A stretch of DNA of 64,000 nt from Berberis thunbergii (lineage: Eukaryota > Streptophyta > Magnoliopsida > Ranunculales > Berberidaceae): contig QNQO01006228.1 in NCBI GenBank assembly GCA_003290165.1, forward strand, positions 124,001-188,000, written 5' to 3'. Under the pieces are notes generated by a model that worked only from the letters and a program-made list of their open reading frames with translations, did not search any database and was not told the origin of the DNA. Shown piece by piece: positions 1 to 64,000 of the stretch (positions are counted from its first letter, which is position 1; each line of letters opens with the position of its first letter). The translations under genes and the position numbers were made by a program.

Positions 1-1052
1 ACCAAATTGATGCAATCGTTTTTCGCTCACTGCTTTGACCTAATCTTGTTGACCTGCACTAGTAACGCACGTAAGCCACAGACCACTGTTGTGGTGGCCG
101 ATGACACTCTAATGCTAAAGTTAGATAGGGATCTAAGGAAGGTGTAATGTTGTAAACAGGGAATTTGTAGCGTACCTTAGCTTACCAACCTCATGTCTTA
201 TTTATAGTGCAAGAGTCCTGGTTCGACTAGGCCATCCATGATGTAGTTTAGGAAGGGCATCTTCATGGAAATCCTTTTCTAATTAGGAGTCGTGTTGTAG
301 GAGGGAAGTTCCCTGTTAGCCTTGTGCTCCTAGATACGCGGGAGATAGTTCCCTATCTGAGGGCATTTTGTAAGATAAAGTTTCCCTGTGTGATATGTAC
401 TCTGGTATTTGCTTCCTAGTTGGAAGCAGTGAGGTATTGTAATTGCCTGTCCGAAGCTGATCATCGAGATACTTTCCTTATTAGCACTACACCACAAATC
501 TTCAGTTATTGCATGCAAAACAGCTATAATCGGATAAGATATAGGGGTGGGCACGGTCCGAATCGGTTCCAAATTTTGAGGAACCTAACTTGGATCGTTT
601 AAATTTAACGGATCCGATCCGGTCTGAATTCCCTTATTTTGAACATTGGGACCGAATCTAACTCGAACCGTTTGGAACGGTCCGGTTCCAAAATTAAAAT
701 ATTGCCATGCATCTCGAGACAAATGATTCTACTGTCAATGCAAATATTGCCACGTTATGCGCAAAGCAGAACAAGAGCAGTCTTTACTCTTTCATTTCTC
801 AACTTCTTTTCGTTGTCTCTATAAACCAAACCAAACACCTCTCAAAACTCCATCTCAAATCGCCCAAAACCCAATTTCAGTAATGAAGAGAAACAATCGC
901 CAGCTGAAGAACAACTATGCGGTGGTCTCAAAGGTGAAGATGGGCTACCAATTGAACCCACCACCGACAGAACCAGCTCAGCACTTCTGGATGACGAGGG
1001 TGGTGTCGGCGAAGCCTACTAGCCAGGACACCACAAGTACACAAGGAGATGC

Positions 1053-1496
1053 GTGAAGCCGAAAGGGTGCGTGGGGTACAAAGAGAAGGCAGGGAAGGGC
1101 ACGCAAAAGAGTAGATCGTTTTATGTTGGTAGTGGGTTGAGCTTTGCGGGAAGTTCTGCTACTGAGGTTCTTGGGCGGTTGTGTAATGAGTATGAAGACA
1201 ATGGTGATGAGTATTGGGATGATGATGAGGAGGAGTGTGTATCTGGTTTCAGAGAGGAGGAGGAGGAGCAGGTGATGAATTATTGGGATGATAGTGGGGT
1301 TGTTGGATCGAGAGATGTTCGATCAATTGTGTGTGAGGTTGAAGATGAAGGTGAGAATGAGGACCCCAGGGATGTTGTTATTAGATCGATTGTGTTTGGG
1401 GATGAAGAGGATGGGAGTGTTGAAGATGATGAGGAGGATGATAATGGGGACCCCAGAGATGTGGTTCAATCGATTGCGCATGAAGGGTATTGTTAG
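1053..1496 (+). CDS. Acidic low-complexity reading frame inside the hAT-like element
   Basis: A 147-codon open frame with no recognised domain. The N-terminal third is basic (KEKAGKG region), followed by a glycine/serine stretch. The rest is strongly acidic, with clusters of D and E and a repeated block around DPRDVV (codons ~104 and ~133). An overlapping upstream frame (757-1056) ends four bases into this one, so the original frame may have been broken by an indel. It could be a captured host fragment or chance coding of a purine-rich repeat. There is no evidence of expression. Confidence 0.25.
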   Translation: MKPKGCVGYKEKAGKGTQKSRSFYVGSGLSFAGSSATEVLGRLCNEYEDNGDEYWDDDEEECVSGFREEEEEQVMNYWDDSGVVGSRDVRSIVCEVEDEGENEDPRDVVIRSIVFGDEEDGSVEDDEEDDNGDPRDVVQSIAHEGYC

Positions 1497-1700
1497 GTGC
1501 AGGCTGTGTGGCTACAGAAAAGATAGGGGAAGAGAAGAAGACCAGAGAGGAGAGGATGCGGGTGCAGGCCGTGCAGCTACAAAGAAGATAGGGGAAGAGT
1601 AGACCGGAGAGGATAGGATGTGGCATGCAGGTTGTGCTTGTGCGGCTACAGAGAAGAGTGAAAGAGGGTACCCAGGTAGTGAAAGAGGATCACATCAGTG
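1490..1700. repeat. Short purine-rich tandem repeats
   Basis: A unit of roughly 65-80 bp containing 'gcaggc.gtg.ggctaca.agaagataggggaagag' recurs about three times, diverged, within the hAT-like element. A related 'gtgaaagagg' motif follows at 1660-1700. Confidence 0.5.
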
Positions 1701-2420
1701 AAAGAGGGTTGTAATGTAATGTAATTGTGATTTGAAACGGGTCCAACCCTGACCATTTCTTTTTAAAAAATAGGAACCGGGACCGAACCGTTTTATAACG
1801 GACCCGGATCGATCCGAACCGTATCTAAAAATACAAAATTAAAATCCGGACCGTTTAGAGCAAAACGGTCCAATTCGATTTGAACTTGCGGATCCTCGAC
1901 CCGTTTGCCCACCCCTAGATAGCATTGTCAGACACATTGTGTCAGCCCACGCTATTAAAAGTCTAGCTATATGATAGCATTTTTGGAACACTATTAAAAG
2001 TGCTCTTTTAATAGCATTTTTTGAATGTTGTGGTAAATCCTATAATAACATTTATAAAATGTGGTTATATTTTTTTTTACGCTATTGTAATCCCTTTATA
2101 GCGTTTAGAAAATGTTGTTATATAGTCTGTGCACTAGTGTAATTTCTTTCACAACATTTATAAAATTGTTGTAGATAAAAGTTGTGACATTGTTGTCTAC
2201 AACAGTTTTAGAATACTTTTAATTAATTGCTTATGACACTTCAAAAATGCTATTGAAAGTCTTCACCAATTTTTTTTGCAAATTTATTTTTAGCTTTACG
2301 CATCATTTGCAATTTGTACCTGCTATTAAAAAGTGCAACCGTAAATATTATCCAACTATAGTGCAATATTAAATAGAATTCAACCATATATAAAAATCTC
2401 ATCAACATTAATATAATCCT

Positions 2421-2462
2421 CCCCCCCCCACTACCACCACCACCACCACCACCACCACCACA
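2421..2462. repeat. CCA microsatellite
   Basis: A C9 run followed by about ten CAC/CCA trinucleotides, inside the CACTA element. Confidence 0.9.
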
Positions 2463-4980
2463 AGATTGCCGACTCTTTCAAATTCTGTGTAGGTAAGTTT
2501 TTCTGCTACTTATGCAGCTTGCATATCCATGTTTATCCTCAGAGATGTCATGGGAGACCCACTGATTTCAGTTCGTTAAGTTATTATCTGAGAAGCCACA
2601 GTGTAAGAAAATTTATCCCTGATTAGCAAAACAAGAGAAGATATTAAATATATGATATACTAATAAATATAATGGAAGAAAAAGTAAAAAGATGCAGAAG
2701 AGGAACAAGTGAAACACGTAAATTAATTGGATAAGTTGTAATCAATTATGTAAGGATCAAATTGAAAAATCACCGTTCCTTAACAGTAATTGTAATAAAT
2801 GGAGATAGACCAATACATGCCTTTAAATCGTCATGTTAGTTCTTTAACGGATACCTATATTCTTTGATAATCGAAAGTGAGTTGAGAAAGACACTACTTT
2901 ATATAAGATCTGAATGTTAGCTCACTCTTTCTCCTCATGTTCCTCGCAGAATAAGGAAAAGGGGTCAAATATCTAGAAAACTACAACAATCTGTGACCTT
3001 TTGGATAATTTCCAACTGCGGGAATCCTGCAAATTTGTAGTGCCTATGTCATTCATACTAATTACCCTTTCAAGTACGTTAGAACACACAGGTCATGCAA
3101 AACCATTTGAACCACCACATCAAATGCTTAATCCTAGTCGTTCTTATAATAAGATGTGCTAATTAAGGTTCATAGCAACCAAGGTACCTGAGTTTTGTAT
3201 ATTCTTATGATTAGATTCAGTGTCATTCGAGCTCTTCAATTGAACCCCCATTAAATCTAACCTTTTACAGGGAAATCAAAGAGTAAAATTAAGATTTTTA
3301 GTGAATCAAACATGTTGCAAAGTACCCAAAAAATCAGTGAAGTTAAAAAAGTAAACTTTAACCAAGTGAACAACAGAAATTATAAATATAGGGATAAATA
3401 AAAAAAATTCCCAAATAATAAATGGAGTGGTTGATGACTTTAAAAATATGGCATGATTGTCTAATACATGCATATGCTTAAAGCCTTAAACTGATGAGTG
3501 ATTCTAATTATTAAGTGGAAACAAACCATGTGCGCGCAGTTGCTGCCCATAATACTTACATACAAAAACTTCTCCATTGTCCAATCCACTAGTAAAAGGG
3601 CAAGGTATTCAATTGTACATATAAAAACTTCTCCATACTCCCATGTTCCTATGGTTCCATATTGGTTAAAAAATGAGATGTCAAACACAGTTTAAAGCAT
3701 AGAAATGTAAGCTCAACATGAGGCATAAGAAAAGTGAGATGTCAAACACATTTAAAACATATAAATAAATGCAATTATGGGTATAGTAGAAACTCAAATA
3801 AATAAATATAGTACCCAAACATGACGCGCAAAAGTGCTAGAGTACAAGTGCACTTGAAGATTATTGCTAGGTAGTCATTGTTTTCTAAATAGATGAAGGA
3901 TATAAGCACTAAACAAGAAGGTTACAACACTAAAAAGTGAATACCTGACTACTAGAGTAATACTGAAGACATGTCACGTGTTGAAGCACACTTTGGATGA
4001 TGATTCACATGGAAAGTTCTGTATGGGTAGAGAAAACCTAACCTGAAATGCAAAACACAGATCATTCCTTATCAATTTTAACATCTAAATAACTTATAGA
4101 CAATGCTGCAAACTTCACTGATGACAAAACCAGACAATAATAATCCATATTTTTACAATCAAAAAACACAATTCAAACTTTCTCCCTAATCAATTGAGAT
4201 TCGAAGTAAAACCTTCGATAGGGGTGTAAATCTAATGAAATCCTCCAGTCTTGGGATTCTGGCAGTTTTCAACAAGAAAAACAAAGAAATTCATCTATCA
4301 TTCAACAAAAAAGTAAAAAAAAATTATTCAATGGGTTGTTGGGAAATCAAGCTTGCAAAACCAGGCTTCATCATCAACAGTCTTTTTTCGGAGTGGAGAA
4401 ATTGATCCATTCGGGGGGCATTGATGTGCTGGTAAAGGTCGTCTTAGAATCTCAAAATCTTACATTGATTGAAACACCACAACCTTCAATGACCGAATTA
4501 GAGCCTCCAAACACGTTTAAGAAAAACCCGAAATCAGAGCAAAAACAGAATGAAGAAAGAAGAACAAACCAGTCTATCAGACAACTACATACAAAAGGAG
4601 CATTTGAAGATATCATCCAAGAGTTGAAGATCCTCGCTCTTTTTCGTCTTTGAACACTCAAGATCTATCAGACGAAACCTGCGAAGTGAGCAATTCATCG
4701 GCTTCCATCGCTTGAATCGTCACAATCAAATCTCTGGAGCCTCCGCCGAGCACTGCCACAGTAGTAGCGTCACCAGAGCAGTCTTAGTGGAGTGTCGACG
4801 TCGATTCAATGATGTTTAAGAAGAAAATGTATTTCGATCTCTTTCTCTCGTTCTCTTTCGAATTGATCTCTCTCCCTGAATTTGACTTTATCCCTCGCTC
4901 AGATCAATCTCCCTTCGGTTAGAGAGAGTGGAGGGCTTTTCTAAAATTTCAAGTGAAATTCGAGCGGTGTGATACTTTTT
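2463..4980. other. CACTA interior without a convincing gene
   Basis: AT-rich with scattered short open frames and no recognised domain. On the minus strand near 4665-4705 there is a small candidate first exon (Met-Glu-Ala-Asp-Glu-Leu-Leu-Thr-Ser-Gln, then a GT) below a GC-richer, UTR-like stretch (4690-4800). This may be a captured 5' gene end. No second exon could be joined to it. Confidence 0.3.
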
Positions 4981-5296
4981 ATTTCCCGCTTTCACTTCTA
5001 CAACGTTTTATTATTGTAATTCTATTAAAACATGGATTTTCATAACACAAGTGAAAAAAAATCATATATTTAAGTGTTATTAATGGGCATTTGTGGTGTA
5101 TTGTAGGGCTTACATGTATTGAGGATAGCTGTGAAACATATGGGCCTAGCAGGATGTAGAGTTCGGGTTCGTTTGGCGGATTGCATTGAGTGGGCTTAGA
5201 ACTGCTTAGGCTGGATCAGTGTTGGGTTGACATTGGGGTCCGTAGTTTCTCAAGATCATCATGACACGTGTATGACTCAGGGATGTGACCGCATCA

Positions 5297-5651
5297 AGTT
5301 AGTAATGCATGTTTATTATTTCTATTTGTTTTTTGATGCAAATATTACTTTATGCTTGTAAAACTTGAAATATGTTATGTTTTGAGTGTTCTTAAACCTA
5401 TTATGATTGAGAACGCGTCTTAGTTTACACAGTAAGGTCTAATTTGTTGGTGACTTTAGGGGAAATAGAAGGGAGCGTGGCTTCAAAACCTTCAATATGG
5501 TGTATTCGGTTTGGGAAACAATCAGTATGATCATTTCAATTAGGTTTGACCTTTCAATGCAGTATATATATATTTTGTGTGATTTTGAGGAATGAGACCA
5601 GAATTGTTATTGAATGGTTATTTTGTTATATTAAATTTTTAGTTTTGTTAT
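5297..5651. other. Non-coding stretch between two retrotransposon insertions
   Basis: No open frame or repeat is evident. By position it is the left flank of the Tat-like element, and so was once continuous with 14069 onward, where P450 reductase exons begin. It may be intron or intergenic DNA of that locus. Confidence 0.5.
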
Positions 5652-6543
5652 TGATGGGTCCAAATTAGGACTGAACAAAAAAAACGATTAAACCGACCGA
5701 ACCGATCTAAACCGAATCGATTGGTTCGGTTTAAATTCGGTTCAAATCGATTTTAAAAAATTCAAAACCGAAGTAGTCGGTTCGATTTCTATGTGATTTT
5801 AACCGACCAAACCAAACTGACCAAATATATATAATAAATAATATATATTTTATATATAAATAATACAATATGTTTAAAATAGTCGGTCGGTTCGGTTTTA
5901 TTTCGGTTTTGATTCGATTTTAGTCGGTTCGGTTTCGGTTTGAAAATTTTAAAACCGACATAAGTCAGTTCGGTTCACGATTTAGGTGAAAAATCGAACC
6001 GTCGGTTCGCTTTTCAGCCCTAGTCCAAATCTCATCCTCCTAAGAGTTTGACTTGCAAAATAGATGTTAGACTTCCAAATACCACATTTTTGGTGGCCGA
6101 AGGCACTCCGATGCTTAAAGCAGTCACTCTATTGAAGAAGGAAGTAAATCTAGACAAAACTCAGTTAAAGTTGCATACCTTTGTTGATTGTTCCTTTACC
6201 TTATATAATGGTCGCGGTTAATTCTCTGCGTGACTCAAGCATGTGATGCACAACGGAGGGAGACGTTCTTCGTAACCGTCTCCTCCCTTATAAAAATGCA
6301 TCTGTGGAGGCGTAACTCCCTCCACGACTCTTTTCTTATGCAACGTTTCTTTCTTTATGAGAGAACTCGTTCGAGCCTTAGTTTTGATTTTTTTTTCTGA
6401 CGAGCCCTGTTTAGGCTTTTATGAGTGGTTTTTCCCTCTTTGGGTTTTATGAGCTAGTTCGGTTTTGAGATGCTTGATCCTCGTGATGGATGATTTTTGT
6501 CACGTGTGTGGCTGTGATGACGGTATATTTTTATGTATCATCA
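5652..6543 (-). repeat. 3' LTR of the Tat-like element (holds a MITE)
   Basis: It aligns along its length with 13532-14068. Shared blocks include 'ggcactccgatgctta', 'actcagttaaagttgcata' and 'ggagggagacgtt'. About 530 bp remain once the MITE at 5666-6022 and one target copy are removed. Outer end TGATGG, inner end TATCATCA. Confidence 0.88.
5666..6022. mobile_element. hAT-type MITE inserted in an LTR
   Basis: The 357-bp element starts TAGGACTGAA and ends TTCAGCCCTA (one mismatch between termini). It is flanked by a perfect 8-bp duplication GTCCAAAT at 5658-5665 and 6023-6030, the size made by hAT transposases. The other LTR of the same retrotransposon lacks the insertion, which confirms both boundaries. 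The interior is rich in 'accga' and 'tcggt' motifs on both strands and has no coding capacity. Confidence 0.9.
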
Positions 6544-6544
6544 G

Positions 6545-6557
6545 CTACTCTCCCCTT
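6545..6557 (-). other. Polypurine tract of the Tat-like element
   Basis: Read on the minus strand it is AAGGGGAGAGTAG, directly before the LTR start TGATGATAC. This is the expected plus-strand priming site and fixes the inner LTR edge. Confidence 0.65.
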
Positions 6558-6862
6558 AGTTAGTGGGTATGCTCATGTATCTATTAATTGTGTGGCGGTC
6601 GGATTTTGATTTCATCATTACGACACATTTAATGTTGTTACTAGCTGTTGTTGCTTCTGTCTCTTCTATCTTCTATCAATTTGCTCGTTTCAATGTGATT
6701 TTTGGGATTTCGTGCAATTGTCACATTTCACGCATTTTCCCAAGAGCGGACCTTTCATTGTTCATCCTTATAGAAAGAGGAGTTGACTGCCGGGTTATCC
6801 CCTTTACGCCCCTTTTATTTCCAGTTTTTGATTCCTTTATCTCTTGATTTTGCTTTGTAACC

Positions 6863-9080
6863 ATGTCTAGCTTCATGGTATTGAGTGGCAATGTTCTTGA
6901 TATTTGTGAGGCTTTCTTTTCGCCTAAATGGGTGACACAGGCGACTTTGGATAGCATTCATCATGATTATTCGCCGTCGGCCGATCTCGAAATCATTATC
7001 ACTAAAGAGGGTGATAGTCCTTGTCGTCCAAAGCATGACTATAATGCTTTGTACCACAACATGTTCCATTCTAGCTTTAGGCTTCTGATTCTTGAGATCG
7101 TCTGGGAGTACTTAGATTTTGTAGGCATTGCTCCTGCCCAACTAATTCCTAATGGTTGGAAGGTGATGATTGCAACCTTAGCGAGGGTCGTTGCATCCGG
7201 TATCCCTATGAATATCAGGGTTTTGCTTTCCTTGCGGTGGTTCGGTGTAAACGCTAACTGGACTTGCTATCTTTGTTCCCCATCTTGTTTCAAGAGTCTG
7301 CGAGAGGAGTATGGGGGCTGGCCGAGGCATTGGTTTTATGCTTCCATTGCCTCTAAATATTTTAAGTTGCGTAAAAATCAGATTTTGCTGTCGTTCAGAG
7401 AGGCTAAGAGGATTGAATTATCGTTGTTGTTAGAGCATGAGTTCTGGAACTGGTTTGACAAGCTTCCTCGAGTTGGAAGATTTCCTTAATACGGATGTTA
7501 TTGTCTGTAGTGAGTTGTATTCATCGAGTGAGGCGGGCTGCGCAGAGCTTACAATAATTCGTGCTTCAGAGGTGACTGTTGCATGTGCTGGTGATGTGAA
7601 TGTCGGCTGGGGAGCGAGCTCCACTAAGGAACATGTGGGCTGAATTGCTTATGTTGCTGTCAGAGACTCTGGGAGTGTTAGCTCGGTCGTTAGAAATAAG
7701 AAAGTTCCCAGGTCTCTCGTCCCGTCTAAGATGTTGACACATAGTCCTAGTCGTGTCCAAAAGAAGAAGTTCGCCACCTCGGCTCACGATACCATTAGGG
7801 CTCCCTCTCCTCCTACGCTTCTTGGGAAATGAGTTTGTGATGCTGGTGACTTCGCTGCTCGAAAAAATGAGGAGATACATCAAGCTCTTGAGAATATAAA
7901 ATAATGAGGTTTCTCGTCCTTTGGACGATTGTGAGAAGAGTCGTGTCTCTTCGTACAACTTGCCTGTTTTTGCTAACCTGATGGTCTATGACTCTTGCGT
8001 CATTGATAACAAAATGCTTCAGCTTAGACTCGAGCAGTCTAAGAATCTAAATAGTACCAAGACTTTGGATGATTTTGAGTATGATCCATCTTTGGAAGAT
8101 CGAGTCATTACTCGAGCATGACACTTCAAAATTTTCATGTCTTCTGCTGTTGCTGGGACCTCAGAATCGCCTGCTACTCCTTTCGCTTCTAGTCTTATCT
8201 TGGTTGCACCCGAGGATTTATGCTGGCCTTCTGAGATTGATGTGCAGGATAGTACCCGCAATCTCATTGGCGGTTGGCTAACATGACTCTTATGCATGTG
8301 CGCCCACCACGTCATCATATTGATGAGGGCTTCCAGCACCTCATGGAAGGAATGACCCATTTCACATATGCGGGCGTGATGGGGTCAGATTATAAGGTTG
8401 CCCGCGATCAGGTGGCACTCATCGAGTGGAAGCTGGAGAAGCATGCCTTGGTACTTTCTCACGTTCTCTGCCAATTTGATTTGTTGAGAACACAGTGCAT
8501 AGAACATGCGAAGGCTGCTGATACTGCGTGGACTTTGTTGAAGGAGGTCGAGGCTATTCGGGATTAGTTTGCTTTTGATCTCGAAACGTTCAAAGTTGAG
8601 CTGGATAGGTTGTGGTCCCATCTGAGTGTTTCTGAGAAGGAATTGTCCAACTGAGTGGCTGAGCGTGACGAGGCTAATCATTTTGTCGAAGAGTATTCTG
8701 CTAGTCTCTAGGCTTCTGTGGTGTGGAATGCTTAGCTGAATTCTAAGTTTATTGCTGCCAAGTTTGTGGTTTTCGTTAGATTTACGGTCATCGAGAATGA
8801 ATTTCTGTTGACTCGAGCTTTCGTTTATTACTGACAAGCTAAAAGCCGTAGAGGCAGTGGATTGGAAGAAAGTGGTTGTCATGACCTTTTGGATTTCCTT
8901 GAGAAACAAGGCTTGGATTTAACCGAGTATCGTTGCTATGTTGAGCAAGTATTTGAGGATGAAGAAAAAACCGTTCCGAATTCATTGAGTGGCCTTGTTG
9001 TCGAAGAACAGTCGTCTCATCATCTGTCTGAGCTTGTGCCATCTAGTGACGTTGCTACTAATGTTGATGTCCCCTCTTAA
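6863..9080 (+). pseudogene. Antisense extra ORF, Transposase_28 ('putative gypsy-type transposon') family, broken
   Basis: The first 208 codons (6863-7489) are open and carry the motif I-A-P-A-Q-L-I-P-N-G-W around residues 91-101, the hallmark of the plant 'putative gypsy type transposon' family, followed by a conserved L-x-x-R-W-F-G-V. Beyond 7489 the frame is interrupted by stops and shifts. Related pieces continue at 7921-8121, 8274-8567 (helix-forming, charged, coiled-coil-like) and 8862-9080, giving a likely original length of 600-700 residues. It lies between integrase and the 3' LTR, on the opposite strand to pol. Such extra ORFs are known from Tat-lineage elements; their function is not established. 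No other host-like domain is visible. Confidence 0.7.
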
Positions 9081-9578
9081 ACGCCCTTCTTGGCACCTTT
9101 GTAATCTTTTCTTTTTAAAAGATCAATGGAAATTTGTATTTTGGATTGATTGTCTCCAGTATGTCTAGCTTATTAGCTTTTGACATCCCTGGTAGAATTT
9201 TAACTCGTTCGTCTGGATTTTTGTGTATGGCTTCAATGTTCGACATACTAATCGTGTAGAAGCTATTTTTACGAAATCCAATTCTATGTCTGGATTACGA
9301 TGTCCTACATTATAGTCGACGAAAAAAAGTCTGGCTCATATGTCCTAGTACTTTATTACTTCGTGGTTTATCAGGCCAAAAGTTTCATGTTTATGCCCGA
9401 CTCGTTCGTCCTGATACATATATTTATTTGTTGCTCGATACTCTAGTCGTGTTGTGTGCTTTCACGAGTGAGATTTTTTGTCAGACTTTTTCGTCTCGAC
9501 TAAACTTTTATCGCTTGAACTCAAAATGGAAGGTTGCGCGAAGAGTTTATTGATAATATTTTTTCAGGTGCTCTAAAT

Positions 9579-10479
9579 TCACGATCGTGGTAGCTTTTCA
9601 CCCTCTATGTTTTCTAACCAATATGTTCCTGGTCTATTGATTTTTATTACTCTGTACGACCCTTCCCAATTCGGGTTTAGCTTATCTGCGACTGGTTCCT
9701 TTGTGTTGAGCTAGACTTTCCGAAGCACCCAATCCCCGACATTGAAAGTGCGGGCCTTTACCTTCTTATTGTAATATCTGGCCATACGCTGTTGGTAGGC
9801 TGCCATTTTGATAGTAGCCGCTTTTCATTTTTTTCGAGGAGGTCCAACCCGACTCTTAATGCCTCGATGTTCTTCGGCACAAAATTCTTCAGTCCTGAAC
9901 ATTGGCATTCCAATCTCCGCGGGTATCATTGTTTCGAATTCGTATGCGAAGGCAAAGGGGTTTTTCTCCTTTTGGGGTTTTTTTGTTGTTTTTTATGCCT
10001 AAAGGACACTAGGTAATTCAGATGTCTACAATCCTTTTGTTGCCTCGAGCTTTTTTTTTGATCGCCTCCAAGTTTGTTTTGTTGGTGACCTCGGCTTGCC
10101 CATTCACCTATGGATGGGTGGGTGCCGAAAAGTGCTGCTGGATGTTCAGGTTTTCGCACAGCTCCTTGATCTTTCTACCTTCAAATTGTTTCCCGTTGTC
10201 CGTGACAATTACCCTTGGGATCCCAAATCTGCATATTATGTCATTCCAAAAAAACTTCTCGACTTGGGTTTCTTCTATATTTTCTAGAGGCACTACTTCT
10301 ACCCACTTAGTAAAGTAATCTACTGCCACAAGGAGAAACTTCTTTTTGCCGGATACGGGGAGTGGTCCTACGATGTCCATTCCCCATTGCGTGAACTGTC
10401 TAGGGCTACTCATCGGGACCAAGTCCTGGCCTGGCATGTGAGTGTTGGGGAAAATCTCTAGCATTTGTCGCATGTGCAA
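9579..10479 (-). pseudogene. Tat-like integrase remnant
   Basis: From 10479 down to 10108 a 123-codon open frame holds the integrase core. D-I-V-G-P-L (first catalytic Asp) is followed about 55 residues on by I-V-T-D-N-G (second Asp), then F-x-G-R-K-I. The glutamate region is beyond the first stop. Readable but interrupted sequence continues to 9579, including the C-terminal motif V-G-D-W-V-L and W-E-G-S-Y-R-V typical of Ty3/gypsy integrase ends, then a stop. The enzyme joins retrotransposon cDNA to the genome. This copy is inactive because of internal stops. Confidence 0.8.
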
Positions 10480-10772
10480 ACAAGTTTATGAGCATTCGTT
10501 TGCATCGTTGGCCAGTAGTATCCTAGTGTGAGTGTTTTATGGGCTAGCGTTCTTCTTATTGGGTGATTCTCGCATGTGCCGTGGTGAATTTCTCATAGAA
10601 CATAGTCAACATCTTCAGGTGAAAAACACCTTAGTAGTAGACTGGTGGCAGATCTTCTGTAGAGTTTGTTGTTGATCATTGTGTATCGTGCTGCTCAATT
10701 TTGCAGTTTTTAGGCCTCCATTTTATCTATTGGGAGTTCTCCATTTGATATATACGCTAGAATTGGAGTTGT

Positions 10773-11231
10773 CTAGATGTTTTCTTGGTTTGTGGTGCAT
10801 GCCTCTTGCACCTGGTTCTCAAGTATGGAACCTCCCTGCATCCCCATGAGTGGAATATCGCTCTTTATAGCTTGTGATGCCTCATTTGCTAGTTCGTTGG
10901 CTTTTTCATTTTCCGCCCTTTCACACCGTTGAATGATTGTGGTCTGGAAGCCTTCTATCAGTTCGGTAGTCTTTGGGTGGTAGGCTTTCATTTGAGCGTC
11001 TTTGACCTGGAATTCACCGTTTAATTGATTGACATCCAATTTAGAATCAGTAAAGACACTGATATATTTTATTCCCAAGTATTTTGTTAATTGTAACCCA
11101 ACATCGCAGTTTCGTACTCGACTTTGTTGTTTGAGGCTTTGAAATTGAAATTGTAACCCGACATCGCTGTTTCGTACTCGACTTTGTTGTTTGGCTTTGA
11201 AATTGAATTTTATCGCCTTATCTAATGTCAA
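10773..11231 (-). pseudogene. Tat-like RNase H remnant with an internal tandem duplication
   Basis: The frame reads F-T-D-S-K-L-D-V-N-Q-L-N-G (RNase H second Asp and helix) and later H-x-x-x-R-A-E-N-type sequence (R-C-E-R-A-E-N-E-K-A-N-E-L-A). The N-terminal part is scrambled by a 60-bp direct duplication (11091-11150 and 11151-11207), so the 'D-V-G-L-Q' segment appears twice. RNase H removes the RNA strand during reverse transcription. Confidence 0.75.
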
Positions 11232-11667
11232 TCAATCCAACTCCACTTCCCGCCTCGTTGGATGTTCCATCACAGCGAAAGATCCATCCGTGGGTGGTTT
11301 GTTTGATTTGCCCTTTCTCATTTTTGCTTTCTGGTTGTTGATCACAGTTGCATGTGAACTCAGCAATGAAATCTGCCAATGCTTGGGCTTTTATTGCGGT
11401 TCTGGCGGCATAGCTAATATCGAACTGTCAAAGCTCTATTGCCCATTTCACCATTCTTTCGAAAAGCTCTAGTTTGTGAAACACCGACTGAAGTGGTTGC
11501 TCGGTCATGACTATGATAGGATGCGCTTGGAAGTATGGTCGTAGCTTTCTCGAAAACATGATCAGGGCAAATGCCAGTTTCTCTAGTGTCGAATAGTTGA
11601 TCTTTGCATCTGCAAGTGTTTTGGTGATGTAATATACTGATTTTTGTGCGCCCTTTTTCCTCCCGTA

Positions 11668-12792
11668 TTAGCTTGAACTTATTGCATGGTTAGATATAGA
11701 TAAATATAAATACAATGCTTTCCCCGTGCTCGATTTTATCAGTGGTGATGTGCTCCCCATATATGTTTTTAGGCTTTGAAAAGCTTTCTCGCACTCTGCA
11801 TTCCACTCGAATGTCTTGTTTCCTTTCAAAATTTTGAAGAAAGGTAGTAGACATTTGTCTAAGGATTTGGAAATGAATCTATTCAAAGCCGTTATTATTC
11901 CATAAAGACTTTGTACACCCTTTATGTTTGTTGGTGGCTGGATGTTGAAAAGTGCATGTATTATCTTTTTGTTGGCTTCACTTCTTTTATTAACCATGTA
12001 TCCGAGGAATTTTCCTGTTTCTACTCCAAATGTGCACTTCTCCGAATTTAGTTTCATTTTGAACTTTTGCAGTTGGGAGAAGGTCTGCTCGAGATCTTTG
12101 ATGCAATATGTTTGGCGTGAGATCTTGACAAGCACGTCATTGATGTAAACTTCCATCGTTTGATCTTTGAACATTCTGTTCACCAGTCATTGGCATGTGG
12201 CTTCCACGTTCTTTAATTCGAAGGGCATTACCCGATAGTGGTATGTACCTCTTTCCATTATAAAAGATGTATTTTCTTGATTGGGAAGGTACATTTGTAT
12301 ATGATTATACTCAAAGTACGCATCCATAAAGCTCAGAAATTTGTGTCAAACCGTTGCATCCACTATCTGGTCTATTCGTGGAAGTGGGAAACCGTCTTTT
12401 GGGCAGGCTTTGTTCAGATCGGTTTAATCCACACATACCCTCCACTTTCCATTCATTTTCTTGACTAAAACTGTGTTGGCTAATCAATTCGGGTAGTGCG
12501 CTTATCTAATCATCCCTGCATTAAGGCGGCGGTGCACTTCCTCATTTATTACTTGATTATGTTCTGGAGCCACTAGCCTTCTTTTTTGTCGAGCCAGGTT
12601 TTTGTTCGGGTTGACTTGTAATTTGTGGGTAATGATAGACATGTCTATTTCCACCATGTCCTTCATCGTCCATGCAAAAATGTCATGATTATCTTTCAGC
12701 AATTGGATTAGTTTCCTGGCGATCTTTGGGTGAATCTTTGTGCCAATCCGAATGACTTTATCTTCTTCATCGTCCAGGTAGACCATAATCAT
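11668..12792 (-). pseudogene. Tat-like reverse transcriptase remnant
   Basis: Two open blocks. 12792-12502 is the RT leader (H-D-I-F-A-W motif, then H-x-L-x-V-N-P). 12183-11668 is the palm and connection, with V-Y-I-N-D in place of the catalytic Y-x-D-D box, then K-C-x-F-G-V and K-F-L-G-Y-M-V. The sequence between is interrupted by stops and carries fragments of the central RT motifs. Changing the first Asp of the YxDD box to Asn would abolish polymerisation, apart from the frame lesions. Confidence 0.8.
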
Positions 12793-13020
12793 TTCTTCTT
12801 TCGATTGTCCAGTGTTTGGTCGATCCCTTGGACTGGTTGGGGTCGTATTATCATCTGGGAGGTCGGGTCTTATCTGACCAGGTTGTTGTGGAGGCTCCTC
12901 CGGCCGTTGCAGTAATTGCTATTTGGGTGGAGCTTTTATTGTGGCGTAATGACACTCGTGGGCTGCTGGTTGGTCTCATTTGATTATTTTGATGCCATTG
13001 TCAGTATGGTACTTCAAGCG

Positions 13021-13254
13021 CTAGTGCATGGTTGAGGATATAGCCCCCATTTTGTGTATCCAAGGCCTTTCGAGTAGCATGTTGTACGCAGGTAGGGCAT
13101 CGACAACAAGGAAGTCCATCAATAATACTCGTTGTTTTCCTGGTTCTCCTGCTTCAACTAGCAGTTGGATTATCCCTAGCGAGTGACATTGTTCTCTGCT
13201 GAAACCCACCGTTGGTTGATCGTTAAGTGAGAGCATCTCGTCAGTGACCCACAT
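13021..13254 (-). pseudogene. Retropepsin C-terminal fragment of the Tat-like element
   Basis: The 77-codon open frame contains F-L-V-V-D-A-L-P-A-Y-N and L-L-E-R-P-W-I-H, the conserved C-terminal part of Ty3/gypsy aspartic proteases ('Y-N-x-I-L-G-R-x-W-L' in intact copies). The catalytic D-x-G segment is not present in the open part, so this is a fragment. Confidence 0.7.
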
Positions 13255-13514
13255 CCTTTAGAATGTTGTTAGGTACATGAGGTAAGATGAGCTACCCGTC
13301 AGTGAATCATTGTATTTTGTTGCTCCCTACTTTCTGGCACGGTTGGCCCGTCGGTCCTTGCAGGATCAGATCATGAGATGGGTTGCGTTAATCATTGCTA
13401 GATTGAGAGTCTGTAGAGTGTTCCATATGTTTTGATAACCTCTTGATCGTTGATAAGATTTTAGTGAGTTTTGTTACTATGGATTTTCTTTTCAAAAAGG
13501 AAGCTTGTTTTTCC

Positions 13515-13531
13515 CCACGGTGGCACCAAAC
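13515..13531 (-). other. Primer-binding site of the Tat-like element
   Basis: On the minus strand TTTGGTGCCACCGTGGG directly follows the LTR end TGCATCA (one spacer base). It resembles the TGGCGCC-type sites used by Tat and Athila elements, with substitutions. Confidence 0.5.
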
Positions 13532-14068
13532 TGATGCATCCAAATCTCGTCCTACCGAGAGTTTGACCAACAAAACAGATGCTAGACTGCCAAAGACCAC
13601 TTCTTTGTGGCTGAAGGCACTCCGATGCTTAAGTCAACAACTCTGATGAAGAAGGAAGTAAACCCTGACAAAACTCAGTTAAAGTTGCATACCTTTGTCG
13701 ATTGTTCCTTTTACCTTATATAATGGTTGCCGTTAATTCTTTGTGTTACTTAAGCATGTGATGCGCAACGGAGGGAGACGTTTTTCAGAACCGTCTCCTC
13801 CTTTATGAGGACACGTCCATGGAGGTGTAACTCCCTCCACGACTCTTTTCTTATGCAACATTTCTCTTATTTATGAGAAAACTTGTTCGGGCCTAGATTT
13901 GGGCCTTAGTTATGACTTCTTCTGATGGTTCATGTTTGGGTTTTTATGATTGGTTTTACCCTATTTGGGTTTTATGAGCTGGTCCGATTTTGGGATGCCT
14001 GATCCTCGTAATGGATGATTTCTGCCACGTGTATGACTATGATGACAATCTATTTTGAAGTATCATTA
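13532..14068 (-). repeat. 5' LTR of the Tat-like element
   Basis: About 537 bp, TGATGCATCC at the inner edge and TATCATTA at the outer edge (the CA end has mutated to TA; the 3' LTR keeps TATCATCA). It has 'ttatataatgg' near 13720 as a possible promoter element read on the minus strand. The many single-base differences from the other LTR imply an old insertion. Confidence 0.88.
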
Positions 14069-14119
14069 GTTGTTGTTGAAGTTACTTATAGTTTGTTTGC
14101 ATAATTTTTCCTGGAACAG

Positions 14120-15120
14120 ATAGAAAAAGTGGTGGATGAACAAGGTATGAATTTTGAGTTTCCATTTGTTAGGTTCTAAGAATCTATACAAGTTTTATGT
14201 CTATATTCTTGGTCTTAAAGTTGTTTTAGTTGTTTTTGTATGTTAACAACTTCTTCAATGTAGTCAAAAATCCATTAGTGTTTTTATTTTGATGACGAGC
14301 ATGTCGTGTGGGGCCATGATTGCATTAGGTATAGTTAAATTACACGCATCTTGATTTGTATGGAAAAATGTAATTGTGGTTCTTTAGTTATCGTGGGAAG
14401 GTTGGGTTTCTGATTTATCTAGGTGTTGTATTAGGAAGCCATCTAATGCAAGATTTGGCATTTTATTTATTTTGTCTTCCGTGGTATTAGTTTATTTTTA
14501 TTTTTTATTTTTTGCATCATTATTGCCATTTTGTTGAATTCCTAGATTTGAAGTTTGAGTAGACGTTTTTGGGCACAACTGATTTCCACACCATTTTTCA
14601 ATGAAATACGCCATCTCAAACAAACACTTGATGACCATTTCCGTGCAAAGGTATCAAATCATTTCATGATGATGTCTCATTCATATGCATTATCAAACAA
14701 CAATTAGTCTCTGGCATATCTAATTGAGCCTCATATATGTACAGTGGAAAGTGTTTGGTGCCAGTGGGTATCGGGGATGATGATCAATGCATTGAAGATG
14801 ACTTCACTGCATGGTGAGTTAAAAACTCCATCACGTTCTTAGATATTTGTAGACCGACTTATTTCTATTCTTTCTCATCATCCTATTTTTTCTTTGTCAT
14901 ATATTTTAGAAGAGAATTGGTGTGGCCTGAATTGGATCAGCTGCTTTGTGATGAAGATGATGCAACAATTGTCACTACTGCTTATACTACTGTTGTCCTT
15001 GAGTACCGAGTTATATTTTATGATCCTAAAGATGCATTGGAATAGGAAAATAACCAGAGTAATGCAAATGGCATGTTGTGTATGATGTTAACCATCCATG
15101 CATGTCACAAAGAAAATTAG
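14120..15120 (+). pseudogene. NADPH-cytochrome P450 reductase exon remnants
   Basis: Three exon-like blocks match the FMN-domain/linker region of plant P450 reductase. 14120-14144 reads I-E-K-V-V-D-E-Q between AG and GT. 14745-14813 reads L-V-P-V-G-I-G-D-D-D-Q-C-I-E-D-D-F-T-A, then GT. 14910 onward reads R-E-L-V-W-P-E-L-D-Q-L-L and continues to V-L-E-Y-R-V. Intact enzymes have G-L-G-D-D-D-Q-C-I-E-D-D-F-x-x-W-R in this order. Here the codon across the second junction would read TGA instead of TGG, a TAG follows 'K-D-A-L-E' near 15043, and the frame shifts after it (V-Y-D-V-N-H-P-C still readable). The FAD and NADPH domains are absent. The family passes electrons from NADPH to ER P450s. Confidence 0.75.
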
Positions 15121-15157
15121 TCCTCCATGTTAGAAGTGATTATAACGAAGTTAGAGA

Positions 15158-15228
15158 TATGAACTTGAGGTTGAATTTAATGAGGCTAGTAATATGAACT
15201 TGAGGTTGAATTTAACGAGGGTAGAAAT
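15158..15228. repeat. 35-bp tandem duplication
   Basis: The block 'tatgaacttgaggttgaat' with its following bases occurs at 15158 and again at 15193, with few changes. It lies just downstream of the P450 reductase remnant. Confidence 0.75.
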
Positions 15229-15497
15229 TTTGTAAGTGGCCAATTGTCTGTTGTAGCAATCCACATGGATGGGAAATCATGCTTGCAAACTTTTAGTGAA
15301 TATCGAATCTTCTTTATTCCATAACCTTGATGTTACAACAACAATTCAATGAAAAAATTTATCTATCGATCATTTCCCTTGTTATTGTCTATAGTTGTTG
15401 GCTCTACTTCTTGAAATGAATTTATTTTGTGAGTTTCCATTGAATTAATTTTATGCATGTGAGGCGGCTCAACTTTTCAAATCTAAAACCTTGATGG

Positions 15498-16228
15498 TGT
15501 AAGGAAAATACTAGCTAAGGCAAATAATTCCAACACAAGTTCTGAACCTAGTTGGTGAAAGTGAATGGCTAAAACGCTATGCAAGTAATAGCAAACAATA
15601 AGCAATATGCAGAAAATAAAGATGATGCCCAAATTTACATGGTTCGGCTATGCCTACTCCACGGACGACGACTTTGTAACTATTCTACTGATATGGAAAC
15701 ACTTACTTAAAGATTACAATGTTGTCAGCAACAATCATTGAGATTACCCAATCTCAAGCAAACAATGCCACTAAAAGTTTGACGAAACTCGCAAACGAAA
15801 ACACCCGAAATCACCCGATTCCAGTTCTTATACTTGGTTACTGTTTCATGCTGCATACATACCGAATCACGCCAAATTCACAGCCTATTTCACGTCATGC
15901 TCGCAGCCAATTTCACGCCATCTTGCTGCCCATTTCACGCAACCTCTTTCACATTGCGTATGCTGCCCTGTTTTAGTTGTGTGCGTGTTGCTAATTCATG
16001 TTGTATTTGCTTATTTTAGTTTATTGTTGTATGTTTGCTTTAAAGGCATAAGAGAAGGACTTTGAGTCCCACACAAATTGGGAGCCACAAAGGAATCATC
16101 CTTGTCCAACTCTTCCCAATAAATTGGGAACCAATCACACAAGGATTTGAGTCCTTATTTGTAAATGACTCTAACTTTGATTCTTCCACAATCACACAAG
16201 GTCTTTGAGTCTTTGTCATTGTCTCACA
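15498..16228 (-). repeat. 3' LTR of the Tnt1-like copia element
   Basis: TGTAAGGAAAATAC at one end, GTCTCACA at the other. It aligns throughout with 20556-21298. An ORF over 15719-15976 is not supported as a gene. Confidence 0.9.
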
Positions 16229-16381
16229 ATCTCTACATCGGCGAACAATTTCAGGCCACCACACAAGCATCACAAACAACCACATAAGCGTCTCCACCTT
16301 CGCATGAAAAATTGCCAAGACCCACTCAGTCAGAGAATCGTCGTCATGCCCCTAAGGGCCCTGCCCCTTGAGGCGTTAACA

Positions 16382-16759
16382 CTAAGAAAGCTTGATCAAA
16401 TTGAGACAATGCTCCAACTTGATCACTGGAACTATTTTTGTCAACATATCAATTGGATTGTCTTGAGTACTCACATTCTTCAAGAAAATCATCCCATCCT
16501 CGATGACATCCCTTAGAAAATGATACCGCACATCAATGTGCTTTGTCCGGGCATGATGAACCTGGTTCTTAGCCAAATGGATAGCATTCTGACTGTCACA
16601 TAACACTATCACATCATCCTGAGTAACACCCAAATCACTAACCAAGCCTCGAAGCCAAATGACTTCTTTCACCGCCTTTGATAGAGCGATGAACTCTGCT
16701 TCAGTAGTAGACAATGCAACTGTAGACTGTAACTGAGACTTCCAGCTCATCGGACCCAT
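16382..16759 (-). pseudogene. Copia RNase H domain
   Basis: A 125-codon open block with the hallmark [10 protein letters not shown] (catalytic Glu), then [10 protein letters not shown] (catalytic Asp), and [14 protein letters not shown], the conserved C-terminal motif of copia RNase H. It ends about 150 bp before the 3' LTR and follows RT on the same strand. Confidence 0.85.
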
Positions 16760-16855
16760 CGCTAATGTAAAACAATAACCTGTAGTTGATCGACGCCTAT
16801 CAAGATCACCAGCATAATCCGAATCAACATAACTTCAGATCATATTTGACACATC

Positions 16856-17933
16856 TCATTTCTCATATACTAAACCAACATGCAGCGTACCCCGAAGATA
16901 TCTCAATATCCACTTCACTGCCTGCCAATGTTGTTTTCTAGGGTTTGACATAAACCTACTAACCAGACTGACTGCATGAGCGATATCCGAATGTGTGCAA
17001 ATCATGGCATACATAAGACTACAAACTGCACTAGCATAGGGAACATGGGACATGTATTCCCTCTCATCCTTTGTGCTAGGAGACATCTTACCCGAGAACT
17101 TAAAGTGAACAACCAAAGGAATACTTACCGGCTTAGACGTATCCATGTCAAAATGGTGAAAAACCTTCGCTAAGTATTGTTTCCGTGACAATGTTAGTCT
17201 GCTCTTTTTTCTATCTCTCACTATCTCCATCCCAAGTATCTTCTTCGCTGAACCAAGATCTTTCATCTCAAACTCCATGCTAAGTTTCAACTTCAATTTA
17301 TCAATTTCTTTCATGCTTTTTGCAGCAATGAGCATGTCATCAACATAAAGTAAGAAAAACATGAAAGAGTCATCCTTGAGCTTCTATGTGAATACACAAG
17401 GATCATACTTACTCCTCGCATATCCCTGCTTAATCATACAAGTATCAAACCTCTTGTACCACTGCCTTGAAGATTGCTTCAACCCATACAGTGTTTTTTT
17501 TCAATTTGCATACCTTTTCTTCCTTACCAACGACAACATATCCATCGGGCTGAGACATGTATATGCTCTCCTCCAAATCTCCATGCAAGAAAGTGGTCTT
17601 GACATCAAGTTGCTCGAGCTCTAAGTCAAATTGCACTGCTAAAGCCAAAAGAATTCGGATAGAAGTGTGTTTTACCACCGAAAAGAATACTTCATTGTAG
17701 TCCACACCTTCTTGCTGTGCATATTCTTTAGCCACCAATCTTGCATTGCATCGTATACCTATACAAGTACCCCTGGAATCTGGAATTTCATCTTTCAGTG
17801 TGAAAACCCACTTACACCCAATTGGTCTTTTCCGTTTAGGGAGTTTCACAAGCTCCCATGTATGATTCTTCTGAAGAGATAACATCTCCTCATCCAAAGC
17901 TTCCTTCCACTCTTCTCTGTGAACACTTTGCAA
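16856..17933 (-). pseudogene. Copia reverse transcriptase remnant
   Basis: 17933-17445 covers the RT start (W-x-x-A-x-x-E-E-M, then G-C-K-W-V-F, A-R-L-V-A-K-E-Y, and Q-L-D-V-K-T-T-F-L-H-G). 17362-16856 covers the catalytic box Y-V-D-D-M-L-I, then M-K-D-L-G, S-V-P-Y-A-S-A-type sequence (here H-V-P-Y-A-S-A-V) and W-I-L-R-Y-L-R-G-T. About 80 bases between the blocks are out of frame. The YVDD box itself is intact. Confidence 0.87.
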
Positions 17934-18077
17934 AGCCTGCGTATATGTGGTAGGAACATCATCATAACCATCAAGAACTGAGAATGTGCAAGCTGCGCCA
18001 TCCTCATAGCCAAATCTAAGTGGTGCACGTCTGACTCTAGGTTTTCTGCTTGCTGCTACAGACGGTGTTTGTAACTA

Positions 18078-19569
18078 TTAAACTTGTTGTTGTGTAGGAT
18101 CCATGTCCCCATCAATAAAAACCTCATCTTCTGCCACTATCTCATTAGGCATCATATTTGTATCACTTCTTCCCTCAGTAGAAGAAATATCACGCTCTGT
18201 ATGAGATCTAGGAGCTCCAAACTCCATCTGTAGAGAATCTCCATCATCCTCATCTTCATCATAGCTATCACCCCTCCAAATAGGGGAGCCATCTTTGCAT
18301 GTCTCACACATTGCCTGTAACAAAGCCTCCTCCTGAAATTTTACATCTCGACTTATCACAAACTTTTGCAAGTCAGGGCACCATAATCTATACCCTTTCA
18401 CATTATCTGGATAACCGAGAAAAATAGCTTTCCCGACCCTTACTCCAATTTTATCATCCCTAACATGAAAATATGCTGGACAACCAAATATTTTCAAGCT
18501 AGAATAATCTGAAGAAATACCAGACCATACCGCCATAGGAATATGAGACTCAATAGCTGATGAAGGAGAGCGGTTAATGAGATAGCATGCTGTGTTTATT
18601 GCTTAAGCACACCAAATCCTGCCCAAACTGCATTGGACAACATGCACCGTGCTCTCTCCAACATGGTACGGTTCATCCGCTTTGCTACCTCGTTCTGCTG
18701 TGGTGTCGACTTCACTGTGAAATGTTTTCTAATGCCATGTTCCAAACAAAACTACTTCAAGAGATCCTCGGTATACTCACCGCCACTGTCAGATCTAACT
18801 ACTTTGATCACCTTTCCAGTTTGTTTATCAATCATAGATTTCCACTTCTTGAAGATATCAGTGACTTCATTTTTATGTTTCATGGTATACACCCATACTT
18901 TCTGGCTGAAGTCATCGATAAAAGACACAAAATACCTGGAACCCCCTCTTAGATGCGATTCTAGAGGGTCTCCAAACATCAGCGTGGATGTATCCACAAT
19001 CCCCATGGTGTTATGAGTAGCATCACTAAAACTGACTCTGCACTACTTCCCATAGATGCAATGTTCACAGAAATCCAATTTTGCCATTTTATCACCACCA
19101 AGCAAGCCCCACTTTCTAAAGTTCTTAGTCCACCCTCACCTACATGCCTTAATCGCATGTGCCATAACTGTGTGAACGTCAAGCTTTTCTCATCAACAAC
19201 TGTAGAAATTAGAGCTCCACCTTCAACTTTACTGCTTTGAAGGAAATACAAATTGGAATGCCTAACCACTATCATAAGCAACCTGTCACCAAAATAAACA
19301 CTACAATACCCATTCTCACCAATATACTTGTAGCCCTGAGCTTCAAGCACCCCAAGAGAAATCGACCCCTTTGAAAGAGTTGGAACATGACGTACCTTGG
19401 TAAGCTGTCTACATGACCCATCTGCCAACTGGAATTTGACTGTACCAACACCCATTGTATTGCAAGGCCGAGAGTCACCCATTTTAACTGAACTGTCATT
19501 GACCTTGCTATAAGTTCTGAACCATTCCCTTACGAGATACATAAGATACGAAGCTCCCGCATCCGACAT
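18078..19569 (-). pseudogene. Copia protease end, GAG-pre-integrase and integrase remnant
   Basis: 19569-18979 begins near the protease (D-A-G-A-S-Y, a degraded D-S-G-A-S) and carries L-W-H-M-R-L-R-H, the GAG-pre-integrase motif. 19006-18752 has F-I-D-D-F-S-Q-K-V-W-V-Y and V-R-S-D-S-G-G-E-Y, with the second catalytic Asp kept. 18536-18078 has the integrase tail F-G-C-P-A-Y and F-L-G-Y. At least three frame breaks separate the blocks. Confidence 0.82.
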
Positions 19570-19715
19570 TCAACCTTCATACAAATGGTCATAAGATTTT
19601 GCCATCAGTGCATGTGCTAAGTCACCCCCGATTAGAATATCATCTACCACATTCAGTGTCTCAACAAGATTCACTACGCCCTTACTCTCATTCTCTTACT
19701 TATTGTGATATCCTT

Positions 19716-20554
19716 CTAGTCTGGACGATCCCTTATGTAATGGCTTTTGTGCTTACATTTGTGAGATTCAACCTTAGACATATATCTGCCTTTTGATTTA
19801 GACCGATTCCTTCTGTAGTTGTTCCTCTTGTAATTTCTTCCCCTTGTTACCGAAAGACCACGTGCTTGAACCTCCTTATTCGAAGCATTCTTTCTGGAAG
19901 CTTTTGCAAGTACAACTTGAATAATATCACTAAACACAAATTTTTCTTCTTCAATGTTGTCATCTGATCAACAAACGATTCCCATTCCGGTAACAAAGAA
20001 ATTAACAAGAATAATGCTTTCTGACTATCTTCAAATTTAGCTCCCAAGATAACACAATCTGAATGTAAACATTCAAATTCATTTATGTGATCAGTCATGA
20101 GTTTACTTGGTTGCAACCTGAAAGTGAAAAGCTTCTTCGGTAGGTACATCACACTCATCTGATCATTCTGAAGATACATAGCCTGAAGCTTATTCCAAAT
20201 ACCCTGAGCCATCATCTCATCAATGAAGTTGTAAGCCACATTACTAGAAAGACACAAACGAATCGTACTACATGCTTTTTGATCCATTTTACTCCACTTC
20301 TCAATAACCTCAACCGTCGCATCATCTGATGATGGTTTCTTTTTCTCATCTATTGCATCAATCTAATCCAAACTAACAAGAATATCTTTACAATCCATCT
20401 GCCAAGCTTTAAAACTGTTTCTACCCTTGAATCGAACAATGTCGAACCCATGGACTTTCACATAGCCATCATCATGCGATGAAGAAAACCTTTCAGCCAT
20501 TTTATTTGACACATTCAAAGCACAATCACCAAACAACTGGCGCTCTAATACCAC
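19716..20554 (-). pseudogene. Copia gag remnant
   Basis: 20554-20363 starts the polyprotein (F-x-G-R-N-S-F-K-A-W-Q-x-x-C-K-D motif). 20287-19847 holds W-N-K-L-Q-A-M-Y-L and H-I-N-E-F, typical of copia gag (UBN2-type). Around 19750-19730 a degraded zinc knuckle (C-K-H-K-S-H-Y-I-R-D) lacks its first cysteine. Gag packages element RNA into virus-like particles. Confidence 0.75.
20542..20553 (-). other. Copia primer-binding site (initiator tRNA-Met)
   Basis: The minus strand reads TGGTATTAGAGC, one base from the common plant site TGGTATCAGAGC. It lies two bases from the 5' LTR end. Confidence 0.8.
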
Positions 20555-20555
20555 T

Positions 20556-21298
20556 TGTAAGGGAAATACTAGCTAAGGCAAATAATTTCAACACAACTCC
20601 TAGACCTAGTTGATGAAATTGAATGGCTAAAACATTATGCAAGTAATAACAAACAACAAGCAATATGAAAAAAATAAAGATGACACCAAGATTTATGTGG
20701 TTCGGCTTTGCCTACTCCATGGACGACGACTCTGTAATATTTTATTGTTATGGAAACACTTACTTGAAGATTACAACGTTGTCAAGCAACGATCCTTGAG
20801 ATTACCCAATCTCAAGCAAACAATACCACCAAAAGTTTTACGAAACTCACAAACGAAGAACACCCGAAATCACCCGATTACAATCCTTCTACTTGGCTAC
20901 TGTTTCATGCTGCACACACACTGAATCATGGCAAAGTCGTAGCCTATTTCACTTTGTGCTCGCAGCTAGTTTCATGCCATCTTGCTGCCCGTTTCACGCC
21001 GAGTTCGCGACCTCTTTCACACTGCGTATGCTGCCTTGTTTTAGCTGTGCGCGTGTTGCTAATTCACATTGTATTTGCATATTTCAATCTGTTGTTGTAT
21101 GCTTGCTTTAAAGAGAGGGACTTTGACTCCCACACAAATTGGGAGCCACAAAGGAATCATCCTTGTCCAACTCTTCCCAATAAATTGGGAACCAATCACA
21201 CAAGCACACAAGGACTTTGAGTCCTTATTTGTGAAAAACTCTTACTTTGATTCTTCCACAATCACACAAGGTCTTTGAGTCCTTGTCATTGTCTCATA
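20556..21298 (-). repeat. 5' LTR of the Tnt1-like copia element
   Basis: TGTAAGGGAAATAC at the inner edge, GTCTCATA at the outer edge (the other LTR has GTCTCACA), then GATGG. Confidence 0.9.
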
Positions 21299-24200
21299 GA
21301 TGGGGCCCTTTGAATGTTACCTAACACTATTTTGTTTCAACTGATTTTGTAACTTACAACTCTGTTTTTGTTATGTAGTGATGATGTAGTTTGACGGTTT
21401 CATATACTTGGCAGAGAGTCGCCTCTCACTACTTTCAGAACTGTTGGGAACAATTGATGTAGTAGATGAAGACTCGAATCATCCATCAAGTAGGAAAAAG
21501 ACCACCATTAGCAACATTGGACTTCATATAAAAAACATGGATCCAAATGAGAGGCACATACGAAGGCGACTATAGTTGTCAGTCACCTATTCAGGGGAGG
21601 GGTAATATGATGTGCTAAGCTACTGAGATAAAACCATCCCTTATGTTGGAAAGTCAAGCCTGATTCTCATGATTTCTCATAGGTAGTTTGTTGCTTGGAA
21701 GTTGTGAGATTGAGCCTCTACTTTTATTTCTGAACTAATGTAATATCTCTGTTGCCAGATGCTCAAGATGGTCCAATCTTTAAAAAACAAACATGAATGA
21801 AAAAATGTTGATCGTTTTCTTTCATTTTGAGCCTTGATTTGCGTAACCAGACTTCTATGTGGCAAACGATGTTCTCCATCTAACTTGAGGTCTGCATGGT
21901 GAACTACTGGTGCAACAATACAGTTTGCCTTGATAGTAGCAATGTAAATATTTACAAATAGATGATGAATAAAAGATTGTTTTATACTATGACATTTCTT
22001 TTGGGCTAGTGACAAACATAGATGTTGAGATTTTATTTGTCTTGTATTCACATTTCTTTGCTATCTTTTTGGCGCTGCTATTATATGTATTGTGTTGTGA
22101 ATTATTTTGTTATCTTGAAATTCATTTAAAGTGTAGTGATTTGAATGTAGAAGTAGTGTATGAAGTTTTTTTTTATTGTGTACTACTCATTTTTTTAGCC
22201 TTTTTTAGTCGGAAAATGTTTTAAATTAGCTATAGTTTCTATATGATACAAAGTGAAATTGAGTATCAACTTCAATTGAAATAAGTATTAGTTAGTGCAT
22301 GTCACTATATAAAATTCAGTATGAGGTGTAACATGAAACCAATGTTTAGTTAATATTAGCTGCATCATGTTGCAATTATTCCATTGGTATGGATTGGTTG
22401 ACGATACAAATATTAGGATCACCTCATTTGGTATGAGCACAAAAGCGTTACAATTAATTTTAGAAACTTGTATGAGCAATAACAAAAACCCGTAGTGAGT
22501 GCTTATACTGAAAGTTTTACCAGAACGCTACAAAATTTTCACTTTGCATTGTGATCATGAAAAAAATCTTCGATGTTTTTGTAAAATGTTATTAGGATGT
22601 TTTATCAAAACACGTTGAGAGATTTTTTGGCTTGCATTGCACCATAACAAAACATGTGCACGTGGTGCCTCTAATAACATAATATGGGTGCTTTTATTAA
22701 CCTCCTTATATTATCTACCTAGCAATCCCAACTAGCTAACTCTGGAGATGATCCTTCCCTCAAGGTTGGTTCCTTGCACAAGAAAGAACTGTAAAACTCA
22801 AGCTAATTTCCAAAATTGAGCACTCAAATGGAACAAGTAACCACATATGTGCTTTCATCTGGAGATGTGAGACCTTATTGCATGTTGGGGTCTTCCTACA
22901 TTTATAAGGTAGTTGTAAGTGTCCCCTTTTTTAATGCCCTAGTTGTGTTAGCGTATTGAAAATTTTGTTCAAGCATACCAACCAATGGAAGCCTATCTTG
23001 GTATATGTGTTGCAGTTCTCAACTTGTCAAGTATTCCCCATTTCCGAATCCATCATATGAGTAATTATTCTAATGCATTATCATGTCCGAGTTAGGAGAA
23101 TTCAAAGTAGGTTTCTATAGAACCCTATAATTGATATACTTTGGAACAAGGATCGTGATTTCGTTTTTCGAGTTAATTTCACTATATTGATTTTAAGAAA
23201 TATTTTGGTGTGTAAAGAAAAAAGCATAAAAATTTCGAGGATACATGAAATATATATAATGAATTTCAAGGATATATGAAATACGTGAAAAAATAAGATG
23301 CAAGTAAATAAATTTATTAAACACATTAAATGTAGTCTAGATACCAAGAAATGAAATAAACATAATATATATATATATATATAATGAATATATAAGTAAA
23401 AGAAATGATAATTAGAAAATCAAGGGGTGACTTCAAAAATCAATAAATAATTTACGAAAAAACCCCAAAAACCATTGAAAAAATGTAATTTTTGATAGCT
23501 GATTTTTGTTTTTTTTATGAAAACCTTTGAAAATTCAAAAAAACCTCAGAACTTTTCGAAAAATGGAAATTTTCTTTCGGCCTTTTTCTTTTTGTAATTT
23601 CCAAAAATGAAATTTTCGTTGAAAATTTTCGAAATCTCATTCCTTGCTTTGGACAGGTTGTCGGGTTATTATAAAAGTCTATCCAAACTGAACCATGCAC
23701 ACATGTTTGTCCCATAATTTTCTTGACACGTGTGCAGTTGAGGTTTTAGCACGTGGTGAGCATCTAAATATGAAGGCGGTAGGTTTGACTTTTGAAAAGG
23801 AAATATTGGAGGGAAACCCGCTTCATGTGCGCGGCACGCGTGAAGCTTTTCTTCTTTACCAAGTAAGAAAAACTTTAAGTTGAGAACAATTAAGAGGGAG
23901 GGAGGTGGGTTTGTAGGCAAGTTGATGCAAGTGCCAGGTTGTAGGGGAGGAGGGCTAATGAGGAACTAAGAAAATGGGTGGTTCAAAGGATGGGTTGTCC
24001 AATCAGATGAGAGTGCACGATAGGGGCTCCAACAAGAGTATTCGATCAACTTCGTCGGATAGTGATTGAAAACTACTTCAAGAGAGGATTCGAGGGAGAA
24101 CAACCAATTCAGAGGTGCCACGTGGATCCGAGGTAACAGAAGAACTTAGTCAACTAGATAAGAGAACAATTGGATATGCATTGCAGTGTTTGACAATGTT

Positions 24201-26640
24201 AGATAGAAATGACCTAAGCCAAAAGTGTAGGTCTTGGCAATGATAGATCTCGTCAAAAGGTCGTGCCTAACATGATTGTCTGGTAAATCACTAAATGCAC
24301 ACGACAATACCTATATTAGGGTCAAAAAAAAATTTGTCCTCGTAAGGACCTCCGTGAGGATGAAACTCAGCCTCGAGCAGGTTTGTGCGAGGGCAAATGA
24401 AAAAAAAAATGGGGGGAAGATAGAAGAAGGTCGGGGAGGAGTGGTACGACCAGCGGCAGAGTGAGGGATGTTCTTGAGAAGAAAGGGGAAGAAGAGGAAA
24501 ATGGGATAAGAAGATAAAGATAACGCTAGGAGAAGGACAATGTGATCAGAGGTGGCGGGGGCGTGGTGGTGTTTGATGGAGAAGAGATGTGGTGGTGTGA
24601 TTTATTTATTTATGATGGTGGCGTTCTTTAACACATAAAAAAATGGTGATGGTGTTCTTCAGCAGAATTGATGGTGTCAAAAGTGGGAGCCAATGTCTTT
24701 TTGTGGTGCCATGGTAGAATGGTTTGCTAATGAAACAACCCAAAAGTGAAAATATTGGAAGAGAAATGAGGTTGAGAAACTTAGCTCACTTACTCTTTGA
24801 TTGGTACTCGTGGGGATTAGGTGTTTACGACAAGAATGTGTATAACCAATAGGATCTTATGTATTTCATTTGGTTTATCAAATTGGAAAAAAAAGTGTAA
24901 AATATTAGAGATTCCAATATCGAAATATTTTACAGAATGTGCAAAACAGGATATCATTCTATTTCATAATATTTCATATTAGTTGTGTTGTTTTTTCTAT
25001 TTAATAATGTTAACTTGTCTAGGCCGCAATCAATATATATAACGATTTTTACCCACATGAATAGTGACATGCTGTATGTCATTGCATTTCTATGATTTTA
25101 CAATTTCCAAAATGGCAAAATATCAAAGTTTTGAAACAACCCATCATTGGCAAACCAAAGACTTCATCCTATTTGGCACTTTTTCCAATCATTTTACCAA
25201 CATATGGTGGGCAGAAAGTCTATGTAGCTAGGGTTACCAACCATTTTTTGTCAGGGTTGGACTATTTTTTACACTTTTACCTATTCACTTTAAAATACAG
25301 CCATAAACATCATGTATAGAAGGGGTAAAAGTGTAAAAGAGCCCAACCCTGACAAAAAAATGACTGATACCCCTATATGCCTAGAATTTTTGTATGGTGG
25401 GATCTACTATCCACTTTTCTTGGAAATACAAGTTGTTATTTTGGTGACATCTTATGCCCTATGAGCCAATGGAAATAACAAGTATGCCATTCTTTGTTAA
25501 TTGTATATGCCAAAGTACAACAATAATATAAAGTTACAAAATTTATTATTGTAACTTATAATTATTTCATAACTATCCTGTATTACATAACTTGAATTTT
25601 TTTCATAAAAAAATAACAGCAAAATTTATACTTTTCTGACTTAATTTACTTGCTTTTTTTTTATAGGAAACATCTTAAAGTTTTAATCTTCACTTATTTT
25701 CAACTTCAAAAATTATTGAAATATACGTGCACATAAAGCGCTCTTACACCCTAATACAACAATAATATAAAGTTACACACCCCTTTCATTCAATAAAAAA
25801 CCACTTCATCCGCGTTACATCCTTAAATACTAGAAAATATCATCACCATTATAAATAGAGGTCTTTCCTCTCAACCCCAATACCTAAACACCTGACTTGA
25901 ACAACCTACTGCTTTTATATGAAAAAGATAGATTGTGAAAAGTGAATGAATTGCAGCAAACAAAAATATTTATTAATAGATCATTTATCGATCGTTTGCA
26001 CACCACATTAGCTATGTTGGAAATGTATTGTCGTTATTCATGGATGAATATTTTGAAATATCCAATAATTGGGTCCTTTTCTGAGTTCTATGCATACTAT
26101 TGGATTTTTTTCATTTAAATTGTCTGTGTTGGTCATCATAGTATGCACATAAACTGCATTTCTTACATGAAATGAATTTAAATAAATATGAATAGCATGT
26201 CAACCAAAGTCGCATGCTTTACAAAAACATATGAATGTAAAATGATTCAATATTTGCAGTGCACAGGCCAAATAACTTGTCATAATAGGAAGACAATAAA
26301 TATAAAAAGAATAAACACACTTTAAACAATATGAAGACAATAAACAAATTTTTAATAGAAAAAAATCATCTACCTCTTAAAAAAGCAATTGGTCGTTAAT
26401 GATCAACACATGGTCATGCAAACACTCTTTATCAAGCTTATCCCACTACTTTTCTTTTTCTTAGAAACCCTAACTTCTTAATTGATTTACTTAATTGTGT
26501 ATGGCCGCTAGGAAAAAAAAGAGGAGAAAACATGAAGGGGGAGAAGATAATCTCTTCTCTGTCAGTGATTAACAAAGAAAAAAAAACAAAACAAAAGAAA
26601 GAGAAAAGAAAGAGGGAAAAGAGAAAACAGAAGAGATAAA
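21299..26640. other. Long stretch without a recognised gene
   Basis: Mostly AT-rich intergenic-type sequence. 21385-21568 (+) is an open run of about 60 codons (I-Y-L-A-E-S-R-L-S-L-L-S-E-L-L start) with no recognised match. 23380-23650 is A/T-rich with repeated 'aaattttc' words. 23360-23383 is a short (AT)n. A TA-flanked foldback element sits at 25231-25373. The phrase 'acaacaataatataaagtta' occurs at both 25518 and 25758. No tRNA, rRNA or splice-consistent gene was found. Confidence 0.5.
25231..25373. mobile_element. Short foldback MITE with TA flanks
   Basis: The two halves are inverted copies for about 50 bp (GGGTTACCAACCATTTTTTG at the left; the right end reads 'tgactgatacccc'). Each end abuts TA (25229-25230, 25374-25375), as for Tc1/mariner-type insertions. 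143 bp, no coding capacity. The superfamily call is tentative because the termini are not the usual Stowaway sequence. Confidence 0.65.
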
Positions 26641-26846
26641 GAAAAAAAGAAGATGGATAAACATGCCCAAGCGCACGGTTTTGCGCATGTGCGTATTCGA
26701 GTTCGGGTTTTCATGTTCGGATGATTGCAATTTTTGTGGTTTGCAAGTTCGAAATCTTACTATTTTTGGGAGAATAACTACTTGGAGGGTTTCTTGTTAC
26801 GTCCAATCGGTGAATTTTCTTTATTCTAAGCGATATTTTCATTAGT

Positions 26847-27661
26847 GCAGACTTGCTTGCATAACGAGTACGCTGTTCCATGTGAGTTCGGTAGTACGTG
26901 TAGTATTTAGAAAAACTTGCTATGGATCGAATTTCGGGTGAGATGACATGTCCCTCGATGTGGCACCCCACTTGGGATATGTACTGTCACGACCCGATCC
27001 ACATGAAACAATATTGTCCGTTCTGGGCCCAACCTAACTACCTGCACGGCTTTAAAACGCGTTGTATCATGTAGAGCCAACCTCGTACATATATAGCACA
27101 TCGCCATCTCGCACCCAGGCGATGTGAGACTATGTCCCCCTTTGTAGCTCGTCCAACCCCTTTTGGGCTTATTGGGCTCCAACCCTCACCCTCAGATCCG
27201 CCCACTCCAGGGTTTCATAGTCCACCCTCTTGGGAGCCCAACGTCCTCGTGTGCACACTTTCGGTTGGGTTAGGCTCTGATACCATTCTGTAACGACTCG
27301 ATCAGCACAGTAAGATATTGTCCGCTTTGGGCCAAACCAGCCCGCACGACTTTAAAAGGCCTCTTTCAGAGTATGCACAGCGGACACTGGGCCCCTCTCT
27401 GGCCCTACTCATCCAGATATTGTCATTTTTAGGATCTGCAGGCTATTGGACACCAACCCTCACCCTCAAGGTTTTGTTGCTTCCACCCACCTACTGGGAC
27501 TCCACATGCCCTTTATTATGAGTATGCAGACTTGCTTGCATATCGGTGCACCGTTCCATGTGAGTTATGTTCTACGTGTAGATTTAGGAAATGTTTGTCA
27601 TGGATCGAACTTCGGGTGAGATGACATGTTCCTCGATGTGGCACCCCACTTGGAACATGTA
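26847..27661. repeat. About 135-bp direct repeat flanking a TRIM-like element
   Basis: 26847-26984 and 27525-27661 are diverged copies (shared 'gcagacttgcttgcat', 'gttccatgtgag', 'cttcgggtgagatgacatgt' and 'gtggcaccccacttgg'). The second copy runs straight into the LTR-like sequence at 27655. The duplication is far longer than a target duplication, so it reflects a segmental duplication or two copies of one LTR rather than transposition alone. Confidence 0.65.
26985..27525 (-). mobile_element. TRIM-like LTR element
   Basis: Two related starts, TGTCACGACCCGATC at 26985 and TGTAACGACTCGATCAGC at 27289, are separated by about 300 bp. Just before the second, the minus strand reads TGGTATCAGAGCC (27272-27284), an initiator tRNA-Met primer site. 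Shared blocks after each start are 'atattgtccg', 'ctttaaaa' and 'ccaaccctcaccctca'. The total of about 540 bp with no coding capacity fits a terminal-repeat retrotransposon in miniature. Ends were not fixed by a target duplication. Confidence 0.6.
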
Positions 27662-30600
27662 CGCTCCGAGTGGTTTCGAAGGCAAGGGAGGCACACTTGG
27701 GTGAGGTGTGTTCGGCACAAGGAGGATAGTGCGATTGTGGAAAAGAAGCGAGATTTTTTTTTGGTTTATGTCCATGATTACCTTAAAGGAAGAAACTAAA
27801 TGCTCATTCAACCATTGAATGGGAACTATATGTCTTCCTAAAGGTAGAAAATGTGTTTTATTTATATTTTAATAATAGTCTGATATGATTATGATTTGTA
27901 TCGTAGTTTGAAAATAAATTACATTTATGAGGATTGATAACTTAGAAATATTATCCGGTTGTTTCTAACCTTTTCATGCAGGATGGCAAGTCCACTCATA
28001 TTTTTGTAGGTCAGACTTGCCATAGTCAACTTCTATAGCTTAAGTACTAGTAAATGCATATTTATTTATTAGGATGATGACACATTTGCCTCATTGAGGA
28101 ACTACCTGTTGGTGTGGTTGGTTATTGTTTTTGTTTAGTTTGATGTTATCACGTGCAAATTTATTGATTTTGGGATGAAGATTTCTCACACCAGCTTTAT
28201 TGCTGACCCAAGTGAGTTTTTGCTTATTGGGTACATTCCTTTGGGAATGTAGTCGATTAGCCTTTCAGGTTTAGAGACTTTTGAGCAGCGTTACTGGAGT
28301 TCCATTAGTGAGGCTAGCAATGTCAGAGTCTTTTCGGGTTAGAGTTTTATTTGTTTCAGTAATTTAATCATGTTTTAGTTGTTGCTGCTATTTGTTTATG
28401 TTGTTATTGAATTTTCACGACCCGAGTTTTGGGGGAAACGGATAATCCTACGTGGATTTTAGGATTTTCGTTTTCTTCGAAAATCTGGGCGTGACAGTTT
28501 GGTATCAGAGCATTTGGTTAGCCTAGGCCTTGGGTAGAGTCTAGGTGATCCTCGGAATGTGGATATGGGAGAGTAATAGTGTAACTATCTAGAGATAAAG
28601 TGACAAGGGTGAACCTTGAACTTTTAATATTGTTTCTTTTTCTTCGTGAATCTCATGATGAGATTCCTTTGACCTATGTATTCAAGACCAATCATAACTT
28701 ATTTTAATGTCAGTAGTGGGGGACATTATTCCGTGTAGTTTCCTTGTAGCGGTTTGTTATCCTGAATATTTAGTTAACCCTTTTCACGAATCTCGGGATG
28801 AAATTCTTTTGAGTTGTATATATTGTAACACCCTACTTTTCCAATGACAATAAAAATTTATGTAACTAAAATTCAATTGAAAATTTTATTTTAAAATCTT
28901 CTTTCGTTTGACAAGTTATTTTTTTTTTTTCGAAATTCGCTTAACTTTCTTTCCTCTGCCGAATCTCGGGACGAGATTCTTTTGAGTTGTATATATTGTA
29001 ATACCCGCCTAATTAAATAAATATAAAAAAAATTTCTTGTTCATTAATTGTGGCATATATTGTAATCTCAATTATTTGGAAAAAAGATTTTTGTTTGCCA
29101 TGGATAAATATGATAAGGTGTGTGTATGTATATTTAGCCAAAATTTTGTAAACCCTAATGTTGATGGGTTGTTACTTAATTGTATTTGGGCTCGGTTTTG
29201 GGCTTTTATTAAACTAATGATTAGGGTTTTATTTTGTGAAAGAGGGTGGGTGCATTCGAAAGTTCGGTGGGGGCCGATAACCACCCACCATATAAAGAGA
29301 ACAATCCATCTTTTCTTCCCCATTTTTTTCTTTCTCCCTTCCCTGCGTGTTCTTCTTCTCCTTCCTGTTTCTTTCTTTCTTCTTTACTATGCGTTGTTTT
29401 GTGCAATCGATGGAGACCGAGAGAGGAAGAAAATGTTTTGATTAGAAGTGGTTTCTGGTCTACAAAGGAGAGAGGACAAAGAGCAGGGAGTGAAGGTGGA
29501 GAGAATATTGCTTCCACTTAGGGTATTACATGTACGCTCCAAGTGGTTTCGAAGGCAAGGAAGACACATTTGGGTGAGATGTGTTCGGTACAGGAGGAAA
29601 GTGCGATTATGGAAAAGAAGCGAAATTTTTTGTATATGCATGTTGCCTTTAGGGAAGAAACTAAATGCTCATTCAATTATTGAATGAGAACTACATGTCT
29701 TCCTTAAGGTTAATATGTATGTTGTGAGTATTTTATAATATGATTTCCTAGAGAGAAAAAGCTAAATGCTCATTCGATAATTGAATAAGAACTATATGTC
29801 TTCCTTAAGGAAAATAAATGTTTGGTTGTTAATATTTCAATGATGATGTATTAGGGTTATGAGTTGAACTTTGATGAAAGTAAATTGCTCACATACGTAT
29901 TGAAATCTCGGTTAAAATAGTATTCATGATGAATACTGAAAAATTTAGAAATTTCATCTATTTGGTTCTAACCGTTTCGTGCAGGATGGTAAGTCTACTA
30001 ACATTTCTGCAGGTCAGACTTACCATGGTCAACCCTCACAATGTAAGTATTGGTATAAATAATATTTACTTTAGGTACGATAGAACTTATTAGTATGACA
30101 AGTTTGCCTCGTTGAGGAACTACATATTTTTGAGTTGTTGTTTCATTGCGTATGTAATATATGAAACTTAATTGATTTGATAGAGTTGAGATTACTCATA
30201 GCAGCTACCTTGCTGACCCAAGTGAGCATTCGCTTCTTGGGTACGTTCTTATTGGACAAGTTATAGAGTTTTTGGGGCGACATCTTTAGCAGTTTATTTT
30301 ATGGAGCGATCATCTTTAATGAGTTACCTGGCTAGAATTTTTGTTTATGTTAATTTTCATTTAATATTTCTGTTGTTAAATTTTCACGTTCCTAATTTTG
30401 GGGAAGCAGAAATCCTAATCTTACGTGGATATAAGGATTTCATTTTCTCGAAAATTGAGGCGTGACAGTTTGGTATCAAAGCATTTAGTTAACCTAGGTT
30501 GAGGTAGAGTCTAGGTGATCATTAGAATGTTGATATGGGTGAACAAGTGTGTAACTGTCTAGAAATAAAGTGACAAGGGTGAACCTATAACTTTTAGTAT

Positions 30601-31300
30601 TGTTTCCCTTTCTTCCATAATCTCGTGATGAGATTCATTTGACTTGTGTGTGCGGGAGCAATCATATCTGGTTTTAATGTCAATATTGGGGGACATTATT
30701 CCGTTTAGTTTCCCTTGTAGTAGTTTGTTATCATGAGTGTTTGGTTAGCCATTTCAGCGAATTTCGGGACGAGATTCTCTTGGGTTTGTAGCACCCCGTA
30801 TTTTTATACTTATTAAATTTAATAATATATCTTTTTGTGATTGTCTTATTGAAGTTATGGGCATATGCATGAGCTATTTGTTTATCTATGTGATGTATGG
30901 TTTGTTTCTTAATGAGGGTTAGTAGAAAAATTATTTTTGGAATGGTTTATTATTTGGACTCTAGTGTTGTTTCATTTAGTAAGTTGTTGGCTTATTGTAG
31001 AATCAATTACCTAGCTACCTCCTCTACCGAATCTCAGGACGAAAATATTTTGAGGTGTATATATTGTAACACCTGTACTTTTCACTGACCTTAATAATTT
31101 TTTTTTACATAAAGTGTTCTAATTTATTATTATTTTTTAGTTTCTTATTAAAATAAAATAGATGCATGCATGTAGCAACCTCTTGTCTGTACATGTTTGG
31201 TGTGTGGCTTTTTATGATGTGGAACTTTACTATGAGTATAAGATTTGAATAATTGATCATATGAAAATGTATTTCTAAGATCTAATTTCGGTTGGCAAGT
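27655..31300 (+). mobile_element. Series of chromovirus-type LTRs and leaders joined head to tail
   Basis: LTR ends '...GCGTGACA' occur at 28496 and 30467, each followed at once by a tRNA-Met primer site (TGGTATCAGAGC at 28500; TGGTATCAAAGC at 30471) and about 320 bp of shared leader. LTR starts TGTAACACCC-like occur at 28824, 28997, 30787 and 31075, each preceded by the conserved 3' tract 'cgaatctcgggacgag.ttctttt'. The only full LTR is 28997-30467 (1471 bp). No gag or pol lies between LTRs, so each internal region has collapsed to about 330 bp. The repeat period is 1.96-2.08 kb. Confidence 0.7.
28997..30467 (+). repeat. Full-length chromovirus-type LTR
   Basis: It starts TGTAATACCC and ends GCGTGACA. 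The middle part from 29530 matches 27655-28496 (shared 'gtacgctcc.agtggtttcgaaggcaag' and 'aaatgctcattcaa'). Short open frames inside (29037-29441 and overlaps) are not genes. Confidence 0.7.
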
Positions 31301-31566
31301 TGCATTTTTGTTCAAAATTCACTGTGAAAATAAATTTCTTGAAAAATATCTAATATGGTGTGCCGTATCTTTCATAAAATCAATTGATTTGTATAATTTT
31401 TATTTGAATTGTATGAGAAATTTTTTTATTCCCATAGTTTGATATAATGAATTAATACCTCAAAACGCTTAACTTGAAATGACATTTAATTTTAATTAAG
31501 AAAAAAGAAACTCAACTCGAAAATTAAAGATTTGAGTTCTCATCAACATAAAGCATGGTACAAACA

Positions 31567-31659
<93 letters not shown>

Positions 31660-32332
31660 CTTGAAATCTATTTATGTATCAATAAAATTATTAAATACCA
31701 CAAAATAGACAAATGAATTTGTGCGTAAAAATGGAAGACAATCTACAAAAGTATATAAAAGTTACCGCAAATCATATTACTAGAAACATTAAATAATACA
31801 TGCATCTAGAATTACCGTTTGATTGCATGTTCACAACTATTATTAAATATTACATGTCCAAGTTTAATTAAAAGTACTATGATAAATCCATCATTCCTTT
31901 TATTCACCATCTCACACGATCTTATATTAAAATGAAGAGAAATCAAATGAAAATGAATAAATTTCAATGAAAATTTTTGTTTTATTTTTGAATTTTCACA
32001 AAGAACCAAATCCGATGGTAAATTTTATTGTACAAATCGCAAGAGATAAAAGTATTTTACCTATGGACAGAGAGATCCAGATAAAGAAGTTGCAAAGTGT
32101 ATAAAAAACAAAAAAAAAACAAAAAAAAGGGAGCAAGGTCTATGAGAGAAAGAATTTATAAATTTTCAAAATGCTTGTTCATTTCTACCAAAATAAGAGG
32201 CAAGAAGGTAATATCTTAAATTTCACATAATTCCCATAAAACGGAAATATTGTCTAATTCACCTCGTGTCACATTTTTGTGACTTCAAATTATGCATGTG
32301 GATAAAACTTAACTAGGATAAATCTATATTAC
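31301..32332. other. AT-rich non-coding stretch
   Basis: No gene or terminal repeats seen apart from the microsatellite at 31567-31660. Confidence 0.5.
31567..31660. repeat. (AAT)n microsatellite
   Basis: About 31 uninterrupted AAT/ATA units. Confidence 0.97.
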
Positions 32333-32548
32333 AAATTAAGATGATGCTTTTTGGAGATAAAATACACCTGAGATTTATGCAAATATAAGAATCTAACGGA
32401 TCACATAAAATTTAAATCACCAAGAGTGCATGGGTTCGATTCTCATACCCAACATTTTGATATTTATTTATCTTGATATTTAGAGTAGACTAAACTTTAC
32501 TTATCTTGTTAAAATTTTATCATGCCAACGACACATAGAATACCCTAG
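32333..32548 (+). mobile_element. Helitron copy 1 of a tandem series
   Basis: Begins TCTATATTACAAATTAAG after an A. It ends with a degraded hairpin (GCCAACGACAC) and CTAG. 216 bp, non-autonomous. Its CTAG abuts the TC start of the next copy. Confidence 0.7.
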
Positions 32549-32962
32549 TCTATATTACAAATTAGGATGGTGTTTGAGGTTGAAGATAAAAGACGGCTGA
32601 GATTTATGCAAATATAAGAATCTAACGAATCATATACAATGTGGCGAAGAGAGAAAATTTTGTTTATTTTTTTATCTCAAAATTAATATTGCCATAACTA
32701 TCTACTTAATTGTCAAATTTTAAAAAACTTGATATTGTTGGAATGCAAATTTGAAAATGTTTCCAGTGAAATCAATGATCAATACAAAAACTTAAGTTTT
32801 CAAAATATGCATTTAACGTCTCATTCTTTTCACGTCGTAATTTTGAATATTAATCAAAGTATGAGACGATCATCTAAAGGCACACTTAAATAAAGATCCT
32901 GAACTCCATATTTTGGAAAAAAAATTGTATGTGGAGTGCCAACGGCACTAGTAATACCCTAG
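32549..32962 (+). mobile_element. Helitron copy 2
   Basis: Begins TCTATATTACAAATTAGG and ends with hairpin GTGCCAACGGCAC, a short spacer and CCCTAG. Helitrons lack terminal inverted repeats and end in a hairpin plus CTRR. 414 bp, no coding capacity. A short TCTATCG...CCCTAG piece (32963-32996) follows, possibly a truncated copy. Confidence 0.75.
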
Positions 32963-32996
32963 TCTATCGCCTTTCAAAAAAAAAAAATTACCCTAG

Positions 32997-33770
32997 TCTA
33001 TTATACAAATCAGAAGGGCGTTTGAGGTTGGAGATAAAAGATGACTGAGATTTACCCAAATATATGAATCTAATGGATCACAAAGAACTTAAAGCACTAA
33101 GAGATTTGTTTCATCTAATGGTTGAGATTCGTTTAATGTAATGGTTGAGACTTAAAGTTAGCATTTATGTCTTAGAGGATCTTCAAAGGTAAAAGCTAAA
33201 ATCATCCTCCATTTTAACCAAAAGCTAATTTTAGGGGTCTCCTATTTCTTCATCACTCCACTACATTTCCCAATTTAACTTTTTCATCATTATTTAAATA
33301 TATATTTCCCTAGTTTTTGAAATTTTCTATTTAAATTTATTTGATTGGAGGAGAGAAAAAGACATTTTAAAAATATTTATTAGGATTTGGGGCATGGAAT
33401 GGATGCCCCCAAATATATGGAAAAGAAGAGGAAAAGTTAAAATGGGGGTTTAAATAGAGAATCCCTTGGAGCAGTTCTCACATGAGACCCCCAAAATAGC
33501 TTTTTGGCTATTTTAGGGGATCCCTTGGAGATGCTCTTACCTTCAATCAATCCCTAATAAAAGTGCATGGGTTCGATTCTCATACCCAACATTTTGGTAT
33601 TTATTTATTTTTTTCAATTGTTGATGGTGGTGATTAGGCATATAAGTATGAATGATGATGGCGGCACACTTGCATTTCAAAAAAAAGTATGAAGAATGAA
33701 AACTTAAGGGTGATCATGTTTTGACAAGTTTTAAACTTTTATCGTGCTAAAGGCACGTGGAATATCTTAG
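32997..33770 (+). mobile_element. Helitron copy 3, holding a MITE
   Basis: Begins TCTATTATACAAATCAGA and ends with hairpin GTGCTAAAGGCAC, then ATATCTTAG (CTAG changed to TTAG). 774 bp, of which 362 bp is the MITE at 33175-33536. The tract 'gtgcatgggttcgattctca' near 33560 also occurs in copy 1 (32427). Confidence 0.72.
33175..33536. mobile_element. PIF/Harbinger-type (Tourist-like) MITE
   Basis: The left end GAGGATCTTCAAAGG and right end CCTTGGAGATGCTC are imperfect inverted repeats of the common plant 'GAGCATCTCCAA' type. TTA flanks both sides (33172-33174, 33537-33539), the 3-bp duplication of PIF/Harbinger. 362 bp, no coding capacity. Confidence 0.78.
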
Positions 33771-33952
33771 TCTATATTACAATTCAGAATGGTGTTTTAT
33801 TTTGGAAATAAAAGACAATTGAGATTTACCCAAACATAAAGATCTAATGATCCTAGACAATTTATCATATTTCAATATCTCTCACACTATTTCCATTCCT
33901 CTTAACACTCACACTTTTTCATCTCTCCCGCTTTTAATTTCTCATCTATCAA

Positions 33953-34016
<64 letters not shown>

Positions 34017-34276
34017 ATTTTTTTTCACTAAATCTATTTTGATTTGTACATATAAATTTACAGTTAGGTGTTTTTGAGTATTTGACATTGTGTGCAATTT
34101 CAAATTTGTTGGGCAACTATGAAATACATTATATACTATAAAGTGGGTGGCTTTGTATTGTAACTTTTATGTTTTCCAATTGATTTCTTGGGAAAAGTGA
34201 GTATGTTCATGGGCTGACATATCATGAGGTTTACACAGAAAATCATATCCTGCCAACGGCACGGGGGACACACTAG
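33771..34276 (+). mobile_element. Helitron copy 4
   Basis: Begins TCTATATTACAATTCAGA and ends with hairpin TGCCAACGGCA, spacer CGGGGGACACA and CTAG, followed by T as expected for insertion between A and T. 506 bp. Contains an (AT)n tract at 33954-34013. Confidence 0.75.
33954..34013. repeat. (AT)n microsatellite
   Basis: About 30 AT units inside Helitron copy 4. Confidence 0.95.
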
Positions 34277-34817
34277 TATTCAACATATCACAAAATTTTG
34301 TCATTTTGAACATAATTCGAATGCTTATTTTATCATTGATATATTTCTATGCATTTATTGTATTGGGTTGTGAAAAATGATAAATTTCCAAATATAATGA
34401 AATATTTTAAACCCTTGAGAGCATCAATAACCTATTTAAGAGGCTCGTTGGGGACTAAATTCATACAGGTGACACTTTCAATGAGTTAGGACTCTATTTT
34501 GTATCTCCAAGAGCCTTGTTATTGATGACATGGTTTTACTGAGGAAACTACCACTTGTTAGTTAGTTTTCTAATAGGAAAAAATAAAGTCAGTCCCACTA
34601 GTTTGACTTTGAGTGGAATTTTCAATTCATCACAACCCTACAACTGTCTAGTTTATAATAAAAGATGATGTTAAGGAGGTTATTGAACAAGTTTAATAGG
34701 ATATGCACAAAATTCCTTTTTTTTTTCCTTTTAAAAAGCTCCTTAATTATTAGTATTTTAATCAATTTAAGGAGCCTCACATAGAGGCTTTTGGAGATAC
34801 TTCGATAAAACTACTAA

Positions 34818-35112
34818 GAGCATCTCCAAGGGAAAAACAAAAACCAATTTTGGGGTCTCACGTGGGAAAAACAAATGCTCCAATGGAACATCTATACTTA
34901 CCCCTATTTTATCTTGATATCTCAAATCCCCCTATATTTAAGGGCATCCATGCCATTTTCGAATACTAAAAGTTATAAAAAAAAATCCATTTTTTTCTTT
35001 TCTCTTCTCTAATCCTTAAAATTTAAATAAGGGATTCCTAAAATTAAGAGAAGATATATTTAAATAATAATGCAAAAATTAAAATGTGGAATATTGTCGG
35101 AGTGATGAAGAA
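34818..35112. mobile_element. Truncated PIF/Harbinger-type MITE
   Basis: The left end GAGCATCTCCAAGG follows TAA (34815-34817). The interior shares 'gtgatgaagaaata' and 'ttggggtctca'-type words with the complete MITE at 33175-33536. The right end is lost where an unrelated GC-richer piece begins near 35113 ('cccgacctcgtcccatccc'). Confidence 0.6.
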
Positions 35113-35473
35113 ATATAGACCCTATCCCGACCTCGTCCCATCCCAAACGGGTTCGGGACGGGACAGGATGAGCATGTACTATATAGACTTCATCATCCAA
35201 TGAAGAATAACAAAATAGTTTAATATCACTTTTTTTTTCTGTTACAGCAGATGTTATAAGATGGCGAAGAGTGTTATTTCCTTGTGTTACTGAAATAACA
35301 ATACATGATTGACCATTGTAATTTGTAGTTTTTCAAATGAAATATAAGAAAAGGTACAAAAAAAATTTCTGTTTTAAAAGTGGTATTGTCTTCCATTTAC
35401 ATTTATTGTCTTTCGTCGGTGAAAGCAACTTCAATTCCAAGATGGCTTTCATGAATTGGTTAACTCTTTGTTG

Positions 35474-35800
35474 TTCACCACCACCACCACCGATTATCCA
35501 AAAGCTCCACCACCGACTATCTAGAAGCACCATCACTGATGATCGTGAAGCTTCATTCACCGGCTTCATTCATCGACTTCATTCACCGACTATCTCTTGA
35601 GCGATTTGTCAAAATTGGTAGCTGTTCCACGACCTTACGCTACTATAAATACATGTAAGGATTGTATTGTGAGTGTGTAGAAATATAAAGAGTTTAGAAG
35701 TTACAGTGGGTGCGTTTGATTTTGTGTTTGTACACAACTTTGTGAAATCAATAGACATCAGAGTGTTATTAAGTCCTTATTCTTCCTCAACATCACAACA
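35474..35800 (+). repeat. 5' LTR of the second copia element (5' end missing)
   Basis: Matches 39920-40236 (shared 'ctataaatacatgtaagg' and 'ttcctcaacatcacaaca'), with a duplicated 'ttcattcaccg' block. It lacks a 15-bp segment present in the right LTR (around 40161). The shared 'actataaataca' is a good TATA box. Confidence 0.8.
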
Positions 35801-36139
35801 TTTTGGTATCAAAACTTGAAGAGATTGAAAGTTAATCAGTTCATCGAGTTTACAGTGTTATTTAGTAGAAGACAACACTGTTCACGAGGGCTCAACATTG
35901 TTCACGAGTTGAACTGTTCACAGCTCAACATTGTTCACGAGCTGGTATTGTTCACTGACACTATTCATACCTACATATTGTGTAGTACTATTCACTTGAA
36001 CTGTTTGTCGCTCTTTTCAATTTGTCGTTGGGGAGATTTTTCTTGTCGGAGATTGTTTGTGCGCAATTCGAGACTGTGAAACAGATTGGTCTAGAACCAA
36101 GCTTGCTAAGTAAAACAAAGAAGGTTGCACCTTGTCACA

Positions 36140-36985
36140 ATGGGAGATCTTGTTGGCACAATTGGTGGGCTTACAAAGCTCAACCATTACAATTATAAGA
36201 GTTGGCAGACAATGATAAAGTTCTATTTACAAAGATAAGACTTGTGGCAAGTTGTTGGCGGCAGTAAGACTGCACCACCATCAAGGGAGAATGCTGCTGA
36301 ATTCGGGAAATGAAAAATCAAAGCTGCAAAGGCACTTTATGTGCTCAAGATGACGATTGAGGATGAGATGCTTCAGCACATTGAAAATGTAGACACGCCC
36401 AAAGGAGCATAGGATACATTTGCATCCCTATTTTCCAGAACGAATGATGCCCGACTGCAATTTTTGGAAAATGAGTGGATAAACTCTAAACAAGGAGGTA
36501 TGTCTATTGGAGAGTATGTTTTAAAAATAAAAAATTTATGTCGTGAAATTTCAGAAATAAATCTGCCTAAAATTTAAAAGAAGATAGAATGAAAATAAAT
36601 AATTATTCACGGATTAAAGCCTGAGTATACGAGGATTGTCATGACTATTCGTGGTTGGCCAATTCTACCCTCTATTGTGGAGTTCGAAAGTTTGTTGGCC
36701 AATCAAGAAAGCCTCACTAAGAAAATGGCAGGCGTCTCCCTGAAAAATGAGGAAGAAGAGGCACTCTTCAATAAAACAAAGGGCGGATATAAAAAAAAAA
36801 GGGCGTAAAACCAAAGAAAGAAGAAGATAACAAGTCGACGAAGTTTCAAGAGAGGAGCTACAAAAAAGGGGGAGCTCCGCCAGGCAGAGGCAACAATAAT
36901 CGGTGAAATGATACGTGTTACAACTGCGGCAAAAAAGGTCACTACGCAAAATACTGTTGGTTAAACAAAAAGATAGATGAAGGCA
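36140..36985 (+). pseudogene. Copia gag remnant with zinc knuckle
   Basis: The ATG at 36140 starts M-G-D-L-V-G, then L-N-H-Y-N-Y-K-S-W, usual for plant copia gag. Stops occur after about 30 codons and again later. The sequence can be followed with shifts to a CCHC knuckle, C-Y-N-C-G-K-K-G-H-Y-A-K-Y-C (36919-36960), with all four ligands present. Confidence 0.8.
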
Positions 36986-37119
36986 ACTTGGTGACATCTC
37001 ACAATCACAAAGACAATAGTGAAGGAGAATAGGACTTCCAAGCATCTTTTGCAAATACTCAGCATGTTCGTGAAAAATCTTCTAAAGAAGAAGTAAACCT
37101 CTTTAAGAATGAAGCAGCC

Positions 37120-38100
37120 ATGGCCTGTGAATATCAAGTACTAGCAGTCAACTATAACAAAGATTGGATTGTTGACTCGGGCTGTTCAAATCATATGACC
37201 GGAGATAAAAAGAAGTTGTCAAGCGTATGTGAGTACAAACCAGATCGGGTCGTGATAACTGCTGACAACACGAGATTGCCAATTGCTCATACCAGGAAGG
37301 CTCATCAACTGCCCTATGAGGAGTCGGAGTTCAGAGCCAAGGAACTGTTGCAACTCATCCACTCAGATGTGTTCGGCTGAGTGAAGCAAACATCAATTAG
37401 CGGGATGCGCTACATGGTGACTTTCATTGATGATTTTTAAAGGTACGTGTGGGTTTACTTTCTGAAGGAAAAATCAGAAGTCCTTAATATATTTAAGGAA
37501 TTTAATAAGGAGATTGAAAGTAAAGTAGGAAACAAGATTAAATGCCTGCGTACATATAATGTCGGAGAATACACATCGGATGAGTTCTCCAATTACCCGA
37601 GGGAGTGTAAATTTAGGAGACTATTAACATGTCCAGGCACTCCACAACAAAATGTAATAGCTGAAAGGAAGAACCGACATTTGGTAGAGACATGCCGAAG
37701 CATGTTGCATGCCAATAATGTGCCAAATCATTTTTGGGCTGAATGTATGAAGACTGCAGCCCATGTTATCAACAAATTGCCACAAACAAAGTTAGGGTTT
37801 GTTTCACCCTTACAGAAGTTATGGAATACTAAACCCATAGTGACTCACTTCCGAGTTTTTGGATGTGTCTGTTACTTGTTCGTGCCTAATCACATGCGAA
37901 ACAAGTTTGACAAGAAGGCTATTCGTTGGAACTTTGTGGGGTACGACAGTCAAAGAAAAGGATGGAGATGCTGTGATCCTACAACTGGGCGCTGCTACAC
38001 ATCAAGAAATGTGGTATTCGATGAAGTTTCATCATGGTGGTCTGCACAACAACTACTACTGCCATATTCCAAAAGCCCAGAGGAGGAAATGTAGGAAAGT
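37120..38100 (+). pseudogene. Copia protease and integrase remnant
   Basis: W-I-V-D-S-G-C-S-N-H-M-T-G (37165 on) is the protease active-site segment D-S-G. Integrase follows: H-S-D-V-F-G with the first catalytic Asp, a TGA right after it, and a TAA at 37438. The next block, 37447-38094, has the second motif mutated (R-T-Y-N-V-G-E-Y, where active copies have Asp in place of Tyr) and the Glu-bearing motif I-A-E-R-K-N-R-H. The integrase cannot be active. Confidence 0.85.
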
Positions 38101-38142
38101 AAGTCAACACCTGCAGAAAGTGAAGAAGAAATAGGGCCCAAC

Positions 38143-39210
38143 TTGCCAAAGACACTAAGTACACCTACTAACCCATGGCGAACTGGTGTACGTGAAAAAG
38201 GACCAGAAAAAGATCAAGATAGTCAGGAAGATTCGGGGGAACAACTGAGAAGGTCAACCAGACAACACAAACCAAATCCAAATTATGCAAACGTGGTGAT
38301 TAAAGAAGAAAACATTAGAGAACCCACAACATTTGAAGAAGTGTCTCAGAGCATGGTGTGGCAAAAGGCGATGGAAGAAGAAATCCAAGCTCTAAAGCAG
38401 AATCAAACTTGGGACTTAGTACCAAAACCCAAGGATGTGAAGCCTATATCATGCAAATGGGTGTACAAGATAAATACTCGTCCTGATGGCTCGATAGAAA
38501 GGTACAAGGCTCGATTGGTAGCTCGCGGGTTCTCACAGCAATATGGACTGGACTATGATGAAACATTTAGTCCACTAGCTAAGATCACTACAGTCAGGGT
38601 TTTGCTTGCACTAGCAGCAAGCAAATCTAGGAATTTATGGCAGATGGATGTGAAGAACGCCTTCCTGCACAGAGAAGTTGACCAAAAAATATACATGGAG
38701 CAACCTAGGGGGTTTGAGAGTAAAACTCAACAAAATTATGTTTTCAAGTTAAAAAAAGGCATTGTAAGGATTGAAGCAAACACCAAGAGCCTGGTATGGG
38801 AAGATAGCAGAGTTCTTAGTTCAGAGCGGGTACATAGTTGCACATTCGGACTCAAACCTGCTTATCAAATCCCAAGGAGGCAAACTAGCAATAGTGCTAG
38901 TATATGTAGATGATTTGATTGTCACTGGAGATGACAAAGAAGAAATCCAAGTTGTACGAAGAAACTTGGTGGTTCGATTTCAAATGAAGGAGTTAGGAGA
39001 ACTAAGGCACTTCCTAGGGCTCGAGATTGAACGAAGTGACAAAGGCTTATTCTTTTTTCAGCAGAAGTATGCTAGAGATCTTTTGAAAAAGTACGGGATG
39101 CTCGAGTATAAGCCGATTTCAACACCTATGGAAGCTAATGCTAAGCTATGTGTTGAAGAAGGCAAAGACTTGGAAGATACAACAATGTATCGTCAGCTTG
39201 TCCAGTCTAA
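38143..39210 (+). pseudogene. Copia reverse transcriptase remnant
   Basis: Frame 1 (38143 to about 38760) holds C-K-W-V-Y-K-I, A-R-L-V-A-R-G-F and Q-M-D-V-K-N-A-F-L-H. An indel in a run of A near 38755 moves the rest to another frame (38771 on) with Y-V-D-D-L-I-V-T-G and G-L-E-I. A second shift near 39200 leads into the C-terminal L-D-I-V-Y-A-V-G. The catalytic YVDD is kept. Confidence 0.87.
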
Positions 39211-39259
39211 TCTACCTGACGCACACACATCTAGACATAGTTTACGCAGTTGGAATAGC

Positions 39260-39868
39260 AAGGCGATTCATGCAGAAACTAAAAAAGCCTCATCTTGAAG
39301 CAGTCCGAAGAATATTAAGGTATGTGAAAGGAACCACTGATCTTGGTTTCTTATACAAGAAGAGTAAGGAATGTAAAATAGTCGGCTACTATGATGCTGA
39401 CTATGCTGGAGATCATGACACTCAAAGATCAACTACCGATTACGTGTTCAGTCTTGGTTTAGGAGCAATCACTTGGTGTAGAAGAGACAACCAACTGTAT
39501 ATCTCTCGACCACAAAAGCAGAGTATACAATAGCAACTATGGCAGCTCAAGAAAGTACGTGGCTGATACAATTAATGAAAGATTTGTACTAGCCAGTCGA
39601 GTATGCAATACCATTACATTGTGATAATTGGTCAGCAATACGCTTAGCTGAAAATCCAGTGTTCCATGCGAGGATAAAGCATGTAGAAGTCCACTACCAA
39701 TTCATAAGAGAGAAGGTACTTCAAGGAGAAATAGAGATGCAAGCAATCAAAATAGACAACCAAATGGCAGATATATTCACTCAAGGATTCAACACTATAA
39801 AGTTTGAAGAGTTTCGAAGACAACTTGGCATGACTTTCAAGGGAGTCAGTGATGAGGGGGAGTGTTAA
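39260..39868 (+). pseudogene. Copia RNase H remnant
   Basis: R-I-L-R-Y-V-K-G-T, then [10 protein letters not shown] (first Asp), a frame break near 39510, A-E-Y-x-I-A-T type sequence, H-C-D-N-W-S-A-I-R-L, and R-I-K-H-V-E-V-H-Y-Q-F-I-R-E-K. It ends 10-20 bases before the polypurine tract. Confidence 0.83.
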
Positions 39869-40236
39869 GAATCATCACAGACTCACCTTCTCCAAAGAGC
39901 TCAGTTTCTAGAAGCTTTACCACCACCACCACCAATTATCCAAAAGCTCCATCACCGACCATCTAGAAGCACCGTCACCGACGATCATGAAGCTTCATTC
40001 ACCGACTATCTCTTGAGTGATTTGTCAAAATTGGTGGTTGATCCACGGACCTTAAGCTACTATAAATACATGTAAGGATTGTATTGTGAGTGTGTGTAGA
40101 AATATAAGAAGTTTATAAGTTACAGTGGGTATGCTTGATTTTGTGTTTGTAGACAACTTTGGTGTACTTACATCTTTGTGAAATCAATAGACATCAGAGT
40201 GTTATAAAGTCCTTATTCTTCCTCAACATCACAACA
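39863..40236 (+). repeat. 3' LTR of the second copia element
   Basis: 374 bp, TGTTAAGAATC to CATCACAACA, preceded by the polypurine tract at about 39850-39862. Confidence 0.85.
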
Positions 40237-40445
40237 GTCTCCAATCAAAACAGCCTGCATAACATTTTGTGTGTTGGTTTGAATGCAAGTGAAAAGAAAA
40301 CTTATATCATTTGCCATCTTTATTCTGCAGAGAAGAGTCATTGCTTCAGCTTGTCAATCGAAATTGATACTTGCATCACCCCATATTGCTTCGGCTTTGT
40401 GTTTGTTGTCTATTTTATTTTCTCATTTGTTTGGGAAGGGAATGC

Positions 40446-41025
40446 CGGGTGTAGGCAACCATGAGTAACCCAAAGTTTCTGGCATATGCAAGGTTCAGGC
40501 CCACAAGTGAATCGAAATCAGACGACCCAACTCATGCTGTGATGTCTCCACATGAAGTGTCCCTTATATTGGAATCATATATAGTTGTTTGTATCGCAAT
40601 CAAAGTTCCATCCAAGTTAACTATCTAGACACCATCAGTTGGCCAGAGCCATCAAATAGGTTTTTGCATATGTAAATTGGGTAGGTGACCCTCGTTATTT
40701 ACTAATCTAACCAGAAGACTACAATGTAATTATAGTCCCCGAAGAGTTTGGAAAAAAACCATCAAATAGGTTGCTTCCTATCATCGATATTATGGCACAA
40801 ATTATTGAAAAAGCTTCTTAGAGCACCATTGCCTGTTGCTGTGATCGGTATCAACATGATATTCTTCCTGGCTATATTAGAAATCTTTCGAAACACTTCG
40901 TTTTGGTAACAAAAATCCTATCATACAATCTTGTGTGTCCCACCGCAAAGGTCAGCTGTCTCTACCCAATATTGGGTTCCATCTGTGAACCGCAGCTCAA
41001 CTCTCTGTGCTCCAAGCATAGATCC
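40446..41025 (-). pseudogene. Unidentified host-gene remnant
   Basis: Two stretches on the minus strand look like protein coding interrupted by few stops. 41025-40762, just after an AG acceptor, reads L-G-A-Q-R-V-E-L-R-F-T-D-G-T and W-V-E-T-A-D-L, two adjacent stops, then I-P-I-T-A-T-G-N-G-A-L. 40646-40446 reads I-V-N-L-D-G-T-L-I-A and later S-D-F-D-S-L-V-G-L-N-L-A-Y-A-R. Amino-acid composition and codon use look natural, but I do not recognise the family. It lies right of the copia insertion. Confidence 0.35.
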
Positions 41026-41334
41026 CTAAGTTGTACAGGATTTCAAATCCTTTTATGCACATCCTAAAGGCATATTCCCGCCGTTGATGATATGATTATG
41101 CAAAAATGAAGCAAATGGTCTATTATTCCTTTTATACTATATTATTTGTTTGTACCACTGGATATGAACTCCATTTTCTCCTGTGATTCAGTAAAAAAAA
41201 TCGTTCAGAAAATTACTATGGAAGCATAGCTCGAGCAAATATTTGGTTAACTTTGCCTCAATGCTCAAGCAAAGCTATAAAGGATAAAGTTGTTTGATTA
41301 AAATTAATAACCATAAATATAAAATAAATAAGTT

Positions 41335-41487
41335 CGAGATGGGATGAGATGAGCGTGATTGAAAAATCTCTATCTCGATCTCATTCCATTCAAGATCAGG
41401 ACGGAACGAGATCGAGATGAGTTTAATCAATCCCAAAAGAATCAGAAAAAATCGGGATTGCGAGATGAGATGTCCACCCTAGTGGAA
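41335..41487. mobile_element. Fragment of a hAT-like MITE
   Basis: It ends ATGTCCACCCTAG, like hAT-MITE termini, and is rich in 'gagatgagat'/'gatctcgatctcat' inverted words. A related 'cgggttcgggacgggac' piece lies at 35135-35160. The left terminus is not visible. Confidence 0.4.
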
Positions 41488-41939
41488 TGCGGTTGAAGTG
41501 ATGAAGAATGTATAACCCCTAAAATTAGATTTTAGTTAAAATGAGATTTGATTGATAATCCAATTTAACTTTTACCATGTTGTTAACAATGATGTGGTTT
41601 TGGTCTCGGAGTATGATCGAGTCCATGACGACGACACACTACCTTACACCCACCCAACATTTTTAAAATAAATAGTGAATTCAATGCTAAGCCCACACAC
41701 TTTCACCTTATGCCCACTGCCTGGGTATTAAAATACAAATAAAACTCAGGACTTTAATAAGACGCGTAAATTAATTAGTACCACATTTGAAGAAGGCCGC
41801 ACGCAGTTTCCAGCAAAAGACCTGAGAGGACTTACGTGTGCTTCACTCTCATCCATGCCCGTTATATGCATAAACAACAATATCTGAAAGAGAAGAAGAA
41901 GAAGAAGTAGAGGTCGCAAATTGAAGATTGTTCATCATC

Positions 41940-42926
41940 ATGGACAGAGATCTGAAAGAACTTCACTCCCTTGGCTTCTTTGGCATCTTCAAAGAATCCT
42001 TCAAAGTCATTTCATCATCCAAAAACATCTTCTCCAAAATAACCATATCTTTGATTCTCCCACTCACCTTCATTTTCTTGGGCCAAATACTAATCTCATC
42101 TCTTATCTTTGACACAACCCTCAATCATGATTACTCCCTGGATGAAAATGACAACAACTCCTCTTCTTCATCAAATTCAATCTACTTTTGGTTATTCAGA
42201 GCTGTGTATTTTCTCTTGAATCTCATCCTCTCTTTGCTCTCCACAGCTGCTGTGGTCTACACTGTTGCTTGCATCTACACAACCAAACCCATCACCTTCA
42301 AAAGGGTCATGGGTGTTGTTCCAAAGGTGTGGAAGAGGCTTGTTGTTACATTTTTATGGAATGTTTTGTTCATGATTGGGTACACCATTGTTATGGTCAT
42401 TCTCATAGTTATATGGGCTATTTCTCTGGGAGCCACTACTGCTGGATGGATAGCTTTGGCAATTTTGATCATCTTCTATACAATTGGGTTTGTTTACATC
42501 AATGTGATTTGGGAGCTTGCAAGTGTGGTGTCAGTGTTGGAGATGATGTATGGTCTTAAAGCTATGAAGAAGAGCAGGATACTTATCAAGGGGAAGTTGT
42601 TGGTTGCTGGTTTCATCTTTGTTGTGGTGAAATTTTCTTTGGTAGCATTAGAAGCTTTATTTGAGGCAGTCGTGGTGGGTGATGATGGGGGCCTGGCTAT
42701 GGTTTTTAGGGTGCTTTTGGGGATTGGGTGTTTTGTGTTCATTTTGGTGATACTTCTGCTTGAGCTTGTATTACAAACTGTGATATATTTTGCGTGCAAG
42801 TCCTGCCACAATGAGATAATTGACAAATCGAGCTTGGCCGAGCATTTGGAAGGCTACCAGGGAGACTATGTTCGACTCAGGGGAGAAGGAGTTCAACTAC
42901 AACAACAACCAGAGTCGAATGCTTGA
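41940..42926 (+). CDS. Multi-pass membrane protein, plant family of unknown function
   Basis: A single 328-codon exon. I place the start at the ATG opening M-D-R-D-L-K-E-L, because plant relatives begin with this acidic helix followed by L-G-F-F-G-I; a TTG four codons earlier is only frame extension. Hydrophobic segments lie roughly at residues 40-58, 83-108, 137-165, 170-195, 218-240 and 250-280, so about six transmembrane helices. The soluble C-terminus (C-x-S-C-H-N-E region to the end) contains H-L-E-G-Y-Q-G-D-Y-V-R-L, conserved in the family. The family resembles Arabidopsis proteins annotated vaguely as transmembrane or poly(A)-binding-protein-interacting; the function is not established. 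The upstream (GAA)n-rich leader and 'ttatat' near 41862 could be UTR and TATA region. Confidence 0.88.
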   Translation: MDRDLKELHSLGFFGIFKESFKVISSSKNIFSKITISLILPLTFIFLGQILISSLIFDTTLNHDYSLDENDNNSSSSSNSIYFWLFRAVYFLLNLILSLLSTAAVVYTVACIYTTKPITFKRVMGVVPKVWKRLVVTFLWNVLFMIGYTIVMVILIVIWAISLGATTAGWIALAILIIFYTIGFVYINVIWELASVVSVLEMMYGLKAMKKSRILIKGKLLVAGFIFVVVKFSLVALEALFEAVVVGDDGGLAMVFRVLLGIGCFVFILVILLLELVLQTVIYFACKSCHNEIIDKSSLAEHLEGYQGDYVRLRGEGVQLQQQPESNA

Positions 42927-43454
42927 TTAGGATGTTTTGATTGAATTTCTTCTTCTACCATTTGATTAGAATCTATGGTTTGGTTTAATTTGTTGTATGG
43001 ATAGATGTATAGTCCCTGTGAATTACAAATTTCAATTCAATCTACTACAACAAGTTGATTGTATTCTGGACTGTCAACTGTCATGTTCATCACATCCTCT
43101 CAGTTGTTAGTTCCTGCAATGAAAAACTCATACCATTGAAATATTATCCAAATCTTTTAAAGGTCCAACCATTTGAAGCAAATTTCACTGATGACCTGTT
43201 GAGTTCATGCACTGTTTTATCAAGAGCTAAAACAAACACTTTGTTCTCTGAAATAATTGCGAATAAGCATGATGAGGTTATTTGCAGGGCTTTCATAAAG
43301 AATATAGAATCAATAAAAAAAGAATCCAATGAAGGACAACACTTTAGCAATCAAGCTATCTTCTTCATGTGAAGTCAACAAATGAATTGTTCAATTCTAC
43401 CAACATTGACTCTTTACATTTTTATGAAGGTTTATGTACACAAACTGTCTTGGA

Positions 43455-43478
43455 AGTAGAAGAAGAAGAAGAAGAAAT
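43455..43478. repeat. (GAA)n tract
   Basis: Short AGA/GAA repeat between the two paralogues. Confidence 0.8.
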
Positions 43479-43504
43479 AAATTGCATTACAAGTTCAATC
43501 AAAT

Positions 43505-44126
43505 AATCAAATCATACATTTGATACCTGTAATTGAACTTCTCCTCCTTCCTTGAGAGGTACATAGTCCCCCCTATAACTTTCGAGGTGATCTGCCAGGC
43601 TTGGTTTATCAGTTGCTTCGTGGTGGTAGGACTTGCACACGAATTATACTACAGTCTGCATAACTAGACCCAGCAGAATTACTACCAAAACCAACAAAAA
43701 ACACCCACCCGCCAAAATCACCCTAGAAATCATGCCTACTTTCTTCCCACCATGCACCACAAATACCTTAAAAACAGTTTCCAACCCTAACAAAGATAAC
43801 TGCATTATAAGAAAGATGCAACTTACGACGAAGACTTGACCCTCGATGAGTTTAGTGCTCTTTTTCATGGCTTTGATGCCATACATGTCTTCTAATACTG
43901 TTACCACACTTGCTAATTGCCAAATCATATTGATGTACACAAACCCAATGAAGTGGAAGATGATTCAACTTACCAAAAATATCCACATAACTTTGATGGG
44001 TCTCATAATCATAACCACCAAAATTATTAGAATGGCCATAACGAAATTGTAGACAACATTTATGATGGAGTTCCAGAGAAAGGTGAGAACTAGTCTCTTC
44101 CAAACATTTGGGACAAAGCCCATATT
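43505..44126 (-). pseudogene. Truncated inverted paralogue of the 41940-42926 membrane protein gene
   Basis: On the minus strand from about 44126 it reads V-P-N-V-W-K-R-L-V-L-T-F-L-W-N, matching the intact gene from about residue 127 on. An in-frame TGA follows V-S just before I-I-F-H-F-I-G-F-V-Y-I-N. After a long open block (43940-43644) a TAA replaces the tyrosine codon of Q-T-V-I-Y. The C-terminus C-K-S-Y-H-H-E and Y-R-G-D-Y-V-P-L is otherwise kept to its stop. The N-terminal two helices are missing. The two genes are tail to tail, about 580 bp apart. Confidence 0.85.
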
Positions 44127-44997
44127 CTCTTTGATATTCTTATCGCCTTCCAGTCACTTTTTTACTCTTTTTTACTAGTTGAAGGGCCTTGGTTTTTATG
44201 CAAGGCGAAACATTGTTTCATAATTATAAAACTTGCAGACGTTCTTCATCGAAGGGATTTCATGGGAGACAACAGAGGAGAAGCTCATGGAGCATTTCAA
44301 CAATTATCAAGGATTACTAACTCTATATCAATTTTTTTCCTTTGATTGTTGCAGAAGCAACTCCCTAATTTGTCTTTCAACTAATGAATGTGAGAGGACT
44401 TAGCATTGCCCTTGTTAAAAGCCACTTGCAAGTATGAGAATGATTTATAATTTTATTTTTTTGGATCATCTCCTGCATCTTACCCATATCCTCTTTGATA
44501 CTATTACTGCATTTAAGTCAATTTTTAACTCATATCCTGCATCTTACCCATATCTTTCATCTTACTGATATCATTTTTTTACTCATCATTTTATTTTTTA
44601 TCATCTCTTGCATCTTACCCATATCCTTCATTTTTTTCAGGCCGAAAGATTGTTTAATTTCTGTAAAACTTGAAGACGCTTTTAATTTGGATGGGGAGAA
44701 AAATTTATTCTGATTGAAAAGGCATGGACACTCCGAATTTGATTTCCAAAATCGTATTTGTTGTTTTCTAATAGTATAAACCTTGAATCAAAATTTGTAA
44801 GTTTAAGTTTGTCCTTGATTGTAAATCCATGTAATTTTTCTGCTTATGTATCCCCCTGAATCATATATATATAATATCAATTTGGGGTTGATAGAGTATA
44901 AACTTGTTTGGGATTTACAAATAAAAACACTTTGCTAAGCTTTATGCTGTCCATAAGTGTATATTTGAAAAAAAATAATATATTGATGAAAAACTTA
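44127..44997. other. Low-complexity stretch with short direct repeats
   Basis: 'catcttacccatatc' recurs at about 44477, 44542 and 44608. A phrase like 'aggcgaaacattgtttcat...taaaacttgcagacg' (44200) recurs as 'ggccgaaagattgtttaat...taaaacttgaagacg' (44640). The words G-E-K-L-M-E-H-F-N-N-Y-Q-G around 44280 echo the C-terminus of the nearby membrane-protein family, so parts may be further decayed copies. Confidence 0.4.
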
Positions 44998-45164
44998 CTT
45001 AGCCACGGTATAATAACCGTAGCTAATATTTACAAATCCTAGCTACGATTTTTGCCGTCCCTAAGCGATAAAAAAAATACACAAAATAAAAACCTATTAG
45101 GCGCGAATAAAATTGGGAATCCCGCGTTGTTTTTGTTTAGTGATTAGCGCATTGCAGAGGACGA

Positions 45165-45405
45165 AGTAGAGAGAGGAAGAATCATTGAGAAGAAGAACCC
45201 TATTTTGAGAGGAAGAAGGTTTGGCATCCCGCGTCACGATGTCTTGAGAGGAAGAAGCTCTGCGAGGAAGAAGGTCTGCGAGGAAGACGCTTGATTTTCA
45301 GAGGAAGAAGTTGTGAGAGGAAGAAGGTCTGAGAGGAAGAACCATATTTTCAAAGGAAGAACCCTTGATTTTCAGAAGAACAAGGTCTGACAGGAAGAAC
45401 CCGCG
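45165..45405. repeat. Degenerate GAGAGGAAGAAGG tandem repeats
   Basis: At least ten spaced copies of 'gaggaagaa' with variable linkers, in the leader of the truncated CACTA element. Confidence 0.7.
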
Positions 45406-45556
45406 CCGCGTTACTTGCTGAGGGGACTGGAATCCTTCTGCATCCAGGAAGATCATCTCATTCTTCATCTTCTTCAACTTCAAGGTGGGAGAAATTTGGG
45501 GTTTTTGTGCTCTAATAAGGGTTCAAGGTGAGTAAAAATCAAATCTCTCACTTAGG

Positions 45557-45659
45557 TTTATATTGTTTTGCAAATTTTAGTCTAAAGATGGAAGTAGAAT
45601 TCACAGACTCACAGACTTTATATTGTTTTGCAAATTTTAGTCTAAAGATGGAAGTAGAA
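45557..45659. repeat. 60-bp-period tandem duplication
   Basis: 45557-45599 and 45617-45659 are identical over 43 bases ('tttatattgttttgcaaat' start). Confidence 0.9.
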
Positions 45660-46622
45660 CTCTTCTAGGAATTCAAGCTAGACGTCTAAACCTTCCCAAG
45701 TCTGTTTTCATATATACGTACACAAGCTTGAGTTTTCAGTGTAATAGTATGATTGTAAAATTTCTTCCATACAATCAACATATACTTGTAAAATTCATTA
45801 CATGTTCAAATTTAGCAAAACTTTTTCATAGAGCTCAAGTGGAATTTAATGAATTATTAAATCTTCTTACCATCTATAGCAATAGATGTGGATGGTAGAA
45901 TTAAGTCAGACCGTCCACACTTTTGATGTATTTTAAGTGTATAAACCAATAGTGAAATGCTTGGTTAGATTGGTTTTGTTTTGACCATGTTAGTGCACTG
46001 CTTTTGTTGAACATGTTAGTGCCCTGCTTTTCTTGCATTTTTTTTCATACTAGGGCATTCAAAATAATAAAAAGGAGTTTGCATGACAAGACAAACTTGT
46101 CATGAAACTAAGGTATTCTCTAATAACAACTTATCAGACATAACATAAAGCTCGTGCTTCGAGCCCGCTTAGGGTTAATGATTTCAAATTGTCGTTTACT
46201 TTTAATTATTCTGCATTTGGCTTGCTTACTTTTTATGTGAAGTTGAAAATGAATATATACAACTACTTTGAGAGAGGCATGCCATAAGCGTGGAATAATA
46301 AATTATTAGCTAATGGGTAGATATGCCATAAGCGTGCAATATCCTACTTGTTTCGTTTATTTTGAACTTTGGGTTCGTTTGATATATTTGGGTTGATCCC
46401 CCATTTGCATGGCTTTTAGGGATAGAGCATCATACAGAAATAACATATTGAGTTTGTAAAACCTTACAAGAGCAAGCTTCAAATTTGAATAGCCGTAAAA
46501 GATAATGTATAATATATACTTGTTTTACTTTATCTTTTTAAAAGAATAAATTTTTGGTTTTCATAAATGTCAAATAATAAATTCATCTTTATACTATTAT
46601 CCAGGCTAAGTTAGATTCCAAC

Positions 46623-48280
46623 ATGGAAAAAGATTGGATTGAACATAATCGTCTCAGCACCGAATATGAACTAGGGCTCCGCACCTTCCTTAATGATGCT
46701 TTTGATTTGTCGTCTTTTCATGGAAAGATAAAATGTCCATGCAAAAGGTGTCATAACAGGCATTTCCATGTTCGTGACACTGTTCAGGAACATCTAATCA
46801 TTTCTGGGTGGGATAGTCAGTCTGCCAAAGGTACATGGGTACACCACGGTGAATTGGAAGTAATGGATGCATGGGCAGATGAGGAAGAGGAAGAAGAAGA
46901 GGACGATATGGAAGGCATGTTACATGACGCATTTGGGCATTCGCCAATTATGGGTAAACAAGAAGACATTCACCATGAACCAAATGAAGAGGCAATGTCA
47001 TTTTACAAGTTAGTTGAGGAAGCTGAACAAGAGCTATACTCTGGTTGCAAGAACTTCAACAAGTTGTCCTGCCTTGTCCACTTGTTTCACCTAAAGTGTC
47101 TAAATGGTTGGACCAACAAATCTGTAACTCAACTACTCAAATTTCTTAAAAGGTGCCCCCCCTTGGTGAATGCTTGCCTGATTCGTTCTACAAGGCGAAA
47201 AAAATTGTGAATGATCTTGGCCTCGGTTATAAAAAGATTGATGCTTGTCCCAATGGTTGTATTTTGTATCGAAATGAATTTACGGATGCAGAATCATGTT
47301 CTATATGCCACTTATCAAGGTGGAAACAAGCAGATGATGGATCTAATGTACTTACTAGTAAGAGACGTGGGGTAGCTGCGAAGACAATGTGGCATTTCCC
47401 ACTTATTCCAAGGTTACAGAGGCTCTTTATGTCATCTAAGACAGGATCAAGCATGCGTTGGCATGCAGACTCACGAGCACGGGACGATATCCTATGACAT
47501 CCTACTAATTTTATGGCCTGGCGACATCTCGAAAATCAATTTCCAGACTTTGCTGTTGATGGTCGAAATGTCAGGTTAGGATTGGCAAGTGATGGCTTTA
47601 ACCCATTTGGAACTCTTAGTATTGCACACAGCACGTGGCCAGTTGTCTTAATTCCATATAATCTACCGCCATGGATGTGTATGAAGCAACCTTTCTTTAT
47701 GATGTCTTTGCTTATTCCTAGACCTCGTGCTCCAGGCAATGATATTGATGTATATTTATAGCCATTGATTGATGAGTTGAAGGAATTATGAGATGTTGGG
47801 CGTCTAACATACGATGCATCAAGGAAAGAAAATTTTGTGATGTGTGCAACTATCTTATGGACAATTAATGACTTTCCTGCATATGCAAACTTGTCTGAGT
47901 GGAGCACAAAAGGAAAGTATGCATGCCCCACTTGCAATGTGGAGACAACACGTCATTATCTGAAAAACTCTCGAAAGTTTTGTTATATGGGTCATCGTCG
48001 CTTTCTAGATCAGACTCATAGATATAGACGTCAAGTAGAGTCATTTGATGGAAAGATTGAATTATGATCTCCTCCCCCTAACTTGACTGGCCAACAATTG
48101 CTAGCCGAGGCAAGTAAGGTGACAATAAAGTTTGGGAAGCACCATGCACAAGTAGTTGGCTCTAAGCACAAAAGGGATTGTGAAAGAGTAATAGGGTGGA
48201 AGAAGAAAAGTATTTTCTTTTCATTGCCTTATTGGGAATATCTCTTAATACGCCATAAAGCTGGGGAGCCTTTCTCGTAA
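46623..48280 (+). pseudogene. CACTA tnp2-family transposase, broken
   Basis: The ATG at 46623 opens a 195-codon frame with a transposase-associated domain: K-D-W-I near the start, then the metal-binding-like C-P-C-K-R-C-H-N and H-L-I-I-S-G-W. An indel in a C7 run near 47152-47158 shifts the frame. From 47153 on, one frame carries the tnp2 domain with stops at 47495, 47759, about 47790 and 48065. It includes I-D-A-C-P-N-G-C, M-R-W-H-A-D, F-x-L-x-S-D-G-F-N-P-F-G type sequence (L-A-S-D-G-F-N-P-F-G) and Y-A-C-P-T-C. It is truncated at L-P-Y-W-E-Y-L. Intact proteins cut CACTA ends. This copy is inactive. Confidence 0.88.
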
Positions 48281-48319
48281 CAGCCAGAAAGCCGAGGAGC
48301 CTTTCTCGTGATTTACGCA
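48257..48319. repeat. Direct repeat at the end of the transposase fragment
   Basis: 'aaagctggggagcctttctc' at 48257 and 'aaagccgaggagcctttctc' at 48298 are near-identical copies, exactly where the tnp2 homology stops. Confidence 0.7.
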
Positions 48320-49529
48320 GAGTTAGGCAGGGTCTTGATCTCATTAGAGCTTTATTCCAGCAATTCCTTTCAGTAGAGTATGTTCATCCCTCCCTTGTAT
48401 CAATCGCGCTTCTTATTCCATGTAGGCTGCTATCAATTTGTTTTTTTTATTGAAGTTTTTTATGTGCAGTTTTCCTATAATTTTGTGGAGTTGGTTATTC
48501 TTTATAGGGATTTGTCCGTGGATGGTTCAGCTGACCCCTTCAATGTTGGGTATAAAAACTGCGTTTTATTGTACTTTACATGGTTCTCATTAATGGGCGT
48601 GTTTTGATTTTTGATTTCATTTGGTCCAAGTTCTTGAATTTGAGGTGTTTTTCAATGTTTTGAGTTGATGAGGTTTCTGAGTTATAGTGTGTGTTGAGTC
48701 CGAGATAGAAATATTGGTTTTTTAATGTTGTTTGGTAGTCTATGGCTTTTGTGTCTGCTTTGTTATCTGATAATTTGGGGTCCTAATTTGACGGATTTTT
48801 TTTTTGTTTGTCTTTGTTAGTTTTGGATTAATGGGTGTGTTTTGATTAAATTAGTTTATCTTTATGAGATTTCATGTTCATTGCTTTAATTATGTTATTG
48901 GAATTTTGGTTTAACTTCAGGCTGTACTTCACAAGAATTCAATTAGGCTCTCCTCCAAAAGAATACTATGTGCAGATCGATACAGGAAGTGACATCTTGT
49001 GGGTGTCTTGCACCTCCTGCAGTGGCTACCCCAAATCTAGTGGACTTGGGGTAAAGTTCCCTTTTCTTTTCCTCATTCAGTTTATGTTATTTTTGGTAGT
49101 CAAGTTTGTACAACAATGAATGAAACTTGTTATATTAAGTAATTCTTAAGATTACATTTCTTTTTGTCGAAACAGATCTAGCTCGAGTTTTTTGACCCGA
49201 GCAGCTGGAGATCAGCTTCTGTGATTTCTTTTTCGCATGAGACTTGTGCTATGACAATTCAAACTTCTGAGGCTGGGTGCTCTCAGGATTCTCAGTGTGC
49301 TTACTCCTTTCAATATGAAGATGGCAGTGGGACTGCAGGATATTTTGTGTCGGATATGCTATTTTTTAACTCAATTCTTGGGGAACCTAATATCGCAAAT
49401 TCTTTAGCTCCCGTCATTTTTGGGTTGGTTTTTATTACCGTGTCTAAATTTGAGTAATGCCATTTTGAATTTTTCTTTCTAGCAAAACTTGAAGTGTTCC
49501 TTGTTGTCACTACACCAAAAACCCCCATT

Positions 49530-49885
49530 AGCAACGGTTCTATACCGTGGGCGTAACCCATTGCCACGGCTAAGAACCGTGGGCTACAAAGGCGTCGCGA
49601 AATTCTTTGTAACGGCTATAAACCGTTGCTAAACATTGTAGCAACGATTTTATGCTTGAATAGGGGTGGTGATTTTCAGCATTTAGCCACAGTTTTAAAC
49701 CGTTGCAAAAAACATAGCAACGGTTTTTAGCCGTGGCAAAAATAGCCACGGTTTTAAGCCGTGATAAAGTGTGGATACTAGCAACAGTTTAAAACCGTGT
49801 CTAATTAAGTAGCAACGGTTTTAAGCCGTGGCAAGGTAGCCACGGTTTTTAGCCGTTGCAATAGTTAGCCACGGTTTAAAATCGT
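49530..49885. repeat. Left subterminal repeat array of the CACTA element
   Basis: About a dozen units of 'agcaacggttttaagccgtg' or its complement, alternating 'gcaacgg' and 'gccacgg' forms. Pairs form perfect short palindromes such as CCACGGTTTTAAGCCGTG. Confidence 0.9.
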
Positions 49886-50079
49886 GGCAAAAGTTTTTTT
49901 TAAATTTTTTTTTTTTGCTATCAAATGACTTTGAGTCATTGAGTCAAAATCTATCAAATAATGGAGGCAAAGTCATGTAATTAATAAGAAAATGTATTAC
50001 ATTGAGTCAAAATCTATCAAATAATATCTCAAATACAATGATAGTCAAGGAAATAGTCATCTGAAATGATAGTAGAAGA

Positions 50080-51667
50080 TTTGAAATAATATACTCAGTT
50101 GCTAAATGTAGTATGTTTTTGTCATGCTCATCAACCCATTCGATGGCCTCTGGAATTTCTTCAAGGATTTTCTCAACAAGTTCAACTATCCCAAGCTTTA
50201 TAGCCAGCAGAAGGGGTTCTTTAATGTTGTCAGTCTCTTCGGAAGACATGTTACTTGAACCATGTATTGTTATCAGCTTATTTCCCAGCTTTAGTGCATA
50301 ATTATGCTTGTCCTTTACATCATCCACTATTCTTAAACATCGACAACCTGCATGTTGCTTCTTATAGTCAACTTTAGGACTAAAACTTGCAGATATTTGA
50401 ACTCAGTAATATGAAGCTAGTTCAGAATGTGATCAAAATTTGGGTTATTTATCAATTCATTTGTAAAGTACATACATCTAATAAACCGTTGGATTCCTGC
50501 AAGAAGAAAGATAATAAGTCAGTCATTGGAATTGGAACAAAGAATATTAGGAAATAAGACTTCAAACTTCTTTAGGAGTCTGATTATTTAATTTCTTGCA
50601 TTAGTGGCACTATCAATCACGACAACAACTAATTTGCTAGTTATGTTGTCTCCTTCATCTCTCAATTTGACACATGCAAATCAAGAAATGGTCCCAAGAA
50701 AAAAAAAATCTTAACAGAATGTTGAATGAGAAAGCTTACTTGTACATTATAAAAAATAAAAAATAAAAAAAATAGAAGTATGGTTTCGATGGGGATGCTG
50801 TACCTGATATAGAACTGTTCTCGAGCTCCATCACCTTTGCATTCCTCCTGTGTCTGCTAACAGGAAGACCTGTTCAAATATATATTTTTTTTAAATCCCT
50901 AACAGAATGTTGAATGAGAAACTTGTTTATATTCAAAGTAATCAGTTATTAGTTTGCCTCCTGTACATGTGTTTGTGTGATGATCAATGACACTCTTTAA
51001 AATGATTTACTTTTTTATCAGTGTCTTTAATCTTCAATTACTAATAAGAATAGGAATATAGTAATAAAACAAAGCAAAGATGTCATACAAATGTAGACGA
51101 TAATTGCCAGCATCTCCATTGGAATGAATGCAGATGATCCAATATTCTGGTATTTGTACATCGTCCCACTCCTGAAGGATGTAGGTGATTGGGCTAAAAG
51201 ATGTAGAGGTGTAATCCCCGACAAAGTACGAGCCAAAGCGAGTGAAGGACACTTCTCAATTATCTTTAGTGCCAAACCTGTTTTATATGCATACCAAATA
51301 CTTCTCAGGCTCACATATGATGAACTTTTTGCATAATCATATGTGCAGGAAAGAAAAGAGCAGAGTACCATAATGTTCACCCTTCACAGCAGCATGAAGA
51401 ATGGTAGACAAGTCATTTCTTCGATGTAGATTCTCATTTCTATTACTCTCTAAAAGAAAGTGGAGTATTTCCCTCCTCCCATATGCTGCAGCCCAAAACA
51501 AAGGTGTCTCTCCAAGCAAATTGCGAGTAAAAATCAAGCTCTCCTCCATGTGCACCATGACATGGACAATTTCCATTGAACCAACTCTGATGGCTTCATG
51601 GAGTGCAGTGTTTCCTTTACAATTTTGTGCTGATAAGCTATCATGTGCAGGCAAAGGCAGACAAGCA
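50080..51667 (-). pseudogene. Captured fragment: ACD6-like ankyrin-repeat protein
   Basis: Three exons on the minus strand. 51667-51369 has N-C-K-G-N-T-A-L-H-E-A-I and G-E-T-P-L-F-W-A-A-A-Y-G, two ankyrin repeats, ending at a GT. 51324 to about 51166 has L-A-L-K-I-I-E-K-C-P-S-L-A and G-I-T-P-L-H-L-L-A. 50326 to about 50080 has Y-A-L-K-L, P-L-L-L-A-I-K-L-G-I-V-E-L-V and K-N-I-L-H-L-A. This is the ankyrin part of plant ACD6/PGG-type membrane proteins, linked to defence in characterised members. The PGG transmembrane domain is absent: the piece stops about 200 bp short of the left subterminal repeats. Confidence 0.78.
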
Positions 51668-51869
51668 CTGATGAGCACAAAAAGACATGATTTAGGGTCA
51701 ATTTAATAAAAGACCTTAGCTGTTACAACAACAAATTTGCTCTAAAATTAAAAAGTAACTTATGATCCAACAGAAAGACAACTACTGAACCATTAAACAC
51801 CAAACCATAACCCAACATATGACAAACCGTAAATATACAACATCGCAAGTAGGAGAAGACGGTACAAAC

Positions 51870-52108
51870 CTGCTCATCTTTCCTCAATGGCCTTCTTGTC
51901 ACCAGCCCCATGAAGAATGACATTGTCATCCTTGGAGATAGTTACCTGCAAATTTTGTCGCATGTTATGGCCTATTCTGCAGTGAAGTTAGGTCAACATG
52001 GAGAAGAAAAAAAAAACTAGTTTCAAGAGTATAGCTTATCTTTTTGCAAGTGCCAAGCATATCTAGTTCCACCTTGTCAAGGTTCATACCAAGTTCTTTT
52101 GTTGTGAG
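51870..52108 (-). pseudogene. Captured fragment: chloroplast chaperonin-60 beta subunit
   Basis: Two exons. 52108-52040 reads E-L-G-M-N-L-D-K-V-E-L-D-M-L-G-T-C-K-K. 51945-51870 reads V-T-I-S-K-D-D-N-V-I-L-H-G-A-G-D-K-K-A-I-E-E-R. In plastid CPN60-beta these segments are adjacent and lie in the apical/intermediate region. The donor of the first exon is AT instead of GT, and a 2-base loss after E-E-R breaks the frame. CPN60-beta helps fold plastid proteins such as Rubisco subunits. Only about 48 residues were captured. Confidence 0.78.
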
Positions 52109-52444
52109 CTAGAAAAGATTAGACAAAGGCTTGTTAAAGAGTTAATGACTAGAAGAATACTAGCAACCAGCCTAATGATTCATCAGTCAAACATCAAATT
52201 ACTCCTTGCAACTTGCAAATAAAATTGCAAGTTCAAAATGCAAATTGCAATAACAAACTCTAAATGCCAATGACCATCCTACCAACTTGCAAAGATCCAA
52301 CGCATCACGCAAGCCTAGCACCCGATTTTTCCCGTATACAAGCAACCTGACCACAAACCAGCACGTAACAGAGCAATTATGTCAAATGACTAGAGAAAAA
52401 AACATAAGGCAGTACACAAATTTATGTAATTGAGCAAATCTTAC

Positions 52445-52960
52445 CTCAAATAATCGAAGTGTTTCTTGGTCAATCCTGAATTTGTGACAGAGAACAGGAT
52501 CAGCAGCCTTAACACATTGACAATAGGTTCCTGCTTATGGATCATTTCTTCAATGTACTCAAAGCATCTGCATCAATGAAACATCTTACTTTATTTAATG
52601 AAAAGAATGATGCACTCATTCCATTAAGAATTTCTTATAAAGGCAAGAAATCCATCTTACATAATACTATGTTACCAAAAGTGCAGCTAGAAGTATGATT
52701 CAACTCACATGTCATAACTCTCCCCCTCTACAACCAGGTGCTCCATGTCAAGTCGTCCAAGGAATGAAGGCTTTGATGTGAATGTAGGTAAGTGCTGAGC
52801 AAGATTTATGTGCCTCTGTGACAAATTAAGCAGAAGGTGCAACATAAGATTCATGAGGCTACTTGAACCAACGGATACATCATAGGACAGACTTACACTG
52901 ATTTCTGGTAATGAATTGAGCTTCCTTACAAAGTCTTTCAATTCAGAGACAGTTTGATTT
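52445..52960 (-). pseudogene. Captured fragment: VPS33 (Sec1/Munc18 family)
   Basis: Three exons. About 52960-52897: Q-T-V-S-E-L-K-D-F-V-R-K-L-N-S-L-P-E. 52815-52709: R-H-I-N-L-A-Q-H-L-P-T-F-T-S-K-P-S-F, then L-D-M-E-H. 52567-52445: C-F-E-Y-I-E-E-M-I-H-K-Q-E-P and L-R-L-L-I-L-F-S-V-T-N-S-G-L. These are consecutive in plant VPS33, a core subunit of the HOPS/CORVET tethering complexes acting at the vacuole. The second and third exons keep AG/GT edges and open frames, so capture was fairly recent or included introns intact. The N-terminal Sec1 domains and the last third are absent. Confidence 0.82.
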
Positions 52961-53029
52961 TGTATACATGACATGCACATCAGTTACATGTTCATCCAAA
53001 ACCGTTCTATCACAACCCAAAGCACTTCA

Positions 53030-54560
53030 AATACCAATTGTCGGAAGAGGAAAAAGGTAATATGCAGTTTGCAATTTTAATAGTAACACACTGAAAAGTT
53101 TGTAAACAATGGACCTCATTTTAACACACTGAGGGATGGGAAGCTTCTTCTTTGAAACGAGAGTGAAACGGACTTTAGACCGGAAAACCTGGTTGTTGCC
53201 TGTTAAACATGAACCAGAAGATTTCAAAAATCATCAATAAAATACCTACTACTACTATCTGCATTGCAACTTAAAATATGCAGTCAAGTTATTAGAATAT
53301 TCAGCCAAGTTCACAGCAACCAGCCATATTTAACATGAAACAAAAACAATTACAAATGTCCAATTATACTGGAAATATTCCAATCTTAAAGACCAACAAT
53401 ATATTGAAATCCAACGCATATTACTGACAGTCAAACATAAACAAGGGCACCGTGCGAAACAGGGGAGAACCCATGTTGAAAGCTCCTATCAGCTTCTATG
53501 TGCTCAGTGCACATGCAGTCCAGCCAGCCTCGCAAATGGAAACTGACAGAAACCAGGCTGAGTGCACCTCGTTCTTGCGCGCATTGTGATCCTCACAGCT
53601 GAATCGCCTACACCTCCCCTGCAGGCCAAACAGAGCCGCAAAGCAGAGTCGTTCCGGAGTTATCACCATACCAACTGTAGAAGTTATCACCATACAAGTA
53701 AAAACATGACTCAACTCAGCTTCACGTCAGAGGGGGTTCTCATTATACTCCCATCATTCCCATGGAGTGTCAATCTAGCCATTAAGGATGTCAACATCTG
53801 CTTGGGAGACAAACTGAACTTATGTTCTACTGGCAAACACGTTATAAACATCAAAGAGCCCCAGTTAGACAGCTTGGAGTTCAATAGCCAAAATGTTTTT
53901 AAGCGAAGTACCTGCACTAAACATCAACCCTCTTTATTGTTTCTGATAAGTCCACATCCAGCTAGAGAATTACAAAGACATGCATCGCCAAGAAAAAAAA
54001 TTCAGATAAGCAAATAAGCTAGACTAGCAACGCCAAGAAAAAATAAAGTAACAATACTAAAATGAAAAACAATCAGGCTTGTGAAAAATTCAAACCATAC
54101 CAAATGTCGACATTGACATGACCATGGGATCATCAAACTCCAACTATAATAAGCAAATAAATGAAAATTAGGGACAACTGGTTCAAAGGGATACTAGACT
54201 TTTTGCCAAAAAAAGGACAACAAAATTATGCTTAGCAACACCTGAGTAAGTCAGAAAAGCAGATTAAATGCTGATAAATCCTCATTTGCTGTTGGATTTG
54301 TTGAGGCCTTGACCTCAACTATCAGATATCATGATGAAGGAATGAGCAAGCAGTCTGCACATTATGTTGTACAGAAATGAGTTTTTAAAACTAAAATATG
54401 CATAATTTGAATGAACCGCTGCCAGAGCTTATTTGCCCCCTATATAGTTGATGGTAGTTTATAACAAACATAACAAATAAAGAGTATCCCACAAACAAGA
54501 TACTATGAATCTACTTATCCACGTATGAAACAAACACTCACAATAAGATGTAACAGATTT
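53030..54560. other. CACTA interior, no recognised gene
   Basis: Short minus-strand open stretches at 53227-53103 (R-F-T-L-V-S-K-K-K-L-P-I-P-Q) and 54148-54095 (F-D-D-P-M-V-M-S-M-S) look exon-like but were not identified. 53460-53920 is GC-richer than its surroundings and could be captured UTR or coding sequence. Confidence 0.35.
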
Positions 54561-54576
54561 GAAAATTCCAACTAAC

Positions 54577-54936
54577 CTCCAGAATTTGGCGCCACTCCTT
54601 TCCAGTTAACTGTGTAAGAAAGAGTAATACAAACTTCATCAGATACTGATGACAGTTAGTCTCCTCCAAATATGAATACGCATGATCAAATTAAGAATAC
54701 GCAGAACGGTAAAATATATTAGATGAAACACATAGAAAAGGCATGAATAATTGAGTACCTGAAGAAAAGTGAGAAATGACTGCCTCAATTCATATTTGGA
54801 ATATATCAGGAAAATAAAACTACTGGATTAAATAAAATAAAGAAAACCAACTGACCTTATGAAGACTATGTCAAAGGGACCTTGATCTGAGAGTGGCTTG
54901 CTTTGATCAATCACAACAAATAATATCCCTTTATTT
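54577..54936 (-). pseudogene. Captured fragment: inositol polyphosphate kinase (ITPK family)
   Basis: Two exons with AG/GT edges. 54936-54856 reads K-G-I-L-F-V-V-I-D, P-L-S-D-Q-G-P-F-D-I-V-F-I. 54609-54577 reads L-T-G-K-E-W-R-Q-I-L-E. In plant inositol-tetrakisphosphate 1-kinases these segments are contiguous (G-P-F-D-x-I-x-H-K-L-T-G-K-x-W) and precede the ATP-grasp core. ITPKs phosphorylate inositol phosphates on the route to phytate. The ATP-grasp catalytic part is missing. About 38 residues were captured, with the intron between. Confidence 0.75.
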
Positions 54937-54999
54937 CTGGACCAAACATAACATGCATTTAGTTGGCACTAGTAAAAACATTAAAAACAGTAATGAATA

Positions 55000-56400
55000 A
55001 TAGGAAATATAGTTTAAGAATGATTAAATTTATGACAACTAAGTAAGTGCATAATAGCATGCAGAATGCAACATTGATCATGCTTATAAGAATGAGCAAA
55101 CATATAAAGCAGCACATACACAGTTGATCATATATTGGCTTATTAGAGAATATACACAGAGTTTAAAAGTAATAAGATATTCTGCTGAAGTACCATATGA
55201 AAGTGAATATACGAGATTGCAATTTTCCCAAATGAGCAACTTAGAATCGGGGGTGGGATAGCATCATTGAAGGCAATTCATACATAAAGTTTTTTTTTAA
55301 TCTTTATACCCTCTACTTCTAGCCCTTTGGTAACGGTGTATGCACAATATGTCCCATTATCGAATAAGTCATCCCCCAAAACAATGGCAGATGCAAACCA
55401 GATACAGATCAATATGGAATATCAAAATTTTTATGAGGGTTATCTCCACTATAAAAATCACTTCCACAAAACTTCACATAATTTGATGTTTGTAGCCTAT
55501 TAATAAATACGGTAAGGAATTATGGATTTGTCTACTTTCAGCAATAACTTCACCATATAATCTTTCAGAATTGGCAAACTTTTTGTTAATGTGGTTAAAC
55601 TGTCAAGGAGATCACTTCAAAACTCCTGAGGGTGTAAATATTCAATAGGTAAAGTGGACGATGTGTTCATCTCTCCATTAAACTATCACTTTTCAAATAC
55701 AGTGTGCATAATCTGAGAAGACGCCACTCCATCCTTCTTGAGATTTGGAGTTAGGCGCCTTGACTTTTTGTTTTACCACATGCTTACAAATAATGCTAGA
55801 ATCGAATGCAACTGAAACGATAAATTCACTGACATGTGAAAGAAAGATAATTTTATATCGATCTAACACAGACAGAAGGTCAATGTGGCAGCCATGCTCT
55901 GATAAACATTGTACATAATTCCTATTTTTCAAAATGTTCAATCCATAAATATTCCCAGAACATCATGTTTTTGTTCTTTGTTTTGCAAGATATATTCAAG
56001 CATGCATGTGGTAAGCGCTCAAAATTACACTTTACTCGTATTGCTAAATCCTCAGTTTTGGTGTTATACTGAAGTGTTGAAAATTTATGATAATCAGGCT
56101 GAATATAAAAAAGAAGAAACTACCGCTAATTTTCCTTAGTTAAGGTCGAAAGAGGAGAAAGAAGAAAATCACACAAGGCACTAGAAAACATCAAAAGGGT
56201 CACAATATTCACCATTTAATGGCCTGAAGGCACAGAGATGTTACAAGCTACACAACACGAACAAGCATATGACAAGTCATTTATGTACTAAGCCTTGGGT
56301 TTCAAACCTGGAAAACAACTCACATTTTCTGACAAACATGAGTAGCACCGTGACTACCATGAAGGAGTCAAAGGCTCATCTAAAGCAGTGAGGGGGGCTT
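55000..56400. other. CACTA interior, AT-rich, no recognised gene
   Basis: Long AT-rich tracts resembling introns or intergenic DNA. An 82-codon minus-strand frame at 55693-55941 has no recognised features. Confidence 0.4.
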
Positions 56401-56402
56401 AC

Positions 56403-56540
56403 AGAGTAGTGAGGGATAGCAGAAACAACATTCATGGGCTGCTTTTGTTCAGCATCAACAGTAGAGAGTGCAAAAAGTGCAGTGTGAAACAGTTGGGATG
56501 ATCCAGTCCCTACGATGATATGACGATTGTCAGTCACCAC
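56403..56540 (-). pseudogene. Captured fragment: tryptophan aminotransferase-related (TAR/alliinase-type) protein
   Basis: One 138-base exon with AG before and GT after. It reads N-R-H-I-I-V-G-T-G-S-S-Q-L-F-H-T-A-L-F-A-L, then N-V-V-S-A-I-P-H-Y-S. The motif V-G-T-G-S-x-Q-L-F-x-A-A-L-Y-A-L and V-S-A-x-P-Y-Y-S is typical of plant TAA/TAR PLP enzymes near the cofactor phosphate site. TAA1/TAR enzymes make indole-3-pyruvate for auxin; TAR3/4-like relatives are less characterised, and which one this was cannot be told. The frame of this exon is fully open. Confidence 0.78.
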
Positions 56541-57876
56541 TATCATTTAACCCACAACACCCCAATTAGCTCATCATCCATCAATAATAAAAATGTAAAG
56601 AAAAAAAAACTACAAACATAACATCAATAATTCATAACGCTTACTGATCCAAATTGATAACAGCGTCTGGGGAAAGTTGCTTCTTGTTCATGTTGTTTGT
56701 TCCACAAATGTTGTTTACTTCTTTCTTCTCTTCAAAAAAAAAAAATCTCTTTTGTTTTGGCCTCTCTCTTTTGCAAGATTTAGAAACAATGTGTCCTCCA
56801 ACAATGGTTGGATGTTCTGTATTTATAGACAAATAGAGAAACTGATTACAACAGCCACCCAAATAAAATACAAAGAGAGAGATTTTATTTTCCAAGGTTG
56901 AAGAGATTTGTTTCTGATAACGCACTTTCAACTTTGTTCATACAATTATTCAAAGGTTAACCTAATAGGCAACAAGAGCACACTCAACATAGTAATAGTA
57001 TGAAAAGATATCCGAAGGTTGAAAACTTGATGCATTTTGTTTTGGAAATACACACTAAAAGTCACAGGTTCTGAAGCACAAACTATTTAAACGCAACATG
57101 TCTTCTCAATCTACTCTTAGATGTTCCATTGACATATATTTATTCATGAATAGATAGAAGTATATATATACTTGTTCTTCTCAAATTATACTGTCTCAAT
57201 TTCGTTGGTAATCTTCCATAAACAAATCAGATTTCGTTGGTAATCCAAGAGGAAAGCACTGAAATTGTCTGACCATGTTCTGGTCACCGTATACAAAGCC
57301 AAGATAAAGCATAAGTTTTTGAGAATTAATAGTTTTGAAACTAGCAGAAAGCACTGAAATAATTTACTGAAAAAAAAAACTCTTATTAATCTACAGCTGC
57401 AACAACAGCAACGACAGCAGAAACAACAACATCAACAGCAACAGCAGATGCAACAGGAGAAAGGATCCTGTTGGTTGTATTTTGGGAATTGGTTGCATAA
57501 GAAAAGAAGTCAGAGTTTGGGAATTGGTTGTATAACTTAAACATGGTAGTGAAAATGCATAAAACAAATGCTAGGAGCAATAAATTTTCAAATAAAACTT
57601 TGAATTATGGTTGGCATGTTGTCTTGGAACATGTGCTTTGATAAAAACAAGCATAGCAGACAATCACAGAAAGTAAAATACGAGATGTTTGATGGATGGA
57701 TGGTTCCCCATTTTGTAATCAACTTTAAACAACTTTAAGTTCCTAAAAAAAAAAGTGAAAACCTGTCCTTAAATGTGAAAATTGAATCGTTCATACCCTT
57801 AGAATCAACAGAAAATAGATTTAAACATGTCATACCCTTGGCCATTCTCCAAGGTTCTACATGGGACTGATATTGT
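56541..57876. other. CACTA interior, no recognised gene
   Basis: A glutamine-codon-rich run on the plus strand (57398-57470, CAACAGCAA-type triplets after an AG) could be a captured Q-rich exon of a transcriptional regulator or a simple repeat. Its strand differs from the other captured fragments. Confidence 0.3.
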
Positions 57877-57995
57877 TTACCATGACTTAAACTGTGCTGC
57901 TTGGTTGTTTGCTCCTATAGTTGCAGCCTTCCACCCACCATAGTTTCCACTGGGATCACTCATGTATAGCTGGAAGCCAAAGTTCTTGTCCCATC
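57877..57995 (-). pseudogene. Captured fragment: 20S proteasome alpha subunit (PAC type)
   Basis: After an AG acceptor the frame reads [16 protein letters not shown], then G-G-W-K-A-A and I-G-A-N-N-Q-A-A-Q, then runs into a stop. This is a core segment of the proteasome alpha-4 type subunit (plant PAC1/PAC2), part of the outer ring of the 20S protease. The frame is open across the exon, and its end at N-N-Q-A-A-Q probably marks an original exon junction followed by intron sequence. Rightmost, so first in transcription order, of the captured fragments. Confidence 0.8.
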
Positions 57996-57999
57996 CTGC

Positions 58000-59760
58000 A
58001 AATAGAAATGAAACACCAAATGAGTTAACCATGCCATAAGCAAATCAGGATTTAAGTTGAAGTAAAGCTTACCACCTTTGTCAATGGTATTCAAACATAT
58101 CAAAATGTGTGAAATAGTGATGCCAACTACAATAACACACACACATCTATCAGAATTCCATAAACAAGCAGCTAGAAAACCTTAATTTGTTTCCCTCGCC
58201 TCACACATCAATATCAATAACTACAACTACAATAACACACAGAGACACAGAAAAGTGATTTTTAAATTCAGATTGAAAAGCAAAGGGAGGTAATGCAGTC
58301 TGGATGATGCAAGAAAGTAATCGGAAATAGATCGAGAGAAAGAGAGGATACCTAAAGGAGAACTTCAGTAAGGCAGAGGTTTGTAACTCAAATGTATTTC
58401 CTGCAAAGTGGAAATATAAACTTTACTTCTTTCTTAAAATAAATAAATAAATAATCATCAAATATTATTGAATAAATTGTGTGTATGATAAATATTATTG
58501 AATAAATATTATTACTGTGTGGACACTGACGATATTCAACTGCAATTCGAATTCAATTCTCTGAATTGAAATTCTGGTGCAACCATTGCAAATTTTGAGT
58601 TCTCTTCAACACCTGCAGGGTCAGCACATATACTTAGGGGAATAACAAGTCCAATACACAACCTAAATAGCAAAAACACTCAAGCATGAAGGCTTTCTTC
58701 CCACAAAAAAAATGTTATATTCTAAGTAGCAAGGCAACATAAGAATCTTGAAAGAGTGTATGACTCTTGGAAATATATTATTTTGGTGCATAAAAAATTC
58801 CCAAATTTTGGACAATAAAAACTAAAATAATGGGTGAGAAATCACTTGATTCCCCCCAGATCCCACAATCTCGACTAATCTTGCTGTAGAAGTCCCTAAC
58901 AAGGCTATCTAAATATGAAACCTTAAAATACTAGAACAATAACAAAAATCTGGATGAATGATGACAACTGCAGTGACTGAATTTAAATAACTCACAAGAT
59001 TGACAACTGAATGTGGGAGACTCTCCCCTTTAAAAAAGTTCAACCTAAACCTAAAGAACATAGCACCCACTTTAAGAAACTTTACAAGGAACCCACGAAA
59101 AATTGACTCACTTGAACAATGAACTCTCCGTCTTGCAGCTTTTGAACACCATCTTATCCAAAATCCATTATACAACAAGTTAGTTTTTCTAATTGAATGA
59201 AGAAACACTTTCAATCAAAATGCCAATCCATTTACTAAACCAAAAGTAGTAGTATAAGTAGCAGTAGTAAGCATCCAGTTGATTGAATTAACTTTTGCTC
59301 TGCATGTTCATTTCGGGGAGCTTTCAAACATACTTAAATAACTTGTAACATGTATCTTGTTCACTGATAAAAATTTAAGCTTCACAACAGGGGAAGTTAA
59401 AGACCACATTTCGGAGAAGTTCAGTCTATACAGAACATCAGTCTCCTTATCAGTTTCTTCAATGGAGGTGACAAACATATAGTCAATTAAAATTCTTTGA
59501 ACAGAATAACAATAATCAAGTTTCTTCTCATTAGCTTCTTTAACATCCGTCAATAACACTGATAGACAGAAGTGAAGAGATGAAAAAACATTAAAAATAG
59601 CAGCTATATACCCAAGAAAATGCTGGGAAAATCTACACATGGTGCAAAGAAAAATTTAGAACAGAAGCAAGTTGATTAAATAATAAATTGATACCAGGAG
59701 ATAAACACATTTGAAGATCTTAAATGGAACCCTAAAATGAAAATGGAAGGAGGCGAAACC
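58000..59760. other. CACTA interior, no recognised gene
   Basis: AT-rich, with short minus-strand open frames (59640-59308, 110 codons; 59214-58909) lacking recognised motifs. Confidence 0.4.
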
Positions 59761-59764
59761 AAAC

Positions 59765-59970
59765 CGTGAAATTTTCAAGCTCTTTCTGACTCTGAAGCTC
59801 TCTCCTCCTCTATCCTGAAGCTCTCTCCTCCTCAATCTCTCCTCTGCGCCAAACCTCTCTCTGACTCTGAAGCTCTCTCCTCCTCAATCTCTCCTCTGAG
59901 CCAAACCTCTCCACCTCCTCCTTTGATTTAAACTTTGATTTTCTCTCCTCCTCAATCTCTCCTCTTCAAA
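59765..59970. repeat. CT-rich tandem repeat
   Basis: 'ctctctcctcctcaatctct' and 'gactctgaagctctctcctc' units repeat about five times just inside the right subterminal array. In minus-strand transcription this would be a GA-rich leader. Confidence 0.85.
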
Positions 59971-60124
59971 ATGGTCAAAAATCTCTCCCAATGACCGCGC
60001 AACCTCTATTATTCTCCCCAATTTTTTTCGCCAAAGCGGGAAATCAGTTTTCGCCCGAGCGGGAAAGATGTTTTCGCCAGAGCGCGTAAGTCTCCCTCCG
60101 CGCATGCGGTCCACGTGCAAAACC

Positions 60125-60380
60125 CTTAGATTTAGCAACGGTTTTTGGCCGTTGCTCCCTATAGCCACGGTTTATAGCCGTGGCAAACACACGCCTATAG
60201 CCACGGTTTTAGGCCGTTGGGCACTATAGCAACGGTTTTTAGCCGTGGCAAACACACCAACGGGTTAGAACCATGGCCAAGCCTTATTTAGCCACGGTTT
60301 TAGGCTGTTGGCCACTATAGCCACGGTTTGTAGCTGTAGCAAATAAACCAACGGTTTAGGGCCATGGCCACCTCCGTGTA
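60125..60380. repeat. Right subterminal repeat array of the CACTA element
   Basis: About ten units of 'agccacggtttatagccgtg' and 'agcaacggtttttagccgtg' types, matching the left array. Confidence 0.9.
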
Positions 60381-60647
60381 GCTAAATAGGCCTTTTGGTG
60401 TAGTGTGTGTTTGAAACATGTGTAGTAATTATCAGTCGGGGGATTTGACAAAACCGGATAGAGCAGTTGATGGGATAATTGGGTTTGGGCAAAATGAAAT
60501 GTTTGTCATCTCACAACTGGCTTCACGAGGATTAGCACCAAGAGTGTTTTCTCATTGCTTGAAAGGAAAAGATGGTGGAGGGGGCATATTAGTTCTTGAA
60601 GAGATTGTTGAACCGAGTATTGTCTATAGTCCACTTGTTCCATCACA

Positions 60648-62216
60648 GTACGTTTCTTCTTCCCCTTGAATGCTGTTTTACTATTAATCTTCCTTTCCTG
60701 CTATTTCATCTTCTCATTTTTCATTTCACTCTTTTCTGCGTAAATATAAATGTTGACATCTCATGAGTTACTCAAGCTTAGGAGTCTAATTCATATGTTT
60801 TTTTTGGCACTACTCTGTATATTTGTTAGTATTTTGTATCTAAGACAGTTAATAGTGTTTTTTGCATCATTAGTAAGATAAATAGTTTGTCTGGAGTAGC
60901 GTCATACATTGTCTAGGGAAAACTTGATGATTAGGTACAAGGCCAGGTGTTCATACATCATATTTAAACCATATATTCCACAAAAACATTCTAGTCTGTG
61001 CCATTCATACTTTTTAATTCCCATTGCACATATATTACTTTTGATAATTTATAACTTATTTTACCTTTAGGAATACGTAAATTGTGTATTGTTCCGGATT
61101 GTACTGTTGAAATATTTCGCATTTAGCACGATGCAGTTATGAAGTTAATGATACTATCTCAAGAAAACCCAATTAGAGTGTATTTGTTAGGATGTGAGAT
61201 AGCATAGATTCTTATGTCCTGGATTTGAAGGGAAAGCATGGTGAACTTCTCATGGAACTGTACTCATTCTGCATCTATTACTATATACAAACGGTTTTCA
61301 TGTAACTAAACATTTATTAACACCGTTTTAATAAAAGATATAGCTAACCTTATGGAAAGCCAACTTTCCTGTCTTGTTGTGGGGACTCTTTAGAGGGTTT
61401 TTCACTTCTTATTCTTTATGGAATAAGAGTTTGTTCTTGTTGCTCATTGTTGCTTGCTACAAATAGTCAGCATTTTTACTGACTGTTAAGATAACCTTTA
61501 AGATAGGTAGAGATAAAGGTGAAGTCATGCCATCTACTTGAGCTATGAATGTACCAACCGAAACACCTAGAGCTTGTGTTCTTATAACACTAGATTCACC
61601 CCCTTGATGCTTATACCAACTAAGATGCAGTTACCTTTTCCCCATATCTGTATGTCATTCTCTGTTTTTTTTTATTGTTTTTGTTTTTTTTTTTTCTGTA
61701 AAGTTTGAAAGAATGCAATAGAATATTTCTAGGGATGGCTTCTCTTTTGAGTTGGTTACAATATGTTCCTTGGCCCTTGTCCTTTTGATGGACTCATCCT
61801 AATGTTCTTTCCAGGTTGGGCTTTAGATTTCTTCAATTTGGATTTGTTAGATGGGCAAATTTTTTAAAGCTAATCTTTCGGCACAAACACTAAGGTCAAC
61901 GAGTAACTTAGATTACTAGCTATCTAAGTATGGCGAGTGTGCGACACAATCCCATTGCACCTCGTGTTTGCACTAGTAAGTGGTTGTTGTTTCCTTGTTT
62001 AGCAATGTTATTTGGGACTCTTGACTGTTATGATAACCTTTCATTGTTGCTTGATTTCAATGTTGCTTGGCTTGAAGTTATTCCAAGAAGTACACATAAG
62101 CGTCCAGTTTTAGCTTTACCATCTTTTTCAATGTTGCCTGACTAACTATCATACTCAAAATACTAGTGCTAACTGACTAGTATGAATGATTTGTTTTTTG
62201 GGCGTAAATCAAACAG
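60648..62216. other. Stretch between protease and AP2 fragments, no gene seen
   Basis: No further protease exons (no D-S-G-T motif) and no upstream AP2 exons were found. 61930-62145 is an isolated 71-codon open frame without recognised motifs. Confidence 0.45.
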
Positions 62217-63120
62217 AGCTTATGATAGAGTAGCTAATAAGTTCAGAGGATTGGAAGCAGATATAAATGTCAGTTTTAATGATTATAAAGAAGACTTGAA
62301 ACAGGTGAGTTTGTATCTATGTTTGTGCGTTCTAGCTAGCTTATTTTACCAGTTTGTCTTTCACATTGTCAATACACTTATTCGCTTGGTTTCTGTGATT
62401 AAAATGAATGATACTTAGGTTAATAAGATTGTATCGTCTGTGTATTAGATGAATAATCTAACAAAGGAGGAATTTGTTCATGTACTTCGTCGCCAAAGCA
62501 CGGGGTTTCCTCGAGGAATCTCGAAATTCAGAGGAGTTACATTGCACAAATGTGGAAGATGGGAAGCTAGGATGGGGCAGTTTCTGGGCAAGAAGTATAC
62601 TTTCACAGCTCTTAACCTATAAATTATAGCTTACCGTTTTCTCATAACCTAATTGGAATGCTTCTGGTGTGTATTGAGCAGATATGTCTATTTAGGCCTA
62701 TTCGAAACTGAAATTGAAGCGGCCAGGTAAGATTTTTACAAGGTTTATTTAGCCTATCATGTCTTAAGATCTAAACTGTTGTCTGTGATTTTTGAGAAAC
62801 AAATTTGGTTACTTTGCATTAGAACTTATGATAAAGCTGCAATCAAGTATAATGGGAAGGACGCTGTCACCAATTTTGATCCCAGTATTTATGAAAATGA
62901 GCTAAACTCCAATGGTTAGTATTGAAGAGATTTATTTATTTTTGTTTATTTTTCACTTGCATTTGAGCTTTGATTAATTTTTTTTGGTTTGTAACAATGT
63001 ACAAGAAATGATCCAAACCACAATCTTGACTTGAGTCTGGGAAATTCAGTGACCAAGGATGGAGAAGCTCGTGAAGAAAATGATCAAAGATCCCTGCTAT
63101 TGTCGTTGGAGCCTGACTAG
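62217..63120 (+). pseudogene. AP2/TOE-type (RAP2.7-like) transcription factor, 5'-truncated fragment
   Basis: Exons: 62217-62304 ([22 protein letters not shown]: end of the first AP2 domain and linker); 62449-62594 ([17 protein letters not shown], then [22 protein letters not shown]); 62682-62726 (Y-V-Y-L-G-L-F-E-T-E-I-E-A-A); 62823-62914 ([18 protein letters not shown]); 63006-63120 (N-L-D-L-S-L-G, an LxLxL EAR-like repressor motif, to a TAG). Exon edges match the AP2-group gene structure. The first half of AP2 domain 1 and all upstream exons are absent from the window. No AG gives an in-frame join to the last exon, and S-K-F replaces S-K-Y. No miR172-like site was seen. Confidence 0.8.
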
Positions 63121-64000
63121 AGGAATAATAATCATGGCATTAAGCTCATGGCACGATATTTGTAACCTATTATTCGGTTTTGCTCATTATATTTGATTGT
63201 GAAATTGTAAACTTACCATGCAATCCAACTCTTATTCTAGTCATTTGACGAACAATTGAGTAGCAATGGTGCTTCTGAACAAGGAGGTGGCGACAAGAGA
63301 GACGCGATGAATCATCTTAATAACGCCCACTTGACGCCATTCTCTCTCAAGGTAAATGAAATGCAAAACATGTACTCCAGTGCTTCACATCCTTTATCAA
63401 TTTAGTTCACCAATTCATGTAACTTTTAGAGCTCTTACTCCTGATTTTTTTTTTTTCTAATGGTGCATGTGCATGGTAACACTACTTTACGTTGTGTGTG
63501 TGACTGGAAGTTGTAACATATAGGTGGGGTTGATATCTATCTTTTGTATGAATTTTGATGTCAAAGTTAGGTCACATAGACAGACAAATTATTGTATTTA
63601 TTATTTATTTATTTTTTGTAATGAAGACAAAAAATAAATACATAACAAAGCATTTAGGTTGACATTATTTATTTACTCTGATGATTCTGCAAATTGTGAT
63701 TTTAATGCAGTTCTGGTGATGTTGGTGACCTGATAATAGCCACGTCGGAAGACCAAGCTGATGCAGATCTTAAAGCAATTACTGTGTGCAAGATCACCTG
63801 AATTGTTGTATGTAAAAATTTTGTTTTATGTCCCATAGACGATCACTATGATTTATGTAGTTATTTAAGTTTAAGTGAGTTATATCTCAATTTGAGGTTG
63901 ACAAAGTATTTGGGATTGTATTTTTTTGTGATGGACAATTTATTGAGTATATGAAAATTAATATAATTTTATTATAAAATTAATATAATGACAAAAAAGG
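63121..64000 (+). other. Downstream of the AP2 fragment
   Basis: 63241-63352 and 63711-63800 have exon-like composition between AG and GT and may be remnants of 3' AP2 exons, but no family motif is recognised. The rest is AT-rich. Confidence 0.35.

Follow-up and report, generated by a model that had tools for sequence, protein, structure and literature searches.

Positions 49508–60405 of the window, the 64,000-nt stretch of Berberis thunbergii DNA analysed here, are a complete 10.9-kb CACTA element bearing six host-gene fragments, all on the minus strand. This element is one of a multi-copy, non-autonomous mosaic CACTA family. In nine mosaics, every host-gene piece recognised by Pfam lies the same way round relative to the arms. 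The element belongs to a known kind (Pack-CACTA, Tpn1, Tgm-Express1), and the strictly one-way cargo is what is unusual about it.

The boundaries proposed in an earlier sequence-only reading are confirmed by the perfect 13-bp termini, the TGT duplication and the subterminal arrays (Table 1). The outermost 13 of 13 bases are identical as inverted repeats and begin with CACTA. A 22-nt repeat family near TAGCAACGGTTTTTAGCCGTGG is present in nine copies at the left end and five copies at the right end. Inverted-repeat termini of this type, a 3-bp target duplication and subterminal repeat arrays are the characters of the CACTA superfamily. Pfam scans of the element show no transposase domain on the plus strand, nor on the minus strand among the 25 of 39 families listed. 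Within the scope of these scans the element thus has the properties of a Pack-CACTA, i.e., no transposase domain of its own, host-gene pieces between its termini, and transposition as a unit with its cargo. Helitrons are rolling-circle elements with neither terminal inverted repeats nor a target duplication; the window element has both, and membership in that group was rejected.

Table 1. Features of the CACTA element and its flanks (positions in the window)
Feature	Positions	Strand	Details
Left target duplication copy	49505–49507		TGT, 3 bp
Left terminal inverted repeat	49508–49520	+	13 bp, CACTACACCAAAA
Left arm	49508–50079		572 bp, common to elements with other cargo
Left subterminal array	49529–49887		22-nt repeat, 9 copies in left arm
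Ankyrin fragment	50100–51672	-	exon stretches 51370–51672, 51165–51281, 50100–50333; Pfam 3e-18
Chaperonin fragment, mitochondrial HSP60-type	51877–52108	-	exons 52040–52108, 51877–51945
VPS33 (Sec1 family) fragment	52444–52950	-	exons 52900–52950, 52708–52815, 52444–52566, introns between; Pfam 1e-9 with exons joined
Segment missing from the C998 element	53366–53968		~600 bp, AATTA direct repeats at bounds
ITPK (inositol phosphate kinase) fragment	54577–54938	-	exons 54855–54938, 54577–54609; Pfam 1e-8, 7e-13 with exons joined
TAR/TAA1-type aminotransferase fragment	56403–56670	-	exon stretches 56644–56670, 56403–56537; Pfam (TAR/alliinase) 2e-12, PDB match 3bwn
PAC1 (20S proteasome alpha subunit) fragment	57891–58020	-	130 bp; Pfam 5e-11, PDB 7qve_j 4e-24
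GA-rich (minus strand) repeats	59777–59957	-	putative leader
Right subterminal array	60133–60310		22-nt repeat, 5 copies
Right terminal inverted repeat	60393–60405	-	13 bp
Right target duplication copy	60406–60408		TGT

Five of the six gene families named in the earlier reading (proteasome, TAR, ITPK, VPS33 and ankyrin) are recognised by Pfam, and the "PAC-type proteasome subunit" can be specified as the 20S alpha subunit PAC1. The unjoined frame of the VPS33 fragment gives no meaningful PDB match. The ankyrin fragment is presumably ACD6-like, as it was labelled. The chaperonin fragment has no Pfam match, and its only structural match is to PDB 1iok with E=0.08. Its AG acceptors are present and the first donor is AT. 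Aligned with a mitochondrial HSP60 stretch the peptide reaches a score of 185, compared with 74 for a plastid CPN60-beta stretch; the plastid identity was therefore dropped in favor of a mitochondrial HSP60 type.

The earlier reading also described a single element, which does not hold. Among 40 scored places, the left 793 bp of the window element are matched in full at 17, one of which is the window itself. Copies of the window's type (type A) at other insertion sites have the same structure and are 95.8–97.0% identical; one, at C1755/C3443, has a matching target duplication. The element is moved in one block with its cargo, as complete copies with the same six pieces at other sites show. The opposite case, in which the termini recur only as separate elements without the gene pieces between them, was not seen. 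Perfect 3-bp duplications are found at eight independent sites (TGT, ATC, ATT, ATT, AAA, CAA, TTA and TAC). At a ninth site, C932, an element with the arms of the window's family has unequal flanks, AAG and AGT.

The interior of the element is modular. Five types, each with its own cargo, were followed from one terminus to the other, and relatives have the arms and some of the pieces in common but combine them with other genes. No transposase family appears in Pfam scans of the mosaic interiors (in one minus-strand scan, among the families listed). Part of the segment at 53366–53968 is also present in C9, C30 and C79, and two segment differences between elements are bounded by short direct repeats.

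Both strands of the nine mosaics were scanned with Pfam, the minus strand being the sense strand. There are 39 families on the minus strand and none on the plus strand, with 27 frames per strand; a further set of nine frames per strand gives three and none. Counted as host genes these are 20 sense and 0 antisense, 16 of the 20 above curated cut-offs (Pfam plus one targeted match), with a sign test value of 1.9e-6. For the window element, where all six pieces do lie on the minus strand as first described, the same orientation in 6 of 6 has p=0.031. This recomputed value agrees with the chance of about 1 in 32 estimated earlier, and the family count is much stronger.

The PAC1 piece derives from a gene that is still in the host. 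This parent, at C1507, is 98.5% identical to the window piece over 130 bp, so that a search for parent genes, proposed earlier, has succeeded in this case. In a DNA search for parents, all 40 scored places are 94–100% identical and are read as element copies. In the element at C40 this PAC1 capture is longer, a 752-bp intermediate, which indicates that captured pieces were later trimmed. Its capture includes the 3' flank and has no poly(A).

With pieces recurring between the same termini and a parent gene present, the earlier view of a gene-capturing CACTA element stands. The best explanation as a whole, which we consider probable, is that the window holds one member of a CACTA family of the Pack-CACTA kind, which is non-autonomous and captures genes. 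The pieces would have been taken up as DNA, as suggested by the way exons are spaced in the window, by the splice signals there and by the 3' flank without poly(A) in C40. A transposase from elsewhere would move the family, and new DNA may enter when gaps are repaired or neighbouring copies are re-mobilised. From a putative promoter near the right end, a spliced chimera would be transcribed with the pieces in sense orientation. Antisense captures would then be lost, perhaps through antisense transcripts directed at essential genes, through the silencing they draw or through interference with RNA processing. One point against this account is that the element would not be expected to need a transcript of its own for movement, so an effect of orientation on the element goes unexplained.

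The foremost alternative is that capture is itself strand-polar, with pieces entering from one fixed end during repair or being copied from transcribed genes. The single orientation would then be produced at capture, with no need of later selection. The absence of any antisense piece among the 20 recognised genes, and exons that evolve like non-exon sequence, speak for this alternative. However, the microhomologies found fit ordinary repair, and loss of antisense captures accounts for the same counts. Polar capture is a possible but rather doubtful explanation. If true, the family would naturally collect exons in one direction only, by a directional or transcription-linked copying step.

Silencing of the parent genes by small RNAs from the cargo, as the earlier reading suggested, is unlikely. 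The cargo is multi-copy, and the PAC1 piece is close enough to its parent for siRNA targeting, but all recognised cargo is sense. One transcript therefore makes no antisense RNA, and purely sense pieces alone would be expected to give none against the parents.

Still less likely, and in our estimate very improbable, is that a useful chimeric RNA or protein has been selected and keeps the pieces in sense. The majority of the exon stretches compared have kept open frames in most of the seven type A copies, splice signals flank several of them, and the PAC1 piece of the C40 type is almost intact. Comparison of the seven copies, however, shows variable columns at 46/988 of codon positions 1 and 2, 24/494 of position 3 and 399/8128 of non-exon positions (p=0.90 and 0.81). 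No coding constraint is visible, because exon positions are as variable as those outside exons. In some copies, exons of TAR, PAC1, ITPK, HSP60 or ankyrin are disrupted by frameshifts or stops, part of which could be assembly errors. Together these comparisons argue against functional fusion proteins, and a selectively protected coding function of the type A chimera appears disfavoured. C40-type PAC1 pieces differ from the parent at 6/360 coding and 31/387 3'-flank positions; the lower coding value may reflect constraint on the parent, or could come from selection on that cargo. That two unrelated CACTA ends flank a host region by chance, so that the pieces are not cargo, was rejected as next to impossible, since the entire 10.9-kb unit is also present elsewhere, flanked there by duplications of its own.

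Known systems are compared here as far as the accessible text of each source describes them. The Tpn1 family of Ipomoea nil, also CACTA, has conserved terminal regions, interiors replaced by host genic sequence and 3-bp duplications, is mostly non-autonomous, and has reported chimeric transcripts (PMC5105172). The first four properties are shared here, but the present elements have up to six recognised genes each and their recognised cargo all faces one way, whereas no orientation rule was found in the accessible description of Tpn1 (PMC5105172). Tgm-Express1, a 5.7-kb soybean CACTA element, likewise combines unrelated host gene fragments with exons and introns, five in number; it is transcribed from the host F3H promoter and its fragments are spliced as cassette exons in the host transcript (PMC1947982). 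In contrast, the window element is 10.9 kb and belongs to a whole mosaic family. Pack-CACTA (Pack-TYPE) elements are also non-autonomous with pieces of several loci, and are thought to gain new DNA through re-mobilisation of neighbouring copies; cargo orientation was not found discussed in the accessible parts of these papers (PMC8903248; PMC13317346). Most CACTA Pack-TYPE elements are low-copy in rice and maize, unlike the multi-copy cargo here (PMC8903248). In maize Helitrons, as here, related elements are described as gaining several gene fragments one step at a time (PMC3288121). No stated orientation rule for cargo in CACTA elements, Helitrons or Pack-MULEs was found in the literature searched, mostly outside subscription journals.

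The family bears on the ways in which transposons take up host genes and on whether the direction of capture is random. An element of known kind makes a good test case for gene pick-up, and this family offers many captures behind common arms, captures of one parent gene that differ in length, and the 20:0 orientation count. Polar capture and later antisense loss should therefore be separable genome-wide.

A separate observation concerns the asparagine synthetase and clathrin segment of type B. Origin from another transposon was rejected, as its ends have no inverted repeat by eye, only a 6-bp direct repeat, AGCAAT. For one gene of the window, a protein search gave 693 matches with identities of at most 55%; the best 120 are scattered across the eudicots, which places the host among eudicots in general. 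For annotators there is a warning in the PAC1 exon piece alone, which is found at at least 74 places (150 of 284 candidates scored).

The CACTA element in the window starts with CACTACACCAAAA and ends with TTTTGGTGTAGTG, with inverted-repeat identity at 13 of 13 bases. It is flanked by TGT on either side and has a 22-nt subterminal repeat family (nine copies left, five right), so that the boundaries claimed as firm by the sequence-only reading are all recovered. Of ten stop-free minus-strand pieces searched against Pfam, five clearly reach or exceed the curated cut-off and five do not. The matches are Proteasome (5e-11), Alliinase_C (2e-12), ITPK N-terminal (1e-8) and ankyrin (3e-18), and joined-exon peptides match Sec1 (1e-9) and ITPK (7e-13). 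This supports the proteasome, TAR, ITPK, VPS33 and ankyrin families named earlier. PDB matches are 7qve_j (proteasome piece), 3bwn (TAR), 8oxe (ITPK, E = 0.003) and 1iok (chaperonin, E = 0.08); the VPS33 frame read through its intron has no meaningful PDB match. The joined chaperonin peptide matches no Pfam family. It had been labeled plastid CPN60-beta, but the two-exon peptide scores 74 against a stretch of that protein and 185 against a stretch of mitochondrial HSP60, and the label is not upheld.

The element is not the single one that had been proposed. The genome searched, window included, is 2.24 Gb in 11,732 contigs. Of 4,772 candidate places for the left 793 bp, 40 were scored, so counts are lower bounds; this stretch is matched in full at at least 17 places, the window among them. 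Partial matches among the 40 cover 189–793 at two places, and end at 572 at 18, at 546 at two and at 534 at one. The right 706 bp and the TAR plus PAC1 (20S proteasome alpha subunit) piece are each present at at least 40 places. Left flanks are 99–100% alike in five pairs of copies; each pair appears to represent a single site in its two haplotypes. Eleven copies were compared with the window element. Its cargo set (type A) is complete in contigs C138 (99.6%, same insertion site as the window's), C1755 and C3443 (96.3%, both at one site) and C932 (96.4%); C70 (97.0%) and C9414 (95.8%, site shared with C932) are type A over the ~9.7 kb read. Complete copies elsewhere thus keep the gene pieces between the termini, the point on which a recurrence check had been suggested. 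Type B copies (C5807, C295/C7230 and C486/C8091; 9.4–9.5 kb) have in common with type A the left arm, ankyrin, part of HSP60 and VPS33. The remainder is replaced by SPINDLY-like TPR, asparagine synthetase and clathrin heavy chain pieces, the last identified by eye without a Pfam match.

Three elements have more weakly matching arms (left arm 74–91%) and duplications CAA, TAC and TTA. C998 (13,162 bp) is type A-like from HSP60 to the right end with different left cargo; C79 (11,010 bp) has the ITPK-TAR part in common, followed by LOG and APD-type pieces; C314 (10,762 bp) shares the arms and a TAR piece and has glutathione reductase and glyoxylate-reductase-like pieces. Matching duplications are found at eight independent sites (TGT, ATC, ATT, ATT, AAA, CAA, TAC, TTA), and the C932 flanks are unequal (AAG/AGT). 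Five further 5-kb interiors adjoining left arms were read as far as listed (C196, C9, C30, C2220, C11), C30 being the same as C9 at 97%. The C998 sense strand has a piece that reads as a Dicer-like helicase (ResIII, E = 5e-4), a silencing-machinery fragment within a transposon. In C6650, three left arms are spaced at 11,309 and 11,316 bp; since this spacing is regular and the flank is identical at the two arms read, the locus is taken as a tandem array of ~11.3 kb units, which contain a CACTA end, a BT1 piece and retrotransposon remnants.

These structures lend support to a CACTA family that captures genes and is mobilised in trans, in which repeated capture, exchange and trimming of pieces would have produced the present mosaics. 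The segment differing between types A and B is bounded by the direct repeat AGCAAT, and that between type A and C998 by AATTA; short repeats at segment ends would be as expected for microhomology-mediated repair. Tgm-Express1 contains five fragments unrelated to one another, which are spliced as cassette exons (PMC1947982), and Tpn1 elements keep their ends while interiors are swapped for genic regions of the host, some of which yield chimeric transcripts (PMC5105172). Pack-CACTA elements hold the most distinct loci among maize Pack types, with mobilisation of neighbouring insertions as the proposed route (PMC8903248; PMC13317346). Maize Helitrons are described as capturing pieces step by step (PMC3288121), and camouflage against silencing by captured pieces is discussed in PMC8978399. 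A search for a strand rule in CACTA cargo found none in the literature text available.

The 20:0 orientation of the cargo is an unusual property of this CACTA family. Nine mosaics (the window, C5807, C314, C998 and C79 elements and the 5-kb interiors of C196, C9, C2220 and C11) were scanned against Pfam in six frames (E ≤ 1e-3, stops read as X), in order to avoid looking only at expected gene positions. No family was matched in 27 plus-strand frames, compared to 39 families in 27 minus-strand frames (25 of the 39 listed). Further interior of C998, C314 and C79 gave none in nine plus-strand frames and three in nine minus-strand frames. Overlapping WD40 or ankyrin models account for many of the 39, and families were collapsed to genes for counting. 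This leaves 19 genes, all minus strand: ankyrin, proteasome, Sec1, alliinase, asparagine synthetase, TPR, glutathione reductase, NAD_binding_11, CRM, LOG, APD, BT1, ABC2_membrane, WD40, alpha-galactosidase, exportin, ABC1 kinase, adaptin/coatomer and ResIII (Dicer-like by eye). Names beyond the matched domain are presumptive. ITPK from targeted scans makes 20 of 20 in sense (sign test p = 1.9e-6), in a sample picked for arms or cargo in common with the window element and where two pieces could stem from one joint capture. Sixteen are above the curated cut-off (Sec1 on joined exons only; 16/16 would give 3e-5); NAD_binding_11, CRM, ABC2_membrane and ResIII are below. The "1 in 32" odds given earlier for six same-way pieces agree with p = 0.031 for 6/6. 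Sense pieces seen by eye (clathrin, sucrose transporter, bHLH, MDAR, sugar transporter, ABCC) were left uncounted because the minus strand was inspected more fully.

Loss of antisense captures and polar capture are both live explanations for one-way cargo. Protein-level selection for sense cargo is disfavoured for type A, where, in seven copies from four sites, exon columns vary like non-exon columns (codon positions 1+2, 46/988; position 3, 24/494; outside exons, 399/8128; p = 0.90 and 0.81). Frame-breaking length changes are present in PAC1 (2/6 other copies), TAR (2/6), HSP60 (1/6) and ITPK exon 1 (all 6/6 one base off the window's copy), and there are in-exon stops in TAR (one) and ankyrin (one); part of these may be assembly errors. 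The third VPS33 exon is open in six type A copies.

Outside type A, a PAC1 capture bears on the same question. Parent genes were searched with a PAC1 protein sequence, with 150 of 284 candidates scored. Intact intronless frames are in C675, C1507 and C10467 (92%), and the element's piece is at at least 74 of the places scored. The parent-gene check proposed earlier was run for this gene: the window's 130-bp piece has 98.5% identity to C1507 and 96.9% to C675. The 7 kb read of the C40 element includes a left arm at 73% and no right end. Its PAC1 piece has the same upstream junction as the window's and aligns with the parent over 752 columns; roughly half of these are coding and the remainder 3' flank, and the piece ends with no poly(A) tail. 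In the window lineage this capture is present in a shorter form. Differences from the parent are 6/360 in coding and 31/387 in following positions, a contrast that would count against neutrality outside type A, although parent constraint alone can yield part of it. Similar longer PAC1 pieces are at ~40 other places, many stop-free (150 of 284 candidates scored).

Coordinates of features in the window and in related contigs
Feature	Position	Strand	Evidence
Lone CACTACACC motif	window 485-493		
Retrotransposon remnant, integrase core	window 10111-10479	minus	PF00665
Retrotransposon remnant, RVT_2 reverse transcriptase	window 38143-38910	plus	PF07727
Open frame, 332 aa	window 41928-42926	plus	
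Transposase-associated domain	window 46623-47497	plus	PF13963, 6.5e-18
CACTA element	window 49508-60405		
CACTA-armed element, open PAC1 C-terminal piece, 142 aa	C40:2176500-2183499, ~3074-3885		
Left-arm array	C6650:10424-22423; further arms at 22033, 33349		

The transposase-associated domain lies to the left of the element at a distance of a few kb and is probably what remains of a different CACTA element; neither the left nor the right arm of the element's family matches there, nor at the lone motif. The 332-aa frame has no Pfam match. Its best identity to plant proteins is 55% among the matches listed, which are named uncharacterised or polyadenylate-binding protein 1-B-binding, and it is likely the host gene of this stretch.
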